The notes under the pieces were generated by a model that made no database searches, was not told where the DNA came from, and saw nothing but the letters and a program-made list of their open reading frames with translations. From assembly GCA_013297655.1 (NCBI GenBank), contig JAAFHV010000069.1, positions 1-36,150 of the forward strand: a stretch of 36,150 bases of DNA, read 5' to 3'. Shown piece after piece: positions 1-36,150 of this stretch. This DNA comes from Myxococcales bacterium (GTDB lineage Bacteria > Myxococcota_A > Polyangia > Polyangiales > Polyangiaceae). Numbering within the stretch: the stretch's first letter is position 1; every line of letters begins with the position of its first letter. Position numbers and translations under genes: made by a program.

Positions 1-50
1 GCGACGCGAGGCCCGCGCCTCCGGAGCGTCGCGAGGTTCACCGCGCCGAC

Positions 51-1445
51 CTACGCGAGGACCTTGAGGCCGACGCGCCGCCGACCTTTGGCGAGCGTGG
101 CCTCGTGGAGCTCGCCGACCAAGTCGTAGTCGCTCGCCTGCGTGATCGTTACGCGGCGAATTTCGCCCGGCTTCGCGTCGCCGCCAGAGAGATATACGTG
201 GCCGTCGATCTCCGGGGCCTGGCCCGCGTGGCGACCCTTGAGAACGAGCTCGTGGTCCTCGCTCGCGCCCTCGACGAGCACATCGATGTCGGTGCCGACG
301 AGCTTCTTCTGCGCGCGCCGCGCGATCTTGCGCTGGAGAGCCATGAGGGTGCGCGCGCGCTTGGCGGCGATCTTCTCGGGCACCTTGTCGCCGAGATCGA
401 AGCTCTTCGCGCTCTCTTCGTCCGAATAGCGGAACACGCCCATGCGCTCGAACTCGGCCCACGTGACGAAGTCGCAGAGCTCTTGGAACTCGGCGTCGGT
501 CTCGCCCGGGTGGCCGACGATGAACGCGGTGCGGAACGTGAGCCCGGGGATGGCCGTGCGAAGGCGCTCGACGACCCGCTTCTGACGCCCGATCCCGTGC
601 CCGCGCTTCATGCGTCGAAGCATCGCGTCGGCCGCATGTTGGAGCGGCATGTCGACGTACTTCACCACGTTGGGGTGGTTCGCGAGCACGTCGATGAGCG
701 CTTCGTCGAGCGTCTCGGGATAGAGGTAGAATACACGGACCCAGCGGATGCCGGGCACGTCGGCCAAGTCGGCGACCAGCTTGGCGAGGGGCGTGCGCTC
801 GCTCGCGGGCAAGTCGCGCCCGTAGGCGACCGTGTCCTGCGAAATGAGGCACAGCTCGACCACCCCCTGCTTCGCGAGCTGACGAGCCTCGCGGAGGATG
901 TCGGCGGCGGGGCGCGAGCGCTGCTTGCCGCGGAACTCGGGGATGGTGCAGAACGCGCACGTTCGGTTGCAGCCCTCGGCGAGCTTCACGTACGCGCTCG
1001 AGTGGCTCTGGGTGAGCACGCGGGGGTCTTTTGCGCGCACGACCCAGTCGGCGGGGTTGCCTACGAGGAGACGCTCGGCGTCCCCGCGGAGCACGTCGGC
1101 GAGCTTGAGCATGTCGCTCGAGCCGAGAAAATGATCGACCTCCGGCATGTCGCTCGCGAGGGCGTCGGGGTAGCGCTGGGAGAGGCAGCCCGAGACCACG
1201 AGCTTCCGTAGCTCGCCCGTCTTCTTGAGCTCCGCCATCTCGAAGATGGTGTCGATCGACTCTTTTTTCGCCTCGCCGATGAAGCCGCACGTGTTCACCA
1301 CGATGGTGTCGGCGCCTTCGGGCTCGTGGACGAGCGTGTATCCTTCACGCTTCGCGACGCCGAGCATGACCTCGGAATCGACGCGGTTTTTCGGACAGCC
1401 GAGGCTGACGAAATAGATGGTCTTCTCGGTGCTCTCTACTGCCAT
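51..1445 (-). CDS. rimO: Ribosomal protein S12 methylthiotransferase RimO
   Basis: This radical-SAM enzyme adds a methylthio group to a conserved aspartate of ribosomal protein S12. The 464-residue length fits RimO. The N-terminal UPF0004 domain carries Cys17, Cys53 and Cys87, which bind the auxiliary Fe-S cluster. The radical-SAM motif CxxxCxxC is at Cys159, Cys163 and Cys166. A TRAM-like RNA-binding domain fills roughly residues 390-460. The N-terminal SLGCPKNRVDSE stretch is typical of RimO rather than the tRNA enzyme MiaB. The ATG start is followed directly by the conserved domain. Only 30 bases separate it from the lipoprotein gene upstream, so it is probably the last gene of a carA-lipoprotein-rimO transcript. 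The assignment is secure. Confidence 0.96.
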   Translation of the reverse strand: MAVESTEKTIYFVSLGCPKNRVDSEVMLGVAKREGYTLVHEPEGADTIVVNTCGFIGEAKKESIDTIFEMAELKKTGELRKLVVSGCLSQRYPDALASDMPEVDHFLGSSDMLKLADVLRGDAERLLVGNPADWVVRAKDPRVLTQSHSSAYVKLAEGCNRTCAFCTIPEFRGKQRSRPAADILREARQLAKQGVVELCLISQDTVAYGRDLPASERTPLAKLVADLADVPGIRWVRVFYLYPETLDEALIDVLANHPNVVKYVDMPLQHAADAMLRRMKRGHGIGRQKRVVERLRTAIPGLTFRTAFIVGHPGETDAEFQELCDFVTWAEFERMGVFRYSDEESAKSFDLGDKVPEKIAAKRARTLMALQRKIARRAQKKLVGTDIDVLVEGASEDHELVLKGRHAGQAPEIDGHVYLSGGDAKPGEIRRVTITQASDYDLVGELHEATLAKGRRRVGLKVLA

Positions 1446-1475
1446 CGTGGTTTGCCTAAAGCGCCCCCGCGCGGC

Positions 1476-2318
1476 TTAGTAGCAGGTGACGTCGGTGTTG
1501 TCGCGACCTGGGGTGCCGCGCTGCGCGCCCGCCGCGTAGGTGGTGAACGTGAGGCTCCATCGCGCCCAGTCGTTTCGCACGTTGGCGGGGCAGTTCTTGG
1601 GGAACGCGACCGACCGCGCGGGCGTGACGTTCGAGAACGCGGGGTAGTCGAGCTGGTCGATCACGAGGGTGCCGGAGCGCACCGAAATGCGGTCCCCGTC
1701 GTTTTTGAGGATGTCGGTCGCGGCGAACGCATACGAGGGCTCCGGGAAGCCGAACGTGCCTGCTTTCGTCGTCGAGCCGACGACGAGCACCTTGCCCAGC
1801 GGAGCGACCTCGGCCGTCGCCGGGAGCGTGGCGCGATCGAACAGCGTGCCGCGCGGGGACTCGACCACGAGCCCTCCGAGCTTGAGGGTGCAGGTGCGGG
1901 TGCTCGAGAGCTCGACCCACTCGCCGTCGTCCGCCGAGCCGGAGCGCGACGAGATGAGAAACTCGGTGATGAGCAAATCGCTCGCGACGAGGGGCCCAGT
2001 ACAATACGTGGTGGTCGTGCCTCCGCCGTCGGACGGCACTTGTGCATCGACCCGCGCATCGGACGCCGCGCCCGCGTCGCTGGGGCCCGCTTCTACAGGA
2101 GCGATCCCGGCGTCTTCCTCGGGAGGGGCAGGGCGCTCGCCGGCGGGAAATCCGTTCGGGTTCACAGTGTCCGGATCGCTCGGCTCGATCGGATCTTCCT
2201 CGGTGTAAAAGTCGTCGCCCGGGACGTAGACCTTCTTCGGTGCCTTCGTGGCGTCGCTGCACGCAAAAAGAAGCGCGATCGCGGCGAGGGGAAGCCCGAA
2301 AGAAAGTGGAAAGCGCAC
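1476..2318 (-). CDS. Putative lipoprotein with lamin-tail domain
   Basis: From the GTG at 2318 the 280-residue product opens with a lipoprotein signal ending in LFAC, so Cys20 would be lipidated. A flexible Asp/Ala/Gly/Pro-rich linker follows at about residues 40-105. Residues about 111-230 match the lamin-tail domain (LTD): the DLLITEF opening and the GEWVELSS strand are characteristic. LTDs are common in secreted and surface proteins, and the role here is unknown. An alternative ATG at 2375 overlaps the carA stop by one base (TGATG) and would add 19 residues before the hydrophobic segment. That start would couple translation to carA but gives an unusually long n-region. The start is therefore uncertain, the frame is not. 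Confidence 0.82.
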   Translation of the reverse strand: MRFPLSFGLPLAAIALLFACSDATKAPKKVYVPGDDFYTEEDPIEPSDPDTVNPNGFPAGERPAPPEEDAGIAPVEAGPSDAGAASDARVDAQVPSDGGGTTTTYCTGPLVASDLLITEFLISSRSGSADDGEWVELSSTRTCTLKLGGLVVESPRGTLFDRATLPATAEVAPLGKVLVVGSTTKAGTFGFPEPSYAFAATDILKNDGDRISVRSGTLVIDQLDYPAFSNVTPARSVAFPKNCPANVRNDWARWSLTFTTYAAGAQRGTPGRDNTDVTCY

Positions 2319-2374
2319 CCCTCGAAGGTAGCAGGAAGGCCTACACGCGCAACCTTTGCTTCCCGACGTTTCCA

Positions 2375-3532
2375 TCAGCTCGCGGTGGTTTTGGTCGACC
2401 CGTCGGACGCCGGCGTGCGCATCGCGGCGAGGAAGCGCCCGAAGAACCCTGTCGAGTCGTGGGGGCCGGCGGCAGCTTCGGGGTGAAATTGCACGCTCGC
2501 GGCGCGGAGCGAAGGCACCTCGAAGCCCTCCAGGGTGCCGTCGTTCAGGTGACGATGGGTGAGAACCGCTTCGGGCGGGAGGGTGGCCGTGTCGACGCAA
2601 AAACCGTGGTTCTGCGCGGTAATTTCGACGCGCCCGGTGCGCACGTCGAGCACGGGCTGGTTTACTCCGCGGTGGCCGAACTTGAGCTTGAACGTGCGCG
2701 CGCCGAGCGCCAACCCGAGGAGCTGATGCCCGAGGCAAATGCCGTAGAGCGGCTTCTTCCCGAGGAGCCCGCGCACGGTCGCGATCGCCTCGGTCGCGGC
2801 GGCGGGATCGCCGGGGCCGTTCGTGAGGAAGACGCCGTCGGGGTTCAGCGCGAGCACCTCTTCCGCGGAGCTGCCGGCGGGGAGGACGGTGAGATCGCAC
2901 CCGATCTCGACCAGGTGGCGGAGGATGTTCTTCTTCGTTCCGTAGTCGAGGACCGCGACCTTTGGGCGCGATCCGGGGGCGGGCCCATTGCCCCACTCCC
3001 CGCGGGTCTCGGCGAAGGGGTAGGCCGCTTTCGGCGTGACGAACGGGAGCAAGTTCGCGCCTTCCATCGACGGCGCCTCTTTCGCTGCGCGAAGCAGGGT
3101 CTCGACCGGATCGGTGCCCACCGCGCACGACTGCGAGCCGTGGCTACGCAGGTGATGCGTGAGGCGACGGGTGTCGACCCCGGTGATGCCGACGACGCCG
3201 TGGCGGGCGAGGTAGGCGTCGAGCGACTCGCGAGAGCGGTAATTCGAGGGCACCGGGCTCAGCGAACGCGTGACGAGGGCACGAATCTTCGGCGCGCCGT
3301 CGCGCGATTCGGCATCTTCTTGGGTGATTCCCACGTTGCCGATTTCGGGGCTCGTGAGGACCAACATTTGGCCGAAGAACGAGGGATCCGTGATCGACTC
3401 TTCGTACCCGGTCGCGGGCGTAGAGAACACCGCCTCGCCGATCGCGGTGCCCGGCGCTCCGAACGCCTCGCCCTCGAGCACGGTTCCGTCGGCGAGCACG
3501 AGGTGGGCGCGGGGTCGCTCTTTATCCGTCAT
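2375..3532 (-). CDS. carA: Carbamoyl-phosphate synthase small (glutaminase) subunit
   Basis: CarA releases ammonia from glutamine and passes it to CarB, which makes carbamoyl phosphate for pyrimidine and arginine synthesis. The 385-residue length is normal. An N-terminal CPSase small-chain domain occupies residues 1-140. A class I glutamine amidotransferase domain follows from about residue 190, with nucleophile Cys266 in GICLGHQ and the His350/Glu352 pair in QFHPE. carB is not in this window, so the two subunits are not adjacent downstream of carA. The next gene downstream is the LTD lipoprotein, whose possible ATG overlaps the carA stop. I see no clear Shine-Dalgarno sequence before the ATG. 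Confidence 0.97.
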   Translation of the reverse strand: MTDKERPRAHLVLADGTVLEGEAFGAPGTAIGEAVFSTPATGYEESITDPSFFGQMLVLTSPEIGNVGITQEDAESRDGAPKIRALVTRSLSPVPSNYRSRESLDAYLARHGVVGITGVDTRRLTHHLRSHGSQSCAVGTDPVETLLRAAKEAPSMEGANLLPFVTPKAAYPFAETRGEWGNGPAPGSRPKVAVLDYGTKKNILRHLVEIGCDLTVLPAGSSAEEVLALNPDGVFLTNGPGDPAAATEAIATVRGLLGKKPLYGICLGHQLLGLALGARTFKLKFGHRGVNQPVLDVRTGRVEITAQNHGFCVDTATLPPEAVLTHRHLNDGTLEGFEVPSLRAASVQFHPEAAAGPHDSTGFFGRFLAAMRTPASDGSTKTTAS

Positions 3533-3637
3533 TCGCGCGCGCTTAGCACATGTGAGGCGGGAGAGCCGCGCCGCGTACCGAAGCCCGCGATCCTGGGCTC
3601 CGATACGCGTGCAAGCTGCATGCTTTCGGACGGCGAT

Positions 3638-4636
3638 TCAGTCGAGCTGGTACGCGAGGAGGGCGTTCACGCCCCAAGCTTGCGTGCTCGACTCCTGCGT
3701 GCCGCCGTTGAGCGGCGTGTCGATCGGGAAGATCACTCCCAAACGCGCGAGGAGCGCGCCGTAGGCGGCCCGCACGAACGGCTCGACCGCGCCCTGGTAG
3801 TAGTCACCGCTGCGGAGCGGGTTCGTGCCGAACGCGACACCTTGATAGCGAAGCCCGGCGCCGATCGCGTGCCCGATCTGCGCCTCGAAGGCGTGCTGGA
3901 CCGCGAAAAAGTGCTCCGGATTCGTCCGCGTCGAGACGCCCCAAAGCGGCTCGGCTTGGAACCGCAGCTCGGCGATCGACGCGTGCACCTCCAGGGCCGC
4001 TCGGACGGCGAAAGGCATGAGGTCCCGGGCGAAATCGCTGATGTTGAAGAACGTCGTCGCGACTTGGAACGTGGAGTACGAGTTGTCGGTCACGAGCGGC
4101 AGACCGACCGAGCCACCGACGCTCAGCCACACGCCATCTCCGATCGCGCGCGCGTGATGCACGCCGACCTGAGGGTTGCCGAGCGTAGCGAGCGCGAGCG
4201 GGAGGCGCGCGTCGACGAAGGTGCCGGTCGCGATCGGCAAGTGAGCGCCGAGCACGAGCGCCGTCGGGACCGGATCGCTCGCGCGTCCGAACTTCAGCGC
4301 CGAGACACCGAGCTCGAAGCCGCCCTTCATCGCGTACGGAAGGGGCTTTGGCTTCTCCGTCTCCGCGGGAGCCTCGGCGGCCGGGGGAAGCTCGGCTGGC
4401 GAAGGGGCCGACGCTGGCGGAGGGGGTGGGGGCGCGGGAGGCGCGACGGTGACGGCGGGGGGCGCTGCGGGCGCCGGAGGCACGGCGGTGACGGCGGGGG
4501 GCACGCTCGGCGCCGGCGGATCGGCGGGGTTTGCTGTCGCGGGAGGCGCGGGCGGATCGGACTGCGCGATGGCGTCTGCGGGCCAGAGGAGGAGGAGGGA
4601 TGAGGCGACGAGGGGAAAAGAAAGGGTACGAAGCAT
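3638..4636 (-). CDS. Putative outer-membrane barrel protein with Pro-rich N-terminal linker
   Basis: The product has 332 residues from the ATG at 4636, preceded by AGGA. It opens with a signal peptide ending ADAIA-Q. Residues about 26-110 are a Pro/Ala linker with repeated PPAVT-PPAPAAPP patterns and a run of seven prolines. The rest (about 115-332) alternates short amphipathic strands with Gly/Asn/Asp turns, as in myxobacterial outer-membrane beta-barrel proteins. I do not recognise a named family. The Pro-rich piece may span the periplasm or peptidoglycan. It lies downstream of a strong terminator, so it should have its own promoter in 4637-4731. A longer in-frame extension to 4819 crosses that terminator and lacks a signal at its start, so I rejected it. 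Confidence 0.75.
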   Translation of the reverse strand: MLRTLSFPLVASSLLLLWPADAIAQSDPPAPPATANPADPPAPSVPPAVTAVPPAPAAPPAVTVAPPAPPPPPPASAPSPAELPPAAEAPAETEKPKPLPYAMKGGFELGVSALKFGRASDPVPTALVLGAHLPIATGTFVDARLPLALATLGNPQVGVHHARAIGDGVWLSVGGSVGLPLVTDNSYSTFQVATTFFNISDFARDLMPFAVRAALEVHASIAELRFQAEPLWGVSTRTNPEHFFAVQHAFEAQIGHAIGAGLRYQGVAFGTNPLRSGDYYQGAVEPFVRAAYGALLARLGVIFPIDTPLNGGTQESSTQAWGVNALLAYQLD

Positions 4637-4731
4637 TCCTGAAGGAGACCTCGTGTCGCTGTCGGGCGCACGAACTTTTCGCCGCTGACCCGACGCACGC
4701 CCCCGAGCAGGCGAAGTCGTCGCGATACTGC

Positions 4732-4767
4732 AAAAAAAGACCCGCACGGGAGGCACCGTGCGGGTCT
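4732..4767 (-). terminator. Rho-independent terminator of the cysteine-rich lipoprotein gene
   Basis: Read on the minus strand there is a perfect 12-bp stem, AGACCCGCACGG (4767-4756) pairing with CCGTGCGGGTCT (4749-4738). The loop is six bases, and the stem runs straight into seven T residues (4738-4732). It starts 27 bases after the stop codon at 4795. The opposite strand has only an A-run before the stem and no T-run after it, so the signal is directional. Confidence 0.93.
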
Positions 4768-4794
4768 CGGGGGGCGATTCGATTTCGACGAAAA

Positions 4795-5850
4795 TCAGCG
4801 GCAGAAGCCGTCGATGCACACGAGCGGGCTATTGCAAGCGCGGCCCTGGGCGGGATCGCACTCGGAGCCGAGGTTCGAGTCCGAGCCGCACACGGAGTAC
4901 GTGCCGCTCGAGGTCGTCACCGACTTGCACACGTTGAAGCGGTCGCTCGCGCGGCAGGCGTCGGACGCGTCGGCCTCGCAGGCGATGTAGCAACTGTGAC
5001 GGAGGCAGAGGCTGCCTTGCGCGCAAGCGTCGCGTTGGCCGTCGGCGTTGCAGGTGAACACCGGGCGCTGGTCTGGCATGCAGCCCCCGTCGACGCACAC
5101 GAGCCCAGAGGGGCAGGTGTTGCCTGCGCCGCACGGGTTGACGCACCGCTCTTGCACGCAGGTCTTCCCGCCGGTGCAGGTGTTGCCACCTTCGGTGCAA
5201 GGGGTGGGGTTTTGGGTGCAAACGCCCTTGGTGAGATCGCAGCCGAACCCGGTGGGGCAGGCCTTGGTCGCCGAGCACGACGGAGTGCACACGCCCTGCA
5301 CGCACTGCTGACCGCCCGGGCACTGGGTCGCGTCCGAGCACTGGTCGGCCGGGGCGGTGCACCTTCCGGAGAGGCATTTCGCACCGGCTGTAGAGGAACA
5401 GTCGGCGTCCTTGTAACAACCGGGGGCAGTGCCGCCGTCGTTGGGGTTGGTGCCGGGGACGCAGCTCAGCGCGCCATTCGAGAGCTTGCAGACCTGGTTC
5501 GAGGGGCAGCCGAACTGAGCGCAATCGCCAGCGTGGCAGCGTTTGTCGGCGCCGCAGACCTCTCCCGTGCGGCATTCGGCGGCGGTGCTGCACGTGTTGC
5601 CCGTGGTGGGCGGCAAGGTGGTGCCGTTCGGTGTGCAGCGGCTCGAGCCGTCGCAGCGGTAGCCGGAGGGGCACTCGGCGTTGTCGCCGCACTGCCAGTC
5701 GACGCAGCGGTCGTCGAGCGAGTTGTCCGGGCAGAGGAAACAACCGTTTCCGTCGCAGACGCGCGTGTTGTGGGCGTCCGGATAAATGGGGCAACCGGCA
5801 AGGACAGCGGCAAGCGCTCCGAAGACACCGACAAAAAGTGCTCGCTTCAT
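4795..5850 (-). CDS. Cysteine-rich lipoprotein with repeated disulfide modules
   Basis: The 351-residue product starts at the ATG at 5850, with AGGA nine bases upstream. It has a short signal ending LAGC, so Cys20 would be lipidated. I count 49 cysteines including that one. They fall in repeats of the form C-x5-C-x5-C-x4-C with Gly between (for example ECPSGYRC and TCPSGLVCVDGGC), resembling EGF/Dickkopf-like modules seen in myxobacterial secreted proteins. The 48 remaining cysteines could form 24 disulfides, so export to an oxidising compartment is expected. No catalytic motif is visible. It stands alone: own promoter (5901-5929), own terminator (4732-4767). Its substrate or partner cannot be inferred. 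Confidence 0.85.
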   Translation of the reverse strand: MKRALFVGVFGALAAVLAGCPIYPDAHNTRVCDGNGCFLCPDNSLDDRCVDWQCGDNAECPSGYRCDGSSRCTPNGTTLPPTTGNTCSTAAECRTGEVCGADKRCHAGDCAQFGCPSNQVCKLSNGALSCVPGTNPNDGGTAPGCYKDADCSSTAGAKCLSGRCTAPADQCSDATQCPGGQQCVQGVCTPSCSATKACPTGFGCDLTKGVCTQNPTPCTEGGNTCTGGKTCVQERCVNPCGAGNTCPSGLVCVDGGCMPDQRPVFTCNADGQRDACAQGSLCLRHSCYIACEADASDACRASDRFNVCKSVTTSSGTYSVCGSDSNLGSECDPAQGRACNSPLVCIDGFCR

Positions 5851-5900
5851 GGCGTGGTTCCTGGCGCTGGCTCGTCTGGTGAGCCGCGTGCGCCTCCGAG

Positions 5901-5929
5901 ACTTTAGCAACCCCCGTGCCCTCCACCAA
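5901..5929 (-). promoter_or_regulatory. Candidate sigma70-type promoter for the cysteine-rich lipoprotein
   Basis: On the minus strand there is TTGGTG (5929-5924), a 17-base spacer, then TAAAGT (5906-5901). A TGC just before the -10 gives an extended -10 look. Transcription would begin near 5894, leaving a leader of about 44 bases before the ATG at 5850. Motif match only. Confidence 0.45.
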
Positions 5930-6078
5930 GGCGATGAAATGCGCCTGCTGAACGGAAGAGTCCATCCGGGGAGCCCACCACCGTGTCTTTCCGTTCACGC
6001 CCGCTGTGGACGAACCGTCATGCGAGCTAGGGAACGAAGCGCCACGTCTTTGTTCTCACGCCTCGAAACCCTTGGTTA

Positions 6079-6108
6079 TTGCCAACGCGAAGCGGAAAGG
6101 GACATGAT
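6079..6108 (+). promoter_or_regulatory. Candidate promoter for the 6141-20766 gene run
   Basis: TTGCCA at 6079-6084 and CATGAT at 6103-6108 are separated by 18 bases, which places the start point about 25 bases before the ATG at 6141. A short GGCC-TTTC-GGCC hairpin (6120-6131) lies between promoter and start codon, and no Shine-Dalgarno sequence is visible there. The rest of the 290-base divergent region holds nothing else I can assign. Confidence 0.35.
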
Positions 6109-6140
6109 ACCTTCTGTGCGGCCTTTCGGCCGGTCCTGCC

Positions 6141-8528
6141 ATGCACGTCCAGTGTGAGAGCTGCGCTACCCAATACGAGTTCGACGACGCGCTCGTAAGT
6201 GGGCGCGGCACGACCGTGAAATGCTCCAATTGCGGCTACCAATTCAAGGTCCGCAAGGCTGGTGGGGAAGACCAATGGCTGGTCACCACCGCCGATGGCT
6301 CCACGTTCGTCTATGGCTCCCTCCGTGAGCTCCAGCGCGCGATCATGTCGCGCCAAATCCACGCGAGCGATCTGCTCGAACGCGGCGGCGTCGCCCCGCG
6401 GCCGATCGGCCAAATCGCAGAGCTTGCGCCCTTCTTCGACGAGAAACGCCGACCCACCAGCGCGCCACCGGGCGGGGCGGCCCCCAACACCGTACGGTCC
6501 GCTCCCCCCGAGCCCGCCGCTCCCGTTCCCGAGCCCGTCGCTATCCACGCAGGCCACCCGGGTCGGCTCGATCCCGATCGAACGGCCGCGACCCCCGCGC
6601 GCCTCCTCGCGGAGCACCTCGCGGCGTCGCGCACCCCGGTCCCGCCGCCCCCCGAAATTCTCCCCGTCGTGACGCCGATCGCGTCCGCTCCTGCCGTCGT
6701 TGGCGCAGCTTCGGCCGTGTCCGGTCTGGCGAGCACGTTCGGCGCGGCTCCCCCCGTCCGCTCACGAATCGCCACCGAGCCCGACTTCCTCACGAGCGTC
6801 CCTTCGCTCCGCTCGCTCCACGATCTCGACGACGAGAACATCCCGACCCGCCTCGCCGATGGGCCGGCCCGCGCGCCGAGCAACCCGGACGACGGGCCGA
6901 CGAACGCGAACGGCTTCTCGATCGCTCCGGAGGCGCGAGGCCTCCACGAGGCCAAAGTGGAGCTCGCCCCCGGCATCGACGAGCCGTCGCGCGACGTGCC
7001 GCTTCGCGATCGCACCGAGCGCCTATCCCGCGATTCGTTCCGCCCGCCGCAACCTCCGGCGCCTCAGCCGCCGGCCGCCCACGAGGTCTACACCCCGGTC
7101 GAGGTCACGTCTCCGCTCCCTCCGCATGTGCAGCATGTGCAGCGACGCACGGATCCAGCGGACGATTTTCCCGACTCGGGGCTCCCCTCCGCGCCTCGCC
7201 CGCGCCGTGGGGTCGGGGGAGTGGTCGTCGCCGCCGTCGTGCTCCTCGGGCTCGGCGGTATGGGCGCGTATTACTTGAAGAATCGCCTCGCCGACAAGCC
7301 GATCACGGCGCTCGATCCGAAGGCAGAGAGCTTCCTCGCGGCAGGTGAAAAGGCTCTCGGCGACGGCGATCTCGATCGCGCCAAAGAGAACTTCGACAAA
7401 GCGAGCGTGCTCGCCGAGAAGAACCCGCGCCTGCTCCTCGACTACGCGCGCCTCGGGACTGCCCGCGCGGATGTCTCTTGGGTCCGCCAGCTCGTCACCC
7501 CCGAGACCGAAGCGGGGCCCGTCCGAGCGAAGACGATCGAGCTCGCCAAGTCCGCGGTCGACGCCGCCGACGCCGCGCTCGCCGTCTCGCCGGACGATCC
7601 CTCCGTCACCCGCGCGAAGATCGACGGGCTGCGCGCCCAGGGCCAGCTCGACAAAGCGCGCGCGCTCGTGCCCAAGGTCGTCGCGCAAGGCAACCAGTCG
7701 GAGTCGGCTTACGTGCTCGCCACCCTCGACATGGCGGGGGCCGACCCGGTGTGGAGCACCGTCCTCCAACGGCTTCGGCTCGCCGCTTCGGCAGAGGGCG
7801 CCTCCGGAAGGGCGCGCGCAGCCCTCGTCGTCGCGCTCGTGCGCTCGGGCGACAGCGACGGCGCACGCGGCGAGCTCACGCGCCTCGAGGGGGGCTCCGC
7901 GTCGCATCCGCTGCTCGGCCCGCTCAAGCAGTACGTCGACCGCGCGAAGAGCAACGCCCCCGCGCCCGCCGCGACCGACGACGCTGGCGCGCCGGTCGAC
8001 GTGAGCACGCTAAAGGCGCTCAACGGCGGCAACGCGACCGACCCGCGCGTCCTGGTGTCCCAAGCTGAAATCGCAAGAAGTCACGGCAAGTTGGACGTGG
8101 CCAAGCGGCTCTACGAGCTCGCGCTGCAGAAGAACCCGACCGACTCGGAGGCGCTCACCGGCCTCGCCCAAGTGGCCCACGCGCAACGCGACAACGCGAC
8201 GGCCAAAGACGCGTACCGACGCGCGCTCGCCCAAAACTCGAGCTACGTGCCCGCGCTCGTGGGGCTCGCCGACGTCGAGTGGGAGTCGGGTGACCGCGCC
8301 GGCGCTCAGAAAAGCTACAAAGACATCGTCGATAGGTTCCCCGAGAGCGCGTACCCGATGAGGGTGAAGCTCCGCGCGGAAGGGGGGGGCTCCGCGCCTG
8401 CACCCCCAGCGACACCTTCGAGCACCGCGACGCCGCCACCGGCGCCGAGCGCGACCGAGCCAGCGCCTACGCCCACGCCCACGCAGGCCCCTGCGCCCAC
8501 GCCGAAGCCTACCGAGGAAAACCCATGA
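6141..8528 (+). CDS. Zinc ribbon-GYF-TM-TPR membrane protein
   Basis: The 795-residue protein begins with an MJ0042-type zinc ribbon (Cys5, Cys8, Cys28, Cys31). A GYF_2-like domain follows at about residues 45-96 (WLVTTADGSTFVYGSL onward). A long Pro/Ala-rich cytosolic linker leads to a single membrane helix at about residues 357-377. Residues about 395-750 contain TPR-like helices (for example AKRLYELALQKNPTDSEAL), and the tail from about 755 is Pro/Thr/Ala rich. The likely topology is N-in with the TPRs periplasmic. Zinc ribbon plus GYF before one TM is also the cytosolic layout of GltJ/AgmX in Myxococcus gliding, but the TonB-like region of that protein is absent here. The stop overlaps the sppA start (ATGA), which implies translational coupling. 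Confidence 0.88.
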   Translation: MHVQCESCATQYEFDDALVSGRGTTVKCSNCGYQFKVRKAGGEDQWLVTTADGSTFVYGSLRELQRAIMSRQIHASDLLERGGVAPRPIGQIAELAPFFDEKRRPTSAPPGGAAPNTVRSAPPEPAAPVPEPVAIHAGHPGRLDPDRTAATPARLLAEHLAASRTPVPPPPEILPVVTPIASAPAVVGAASAVSGLASTFGAAPPVRSRIATEPDFLTSVPSLRSLHDLDDENIPTRLADGPARAPSNPDDGPTNANGFSIAPEARGLHEAKVELAPGIDEPSRDVPLRDRTERLSRDSFRPPQPPAPQPPAAHEVYTPVEVTSPLPPHVQHVQRRTDPADDFPDSGLPSAPRPRRGVGGVVVAAVVLLGLGGMGAYYLKNRLADKPITALDPKAESFLAAGEKALGDGDLDRAKENFDKASVLAEKNPRLLLDYARLGTARADVSWVRQLVTPETEAGPVRAKTIELAKSAVDAADAALAVSPDDPSVTRAKIDGLRAQGQLDKARALVPKVVAQGNQSESAYVLATLDMAGADPVWSTVLQRLRLAASAEGASGRARAALVVALVRSGDSDGARGELTRLEGGSASHPLLGPLKQYVDRAKSNAPAPAATDDAGAPVDVSTLKALNGGNATDPRVLVSQAEIARSHGKLDVAKRLYELALQKNPTDSEALTGLAQVAHAQRDNATAKDAYRRALAQNSSYVPALVGLADVEWESGDRAGAQKSYKDIVDRFPESAYPMRVKLRAEGGGSAPAPPATPSSTATPPPAPSATEPAPTPTPTQAPAPTPKPTEENP

Positions 8529-10372
8529 GTGATCGATCGCCCCGACTCGGTCGGTCGCTCGCGCGCGTCGCCGCGATGCTCGGATTGTTCGCCGGGCTCT
8601 CCGGCGTCGCGGGGTGCGACGGCCGACCTCGGGAGAGCACGAAGACCGACGCCCCCGCGCCGAAGGCCGGTCCGCAGGTAGCCGTGCTCGACCTCTCTGC
8701 AGGCCTCCCGGAGCAGGAAGAAGCGGGGTTCCTGGGCCTCTCCGCGCCGAAGAAGAAGACGTTCTGGGACTTCCTGAACGCAACGGAAGCGATCGCGAAG
8801 GACCCCCATGTGAAGGGGGTGTTCATACGTTTCGGAGCTGCGACGATCCCCGCCGCGCATGCCGAAGAGGCCGCCGACGCGCTGCTCGTGATTCGCAAGA
8901 AGGGGATCCCGGTTCACTGCCACGCCGAAGGCCTCGGCAACACGACGATGATCGTCGCGGCCCAGGCGTGCACCAAGATCGTCATCGCGCCCGCCGGCGA
9001 CGTCGACACGGTCGGCCTCGCGGCGCAGGTGGTGTACCTGCGGAAGCTTCTCGTCGAGGAGCTGAAGCTCTCCGTCGACATCCTTCAGGTCGGCAAGTTC
9101 AAGGGCGCCGAAGAGCCGCTCACCCGCGACGGGCCGAGCGACGAAGCGCGCGCGTCGCTCGAGGGCGTGCTCGCCGATCTCCGCCAGAGCTGGCGTGAAG
9201 CGGTCCGGTCCGGGCGCCCCAAAGAGGGTATCGCCGACGCGATCGAGGACGGGCCCTATTCACCCAAAGCGGCGCTCGGTCGCGGGTTGATCGACGAGGT
9301 CGGCTACTCGGACGACGCGCTCAAGGCGCTCGAGAAGCTGGTCAACGTCGAGCGCCACCGCGCGCGCTTCGGTGGCGGAGCGAGCGCCGACGGCGACGAC
9401 GACGAGGCGATCGGAGAGCTCGTCCGTGCGCTCGCGGGCGACGGTCCCGGTGACGGGCCGATCGCTCTCGTGCGGGCCACCGGCAGCATCTCGATGGGCG
9501 GCGGCGGCGGACCGTTCGGAGGCCGCGATGGCATCACCGCGAAGGGCCTCTCGCGCGAGCTCGCCGAGGTCGAGAAGCGCGACGACATCAAGGCCCTCGT
9601 GCTCCGGATCGACTCGCCTGGTGGGAGCGCGCTCGCGAGCGATCTGCTCTGGCACGACCTCATGCGGATTCGCGCCAAAAAGCCGATCGTCGTGAGCGTG
9701 GGCGAGATGGCGGCGAGCGGCGGTTATTACCTCGCTTCCACCGGGAACCTCATTTTCGCCGACCCGATGAGCATCGTCGGTTCCATCGGCGTCGTCGGCG
9801 GCAAAGTCGGAATCGGCGCCGCTCTCGAGCGCTTCGGTGTCCACGCGGAGACGTTCCCGGCAGCGAAAGACAAGCCAGGCGCGGCGTCTCGTGCGGCGTA
9901 CCTCTCGCTCCTTTCGTCGTGGGACGACCCCACGAAGGTGCGCGTCCTCGAGAGCATGACCGCGATCTACGAGCTGTTCCTGGCGCGCGTCGCCGAAGGC
10001 CGAAAGACCACGCCGGACAAGATCGCTCCGAACGCGGAAGGGCGTATTTTCAGCGGCCGCGAGGGAAAGCGCCTCGGTCTCGTCGACGAGATCGGTGGCC
10101 TGCGCGAGGCCGTCGCGAAGGCGCGCGAGCTCGCGAAGCTTCCCACCGACGCGCGGGTCGCCGTCGTCGGAAATAGCCGCCCCGCGTTCCTCGACAAGCT
10201 CGAGGGTGGTGGGAACGAGGAACGCGTGCTCTCGCGTGCGGTCGGACTCGATCCGGTCAAGCTGGTCGAGAAGACGCTCCCCGAGGTGGCTCCGTTCATG
10301 ACGAGTATGCTCCCTCTCGCCGAGCAGGAGCGGGTCGTGCTCGCCACGCCGTTCGCGATTTGGGTCCGCTGA
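8525..10372 (+). CDS. sppA: Signal peptide peptidase SppA, 67K type, predicted lipoprotein
   Basis: This is a membrane-associated serine protease of the S49 family, which degrades leftover signal peptides and may cut other envelope proteins. The 615-residue length fits the double-domain (67K) class. The N-terminal domain supplies the catalytic lysine, probably Lys193 in FKGAEEP. The C-terminal domain supplies the nucleophile Ser398 in MAASGGYY. Instead of a plain membrane anchor, the N-terminus reads as a lipoprotein signal ending VAGC, so Cys31 would be lipidated. AGGA about seven bases before the ATG and the 4-base ATGA overlap with the preceding gene support the start. Being locked into this operon suggests a dedicated role with its neighbours, which is inference. 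Confidence 0.9.
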   Translation: MSDRSPRLGRSLARVAAMLGLFAGLSGVAGCDGRPRESTKTDAPAPKAGPQVAVLDLSAGLPEQEEAGFLGLSAPKKKTFWDFLNATEAIAKDPHVKGVFIRFGAATIPAAHAEEAADALLVIRKKGIPVHCHAEGLGNTTMIVAAQACTKIVIAPAGDVDTVGLAAQVVYLRKLLVEELKLSVDILQVGKFKGAEEPLTRDGPSDEARASLEGVLADLRQSWREAVRSGRPKEGIADAIEDGPYSPKAALGRGLIDEVGYSDDALKALEKLVNVERHRARFGGGASADGDDDEAIGELVRALAGDGPGDGPIALVRATGSISMGGGGGPFGGRDGITAKGLSRELAEVEKRDDIKALVLRIDSPGGSALASDLLWHDLMRIRAKKPIVVSVGEMAASGGYYLASTGNLIFADPMSIVGSIGVVGGKVGIGAALERFGVHAETFPAAKDKPGAASRAAYLSLLSSWDDPTKVRVLESMTAIYELFLARVAEGRKTTPDKIAPNAEGRIFSGREGKRLGLVDEIGGLREAVAKARELAKLPTDARVAVVGNSRPAFLDKLEGGGNEERVLSRAVGLDPVKLVEKTLPEVAPFMTSMLPLAEQERVVLATPFAIWVR

Positions 10373-10384
10373 GCAGGGGGTAGG

Positions 10385-13300
10385 ATGACGACCGACCGAA
10401 CCGCCGTACCGATCGTCGCGACGGGCAGCGTTCCCCCTCCGACGTCCCTCGGAGATGGCCTCGCGCGGAGGTTCGTGGGCACCGCCCCGAAGCTCGCGCG
10501 ACGCGTGGGGCGCGTCGCCGAGGAGGCCACCCAAGTCACGCGCATGAACGCCGCGATCGCCGATGGCGACACCGCGGGCGAGCGCGCGGCATGCCTCGAG
10601 CTCGCGAAGCTCCTCGAGACGCGCGCGATAGGCCTGGGGAGCGCCGCCGAGCTCTATGCACGCGCGGCGGCGATTTCACCGAGCGCGGAGGTGCTTCGTA
10701 AGCTCGCAGCGCTCGAAGAGAAGCTCGGGCGCCCCGAGCGCGCCGCCGACGCGCTTCGCCAGGTGATCGAGCTCGATCCGCAGGTGGGCGGAAGGGTACG
10801 CCTCGGCTGGCTTCTGCTCCGCGCCGGCGACTACCCGGCCGCGAGCGCCGCGTTCGCGCGCGCCGCCTCCGAGACGCAGGAGCCGCTCGCGATCGAGCTC
10901 CGCGGCGCCCTCGCGTTCACCGGGACCGGCCACGTCTCGCGCGAGGAAGGGGCCGGCTCGTACTTGGATGCCTCGGCGCGCCGCGCGGGCGCCGATCAGG
11001 GCGATGCGGAGCTCGACGATCTCGCACGCGCTTTCGCCCTGTCGCCGTCGATCGAGGTCGGCGAGCGCCTCGCCCGCGCGCTCACGCGCAGGACCAAGCC
11101 GCTGCTCGCCGACGCGTTCCTCGAGGGCTTCGTGCTCGCGGCCGCGCCTTCACCAGAGCGGTCGGAGGCCCTCGCGGCGCTCCGGTCCTCCCGTCTCGCA
11201 CGTGGGGACGTGTGGGGCGCGCTCCTCCTTGCTTTTTCGTCCTCCCGCGAGCTTCGCGAGACGGACGGCTTCGACGACCTGCTCCTCCGCGCCGGGCTCC
11301 CGGAGATTCTCTGCGAGCACCTCGCGCTCCGTGGGGTCGGCGCGAGCCCGGACGAGCGCGTCCGGTTGTCGACCGAGCGGATGCGCATCTTGGCCGGCTC
11401 GCTCTCGGATCCGGAGGGCGCGCTCGCCGCGGCGGCGGAGGTGCTCACCGTGGCTCCGCAAGACGCGGAGGCCCTTAGCCGGCTTCGATCGCACGCGAGC
11501 GATGGTGTGGTGAGCGCGCGTGGCGTCGCGTTGCTCGTCCACAAGCTCGCCTCGGACGCGAGCGCGTCGAGCCTAGCGGAAGAGGTCGCGCGGCTCGGTG
11601 AGCTCACCGACAACCCCGCGCTCCGCGTCGTCGCGCTGCGCGCGGCCCTGCGCACGAGCGACGAACCGAAGCTCCGCGCTCAGCTCGGTGTCGCCGAGGC
11701 ACGTTGCGAAGAGCGCCTCGCCCCGCCGAACAAAGAGCCCTCGAGCGAGTGGCGGCGCGCGCGCTTGATCGCGCTCCTCACGCTCGACGACCGGCGCGAC
11801 GAGCACGCCGCCGCGACCGCAGAGCTCGAGGGACACGAAGCTTACGCGGTCGAGGCTTGGTCGTTCGCCGTGGAGCGCGCGCTCGCATCGGGCGACACGA
11901 AGCGCGCGATCACGATCGCGACTTCGGCGGTGGCCCGCGCGAAGACGGCCGCCGACGGCGATCGCGCCAAGCTCTTGCTCGCACGCGCGGAGCTCGCGTC
12001 CGGCGCGCCTTCTCGTGCGCTCTCGGCGTTGGTCGGCGAGGTCGGCTGCGCCCCGGCCCACGCTCCGCTCGCGCTCTTGCTCGCCCTCGATCTCGACGAC
12101 ACGCTCGCGCTCGCGCGCGCCGCGGAGGCGATGGGAAAGGTGGTCTCCGGAAAGTGCCTCGCGACCTTCCGACGCATCTCGTGCCGGGCCTACGCGGGCG
12201 CCGGCGACTCGGCTTCGGCGCGCAGGATCGCGTCCGATCTGCGCGACGCGGACCCTTCCGATCTGCTCACCGCGGCGGTGGTCGCCGAGGTGCACCTCAA
12301 GAAGCGCGTCGACCCGTCGGCGGCGCCGGTCGCCTTCGCGTCGCTCGAGGCCGCCAATTCGCTCCTGTGGCCGGACGCGAGGCGGGTCGAGGCGCTCGCG
12401 TCGCTCGCGGCGGAGGTCGGCGACGTGTCCGCGGCGCTCTCCTATGGCCAGCGCCTCATCGGCTTGCGGCCAGCCGATCCGGCCCCCCTCGCGACGTTTC
12501 TCGATCGCCTCACGGGCTGCGGCGACGCGACGCGCATCGCCGAGTCGCTCGGCTGGATCCTGTCGCTCCCGTATCCGGCGGCGCTGCTCGCGGACGTGCT
12601 CGTGACGGGCTTGGCAGCGCTCGGCTCCGATCCCGAGCGGCGAATGATGGTCGCGCGTCGTGCCTTCGACGTGCTCGGGCCCACCCACGAGTCGCTCCTT
12701 CGTGTGCTCATCGACGTTGGTAAGCGTGCGAATGATTTCGCATTTTCCGCTCAAGTGCTGGAGCGCGGGCTCTCGTGCGGAGTTGGCCGCGGCGAAGGAA
12801 GCACCCCCGGCGCGGGGTACTTGGAGCTCGCAGATCTCTACGCGCGCGCGCTCGATAGCGACGGGGAAGTAAGGGCGCTCGTCTCCGCGCTCCGCGATGG
12901 GGCCGAGATCGAGGGGCTCGACGAGCGGCTCGGGCGGTTCGAGAGCGCCTCGCTCGGGGGCGACGCCGAGCTGGCGTGCCTCGACGCGCTATCCGAGCGT
13001 GCGGCGGGGAAGGGCGCAGCCGATGTCTCGCTCGCGCTGCGCCGGCTCGGCGCGGCGCTGTGGGACATGGCCGGCGACCGGCCCGGTGCGCTCACGTCAT
13101 GGGTCGAGGCCGCGCGTCGGGCGCCGTTCCGCGGCCAGACCACCCTGCGCCGCGATCTCGTCGCGTTCGCGGGTCGCGAGGAGGCGCTCGAGTGCCTCGT
13201 CGCCCTCGCCGAGCACGAGCCAGATGCCTCGCGCGCGGGCAGCTTGTTGGCAGAAGCGGCGCGGGTCGCGATCGCGCTCGGCGACGAGTCGCGAACGTTC

Positions 13301-16300
13301 GAGCTCGCGTCGCGCGCGCTCAGGAAGAACCCGGCTCACACGGACGCTCTCACCAGCGCCGAGGCCGGCGCCCGCACCGACGAGCGAAACGAGCCCCTTT
13401 CCCAGCTCTACGCCGAGGTCGCCGCGCGCGCGCTCGGCCGCTTCGGCAAGCGCGCCGCGCACTACCGGGCGGCGCGCTTCTTCGAGTCTCGCGGCGCGTA
13501 TACGCTCGCGGTAGAGCACGCGACCTCGGCGTTCCTCTCCGTCCCGTCGGAGGGATCCGCGCTCCAGCTCCTCGCGCGGGCGGGGGAGGCGGCGGGGGAT
13601 CCCGCGGCCGTCTTCGACGCCGTCGACAGGCTCGCGGGCGCGACGAAGAGCGGAGCGCAGCGATCCGCGTGGCTCGTGCGCGCCTCTGAGCTCGGGGATC
13701 TTTCGACCGGCCTCGCCGAGCGGACCGATGCCCTCCTGCGGGCGCTCGTGCTGGTGCCCGATGCGCGCACCCTCGAACGTCTCGCGAGCGCGTTCGAGCG
13801 CCAAGTCGCGCACACCCCCGCTGACGCCGAGGTCCTCGTTCTGCGGCTCACGCGCGCCTCTCGCGCGGTGCTCCCGAAATGCGAGGGGCCCGAGGGCGCG
13901 AGGGTGGCGGTTCGGATCGCCGATCTCGCGGTGAAGCTGGCGAAGGACCTCGTGCTCTCGTGGGACGCGCTCGAGCGCGCGTTCCTCTGCGACGGCGACA
14001 TCGACGAGTACAAGAACCTCATCGCGCTCGTGCCGCGGCTGTGCGAGGCCGATGGCGCACGGGCCGCGTTCGGTCGCGCGGTCACGATCTCCGAAAGGCC
14101 GTATTCGAGCCTCGGATCCGCCGCGTTCGGCCTCCTCGGCAGCCTCGCGGCCCGGCTCGGCGAGGGTCCGCTCTCGCGCAAGCTGCTCGTCTCGTCGGTG
14201 TCGCGCGATGCCGACGACTCCCTCTTCGTGGTCCTCGCCGACGAGGCGCTCGTCTCGTTTCCGGACGAAGCCGATCAAAAGCAGTTCGACCGGTACGTGA
14301 CCCGCGAGCGCATCGTCGAGGCCGTCGTCGCGGTCGTCGAAGCGTCGGTCCCGTCCGATGCCGTCCAGTCGCTCAAACGGATCGTGCGCGCGAAGCATGT
14401 TGGTGGACCGGACGTACCGGTCGCGCTCCAACAGCGCCTAGCGGAGCTCGAAGGCTCGTTCGGCGAGGAGCCAGAGGCTCTCTCTCGGCGGTTGGAAGCT
14501 GCCGATGTCGCTGGGGATCTCGCGATCGTCGGCGACACGCTCGAGAAGCTCGCGGCCTCGACCCGCGCGCCGCTCGAGATGCGTGTGCCGGCGCTCCTTC
14601 GCCTCGCGCGCGACCTCGAGGACTCCGACGCCGCCCGCGCGGAAGAGTACCTACGGAAGGCGGCCGAGCTCGCGCCCGGCAGCGACGACGTCGACGCGGC
14701 GATGGAAGATCACCTGAACCGTAAGGGGGCGTTCGAAGATCTCGCCGCCCACCTCGGCGCGAAGGTGACGCGGCTCGCCCAGATTCCGGCGCGCAGCGAG
14801 GCCTTGCGGGTCCTTCGTCTTCGGCGCGCAGCCCTCCTCGAGCAACGCCTCGGGAAGGTCGCCGAAGCACGCGCCGAGCTCGAAGCGCTCCTCGAGGCGC
14901 ACCCTTCGAGCGAGAGCGCCCTCCGATACCTCGCCGATCTCGCGGAGCGCGGCGGCGATCGGGCAACCACAGTCACCCTCCTCGGTCGCCTCGCTGCCGC
15001 GGTCCCGGACACGCGGGACGAGGTCGAGGTTCGTGTCGCGCGCATTCGTTTCGAGGAGGGCCGCCACGAAGAGGCTCGCGCCCTCGTGACGAGCGTGCTC
15101 TCGCGCGGGGAGCCCCTCGAGGCCGTGCGCCTCCGCGTCGACATGGCTCGAAAAGCTGGGGATCCGCGGGATCTCGGCGACGCCCTCGCGCACCTCGCGC
15201 GCGCGGGCGCGGAAGACGCCGAGGTGAGGAGCGAGATCCTCGTCGAGGCGGCGCAGGCCGCTGCGCGCGCGGGGGACGTCGACGTGTCGCTGAGGAGGGC
15301 TCAAGAAGCCGCCCGCGTCGCGCCGCAGGTCGCTTCGGTCCAGCTCTTCGCCCGCGGTCTCGAGTATCGCACACGGGGCGCGGGGAACGCCGACGAGGCT
15401 CGCGGGGCGCTCGCGTCGCTCTCGCAGGTGCGCGCGCATCTCATGCCCGCCGACGTCGCGCTCCGTGCGTTTCTCATGGCCGAGGCGTCGCGTGTGCTCG
15501 CGGGGGGCGGTGCGGGCCTAGAGCTCCTCCTCGAGACCCGCGCCGAGCTCGGCCCGCACGCGCTCCTCGCCCTCGGCATGGCAGAGCGCCTCGCCGCGCA
15601 AGGCCGTCACGAAGACGCGCTCGTCGCGTTCGACGAGGCGATCCAAGGCCCGCTCCTCGGGATGCGTAGGGTCGCCGAGGTGCAGCTCTTCGCGGCCGCG
15701 TCCGCGGAAAAAATAGGCGATCTGTCGCTCGCGCTTCGTTACGCGGAGGCGGCGCTCCAAGAGCAGGAGCATCGGCTCGCCGCCCTCGAGCGCGTGCGGA
15801 GGCTCGCGTTCGCGTTCGGCGACGTCCGCAAGCAGCGAAGCGCGCTCCGCCAGCTCGTCGCCCTTCAACAGGGCGACTTGCGGATCGAGGCGATGAAAGA
15901 TCTCGCCGGCTCGTTGCTCGCGTCGAGCGAGACCGCCGATCGCGACGAGGGCCGGAGCTTGCTCGAGACCGCCTTGCGCGAGACGCCGCGTGGGCGGGCG
16001 GTAGGCGACGAGATTCGCGCATGGCTCGAGCGACTCGACGCCGAAGCCCTCGCCGCGAAGAACGCGCCGCCGCAAGCGCCCCCGCCGCCCAAGGTCGACG
16101 AGGTCGCGGCGCCGCCGACGGAGATCGTGCCTTCGGCGAGCGATCCGCAGCCCGCCGCGGCCGAGGCGGCTCCCGACGCGCTCGCGATCGCCACCACCCC
16201 CGCGGCGGTCGCGCGCCGCGATCTCGCGGAAATGTTCGGAACCACGATGGTTTCCCCGGGGCAGGGCCGGACGACGGAGCCGGCGGGGGCGCTCCCACCT

Positions 16301-17851
16301 CCGAAAGTCGAAGAGTCTCCCGAGAGCGTGCGTGAGGTCCTCTCGGTCGACGACATCGAAGAGTCGATCGCGCTCGCTTCGCCGGCGAAGGCGCCGCCGC
16401 TCCCGTCGCTCGCGGCCACCCCGTCCAAGGACCCGTTCCCAGCATTCTCGTCCGGCCCAGACGCGTTCACGACCAAAGATCCGTTCCCGTCATCGAGCCC
16501 GCCGTCCGCGCTCCCGTCGTCGATCGCCGCCAGCTCGTTCGGGCCTGCCTCGATCGCGGGACGGGACACCATCGTCCGTGATCCGGGCTCGGTGCGCATC
16601 GCTCCGAGCGTGATCGTGACGCTCCCCTCGATTTTGCCCCACGTGCTGGAGGGCGTCGCGAAAGGTACGCTTCCGGACGGCCGCACCGGCGCGCGGCTCG
16701 CCGCGGCTCGCGACGAGGTCGCCGCGGGGCGCATCGACGAGGCCGAGGCGCTGCTCGCCGAGGCGATGGCGGGCGGCTCGCTGGAGGCGGCGGACCTGCT
16801 CGCGAACCTCCTCGAGCCGCAGCGCGAGCGCCTCGCCCTTTACCAGCGTGCACGGCGGCTCGCGGCTGAGCTCGCACCCGGCGACGTCACACGCCTCGCC
16901 GCGCTCCGTGAGGCTGCGCGCGCGGACAACAACCAGGTCTACGGTCGCGCCCTCGATCACCTCCTCGCGTGCCTCAAAGGCGATCGTGACGTGCCCGAGC
17001 CCCCGCCTCTTCACCAGCAGACGGAGCAGCCCGGCATGCTCGCGCTCCTGACGCGCTCGGGACGCGAGGGTCTCGGCGAGGTGTTCGGCCTCGTGTGGGA
17101 GTTCGCGGCGACCACGTTCGTACGAAACGCACCCGCGTCGATGAGCGGGCTCGAACGTGTCACCGCCGGCGACGGATCGCCTGCCGGTCGGCTCCTCGAT
17201 TCGACGGCGCGCCTCCTTGGCCTCGCGAGCGCGCGTCTCTCGCGTCGTCGCGTTCCGGGGGCCACCGCGCTCTCTGCGCACGTCGCGCTCGGGCAGCCCC
17301 CATCCGGCATTCTCCACGGCACCGGCGACGAGGATCCGCCGGAGCTCGCGTTCGTTCTGGGCGAGGCGCTCGGGGCGTCGCTCTCGTACCACGCGCTCCT
17401 GCTCGGTCAGCCCGAGGGGGACGCGAAGGTGCTCTACCGCGCGCTCCTCGGCGCGTTCGGCCCCCCCGAGGCGGCGAGGGATCTCGACCGCGCCACGGCA
17501 AGCCTCGGGGAGATCCTTTGGCAAACGCTCCCCGCCAAGGCGCAGCGTAGGCTCTCGGATCTGCTCTCCGGCGCCACCCTCGCGTCGTTCGACGACGCGC
17601 TCGCGCGGGCGCGCCAATCGGCGATGCGGGTCGGTTTGTTCGTCTCGGGAGACTTCCGCCAAGCGACGCGCGCGGTCCTCTTGGCCGCAGGGCAGGACCC
17701 GCGAATGGCGGAGGCCTCGGGCGCGATCATGGACCTCGTGAGCGAGCTGCCCGCGCTCGCCGATCTCTACCGTCTCGCCCTCAGGCCCGAGCTCGCCGAC
17801 GCGCGATTCGTGCTCGGCCGCGCGGGCCGAGCGGGGAAAAAGGAAGGATGA
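10385..17851 (+). CDS. Giant TPR-repeat protein (2488 residues)
   Basis: Almost the whole length is a helical solenoid of degenerate TPR units rich in Ala, Leu, Arg and Glu (for example SAAELYARAAAISPSAEVLRK). There is no signal peptide or membrane helix, so it should be cytosolic. Residues about 1880-2060 form a disordered Pro/Ser/Thr segment with KDPFP twice and possible phospho-sites such as RDTIV. A compact domain of about 400 residues follows. Its late motif MRVGLFVSGD recalls the region of M48-like peptidase domains after the active site, but no HExxH is present; that resemblance is weak. AGGGGGTAGG precedes the ATG. The stop overlaps the next start (ATGA). I do not recognise a named homologue. 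A scaffold role is likely. Confidence 0.9.
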   Translation: MTTDRTAVPIVATGSVPPPTSLGDGLARRFVGTAPKLARRVGRVAEEATQVTRMNAAIADGDTAGERAACLELAKLLETRAIGLGSAAELYARAAAISPSAEVLRKLAALEEKLGRPERAADALRQVIELDPQVGGRVRLGWLLLRAGDYPAASAAFARAASETQEPLAIELRGALAFTGTGHVSREEGAGSYLDASARRAGADQGDAELDDLARAFALSPSIEVGERLARALTRRTKPLLADAFLEGFVLAAAPSPERSEALAALRSSRLARGDVWGALLLAFSSSRELRETDGFDDLLLRAGLPEILCEHLALRGVGASPDERVRLSTERMRILAGSLSDPEGALAAAAEVLTVAPQDAEALSRLRSHASDGVVSARGVALLVHKLASDASASSLAEEVARLGELTDNPALRVVALRAALRTSDEPKLRAQLGVAEARCEERLAPPNKEPSSEWRRARLIALLTLDDRRDEHAAATAELEGHEAYAVEAWSFAVERALASGDTKRAITIATSAVARAKTAADGDRAKLLLARAELASGAPSRALSALVGEVGCAPAHAPLALLLALDLDDTLALARAAEAMGKVVSGKCLATFRRISCRAYAGAGDSASARRIASDLRDADPSDLLTAAVVAEVHLKKRVDPSAAPVAFASLEAANSLLWPDARRVEALASLAAEVGDVSAALSYGQRLIGLRPADPAPLATFLDRLTGCGDATRIAESLGWILSLPYPAALLADVLVTGLAALGSDPERRMMVARRAFDVLGPTHESLLRVLIDVGKRANDFAFSAQVLERGLSCGVGRGEGSTPGAGYLELADLYARALDSDGEVRALVSALRDGAEIEGLDERLGRFESASLGGDAELACLDALSERAAGKGAADVSLALRRLGAALWDMAGDRPGALTSWVEAARRAPFRGQTTLRRDLVAFAGREEALECLVALAEHEPDASRAGSLLAEAARVAIALGDESRTFELASRALRKNPAHTDALTSAEAGARTDERNEPLSQLYAEVAARALGRFGKRAAHYRAARFFESRGAYTLAVEHATSAFLSVPSEGSALQLLARAGEAAGDPAAVFDAVDRLAGATKSGAQRSAWLVRASELGDLSTGLAERTDALLRALVLVPDARTLERLASAFERQVAHTPADAEVLVLRLTRASRAVLPKCEGPEGARVAVRIADLAVKLAKDLVLSWDALERAFLCDGDIDEYKNLIALVPRLCEADGARAAFGRAVTISERPYSSLGSAAFGLLGSLAARLGEGPLSRKLLVSSVSRDADDSLFVVLADEALVSFPDEADQKQFDRYVTRERIVEAVVAVVEASVPSDAVQSLKRIVRAKHVGGPDVPVALQQRLAELEGSFGEEPEALSRRLEAADVAGDLAIVGDTLEKLAASTRAPLEMRVPALLRLARDLEDSDAARAEEYLRKAAELAPGSDDVDAAMEDHLNRKGAFEDLAAHLGAKVTRLAQIPARSEALRVLRLRRAALLEQRLGKVAEARAELEALLEAHPSSESALRYLADLAERGGDRATTVTLLGRLAAAVPDTRDEVEVRVARIRFEEGRHEEARALVTSVLSRGEPLEAVRLRVDMARKAGDPRDLGDALAHLARAGAEDAEVRSEILVEAAQAAARAGDVDVSLRRAQEAARVAPQVASVQLFARGLEYRTRGAGNADEARGALASLSQVRAHLMPADVALRAFLMAEASRVLAGGGAGLELLLETRAELGPHALLALGMAERLAAQGRHEDALVAFDEAIQGPLLGMRRVAEVQLFAAASAEKIGDLSLALRYAEAALQEQEHRLAALERVRRLAFAFGDVRKQRSALRQLVALQQGDLRIEAMKDLAGSLLASSETADRDEGRSLLETALRETPRGRAVGDEIRAWLERLDAEALAAKNAPPQAPPPPKVDEVAAPPTEIVPSASDPQPAAAEAAPDALAIATTPAAVARRDLAEMFGTTMVSPGQGRTTEPAGALPPPKVEESPESVREVLSVDDIEESIALASPAKAPPLPSLAATPSKDPFPAFSSGPDAFTTKDPFPSSSPPSALPSSIAASSFGPASIAGRDTIVRDPGSVRIAPSVIVTLPSILPHVLEGVAKGTLPDGRTGARLAAARDEVAAGRIDEAEALLAEAMAGGSLEAADLLANLLEPQRERLALYQRARRLAAELAPGDVTRLAALREAARADNNQVYGRALDHLLACLKGDRDVPEPPPLHQQTEQPGMLALLTRSGREGLGEVFGLVWEFAATTFVRNAPASMSGLERVTAGDGSPAGRLLDSTARLLGLASARLSRRRVPGATALSAHVALGQPPSGILHGTGDEDPPELAFVLGEALGASLSYHALLLGQPEGDAKVLYRALLGAFGPPEAARDLDRATASLGEILWQTLPAKAQRRLSDLLSGATLASFDDALARARQSAMRVGLFVSGDFRQATRAVLLAAGQDPRMAEASGAIMDLVSELPALADLYRLALRPELADARFVLGRAGRAGKKEG

Positions 17852-18441
17852 CGAGGCCGCGCGCACGACTCGAACGCGCCCTCCGCTGGGTCACCGTGAG
17901 CGCCGGTGCGATCGCGGTGCTCGCCTTTTCTGCCTGCATCATCGCGGAGCCTGTCTCCGAGATCACGCAGCTCCCGTCGTTCCGGCCGATCATCGTGCGA
18001 AGCTCGGCGGTGCCGGTCTCGAACGCGATCCTAGGGGCGTTCCCTGCGAAGTTCGTCGTCCCGGTGCAGCTCGTCGATCCGAGCGTGACGTTCGGCTGGC
18101 GGCTCTACATCGACTACAACCCGCTCACGGGGGAGGGGCTCGACAGCTACGCAGATAGCCTGCCGGGCGCGGGCGATGCGGGAATCCGCGTGCTCGAAAT
18201 TCAGACTACACCTCTAGCGGATCTCACTCGCTGCCACGTCGTCGAGGTCCTCGTGGCGCAGGAGTTCCAAGACAGAGGAGAGTTCCGCGGCAAAAACGCA
18301 CACACTCCCGTCGACCCTCCCGGTGGCGACAGCATCACGTGGATCTACAGCCCGAGCGGCGACCTGACCGGGTGCCCGGTTCCCGACGCGGGAGTCGCGG
18401 TGCCTCGCGACGCCGGCCTCGATGGCGAAGGCGGTTCGTGA
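17848..18441 (+). CDS. Hypothetical lipoprotein (197 residues)
   Basis: A basic n-region and hydrophobic stretch end in LAFSAC, so Cys30 would be lipidated. The mature part has segments suggestive of a small beta-sandwich (VTFGWRLYIDYNPLTGEG; TRCHVVEVLVA) and an Asp/Ala/Gly-rich C-terminus (PDAGVAVPRDAGLDG). I do not recognise the family. AAGGAAGG abuts the ATG. The gene overlaps its neighbours by four bases on both sides (ATGA upstream, GTGA downstream), so it is translationally coupled to the giant TPR gene and to the next lipoprotein. Both lipoproteins probably sit in the same envelope layer. Confidence 0.82.
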   Translation: MTRPRARLERALRWVTVSAGAIAVLAFSACIIAEPVSEITQLPSFRPIIVRSSAVPVSNAILGAFPAKFVVPVQLVDPSVTFGWRLYIDYNPLTGEGLDSYADSLPGAGDAGIRVLEIQTTPLADLTRCHVVEVLVAQEFQDRGEFRGKNAHTPVDPPGGDSITWIYSPSGDLTGCPVPDAGVAVPRDAGLDGEGGS

Positions 18442-20177
18442 GGAGGCTCTTGGTGGTCGCGGCGAGCGGCATCACGATGTTCGCGGCCTGCCAACCGATC
18501 GAGCCTCGTCCGCTTCCGGAGGGTCCTCAAAACTCTTGCGAGGTCAGCGCGTGCGACAGGTACGAGCAATCGTCTGCTGCGCGGCCGGCATGCAGCGGGA
18601 GCGGTCGTTGCGAGGTTTCCGGCAAACCCGAGTACCCGTTCGTGCTCGCGATCTCGGTCCCCGACAGCTCGTTTTTCGCTTCCGGACGCACGTTCCTCCT
18701 CCGTAGCCAAGACCTGCGCGGGAACAGCACGACGTGCGTCGCCCCATCTTGCTTTCTGCTCCCGCCTCTCGTGGAGGTCGGGGGCGAGTATCGCGTAACC
18801 GGGGCGACGCCCGCGCTCGTGGGGTATCCGCTTTCGGGCACCGACGTCCTGCCCGCACGTGTCGCGTACTACGCCGCGGTCCAGCTCGACGACGGTACGC
18901 TTCGGGATGCGTCCGAGGTCGGCCTTCCGTCGTCCCCGCTGTTCGCGGACACGATCCCGGGACGGTTTCTCGCCTTCGTTCCATCGGGCCCCTACCTCCG
19001 CGAGGCGATGCCGACGCGTCCGTTCGACATCGCGTTCCCTCCCGTCGTCGGGCCGGTCAGCGTGACGGTGGAAGGCGTCCGCGTTGGGATCTTTCCATTT
19101 TTCACCGATACCTTCGCGGTCGGCGCTCCTCCGAGCAGCCTCGACGACCCTAGCGGGAGCGCACACACCGCCTTCGTCAAACGCTCCGCCGGACTGGATG
19201 GGTTCTACACGTACCTTCGGGATCGCAAGACCGAGCGGCGGCTGTCGTCGCTGCGTCCGCTCGCGGGCACCGACGCTGCGGTCCGCCTCGACACCGTCGC
19301 GCAGAACGATCCCTCCGGAGCCCTCCGCGACGGCATCGACATCGTCGTCATGCCGGACGCGCGTTGGGTCGGCATGCCCACGCTGGTGGACCGCATCCTC
19401 GCCGGCGCAGGCTTCCGCCTCGAGTACCCGGATTTGCCCTCGCCCGTCTCGGTCACCGGTCAGGTCGACGCGGAGGGCGCGGCGGCCGCGCAGGTGACGT
19501 TCGTCAGCACGCGCATCGACGTGCGGACGCCGACCCCGTCGGACCTCGTCTACCGGACGACCGTTCGCACCGACGCAGAGGGGCGTTTCGCGACCGTCCT
19601 GCCGCCCGGCAACTACGACGCGTTCGTGGAGCCGGACGATCGCGCGTTCGCGAAAACCCGCGTCAGCACCGGCATCTCCGCGACCGAGCGCGTAGTCGTC
19701 CTCCGCGCTCCGCGGAAGGGCGTCGTGTCGGGAAAAGTACGTATCGCCGACGGCCGCGCGCTTTCCAACGCCGACGTGTTGTGGGGGCCGTCGGTCTCGC
19801 GGCGATCGCTCTCGACGCCTTGGCTCTCGCCGCGCCCGGGCCGCGCACGCACGGACGCCGAGGGCCGCTATTCGGTCGCGCTCGACGAGGGCGACTACGA
19901 CGTCACCGTCGTGCCGCAGGCGGGCAGTGGCTTCCCGCGTTTCGTCGCTCCACGAAGACCCGTCGGGCCGAACGACGCGACCCTCGACGATCTCGTGATC
20001 GTCGCGCCGACGCGGGTCGCGTTCACGATGTTGTCGCCGGGGGTCCAGGCGATCGGGCGCGCGGTGGTCCGAGCCTTCGCGTTCGTGCCGTCGCTGTCCG
20101 GCTTCGTCGAGGTCGGGCAGGCGCTGAGCGATACGAGCGGGCAGTTCGAGCTATTGCTGGGACCTTTGCCAAAATGA
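18438..20177 (+). CDS. Lipoprotein with carboxypeptidase-regulatory-like repeats
   Basis: The start is the GTG at 18438, which forms a GTGA overlap with the previous stop; AAGG lies seven bases upstream. From there the 579-residue product opens with a lipoprotein signal ending MFAAC, followed by a short Cys-containing stretch. The C-terminal half holds two clear carboxypeptidase-regulatory-like beta-sandwich repeats: about residues 335-425 (VTGQVDAEG ... TDAEGRFATVLPPGNYDAFVEP) and about 430-510 (VSGKVRIADG ... TDAEGRYSVALDEGDYDVTV). A third, weaker copy reaches the C-terminus. Such domains are usually structural or glycan/protein-binding parts of surface proteins. The N-terminal half is not recognised. 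An in-frame extension to 18339 lies inside the preceding gene and was rejected. Confidence 0.85.
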   Translation: MRRLLVVAASGITMFAACQPIEPRPLPEGPQNSCEVSACDRYEQSSAARPACSGSGRCEVSGKPEYPFVLAISVPDSSFFASGRTFLLRSQDLRGNSTTCVAPSCFLLPPLVEVGGEYRVTGATPALVGYPLSGTDVLPARVAYYAAVQLDDGTLRDASEVGLPSSPLFADTIPGRFLAFVPSGPYLREAMPTRPFDIAFPPVVGPVSVTVEGVRVGIFPFFTDTFAVGAPPSSLDDPSGSAHTAFVKRSAGLDGFYTYLRDRKTERRLSSLRPLAGTDAAVRLDTVAQNDPSGALRDGIDIVVMPDARWVGMPTLVDRILAGAGFRLEYPDLPSPVSVTGQVDAEGAAAAQVTFVSTRIDVRTPTPSDLVYRTTVRTDAEGRFATVLPPGNYDAFVEPDDRAFAKTRVSTGISATERVVVLRAPRKGVVSGKVRIADGRALSNADVLWGPSVSRRSLSTPWLSPRPGRARTDAEGRYSVALDEGDYDVTVVPQAGSGFPRFVAPRRPVGPNDATLDDLVIVAPTRVAFTMLSPGVQAIGRAVVRAFAFVPSLSGFVEVGQALSDTSGQFELLLGPLPK

Positions 20178-20196
20178 ACGATATGAAGGATCGCAG

Positions 20197-20766
20197 ATGA
20201 CGCTTCGAGAAGACAAGGTGCCGTTCCTCGCGCGGCTGGTTCGTCGCGATCCGTCGTCGTCCGATTCGAAGAAGAACGACGTGTCGATCCTCGCGCTCGC
20301 GGCGGCGTCGTTCGGGTCGAAGACCGATCCGGACAGCACGGTGCCGACCGGCTTCGATCCCGCCGCGGTCGCGCTCTTCGAGGGGCTCGTGGAGTGCGCG
20401 TTTCTCGTCGCGCACGCCGATGGCGTCTTCGACGAGCTCGAGCGCGAAGCGTTCGAGCGGCTCGTGTTGGTCGCGTGTGATGGAACCGTGTCGCAAGGCC
20501 AAATCGCCTCCCTCGTGACCGACCTCGCGGCGCAGCGCGAAGAAGACGGGGAGGACGCGCGCATCACCGCCGCCGCGCGCGCGTTCAAGCGGCCATCGCA
20601 TGCCGAAGAGGCCCTTCGTGTCGCGGTCGTGATGGCGCGCGCCTCCGACGACGTGAGCGCCGTCGAGCGAAAAACGATCGAGAAGATCGCCGATGCGTGC
20701 GGGCTCGCGCCGGCTGCGGTGGACGAAGCGTTTCGCGCGGTAGACGCCGAGATCGCTCGCGTGTAA
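20197..20766 (+). CDS. TerB-like protein
   Basis: A 189-residue soluble protein with two helical halves that match the TerB/DjlA-N fold: VECAFLVAHADGVFDELEREAFERL and, later, VMARASDDVSAVERKTIEKIADACGL. Each carries the acidic loop (HADG...E, SDD...E) seen in TerB proteins, which can bind metal. The N-terminal 45 residues are polar and poorly conserved. GAAGGA precedes the ATG by seven bases. It is the last gene of the run and ends just before a hairpin facing a convergent gene. TerB domains occur in tellurite resistance and in stress or envelope systems. No other ter gene is here, so tellurite resistance is not implied. Confidence 0.83.
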   Translation: MTLREDKVPFLARLVRRDPSSSDSKKNDVSILALAAASFGSKTDPDSTVPTGFDPAAVALFEGLVECAFLVAHADGVFDELEREAFERLVLVACDGTVSQGQIASLVTDLAAQREEDGEDARITAAARAFKRPSHAEEALRVAVVMARASDDVSAVERKTIEKIADACGLAPAAVDEAFRAVDAEIARV

Positions 20767-20774
20767 CGGCGGCT

Positions 20775-20797
20775 GCCGCGTCATCGTGGGACGCGGC
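20775..20797. terminator. Hairpin between convergent genes, likely bidirectional terminator
   Basis: GCCGCGTC (20775-20782) pairs perfectly with GACGCGGC (20790-20797) around a 7-base loop, and outer wobble pairs can extend it. It fills the 40-base gap between the TerB-like gene (plus) and the TPR gene (minus). There is no T-run on either strand, so its strength is uncertain. Confidence 0.45.
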
Positions 20798-20806
20798 GGT
20801 GGCTTG

Positions 20807-23170
20807 TCAGCCCAACATCTCGCGGCTCATCGCGAAGAGGCTCGCTTCCTGCTCGCGGCCAGCTTCGCGCGCGCTCGTCTCGAGTCGGGCGAGGACCGAG
20901 CGCTGGTGCGGCACTAGGCTCTCGCGTCGCTCCGGAGGTGCATCCTCGAGCCGCGCCGAGAGCAGCGCCAAGAGCTCGAGCCCGCGGTCGAGGTGCGTGA
21001 GGAGGGCCACGAGATCGTCGACCACCTCGTCGCGCGTCGGATCGGCGCGCAGCTCGGCGAGCCGTTGCTCGACGCGCGCTTCCAAATCGGCCGGATCGAC
21101 GGAGCCCAGATCCTCTCCAGCATCGTCGGCAGGGGCTGAGGCAGGAGCGGGCGGGGCTGGCCCCTCGACGAACGCTGGCTCGAAAGATTCGGTAGCAGGG
21201 GCAGAGGCGGAGGGAGGTGGCTCTTGTGGCAAGAGCGAGCGTTCGAGGTTGAGGACCGCCTGGGCGAGGGGGGCGAGCGCTCGCGCGCGCCGGGTCGTGC
21301 GGAGCGCTGCGGCGCGATCGGCCAAGGTGTCCCGCTCGAGGGTGGCGGCCTCCACGAGGAGCGATACGTGCGTTTCGTCGAGCGGCTCGTCGCGGAGGCG
21401 GGCGAAGGCGAGCCGCGCGCCGTCGTGGTCTCCGGCGGCCAGGCGCGCGCGGGCCTCGAAGAGCCTCGCGTGGGGGCTCTCCGGAAGCGCACTCGGAACC
21501 TGGCGTGCGCGCGCGACCGCCGCTGCAGCGTCGCCGAGATCGTCGAGGAGGCATCGGGCGAGGGCGAGGCTGGCGCGGCCGAGCTCTTCGTCCGTCGTCG
21601 CGATCTCGGTCGCACGGAGCAGCAGCGAGGCCCCGCGCGAAGCGTTCCCTGCGGCGACGAGGGCCTCACCTAAGCCCGTCAGCGCGCGCGCGTCGTCCGG
21701 GGCGTAGAGGAGCGCGCGTTCGAATGCGTTCTTCGCGCGAGCGCCATGGCCCAGCGCGACGTACAGGGCGCCGGCGGCGAGCAGCACCGCGCACTTTTGG
21801 TCCGCCGCGGAGGCGAGCGCCTCGAGCCCGCCGAGGTGAGATTCGGCGACCTCGAATCGGCCCGCTTCGAGCGCCCGGTGTATCGCTGAAAAATGAGCGA
21901 AACCATAGGCTTGCGCGTCGATCTGGGCCTCCTCCAGATCTCTCAGCGAGGCGAGCGGATCGTCGGTGAGGGCGGCGGCCTGGGCGCGCACGAGGGCGCG
22001 GAGGGTGGGGGAAGGCTCGCGCTCCGCGTCTCTCACCGCGCGGGCCGATGCGCTCGCGCGATCGCCCGTCCGCGACAGCAACGTGGCGGCGAGATCGCCG
22101 AGACGGAGGGCCGTCGTGTGCTCGGCGTCGCGGAGGAGCGTGAGGGCAGCCTCCGTTCGACCATCGGTGCGCGCGTCGATCTCGACGAGGCGTCGCGCGA
22201 CGTCCGGGTGTCGCGGAGCGAGGGTGAGCGCGTCGACGAGCGCGTGACGGGCGCCTTCGAGGTCTCCCGCTTGGAGGCAGAGATCGGCGTCACGGGTGAG
22301 ACGAGCGCCCTCACGTGCGCGGACGAACGACGCGTCGCCGACGAAGCCGCGGCCCTCGCGGAACGAGACCTCGAACCCACGATCGTCGAGCGCGATCCCC
22401 GGAGCCCCCATCGCGGGCACACGCGGCGCGCGCGCGCCGGCCTCGGGGAACAACGTGGACGAGATCGCGCGCGTCGCGTTTTTCAGGTGGAATGTCGCGC
22501 CGTCGGCGGTGAACACCGAGCCCACGATCCGCGCGACGGCCTCCATCGCGAGGCGAGTGGCGGGGCCGGCGAGGGACGCGCCGCGCGCTTCGCCGACGAC
22601 GAGAATGACGTGGTCGTCCTCGAGCCCGAGGGTGACCTCGAACGCGAGCACCGATTTGGCGCGCGTCCACGCGAGCGCGAGCGGCTCTTCCGAGGTGCGT
22701 CGTGTCTCCGGCGCCTCCGCGACCTCCACGAGCACCGTCGTCTCGCGGACGCGGGTGAAGCGGAGCCGCGGCGCGCCGGGCACGATGACGTCGCGGAGCT
22801 TCGGCGCGACGAACGCGGCAAGCGTGTCCCACGTGAGCGAGAGCCGTAGGCGTCGCAGCTCCCCGCGCCGATGGCGGAATCGGTTCACCCCACCGGACAC
22901 GTCGAGCGGGAACGCGAGGTTCGGAAAGGTCACGTCGATCTCGTCGATCGACAGCGGGCCCATCGGCACGGGGCTCGCGATCGCGAGGCCGATTTGACGC
23001 GGTCCGAGGGTGAGGCAAAGCGTGATCCGCGGGCTCGGCGGGACCGCCTTGCTTACGACACGTTTGACCTTTTTTTGCCCTGCAGCGCGCACCGGAGGGA
23101 TCGTAACCCGCGGGCCTCGTCCGGGGCGACTTTGCGGCGACCGCGAGGTCTTCGTGGCTTTCAGAGCCAC
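20807..23170 (-). CDS. TPR-repeat protein with unknown N-terminal domain
   Basis: A 787-residue product. Residues about 1-45 are basic and low-complexity. Residues about 48-290 form an unrecognised beta-rich domain with the marked motif FPLDVSGGVNRFRHRRGELRR. From about residue 310 to 660 there are TPR-like helices (for example AKNAFERALLYAPDDARALTGLGEAL). An acidic Pro/Ala linker (about 665-705) leads to a helical C-terminus. No signal peptide is seen. The GTG at 23170 has GGAGG immediately beside it, which is too close for an ideal ribosome site, so the start may lie a few dozen codons downstream. The gene is 81 bases after the glycosyltransferase on the same strand and convergent to the 6141-20766 run. 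Function unknown. Confidence 0.8.
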   Translation of the reverse strand: MALKATKTSRSPQSRPGRGPRVTIPPVRAAGQKKVKRVVSKAVPPSPRITLCLTLGPRQIGLAIASPVPMGPLSIDEIDVTFPNLAFPLDVSGGVNRFRHRRGELRRLRLSLTWDTLAAFVAPKLRDVIVPGAPRLRFTRVRETTVLVEVAEAPETRRTSEEPLALAWTRAKSVLAFEVTLGLEDDHVILVVGEARGASLAGPATRLAMEAVARIVGSVFTADGATFHLKNATRAISSTLFPEAGARAPRVPAMGAPGIALDDRGFEVSFREGRGFVGDASFVRAREGARLTRDADLCLQAGDLEGARHALVDALTLAPRHPDVARRLVEIDARTDGRTEAALTLLRDAEHTTALRLGDLAATLLSRTGDRASASARAVRDAEREPSPTLRALVRAQAAALTDDPLASLRDLEEAQIDAQAYGFAHFSAIHRALEAGRFEVAESHLGGLEALASAADQKCAVLLAAGALYVALGHGARAKNAFERALLYAPDDARALTGLGEALVAAGNASRGASLLLRATEIATTDEELGRASLALARCLLDDLGDAAAAVARARQVPSALPESPHARLFEARARLAAGDHDGARLAFARLRDEPLDETHVSLLVEAATLERDTLADRAAALRTTRRARALAPLAQAVLNLERSLLPQEPPPSASAPATESFEPAFVEGPAPPAPASAPADDAGEDLGSVDPADLEARVEQRLAELRADPTRDEVVDDLVALLTHLDRGLELLALLSARLEDAPPERRESLVPHQRSVLARLETSAREAGREQEASLFAMSREMLG

Positions 23171-23251
23171 CCTCCGCCCGCGCGTCGATCCACCGGCGCG
23201 AGCCGCGAATCGTGCATCCGCACGCCGTTCGGAGCCGCCGCCGTCATGCGA

Positions 23252-24229
23252 TCACGCGACCCGGTCCTCCGCGACGACGTTGGAGTGTCCGCGGACCTTG
23301 AGGAGCCGGTCGGCGACCCTGTTCAGCGCGGTCACGGCCGGCTTCGGCGCGATGGAGAGCGCGAGGGTGGTGACCGTCTTGGCGTCGAGGAGGAGCTTCG
23401 GTTGGAGGCGAATCGCCTTCACTGCCATCGCGCGCGCCCAGGCGCCGTCGTTCATCATCCGAATCCCGATCCACGCTGCCTGGCGCGTGACCTTGACTCG
23501 CATCGAGCGGAGGGTAGGGAGCTCGCTCGCGGGAAAGTCGGGGTCTCTCTCGAGCTTGTCGATGCAAATGAACGTGATCTCCACGTTTCGTTTCACCGCG
23601 CGGCCGCTGTTGTTCTTCGTGTCGCGCATCACGCACGTCGCCTCGGCGTCGAAGTGGAAGAGGTACTTCATCGCCATGCGGATGAAGATGCCCTCGCCCT
23701 CCACGAAGATGTCCTCGAGGAACGGGTAGCGCTCGAAGCACTCCCGCCGCACGAGGGGCGAGACGGGATGAATGATCGCGTCCTCCGACAAGAGGCGCCG
23801 CAGCACGTTCCCGGAGAGGCCGGGACAGGGGTCGAGCCACTGCTCGTTGGTGTCGATGTCGAGTCGGATCCCGGGGGAGTACACGACGCCGTACTCGGGG
23901 CCGAGCTTCTCGAACATCTTCACTTGCGACGCGAGCTTGTGCGGCAAGTAGTAGTCGTCCGAATAGAGGATCGAAATGAAGTCGCCGGTGGACGCGCGGA
24001 GGCCCGCGTTCAAGCGATTGCCGATGACCCCGTTCTGCGGGAAGAGCACCAGCTTCACGCGCGGATCGCTCTCGTAGCGCTTCATGATCGCCTGCGAATC
24101 GTCGGTCGATCCGTTGTCGACGAGGACGAGCTCGACGTCGTCGTGGGTCTGCGAGAACACGCTCGCGATCGATTGCTCGAGGTACTGCGCCTGGTTGTAG
24201 GAGCAGAGGACGACGGAGACCTTCGGCAT
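23252..24229 (-). CDS. Family 2 glycosyltransferase
   Basis: A GT-A fold enzyme that transfers a sugar from a nucleotide donor, probably for a surface polysaccharide or lipopolysaccharide. The 325-residue protein begins at once with the GT2 signature (VSVVLCSYNQAQYLEQSI), followed by VDNGSTDDS near residues 38-45 and a metal-site YSDDYY at about 90-94. An acceptor-side Glu in DIFVEGEG is also present. There is no membrane segment, so it is peripheral. GAGAGG lies eight bases before the ATG at 24229, which settles the start; an in-frame extension to 25690 runs through the divergent gene and is spurious. It is divergent from a sugar dehydrogenase gene, which supports a sugar-pathway role. Confidence 0.92.
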   Translation of the reverse strand: MPKVSVVLCSYNQAQYLEQSIASVFSQTHDDVELVLVDNGSTDDSQAIMKRYESDPRVKLVLFPQNGVIGNRLNAGLRASTGDFISILYSDDYYLPHKLASQVKMFEKLGPEYGVVYSPGIRLDIDTNEQWLDPCPGLSGNVLRRLLSEDAIIHPVSPLVRRECFERYPFLEDIFVEGEGIFIRMAMKYLFHFDAEATCVMRDTKNNSGRAVKRNVEITFICIDKLERDPDFPASELPTLRSMRVKVTRQAAWIGIRMMNDGAWARAMAVKAIRLQPKLLLDAKTVTTLALSIAPKPAVTALNRVADRLLKVRGHSNVVAEDRVA

Positions 24230-24275
24230 GACGGGAACCTCTCGGCGCGCAATTAGCCCGCTTTTTCTCGAGTGG

Positions 24276-24304
24276 ATAGTGATTCGCCGAGCGCCCGCGG
24301 TCAA
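24276..24304 (-). promoter_or_regulatory. Candidate promoter for the glycosyltransferase gene
   Basis: On the minus strand TTGACC (24304-24299) is a five-of-six -35 match. It is followed after 17 bases by CACTAT (24281-24276), or after 19 bases by CTATCC. The -10 is poor, so confidence is modest. It lies 47 bases upstream of the ATG at 24229. Confidence 0.35.
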
Positions 24305-24425
24305 CCTCCCCGCCGCTCCGTGGGCGCGCCCGCGGAGGCTCCGAGTCGTGATGCTCGCCCCTGCTCGCGAAGTCCGATGAATGGCGGCTGGGGCTGCAGG
24401 CATCGGAGAGTGGGCAGACCTCGCG

Positions 24426-24462
24426 GGACGGGCACGGGCTCGCGCGTGCCGGTCCGCCTTTT
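24426..24462 (+). terminator. GC hairpin plus short T-run upstream of the sugar dehydrogenase gene
   Basis: GGACGGGCACG (24426-24436) and CGTGCCGGTCC (24445-24455) form an 11-bp stem with one mismatch and an 8-base loop. TTTT follows at 24459-24462. It stands about 76 bases before the GTG at 24539, in a leader rather than after a gene, so it could be an attenuator or a stop for stray transcription. The T-run is short. Confidence 0.35.
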
Positions 24463-24538
24463 GAGGGTCCTGGCGTTGCCTCGCCGCGCATGGTAGCGAG
24501 CGACTCGCGTGCGGGAACCGCGCGGAAGGAAGGCTCCT

Positions 24539-25522
24539 GTGGCTGTGAAGGCTTGTGTCATCGGGATGGGGAACATGGGTCGGCACCACGCTCGCGTGCT
24601 GTCGGATTTGCGCGGAGTGACGCTCGTGGGAGTGGCCGAGCCCGGCCCTCTCGGGGGCAAGGTCCCCGACGCGGCGAAGGTCTACGAGGACTACCGGGTG
24701 ATGCTCGACGAGCAGAAGCCGGACATGGTCGTCATCGCGGTGCCAACCGAGCTCCACATGCCGATCGCCTGCCACGCGATGGAGCGCGGCATCCACGTGC
24801 TCGTGGAGAAGCCGATCGCGCGCAACGTCGAAGAAGCGACGCTGATGATCGAGACCGCGAAGAAACACCGCGTGAAGCTCATGGTCGGTCACCTCGAGCG
24901 CTTCAACCCCGCCGTCGGCGAGATCAAGCGCTGCGTCGCCGCCGGCGAGCTCGGTCGTATTTTCCAGCTGAGCGCGCGTCGCATCAGCCCGTTCCCGGCC
25001 CGCATCTTGGACGTCGGCGTCATCCTCGACATCGCGACCCACGACATCGACGCGATGCACTTCATTACCGGCGGTCGTGTCTCGCGCGCGGTCGCCGAGA
25101 CGGCGCGCAAAGCGCACAAGACCTGCGAGGACATGGTCTCCGCGCTCCTCCGCTTCACCACCGGCGAGATCGGCGTCATCGACGTGCACTGGCTGAGCCC
25201 GCAGAAGATCCGGCAGCTCAGCGTCGTCGGCGAAGGCGGCATGGTGGTCGCCGACTACCTCTCGCAAGACGTGTTCTTTTACAAAAACGGCCGCGTGAAC
25301 GACACGTGGATCCCCGCCTCGAACTTCTCCGGCGCCATCGAAGGCGACATGGTGAAGACGTACATCCCGAAGCGCGAGCCGCTCCGGATCGAGCACGAGC
25401 AGTTCCTCGAATCGGTCGTAGAGGACAAGATTCCCTACGTCACCGGCGAAGACGGCCTCGCCGCCCTCGAGGTCGCGCTTCGGCTCATCGACTCGGGCAC
25501 AAACGACGGCGCTCGCCGCTAA
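24539..25522 (+). CDS. Gfo/Idh/MocA family sugar dehydrogenase
   Basis: An NAD(P)-dependent oxidoreductase acting on a sugar, probably a nucleotide sugar. The 327-residue protein starts with a Rossmann motif (Gly9, Gly11, Gly14 in GMGNMG). It has the family signature EKP at residues 90-92 and a likely catalytic histidine in DIATHDID (about residue 168). The stretch GHLERFNPAV followed by ARRISPFPARILDVGV resembles the branch annotated as UDP-N-acetylglucosamine 3-dehydrogenase (GnnA-like). The GTG at 24539 is preferred because GGAAGGAAGG ends about five bases before it; a GTG at 24509 would add 10 poorly conserved residues. Neighbouring glycosyltransferase, deacetylase-like and WbqC genes support a glycan pathway. 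The substrate is not proven. Confidence 0.9.
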   Translation: MAVKACVIGMGNMGRHHARVLSDLRGVTLVGVAEPGPLGGKVPDAAKVYEDYRVMLDEQKPDMVVIAVPTELHMPIACHAMERGIHVLVEKPIARNVEEATLMIETAKKHRVKLMVGHLERFNPAVGEIKRCVAAGELGRIFQLSARRISPFPARILDVGVILDIATHDIDAMHFITGGRVSRAVAETARKAHKTCEDMVSALLRFTTGEIGVIDVHWLSPQKIRQLSVVGEGGMVVADYLSQDVFFYKNGRVNDTWIPASNFSGAIEGDMVKTYIPKREPLRIEHEQFLESVVEDKIPYVTGEDGLAALEVALRLIDSGTNDGARR

Positions 25523-25673
25523 CCGCGAAAAGGCCAGGTCGTGTGCTCGCGGCGCGACCGAGGCCACCCATCGCCATGCGCATCGCGTTCGTATCCCCAC
25601 GCCATTTCGTCTCCGGTCACGCGCGCGCGCGTCGAACGATTGTTGCAGGGTGCATGTTCTCGAGAGGGTCACG

Positions 25674-26393
25674 ATGAGGACCGAGTTCACCTACGCGATG
25701 CTGGAGGACGAGCTCGGCGCGGTGCTCCGCGCGGGCTACACGCCGCTCCGTTGCATCGACTACGCCGACCGCATGGGCACGCCGCTCGAGAAGGCGCTCG
25801 TGCTCCGGATCGACATCGATTTTTCGATGGGCAAAGTGAAGGCGATCCTCGACATCCTCGAGCGCACGAAGGTGCGCGCGACGTTCTTCGTGCGCCTCCA
25901 CGCGTTCGACTACAACCCGTTCTCGTTCGAGGGCTACCGCACCCTCCGCCGCATCTTGGAAGACGGGCACGAGCTCGGGTACCACGCCGAGATCATGGAC
26001 CAGTCCGCGATATGGAACGAGGACGGCGCGGCCTGCCTCCGGCGTGATCTCGCGGTGCTCTCCACGATGATGGGCACCCCGATCCACGGCGCCGCGTCGC
26101 ACGGCGGTCTCACCGGCCACAACAACCTCGATTTTTTCAAGACGAACGACCCTCGCGCGTTCGGCCTGCGATACGAAGCGTACGAAAACACGAGCCATTT
26201 CAACTTGTTCCACGCGTCGCGGTACGTGTCGGACAGCGAGTGGACGCGCTGGAAGGCGTACGAGAACGGCGTGCGGATCGACGACGATCACAGGCCACCT
26301 TCGGCGCACGCGGCGGACGGGCCGAACGTGCTCCACCTCTTGATCCACCCGGACACGTACTACGTGAATCACTGCTACGAGCGGGAGCGCTGA
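25674..26393 (+). CDS. Polysaccharide-deacetylase-like (NodB-fold) protein
   Basis: A 239-residue protein with NodB-type features. RIDIDFS (Asp47, Asp49) stands where the metal-binding TFDDG motif normally lies. ATFFVRL follows at about residues 69-75, and HELGYHAE (His99, His104) fits the second metal-binding motif. Length and motifs fit a small cytosolic deacetylase or hydrolase acting on a sugar precursor; no signal peptide is present. GAGAGGG lies just before the ATG at 25674; a GTG at 25650 is possible but has weaker support. The stop overlaps the WbqC start by one base (TGATG), so the two are coupled. Because the first motif is altered, catalysis should not be assumed. Confidence 0.82.
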   Translation: MRTEFTYAMLEDELGAVLRAGYTPLRCIDYADRMGTPLEKALVLRIDIDFSMGKVKAILDILERTKVRATFFVRLHAFDYNPFSFEGYRTLRRILEDGHELGYHAEIMDQSAIWNEDGAACLRRDLAVLSTMMGTPIHGAASHGGLTGHNNLDFFKTNDPRAFGLRYEAYENTSHFNLFHASRYVSDSEWTRWKAYENGVRIDDDHRPPSAHAADGPNVLHLLIHPDTYYVNHCYERER

Positions 26394-27151
26394 TGTCCCG
26401 CGCGGTCGCGATTCACCAGCCCGATTTTCTCCCGTGGATGGGTTACTTCGTGAAGGTCGCCAAGTGCGACGTGCTCGTCGTGATGGACCACGTCGAGAAC
26501 AACCCGCGCAAAGCCTTCCTCTGCAAGCGGGTCGCGTTCCAGCTCCCGGGCTCGGTGGGGTACCTCGGGCTCGTTCTCGAGCACCCCGCGGACGGGCGCG
26601 TGAGCATCCCGCTCTCCGAGATGCGCATCTCCAAGGAGATGGAAAAAACAGCAGGGAAGCTCGAAAAGACGGTGGAGCAGGCGTACAAGCGCGCGCCATT
26701 CTTCGACGAGGTGTTTCCCCTCGTGACCGACGTGCTCCGCTCCACCGAGCCGCTCCTCGTCGCGCGAAACATGGCCTTCGTCGACGCCGTGCTCGCCAAG
26801 CTCGATCTCCACCCGCAGCGCATCCTCTCGTCGACGATGGGCGCCACCCTGCGCGGGGGTGAGCTCGTGGCCGAGCTGTGCGCGCTCGCGAAGGCCGACG
26901 TTTACGTGAGCGGGGAGGGTGGGCGTGGGTACCAGTCGCCGGAGAGCTTCGCGGCGCGCGGGGTTCGCATCGCCTACAACCATTTCGCCCCGCGCGAGTA
27001 TCCGCGCTTCCAGGGCGAGTGGGCGCCGGGGCTGAGCATCGTCGACGCGCTCATGAACTTGGGGTTCGCCGGCACCCGAGAGCGGATCGCGGAAGAAGTG
27101 CGCCTCTCGGAAGAGAAAGCGCGCGCCGTCGGTGAGGCCGTTCGTCCCTGA
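26393..27151 (+). CDS. WbqC-family protein
   Basis: A 252-residue protein carrying the WbqC signature near its start: AIHQPDFLPWMGYFVKVAKCDV, then MDHV. WbqC-like proteins are common in O-antigen and exopolysaccharide clusters, often near amino-sugar enzymes; their chemistry is not firmly known. GGAG lies about six bases before the ATG, which overlaps the preceding stop by one base. The partner genes upstream (deacetylase-like, sugar dehydrogenase) suggest a common sugar-modifying pathway. It converges on the GNAT gene with a 29-base gap that has no convincing terminator hairpin. Confidence 0.88.
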   Translation: MSRAVAIHQPDFLPWMGYFVKVAKCDVLVVMDHVENNPRKAFLCKRVAFQLPGSVGYLGLVLEHPADGRVSIPLSEMRISKEMEKTAGKLEKTVEQAYKRAPFFDEVFPLVTDVLRSTEPLLVARNMAFVDAVLAKLDLHPQRILSSTMGATLRGGELVAELCALAKADVYVSGEGGRGYQSPESFAARGVRIAYNHFAPREYPRFQGEWAPGLSIVDALMNLGFAGTRERIAEEVRLSEEKARAVGEAVRP

Positions 27152-27180
27152 CTTGGCGTGGGTGCGGCGCGTTGCGCGGC

Positions 27181-27720
27181 TCAGCTCTTCGCGCGAACCG
27201 CGTCGTATTCCTCGCGCAAAATAGCCATGAACGCGAGATCGACGTAGGCGCCATCGACGTACGCCGCGCGGCGCAGCAGCCCCTCGCGGACGAACCCCGT
27301 CTTCTCGTAGACGCGGATCGCGGCGGTGTTCGTCGCGATCACGTGAAGGTAAATGCGCTGCAGGTTGAGATCCAAGAAGCCGTAGTCGAGGAGCAGTCGA
27401 ACGGCTTGGGTCCCGAAGCCTTTGCCGCGCTCGGCGACGACGCCGAGGCGGATCTGGAGCTCCGCGGTGCGGTCGACCGCGCTCACCCCGTGGAGCTGGC
27501 AGGTGCCCACCAAGTCGTCCCCGACGATCCGACGGATCGCGAAGATCGTGGTGTCGCTGCGGCCGGTGATGCCTTCCATCCAGGCGAGGTGCTGACGGTA
27601 CGCGATCGGCCGGTAGCTCGCGCTCCGGAGCACCTCCGCGCGCTCGTTGATCCAGCCGTGGAGGATCGCGGCGTCGTCGAGGGAGAGCGGCGCGAGGTAC
27701 ACGTCCTGGGCCTTGTGCAT
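27181..27720 (-). CDS. GNAT-family N-acetyltransferase
   Basis: A 179-residue acyl-CoA-dependent acetyltransferase of the RimJ/SpeG/PseH-like type. The acetyl-CoA loop is ERGKGFGTQA after strand LQIRLGVV, and the C-terminal part has the usual NTAAIRVYEKTGFVREG. The ATG at 27720 is chosen because homology begins directly after it; an ATG at 27759 would add 13 polar residues without a ribosome site. In a glycan setting it could acetylate an amino sugar, but a protein or small-molecule substrate is equally possible. It is divergent from the helicase gene and convergent with wbqC. Confidence 0.87.
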   Translation of the reverse strand: MHKAQDVYLAPLSLDDAAILHGWINERAEVLRSASYRPIAYRQHLAWMEGITGRSDTTIFAIRRIVGDDLVGTCQLHGVSAVDRTAELQIRLGVVAERGKGFGTQAVRLLLDYGFLDLNLQRIYLHVIATNTAAIRVYEKTGFVREGLLRRAAYVDGAYVDLAFMAILREEYDAVRAKS

Positions 27721-27801
27721 GGCTCGATCCGATACGCGACTCTTGCCCCGTCTGTCCATCGGACGGCCCGAATGGTCGGAAAATTGCGCGCCCTCCCGCT
27801 A

Positions 27802-27820
27802 TGTGCATTGTGCATATAAC
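27802..27820 (+). promoter_or_regulatory. Candidate -10 with abutting direct repeat (operator-like)
   Basis: Two perfect head-to-tail copies of TGTGCAT (27802-27808 and 27809-27815) run into TATAAC (27815-27820), a good -10 for the helicase gene starting at 27868. No -35 is seen at the right distance, so an activator or a repressor binding the repeat is plausible. This is the most AT-rich spot in the divergent gap. Confidence 0.4.
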
Positions 27821-27867
27821 CCCTGTAGGCGCTTCATTCCGGGCCGGCGGCTGCTATGAGGGGCCTC

Positions 27868-29943
27868 ATGTTCGACGACGAGATCGACGTCCCCGTCGCG
27901 GCCACGGCCGGCGTGGCGCGTCGTTTGCTCGAATCGAGCGAAATCGCGGAGGACGCGCTCGTCTACGAGCACCGCGAGGGCCAGCTCGCGATGATGGACG
28001 CGGTCGAGCGCGCGCTCCGCAACGATCGTCACCTCTTCGTCGAGGCCGGCACCGGGACCGGGAAGACGCTCGCGTACCTCTTGCCCGCGCTGCTCTCCGG
28101 GAAAAAGGTCGTCGTCTCGACCGCCACCCTCGCGCTCGAGGAGCAGATTTTTACCAAGGATCTCCCCATCGCGAAGGCTATCGCGGAGGCGCAAGGGGTG
28201 CCCGTCCGCGCAGCCCTCATGAAGGGGCTCTCGAACTACGTCTGCAAGCGCAGGCTCTCCGAGGCGCTCGCGTCGGCGGCGAGCCCCGCGCTCCTTCGCC
28301 TCGCCACCTGGGAGCGCGAGAGCGACACCGGGGACAAGTCCGAGGCCGGCTTCCTCGCCGAGGACGATCCCACGTTCGGTCTGATCGCCTCGTCGTCCGA
28401 CACGCGAATCGGTGTAGAGTGCAAGTATTACGACGCCTGCCACGTGACGCGCATGCGTCGCGACGCGGAGCGGGCGAACTTGGTCGTCGTGAGCCACCAT
28501 TTGTTCCTCGCCGATCTCGCGCTCCGGGCCGGACCGCGCGGCGATTTTGCGAGCGTGATCCCGCCCTACGACGCGGTCGTGTTCGACGAGGCGCAGCGGC
28601 TCGAGGGGATCGCGACCGACTTCTTCGGGGTCCGCGTCACGAGCGCGCGCCTCGACGCGCTCCTCCGCGACGCGGAGGGCACCCTCACGATCGTCGCCTC
28701 GAAATCGCCCAAATTTCTCGTCGATCTCGAGGCGATGCAGCGCCTCGTGGAGCAGGGCCGCCTCGTCGCGAAGGTGCTCTTCACCGAGCTCGGGAAGGTG
28801 TCTCCCGGCAGCGGCGACAAGCGCCCCCTCGCGCCGAACGATTTGTCCCCGTCGCTCCTCGCCGCCGCGGAGCGGGTCGATCTCGCTCTCTCGGGGATCT
28901 CGGCGGTGTGCGCGCGCGCGGAAGCGGAAGAGGCCGAGGAGCTGCTCGCCCGTCGCGCGGAGGACATGCGCGCCGATCTTCGCGAGGTGCTCTTGGGCTC
29001 GCGGACCGCGCGTTACGCCGACGGTCCCGGCGACGCGAACCTCGGCCGCGTCGCGTGGGTGGAGTCACGAGAGCGAAGCGTGGCGCTCGGGGCGAGCCCG
29101 GTCGACCTCAGCCGCACCCTGCGAAATATGCTGTTCGATCGCATCTCGACCGTGATTTGCACGAGCGCGACCTTGGCGACGGCGCACCCCGATGGCTCGG
29201 TCGGCTTCGAGTTCGCACGCGCCCGCCTCGGCGCTCCGCCAGACGCGGAGGAGCTCGTCGTGCCTTCGCCGTTCGACTACGCGAAGAACGCGGCCTTCTT
29301 CGTCCCTCGTGATTTGCCCGATCCGCAGGCGCCCACCTACGAGGCCAAGGCGACCGACATGCTCGTCGAGCTCATCGACGTCACGCGCGGAGGGGCGTTC
29401 GTTTTGTGCACCTCGAATCGCATGATGAAGGCGTTCGCCAAGTCGCTCCGCGCGCGCACGCGCTACCGCGTGCTGCTCCAAGGCGAGGCACCGAAGAAGC
29501 TTCTTTTGTCGACGTTTCGTGCCAAACGAGACGCGGTGCTCGTCGCGACGGCGAGCTTCTGGGAGGGGGTCGACGTGCCCGGCGACGCCCTGCGCCTCGT
29601 GGTGCTCGACAAGATCCCGTTCGCGGTCCCGACCGATCCGGTGGTGGTCGCGCGGTGTCGCATCATCGAGGAGAGCGGAGGAAATCCTTTCGTCGAGTAC
29701 TCCGTTCCCGAGGCCGCGATCGTGCTGAAGCAAGGGTTCGGGCGCCTCATTCGCACCGACAAGGACCGCGGGATCGTCGCGCTCCTCGACCCTCGCGCGC
29801 GCACCAAAGGCTACGGGCGGCGCCTCCTCGCGGGGCTCCCTCCTGCGCGCCGGTGCGACTCGCTCGACGACGTGCGCGCGTTCTACGCCGACGTCACGGG
29901 AGCGACACACACGAGCGCCGAGGCCGACACCACCCTCGTGTGA
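27868..29943 (+). CDS. DinG/XPD-type ATP-dependent DNA helicase
   Basis: A 691-residue superfamily 2 helicase. Walker A is EAGTGTGKT (Lys66). Motif II reads DEAQ (240-243) instead of the usual DEAH. Motif VI is QGFGRLIR. The Fe-S region keeps Cys126 (NYVCKRR), Cys185 and Cys191 (ECKYYDAC), but the expected fourth ligand, five residues before Cys185, is Arg180 (codon CGA). The cluster is therefore atypical or absent. Its likely role is unwinding forked DNA, R-loops or D-loops in repair. The ATG at 27868 has GAGGGG about six bases upstream; an ATG at 27856 would add four residues and lacks a site. The next gene is eno, 92 bases downstream. Confidence 0.92.
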   Translation: MFDDEIDVPVAATAGVARRLLESSEIAEDALVYEHREGQLAMMDAVERALRNDRHLFVEAGTGTGKTLAYLLPALLSGKKVVVSTATLALEEQIFTKDLPIAKAIAEAQGVPVRAALMKGLSNYVCKRRLSEALASAASPALLRLATWERESDTGDKSEAGFLAEDDPTFGLIASSSDTRIGVECKYYDACHVTRMRRDAERANLVVVSHHLFLADLALRAGPRGDFASVIPPYDAVVFDEAQRLEGIATDFFGVRVTSARLDALLRDAEGTLTIVASKSPKFLVDLEAMQRLVEQGRLVAKVLFTELGKVSPGSGDKRPLAPNDLSPSLLAAAERVDLALSGISAVCARAEAEEAEELLARRAEDMRADLREVLLGSRTARYADGPGDANLGRVAWVESRERSVALGASPVDLSRTLRNMLFDRISTVICTSATLATAHPDGSVGFEFARARLGAPPDAEELVVPSPFDYAKNAAFFVPRDLPDPQAPTYEAKATDMLVELIDVTRGGAFVLCTSNRMMKAFAKSLRARTRYRVLLQGEAPKKLLLSTFRAKRDAVLVATASFWEGVDVPGDALRLVVLDKIPFAVPTDPVVVARCRIIEESGGNPFVEYSVPEAAIVLKQGFGRLIRTDKDRGIVALLDPRARTKGYGRRLLAGLPPARRCDSLDDVRAFYADVTGATHTSAEADTTLV

Positions 29944-29978
29944 CGCATCGGCACCCGGCGCCGGCAAAAACGTGGTAG

Positions 29979-31313
<1,335 letters not shown>

Positions 31314-31344
31314 ATCGTCGGGTAGGAACAGGTACCTGGGCGGC

Positions 31345-32136
31345 CTACGGGTCGCCCTCGTCGTTTCGAAACACCGCGTCGAGGCGCACGGCCGGGCGTC
31401 GCACGTCCGGATCGAGCGCGCCTACGATTTCGGCGAGCCGAGCGTCGAGATGGGCACGATCGACGGCGCCGCCACGGCAGGGGGCATGAACGAAGAGCGG
31501 CATCGCGCGCGGGAGGGCCTCGCCGAGCACGTGGTGCTCGAGGATCGCGTGACCGAGCACCAGCGCGTGCACGTCGCCCGATGCGCAGAGCCGCGCGAGA
31601 ACGCCCGCTGCGTCGCGTTCGCGCGCCACCGCCGCTTCGGCCTCCTCGAGCGCGTCGTGCTCTCCGAGCAGCACGATGCCCCCCTCGTCGAACAGGGCGA
31701 GCACGTCCTGCAGGCGCGAGCGCGCGTTGGGGAGCTTACCGAGCGTTTCGTAGTGGCGACGGAGCTCGCTCGCGTGGCGCCGGTGGAGCGCGCGCTTGGT
31801 CTCCGGGAACGCGGCGAACACGAGCGCGTTCATGAGATCGTGCCACGAGCCTTCACGGGTCGGGATCTTCCCCGCGTCCGTGATGCGCACGTCGTAGAGG
31901 CTCGTGATCGACCTCGCGCCGCGCGGGGTCGCCTTGTCTTGCACCTCGAGCGCGAGCTCGATCCCGCGTGCGCGGACCGGCGCGAAGAGAAGGTCGTCGA
32001 GGGCGCTCACGGCCGGGAACGTGTCGTGCCCACGCAGCGACGTGGCGTGGGCGCGGACGCCGTCGAACACACGAGGCTCCCAGAAGCCGTCGACGTAACC
32101 GCGCTCCCGCTGCAGGCGCCGCTCTCGTTCGGCCAT
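31345..32136 (-). CDS. DUF3025-family protein
   Basis: A 263-residue soluble protein. The motif WHDLMNALVFAAFPETKRALHRRH is the hallmark of DUF3025, and the following helical part (ALFDEGGIVLLGEHDALEEA) also fits. No catalytic role is established for the family. It is the last of four closely packed minus-strand genes, starting six bases after the stop of the lipoprotein gene upstream. The C-terminus stops 31 bases from the convergent eno gene. The genomic link to a membrane glycan-polymerase-like gene may be incidental. Confidence 0.86.
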   Translation of the reverse strand: MAERERRLQRERGYVDGFWEPRVFDGVRAHATSLRGHDTFPAVSALDDLLFAPVRARGIELALEVQDKATPRGARSITSLYDVRITDAGKIPTREGSWHDLMNALVFAAFPETKRALHRRHASELRRHYETLGKLPNARSRLQDVLALFDEGGIVLLGEHDALEEAEAAVARERDAAGVLARLCASGDVHALVLGHAILEHHVLGEALPRAMPLFVHAPCRGGAVDRAHLDARLAEIVGALDPDVRRPAVRLDAVFRNDEGDP

Positions 32137-32142
32137 ACGCGA

Positions 32143-32769
32143 TCAGTGCGACGAGAGGTGTGGCCCCGCGACCACCGAGCCGTCGGTGAAGCGGGCGAGC
32201 ACGCGGAACCCGCCGCCCTTCGGGACGTCTTTCCCCGACAGGTGAACGTGGAGGGTGTGCCGTCCGGGCGCGAGCGCGGGCAAGTGCCCGTCGGGAGCGC
32301 TCTTCAAGGTAGGCCCCTCGAACACGCCGAGGCCGCCGGTGTGCTTCCCGAGGCCACCGAGCGCGGCCACCTCTTGCGGCAGCGCCTCCGTCGCGACGAG
32401 CGTGTCGACGGCAAAGTCGCCGTTCGAGGCTCCCTGATCGTCCGTGGAGATCACGAAGAGCGCGTCGGCGGGTCCTTCGATGTCGACCTCGTAGACATGA
32501 TCGAAGATGCCATCGGGCTCGAACGCGCCGTCCTTCGCGCCGACCTTGTCGACCCGGAGGTGCTCTTTGGCTTTCTCGAACGCGAAGATTTTCCCCGACA
32601 TTTTCGCGACCGGGGGCTCGGCGGTGGTGTCCGGTCCCGCGCCTGCGCCCGTGCTCGGCGGTGAGGTCGGGACGTCGCTCGGCGCCCCGCGCGGGCTGCC
32701 GCCGCAGGCGAAAAGCGTCGCGAGGGAAGCGACGACGAACGCGAGCTGAGCTGCGTTGCGAAAGCTCAA
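32143..32769 (-). CDS. Hypothetical lipoprotein with TTG start
   Basis: The 208-residue product has a signal peptide ending LFAC, so Cys25 would be lipidated, and then a Pro/Thr/Gly linker. The likely start is the TTG at 32769, which overlaps the previous stop as TTGA. No ATG or GTG gives a sensible signal, and the longer frame (to 33027) has a basic run without any signal at its start. The mature domain contains beta-strand-like segments (DHVYEVDIEGPADALFVIS; GRHTLHVHLSG) and ends FRVLARFTDGSVVAGPHLSSH. No family is recognised. It is coupled to the small lipoprotein gene upstream. Confidence 0.75.
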   Translation of the reverse strand: MSFRNAAQLAFVVASLATLFACGGSPRGAPSDVPTSPPSTGAGAGPDTTAEPPVAKMSGKIFAFEKAKEHLRVDKVGAKDGAFEPDGIFDHVYEVDIEGPADALFVISTDDQGASNGDFAVDTLVATEALPQEVAALGGLGKHTGGLGVFEGPTLKSAPDGHLPALAPGRHTLHVHLSGKDVPKGGGFRVLARFTDGSVVAGPHLSSH

Positions 32770-33035
32770 GGCGAGCCTGCGTCGCGCGGAGTCACCGGAT
32801 CGTCGGAGCCCGCCGGCGAGTCGCTCGGCGTTGGTGCCTTCGGCGTGCTCGCGCTCGCGGACGTCGACGCTGACGCCGACGCGGGCTCCACGTACTCGGG
32901 TGGCTCTCCCTGGATCGTGGGGGCCTTCAGCGACGAGCCACACGCCGTGACGGCGAGCGCGACCAGAATCGACAGGGCTGCGAGCTTCACCACCGGAGGG
33001 ATACTCGCGCCACCGCGCGTCGCGCAAGGAATCAT
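32766..33035 (-). CDS. Small Ser/Ala/Pro-rich lipoprotein
   Basis: The 89-residue product from the ATG at 33035 overlaps the upstream stop as ATGA, with GGGGAGG one base before it. A signal ends AVTAC, giving a mature part of about 58 residues that is low-complexity (SASASTSASAST) and acidic at the end. It is probably a tether or a fast-evolving lipoprotein. GTG codons at 32993 or 32990 could also serve as starts with a shorter n-region. The frame's 5' extension into the membrane protein gene (to 34145) is an antisense-like reading in another frame and was dropped. Confidence 0.7.
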   Translation of the reverse strand: MIPCATRGGASIPPVVKLAALSILVALAVTACGSSLKAPTIQGEPPEYVEPASASASTSASASTPKAPTPSDSPAGSDDPVTPRDAGSP

Positions 33036-34348
33036 GCCTCCCCGGGCAGCTTGCTCGGGTTCGTCGCGAGGGCCGGCTTCGGCCGCGCCGAAAGCGGGCC
33101 GCGACGTTTCGGCTCCGGGGGCTGAGCGGCGAGGCGTGCCTTTTTCCGCGCAGCGGCGGCTTTTGCTTCCTCGCGTGTCGGCCACGACAGCGTCGCGAGG
33201 AGCGCGACGAGGACCACGATCGGGAGCCGCTGTCGCAAGATGAGGCCCATGTTCGACATGGTGAACGCGTACGCGATGGTGCACGGGATGGCGAACGCGA
33301 GCAGGCTCGCCAGCGTGCCGGCGTCCTTCCGCGCGAGCTTCTTCCCGGCGATCCACGCGCGGTAGACGAAGAAGTAGAACAGGATCGTGTCGATCTTGCC
33401 GAGCTGGAGCCCGAGCGACCCGCCCATCCAGGGGAAGGGCGAGAAAAGCGTGTAGATGATCCGGAGTGGCATCGCGCCGATGCCGTCGCCGAGGACGACG
33501 CCCGAGCCGCCGAGCGCGTTGCTGTCGAGGGCGGCCTTGTCGGTCGCGTTCGCGAACGTGCCCTCCATGGTGTTGCCGATGTCGTTGCCCTGTTGGCTCT
33601 TGATGACGAAGGCGAGGGCGGCGCCGAGCACGATGACCGAGATGGCGGGCCGTAGGAAGCTCTTCGAGCCGAAGCCCATGTAGCCGACGAGGATCGGAAG
33701 GACGGCGAGAAAGACGAGGTAAAAACGCACGAACCAGAGCGACGCGAGGCACAGCACGCCGATCCCGATATGGAGCAGGCTGAACCTCCGCGACACGCGT
33801 ATCGCGCTCCCGGTGGCGCCGAGCACGAACATGAGCACGAGGCCGTCCTTGTACATGTCGGACGTGTAGAAGAGCAGCGCCGGCGACGAGAAGAGCGCGA
33901 TCGTCATCGTGGTCGCGATCCGACGCTGCGCTCCGAGCTCCATCGCGAGCTTGCAGAAGTTGAGCGCGGTAACACAAAGCGCGATCGCGACCACCGCGGT
34001 GCACGCGACGGGCGCAGCCTGGCCGCCGTTCAGATAGATGATGACCGCGAAGATGTTCGGCGGAAGCGACGTCTGCGCGATGAACTCGTTGTCCGCCGCG
34101 GTCATGAAGGAGATGCCGCGGATGGTCCACTCCTCCGCGATCCACTTGGCGAGGTACTCGTAGGTTATCGCGTCGCTTCCGAGGCCGTGGCTGAAGAAGG
34201 GCACGTTCCGCGCGACGAAGTGGAGCAAGAGCCGCGACACGAACGTCACCATCAGGAACGTGCCGAGGTTGGTCCCGAGCTCGTTCGTCGAATGGAGCAC
34301 CACCCCGAGCACGATCGCGAAGAAGACGACGAAGAGGATGCTGAGCAT
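33032..34348 (-). CDS. Polytopic membrane protein, glycan-polymerase-like
   Basis: A 438-residue protein with about ten to twelve hydrophobic helices, beginning right at the ATG (MLSILFVVFFAIVLGVVLH) and ending in a basic, Ala/Pro-rich cytosolic tail. Between helices lie LFYTSDMYKDGLVL and FVRFYLVFLAVLPILVGY. The W/Y-x-KDGL element before a helix is common in Wzy-type O-antigen or exopolysaccharide polymerases, so a Wzy-like role is a reasonable guess, not a firm call. A GTG at 34435 would add 29 non-hydrophobic residues. No ribosome site is obvious for either start. It is first in a four-gene minus-strand run. Confidence 0.75.
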   Translation of the reverse strand: MLSILFVVFFAIVLGVVLHSTNELGTNLGTFLMVTFVSRLLLHFVARNVPFFSHGLGSDAITYEYLAKWIAEEWTIRGISFMTAADNEFIAQTSLPPNIFAVIIYLNGGQAAPVACTAVVAIALCVTALNFCKLAMELGAQRRIATTMTIALFSSPALLFYTSDMYKDGLVLMFVLGATGSAIRVSRRFSLLHIGIGVLCLASLWFVRFYLVFLAVLPILVGYMGFGSKSFLRPAISVIVLGAALAFVIKSQQGNDIGNTMEGTFANATDKAALDSNALGGSGVVLGDGIGAMPLRIIYTLFSPFPWMGGSLGLQLGKIDTILFYFFVYRAWIAGKKLARKDAGTLASLLAFAIPCTIAYAFTMSNMGLILRQRLPIVVLVALLATLSWPTREEAKAAAARKKARLAAQPPEPKRRGPLSARPKPALATNPSKLPGEA

Positions 34349-34507
34349 GGGGAAGGGCCGAACGGTCGCGGGAAGCGGATCTGCGCGGTGTTTAGCAGAG
34401 CTCGGGCCCCGAGGCACGGCCGACCCGGCGTGCACGCGAGCGAGGGGCGCGAGGGCGAGAGAGCCGCGGTTTCAGGTGCGAACGCTCGTCGCCGCATTCG
34501 AGCCGCC

Positions 34508-34543
34508 TTCGCCGTTCCTCGCATTCGCGGTATAGCCGCGTCA
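34508..34543 (+). promoter_or_regulatory. Candidate promoter for a leaderless serine acetyltransferase mRNA
   Basis: TTCGCC (34508-34513), a 17-base spacer and TATAGC (34531-34536) end only six bases before the ATG at 34543. No Shine-Dalgarno sequence exists. The spacing would put the first transcribed base at or beside the start codon. CGCGG-TATAG-CCGCG (34526-34540) is also a 5-bp inverted repeat around the -10. Confidence 0.35.
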
Positions 34544-35502
34544 TGTCGAAGAGCCCCGAGCTTTCGAGCCTCGTCAACGCGCTCGTCGCGAGCTACCGGT
34601 CCGATCCGCGCGGCCACCGCAAAGACCGAAAGTTTTTGCCCTCGAAGGCCGAGATCGTCGAAATCCTCGAGATCGCGCTCGCGGTGTTTTTCCCGGGCTA
34701 TTACGGCCCGCAGGACGTGACGGAGGAGAACGTCGCCTTTCACGTCGGCAGCCAGCTCGTCGTGCTGCGCGAGAAGCTGTCCCGTCAGGTAGAGCAGTGT
34801 CTGTGCCACGCCGCCGAGTCCGAGAACGTGCGCGTCGCGGGCGCCGTCGGTGAGGTAGACGACTGCTCCGCCCACGCCACGAAGGTCGCTTCCATGCTGC
34901 TCGCGAGGTTGCCCGAGCTGCGAACGATGCTCCTCGAGGACATGCAGGCCGCGTTCGACGGCGATCCCGCCGCGCAGAGCCTCGACGAGGTGGTGCTCGC
35001 GTACCCGGGCTTCCTCGCCGTCACGGTGTACCGGCTCGCGCACGAGCTCTTCGAGATGGGCGTGCCGCTTATGCCGCGCATCATGAGCGAGTGGGCGCAC
35101 GAGCGAACCGGCTGCGACATCCACCCCGGCGCGCGCATTGGTCGCCGCTTCTTCATCGACCACGCGACGGGCACCGTCGTCGGCGAGACGAGCATCATCG
35201 GCGACGGGGTGAAGCTCTACCAAGGCGTCACGCTTGGCGCGCTGTCGCACCCGCGCGACGAGCATGGGCGCGTGATCCGCAACGTGAAGCGGCACCCTAC
35301 CGTCGAGAACGACGTGACGATTTACGCGAACGCGACCGTGCTCGGCGGGTCCACGGTGGTCGGGGAGGGGAGCCTCGTCGGCGGTTCCGTGTTCCTCACG
35401 CGCACCGTGCCGGAGCGATCGCGGATCGCGCTGAAGCCCCCCGAGCTCACCGTGCGCCCCGTCCGCGATGCGAGGGAGTGGGTCCTCGACTTCGACATCT
35501 GA
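34543..35502 (+). CDS. cysE: Serine O-acetyltransferase (CysE/EpsC type)
   Basis: Transfers acetyl from acetyl-CoA to serine, making O-acetylserine for cysteine synthesis. The 319-residue protein has an N-terminal helical domain (about residues 1-175). The left-handed beta-helix follows: DIHPGARIG, then FFIDHATGTVVGET with the catalytic His, then LYQGVTLGA. HPTVENDVTIYANATVLG and SLVGGSVFL fit the remaining coils. The layout matches the EpsC branch of serine acetyltransferases, which can sit in polysaccharide loci. cysK is not in view, so a part in glycan acetylation cannot be wholly excluded. The gene is divergent from the polymerase-like gene. Confidence 0.88.
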   Translation: MSKSPELSSLVNALVASYRSDPRGHRKDRKFLPSKAEIVEILEIALAVFFPGYYGPQDVTEENVAFHVGSQLVVLREKLSRQVEQCLCHAAESENVRVAGAVGEVDDCSAHATKVASMLLARLPELRTMLLEDMQAAFDGDPAAQSLDEVVLAYPGFLAVTVYRLAHELFEMGVPLMPRIMSEWAHERTGCDIHPGARIGRRFFIDHATGTVVGETSIIGDGVKLYQGVTLGALSHPRDEHGRVIRNVKRHPTVENDVTIYANATVLGGSTVVGEGSLVGGSVFLTRTVPERSRIALKPPELTVRPVRDAREWVLDFDI

Positions 35503-35681
35503 TCGAAGGCGGCGTTTTTCGTCGATACCTTCGCTTGGCCGGCGTTGGGCGTGCTCACCGACAGGAGTCGGTTCCGCGCGCCCGCCTTGGCCAAGCTCGG
35601 TCTCGACGAAAACCGCCGCCTTCGATCCTGTGCCGTCGAGACTCGGGGGGCGTCTCGATCTCGGGCCAGAGAGGCGCGGCG

Positions 35682-35885
35682 GCGCGGCGCTTCGCTCGCG
35701 CGGAGGGCGGCGCGGCGCTTCGCTCGGGCGGAGGGGGCGGCGCGGCGCTTCGCTCGCGGGGAGCTTGGGTGGGGCGCGGCGCTTCGCTCGCGGGGAGCTT
35801 GGGCGCGGCGCTTCGCTCGCGGGGAGCTTGGGCGCGGCGCTTCGCTCGCGGGGAGCTTGGAGTGTGGGGCGCGGCGCTTCGCTCG
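35682..35885. repeat. Tandem repeat array, seven copies of a ~29-bp unit
   Basis: A 17-base core GCGCGGCGCTTCGCTCG is repeated exactly seven times, starting at 35682, 35710, 35740, 35774, 35803, 35832 and 35869. The three central units are identical 29-mers in which the core is followed by CGGGGAGCTTGG; the others vary between 28 and 37 bases. Each core can fold into a short bulged hairpin (CGCG/CGCG outside GCG/CGC). A decayed eighth copy may lie at about 35895-35906. Unit lengths are mostly not multiples of three, so the open frames through it are not believable genes. It sits in the 481-base gap 35503-35983 between cysE and the next gene; the flanks of the gap show nothing further. Confidence 0.9.
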
Positions 35886-35983
35886 CGCGGAGTGTGGGGC
35901 GCGGCGGGGGCGCTTTGGCTGGAATGGGCGGGTTTTTGCCTGGTTTGGGTTGACGCGGCGCGTGGGGTTCGTAGCATCGCGCG

Positions 35984-36150
35984 ATGCCTGAGGTCGTTTC
36001 GTTAGCCCAAGGGGCGCTTTGTATTTCGATCGACGTCGAGGCGATGTGGGGCGTGTGGGATCACGCGACGTTGGGCGAGGCGAGGCTCTGTGCGGAGCGT
36101 GAGGGGCCTACGATCGATCGGCTTCTCGCTACGTTCGCGAAGTACGAGGC
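35984..36150 (+). CDS. Polysaccharide deacetylase, 5' part only
   Basis: An open frame from the ATG at 35984 runs without a stop to the window end (55 codons). Its start reads LCISIDVEAMWGVWDH, matching deacetylases whose first metal-binding motif is (I/S)-x-x-D-x-E-x-x-W-G. The later segment TIDRLLATFAKYE matches the helix that normally precedes a TWA(T/I) strand. No signal peptide is seen. The upstream ribosome site is weak (GGGG about 20 bases before). Substrate unknown; a surface-glycan precursor is likely. The gene continues beyond the window. Confidence 0.7.
   Translation, partial: MPEVVSLAQGALCISIDVEAMWGVWDHATLGEARLCAEREGPTIDRLLATFAKYE

What the first reader, a model, noticed from the sequence alone, without database searches (positions are those of the whole stretch)
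6141..20766. Six-gene coupled run joining a zinc ribbon-GYF-TM-TPR protein, an SppA lipoprotein, a giant TPR protein, two lipoproteins and a TerB-like protein
Three of the five junctions are 4-base start/stop overlaps (ATGA at 8525 and 17848, GTGA at 18438), and the other two gaps are 12 and 19 bases. Such tight coupling over 14.6 kb implies products made together. The set covers cytosol (giant TPR, TerB), inner membrane (zinc ribbon-GYF-TPR) and lipidated envelope proteins (SppA, two lipoproteins), which is what a trans-envelope machine or an envelope quality-control system would need. I know of no named system with this exact set.
Basis: partly seen in the sequence, partly recalled or inferred. 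Interest (0 to 1): 0.65.

Follow-up and report, generated by a model that had tools for sequence, protein, structure and literature searches.

The report
Conserved SppA protease envelope operon
A run of myxobacterial genes for a membrane adaptor, a peptide-cutting protease, a giant scaffold protein and lipoproteins keeps its core together across much of a bacterial order, so it is probably a real but undescribed envelope system, although the last of the six genes looks like a passenger.

Summary
The set is real but its borders differ. In 48 genomes of the window's family (window included) A-B is adjacent in 41, C-D in 33, D-E in 34, B-C in 24, but E-F (TerB) in only 9. An in-frame start overlapping the stop by 4 bases recurs at A-B (39 of 58 genomes) and D-E (30 of 37), but not at B-C (1 of 33) or E-F (1 of 10). 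A-B-C reaches other families of the order; A-C occurs without B. Where TerB is linked, the flank to its right is linked too, so it is probably a passenger. Best reading: a zinc-ribbon/TM/periplasmic-TPR adaptor (A) made with an intact lipoprotein-type SppA (B), linked to a cytosolic giant TPR scaffold (C) and a lipoprotein pair (D, E); it would work like TPR-adaptor/protease pairs (LbcA-CtpA), with a GltJ-like cytosolic head. Binding, substrates and transcription are untested. The paper searches made found no description of the set.

The parts
4795..5850 (-).
   Evidence: beside A and divergent in 28 of 48 family genomes, also in f6 (2 of 4) and f8 (3 of 5).
6079..6108 (+). only sigma-70-like promoter match in 5700-21000, just before A
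   Evidence: 1 found, 0.3 expected; consensus match only, no proof of a promoter.
6141..8528 (+). A: zinc ribbon (6141-6251), GYF_2-like segment (about 6270-6440), Pro-rich linker, TM (about 7206-7280), TPR (about 8046-8381), 795 aa
   Evidence: (zinc ribbon matches 7zok, AgmX/GltJ, E 9.2e-6).
8525..10372 (+). B: SppA (S49) with lipobox Cys31, catalytic Lys193 (9101-9103) and Ser398 (9716-9718)
   Evidence: E. coli protease 4, 3bez, E 1.6e-46; Ser in 64 of 64, Lys in 63 of 64 aligned rows.
10385..17851 (+). C: giant TPR protein, 2488 aa, no signal peptide seen
16652..17848 (+). conserved C-terminal region of C: TPR helices plus a mixed alpha/beta part (about 17009-17821)
   Evidence: pLDDT 86.4, pTM 0.86.
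17848..18441 (+). D: 197-aa lipoprotein of unknown family (FSAC lipobox)
   Evidence: (no Pfam hit).
18438..20177 (+). E: 579-aa lipoprotein, string of beta domains, CarboxypepD_reg above cut-off
   Evidence: pLDDT 84.2; pilin and adhesin chains among the best matches, low TM-scores.
20197..20766 (+). F: TerB-like protein, 189 aa; probably a passenger of the right flank
20807..23170 (-). G: convergent 787-aa TPR protein, conserved beside F in the same subclade

Best explanation
An envelope proteolysis operon. A is an inner-membrane adaptor: a cytosolic zinc-ribbon/GYF-like head, a long Pro-rich linker, one TM helix and a periplasmic TPR arm. It is made together with B, a membrane-anchored SppA with an intact catalytic dyad, which the TPR arm recruits, activates or restrains and supplies with substrates, much as TPR adaptors do for other periplasmic proteases. 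The cytosolic giant TPR protein C docks on the head of A and couples the protease to the state of the cytosol. D and E (coupled to each other) and divergent Z are lipoproteins that act at the envelope as partners or clients. F (TerB) and G are neighbours, not parts. SHOWN: gene order, recurring overlaps, Ser/Lys dyad, zinc-ribbon cysteines, lipobox-like motifs, all-beta model of E. INFERRED: topology of A (from the hydrophobic segment and cytosolic zinc-ribbon precedent), A-B and A-C contact, regulation, and the roles of C, D, E and Z.
For: A-B adjacent in 41 of 48 family genomes, and seen in f2, f3, f4, f5, f7, f8 and f10 and in G211, of another order of the class. An in-frame start overlapping the stop by 4 bases in 39 of 58 (A-B) and 30 of 37 (D-E), against 1 of 33 (B-C) and 1 of 10 (E-F) as internal controls. 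A-C adjacent without B in f5 (2 of 6) and f6 (3 of 4); B-C adjacent in f3, f8, f9, f10 and f11; D-E directly behind A-B where C is missing (G012, G041). So the modules re-associate with one another. B keeps Ser398 in 64 of 64 and Lys193 in 63 of 64 rows; A keeps the four zinc-ribbon Cys in 47, 47, 48 and 47 of 51 rows, the rest gaps but for one Ser. B. subtilis SppA is in an operon with a membrane partner that binds and inhibits it (PMC7568657, passages). LbcA-CtpA (8sxf) is one of 50 entries listed for C's TPR part; that only recalls the analogy.
Against: C lies away from A-B in at least 15 of 48 family genomes, so C need not be next to B; two small genomes lack C between B and D. No binding, expression or phenotype data. 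Adjacency can reflect shared regulation only. No structure of A or of an A-B pair was computed. Charges around the TM do not decide the topology (3 K+R before, 3 after).
Confidence: 0.42

Rival explanations
1. A GltJ/GltI-type trans-envelope machine. A and C are a paralogous branch of the pair GltJ (zinc ribbon, TM) and GltI (giant TPR) of the Myxococcus gliding complex; a small G protein such as MglA would bind the zinc-ribbon head, and SppA plus the lipoproteins form the envelope part.
For: A's head matches the solved AgmX/GltJ zinc ribbon 7zok, E 9.2e-6. A-C occur side by side without B in f5 and f6. GltI is a 4132-aa TPR protein not listed with a signal peptide, next to GltJ in cluster G1, and both probably arose in the ancestor of Myxococcales (PMC3169522, passages). 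In G078 a 3919-aa TPR protein matching C's C-terminal profile (E 7.8e-25) is followed by a zinc-ribbon/GYF_2 protein that scores 126.9 bits with the GltJ model, below its cut-off. MglA effectors include GltJ (PMC12288465, passages).
Against: A scores 23.5 bits against a GltJ cut-off of 450; 0 of 282 phylum genomes passed that cut-off, so no full GltJ was at hand, and GltI's own C-terminus could not be read. Motor genes (AglRQS) were not searched. In two f26 genomes the giant TPR gene is followed by an RsmI-like gene, named by eye.
Confidence: 0.2
2. Housekeeping co-expression: SppA clears spent signal peptides, the other genes are envelope genes that share a promoter, and there is no complex.
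For: 78 of 78 genomes have S49 homologues. C-D-E can live elsewhere. Proteins of one operon need not touch.
Against: The 4-base overlap recurs at A-B and D-E but not at B-C or E-F; A-C adjacency without B, and the Z-A divergent pair kept in f6 without B. In B. subtilis sppA and yteJ deletions gave no secretion defect (PMC7568657, passages), so a plain secretion role is not general.
Confidence: 0.25
3. The reader's full six-gene system with TerB (F) as a working part.
For: F follows E by 19 bases. E-F adjacent in 9 of 48 family genomes.
Against: Of 40 TerB loci fetched, 30 show no other gene of the block (some are short contigs); E-F overlap in 1 of 10; in G004 genes B-E are followed by G without F (L053); helicase and enolase beyond G are syntenic in 9 and 7 loci, two of which are the same contig, so linkage there may be background synteny.
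Confidence: 0.08

Closest known systems
SppA-SppI (YteJ) of Bacillus subtilis
   Same: SppA encoded in an operon with a membrane protein, conserved in bacilli; there the partner binds and inhibits SppA (PMC7568657, passages).
   Different: A is a zinc-ribbon/TM/TPR protein; the Pfam scan shows no other domain above cut-off (that SppI is of the RDD type is recalled). The myxobacterial set adds a giant TPR protein and lipoproteins.
TPR adaptor-protease pairs LbcA-CtpA and NlpI-Prc (recalled; LbcA-CtpA is listed as 8sxf)
   Same: Membrane-anchored TPR protein beside a periplasmic serine protease; expected division into adaptor and enzyme.
   Different: Protease is S49 (SppA), not S41; the adaptor also has a cytosolic head; no interaction shown.
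GltJ (AgmX)-GltI (AgmK) of the Myxococcus gliding complex
   Same: Zinc-ribbon membrane protein paired with a giant TPR protein without signal peptide, as neighbours.
   Different: A ends in TPR, is below the GltJ model cut-off, and sits with SppA and lipoproteins, not with GltD-H.
ZitP of Caulobacter
   Same: Bitopic protein with cytosolic N-terminal zinc ribbon (PMC5182063, passages).
   Different: C-terminal DUF3426, not TPR; acts in pilus biogenesis and swarming.

Membership tests
SppA, peptidase family S49 | S49 domain above curated cut-off | tested here: met
   PF01343 191.2 against 24.9; TIGR00706 178.9 against 155.45.
SppA, peptidase family S49 | Ser nucleophile and Lys base in the two halves | tested here: met
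   Ser398 64 of 64, Lys193 63 of 64 rows; aligned with 3bez. The roles of the two residues are recalled from E. coli SppA.
SppA 67K equivalog | TIGR00705 cut-off | tested here: not met
   246.8 against 311.45.
GltJ (AgmX) | NF033761 curated cut-off | tested here: not met
   23.5 against 450.
GltJ (AgmX) | N-terminal zinc ribbon | tested here: met
   7zok match E 9.2e-6.
GltJ (AgmX) | GYF domain | tested here: inconclusive
   No hit in the window's segment; GYF_2 E 4.2e-4, below cut-off, in orthologue L090.
GltI (AgmK) | homology of C's C-terminal domain to GltI | not testable with these tools
   GltI sequence not at hand; matches in open frames of about 3900-4200 aa exist in the phylum.
TPR adaptor-protease pair (LbcA-CtpA type) | adaptor and protease encoded together (recalled as typical, not strict) | tested here: met
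   A-B in 41 of 48.
TPR adaptor-protease pair (LbcA-CtpA type) | S41 (CtpA/Prc) protease | tested here: not met
   B is S49.
TPR adaptor-protease pair (LbcA-CtpA type) | direct binding and activation | not testable with these tools
   Needs biochemistry.
TerB | PF05099 cut-off | tested here: met
   30.7 against 24.4.
M48 peptidase-like fold for C's C-terminus | sequence or profile match to M48 | tested here: inconclusive
   No M48 match among 26 members; hhalign with four own-genome M48 proteins aligned only a few end residues, as with shuffles.

The most novel reading that the evidence does not exclude
A motorless, protease-armed branch of the GltI/GltJ family: a zinc-ribbon membrane adaptor and giant TPR scaffold, controlled by a polarity G protein, place an SppA protease and surface lipoproteins at chosen sites of the envelope, so that myxobacteria steer proteolysis along the cell as they steer gliding complexes.
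Probability: 0.12. Interest if true: 0.8.

Novelty: new variant of a known kind. Interest (0 to 1): 0.5.

Why it matters
SppA is widespread, but its partners are known in few bacteria (recalled, apart from SppI). A gene set kept across much of an order that ties SppA to a dedicated membrane adaptor, a 2500-residue-class scaffold and lipoproteins gives a concrete handle on how envelope proteolysis is directed in myxobacteria, and tests whether the zinc-ribbon/giant-TPR pairing known from gliding is a general adaptor module.

Tried and rejected
M48-like pseudo-peptidase in C's C-terminus: suggested by the strand-helix order of the model and by eye; the Pfam scan of 26 members and hhalign against four own-genome M48 proteins with five shuffled controls gave no support; dropped as unproven. 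E's fold matches have TM-scores of 0.07 to 0.16 by query length and show only the domain type. A as GltJ: below cut-off. Paper searches returned nothing; one listed two papers off the point; 54, 55, 90, 107 and 108 led to the papers cited. Only openly licensed papers were searchable. Rows dropped: tallies use hits over 60 bits (120 for A) and gaps up to 700 bases, so G010 (B-C gap 923) counts as not adjacent; the overlap count uses hits over 60 bits and one locus per genome; the B alignment kept rows over 400 bits, the A alignment rows over 300. Many loci are cut by contig ends; outside the family only some genomes of f3, f5, f6, f8 and f10 were fetched, and not at every gene, so misses there are not absences. 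G241 and G211 are not among the 78 relatives.

Full report
WHAT IS THERE. The six ORFs and their junctions are as described. I call them A (zinc ribbon, TM, TPR), B (SppA), C (giant TPR), D and E (lipoproteins), F (TerB); G is the convergent TPR gene at 20807-23170 and Z the divergent Cys-rich lipoprotein gene at 4795-5850. The window lies in a 9.9-Mb genome of 546 contigs. The named relatives found by C's C-terminus are assemblies titled Labilithrix, Polyangiaceae, Myxococcales and one Sorangium cellulosum (11 loci).

THE PROTEINS. A: zinc ribbon and TPR above cut-off; strongest hydrophobic segment at about residues 356-380; its first 100 residues are strongly conserved. The zinc ribbon matches the solved AgmX/GltJ domain 7zok at E 9.2e-6. 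The GYF label holds only weakly. B: S49 peptidase of the two-halved SppA type, aligned with E. coli protease 4 over residues 77-559, with Ser398 in 64 of 64 rows, Lys193 in 63 of 64 and a Cys at the lipobox position in 58 of 64. C: 2488 aa, TPR, no signal peptide seen; its C-terminal region was modelled with mean pLDDT 86.4. D: no Pfam family, conserved in relatives. E: CarboxypepD_reg above cut-off and an all-beta model of mean pLDDT 84.2, with pilins and adhesins among the best fold matches at low TM-scores. F: TerB above cut-off. Z: Cys-rich with a lipobox, no Pfam family above cut-off.

CONSERVATION. I searched F, B and C's C-terminus in the same 78 relatives (matches in 57, 78 and 59), fetched loci and found orthologues with iterated profiles. 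In 48 genomes of the family, window included: A-B adjacent in 41, C-D in 33, D-E in 34, B-C in 24, Z divergent beside A in 28, E-F in 9, B-D with C missing in 2. Of the 7 without A-B, G008 is cut by a contig end, G004 lacks A at its B locus, in G043 A and B lie on different contigs, and in G017, G022, G028 and G035 no B locus was fetched. In at least 15 genomes (G002, G003, G006, G007, G009, G013, G021, G026, G027, G032, G038, G039, G042, G043, G045) C was found away from B. Outside the family: A-B and B-C in f3 (2 and 2 of 5), f8 (4 and 2 of 5) and f10 (3 and 2 of 4); A-B in f2, f4, f7 (1 of 1 each) and f5 (2 of 6); B-C in f9 and f11 (1 of 1 each); A-C without B in f5 (2 of 6) and f6 (3 of 4); none in f12 (0 of 2). 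A-B also occurs in G211, of another order of the class. In the other loci read beyond the order A-like proteins have neither B nor C beside them (the short TPR genes scored as A beside giant TPR genes in L112 and L127 are TPR lipoproteins without a zinc ribbon; the one in L119 was not read).

COUPLING. In one locus per genome I asked whether an in-frame start overlaps the previous stop by 4 bases: A-B 39 of 58, D-E 30 of 37, C-D 11 of 36, A-C 2 of 8, B-C 1 of 33, E-F 1 of 10. The likely meaning is that A and B, and D and E, are kept translationally coupled; B-C and E-F act as internal controls. The only promoter-like match in 5700-21000 lies just before A.

THE BORDER AT F. Of 40 loci fetched around TerB orthologues, 8 carry other block genes in line, 2 carry E or G only, 30 carry none (some are short contigs). 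Where F is linked, G is too, and beyond G a helicase and an enolase (named by eye) in 9 and 7 loci (L136 and L157 are the same contig). In G004 G follows E without F (L053). F is therefore best read as part of the right-hand neighbourhood of one subclade, not of the system.

MECHANISM. The most economical reading is an adaptor-protease operon: A's periplasmic TPR arm serves B, A's cytosolic head serves C, and D, E and Z are envelope partners or clients. Only the gene-level facts are shown; contacts and regulation are inference. Precedents: SppI binds and inhibits SppA from the same operon in B. subtilis (PMC7568657, passages); TPR adaptors LbcA and NlpI serve CtpA and Prc (recalled). The chief rival by content is a paralogue of GltJ-GltI: PMC3169522 (passages) lists GltI as a 4132-aa TPR protein beside GltJ, and G078 has a giant TPR protein matching C's C-terminal profile next to a zinc-ribbon/GYF_2 protein. 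GltI itself could not be read, and A fails the GltJ cut-off.

NOVELTY. Searches for SppA with Myxococcus and TPR, with myxobacteria and signal peptide peptidase, and with tetratricopeptide, operon and lipoprotein gave no paper that, by its listing, describes the set; only openly licensed papers were searched. The parts are of known kinds; the combination and its conservation appear undescribed. I rate it a new variant of a known kind, interest 0.5.

Noticed in passing
window 4795-5850 (-): Cys-rich lipoprotein gene divergent from A, conserved beside A even in two f6 genomes where A is followed by C and SppA is not there.
   Followed up: yes
L043 (G012) and L059 (G041): Two of the smallest family genomes (3.5 Mb) have A-B-D-E with the giant TPR gene missing between B and D.
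   Followed up: partly
L110, L152, L153, L154, L155: A directly followed by C, with no SppA between them (families f5, f6).
   Followed up: partly
L127 3242-17132: TPR lipoprotein, 3919-aa TPR protein matching C's C-terminal profile, then a zinc-ribbon/GYF_2 protein: a GltI-GltJ-like arrangement outside the class.
   Followed up: partly
L112 and L130: Giant TPR proteins of 4148 and 4216 aa beside an RsmI-like gene (named by eye) in family f26; in L112 a TPR lipoprotein precedes it.
   Followed up: no
window 27856-31313 (+): DinG-like helicase and enolase genes (named by eye) syntenic with G in the subclade; the window has about 4.7 kb between G and the helicase, where the relatives read have little.
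   Followed up: no
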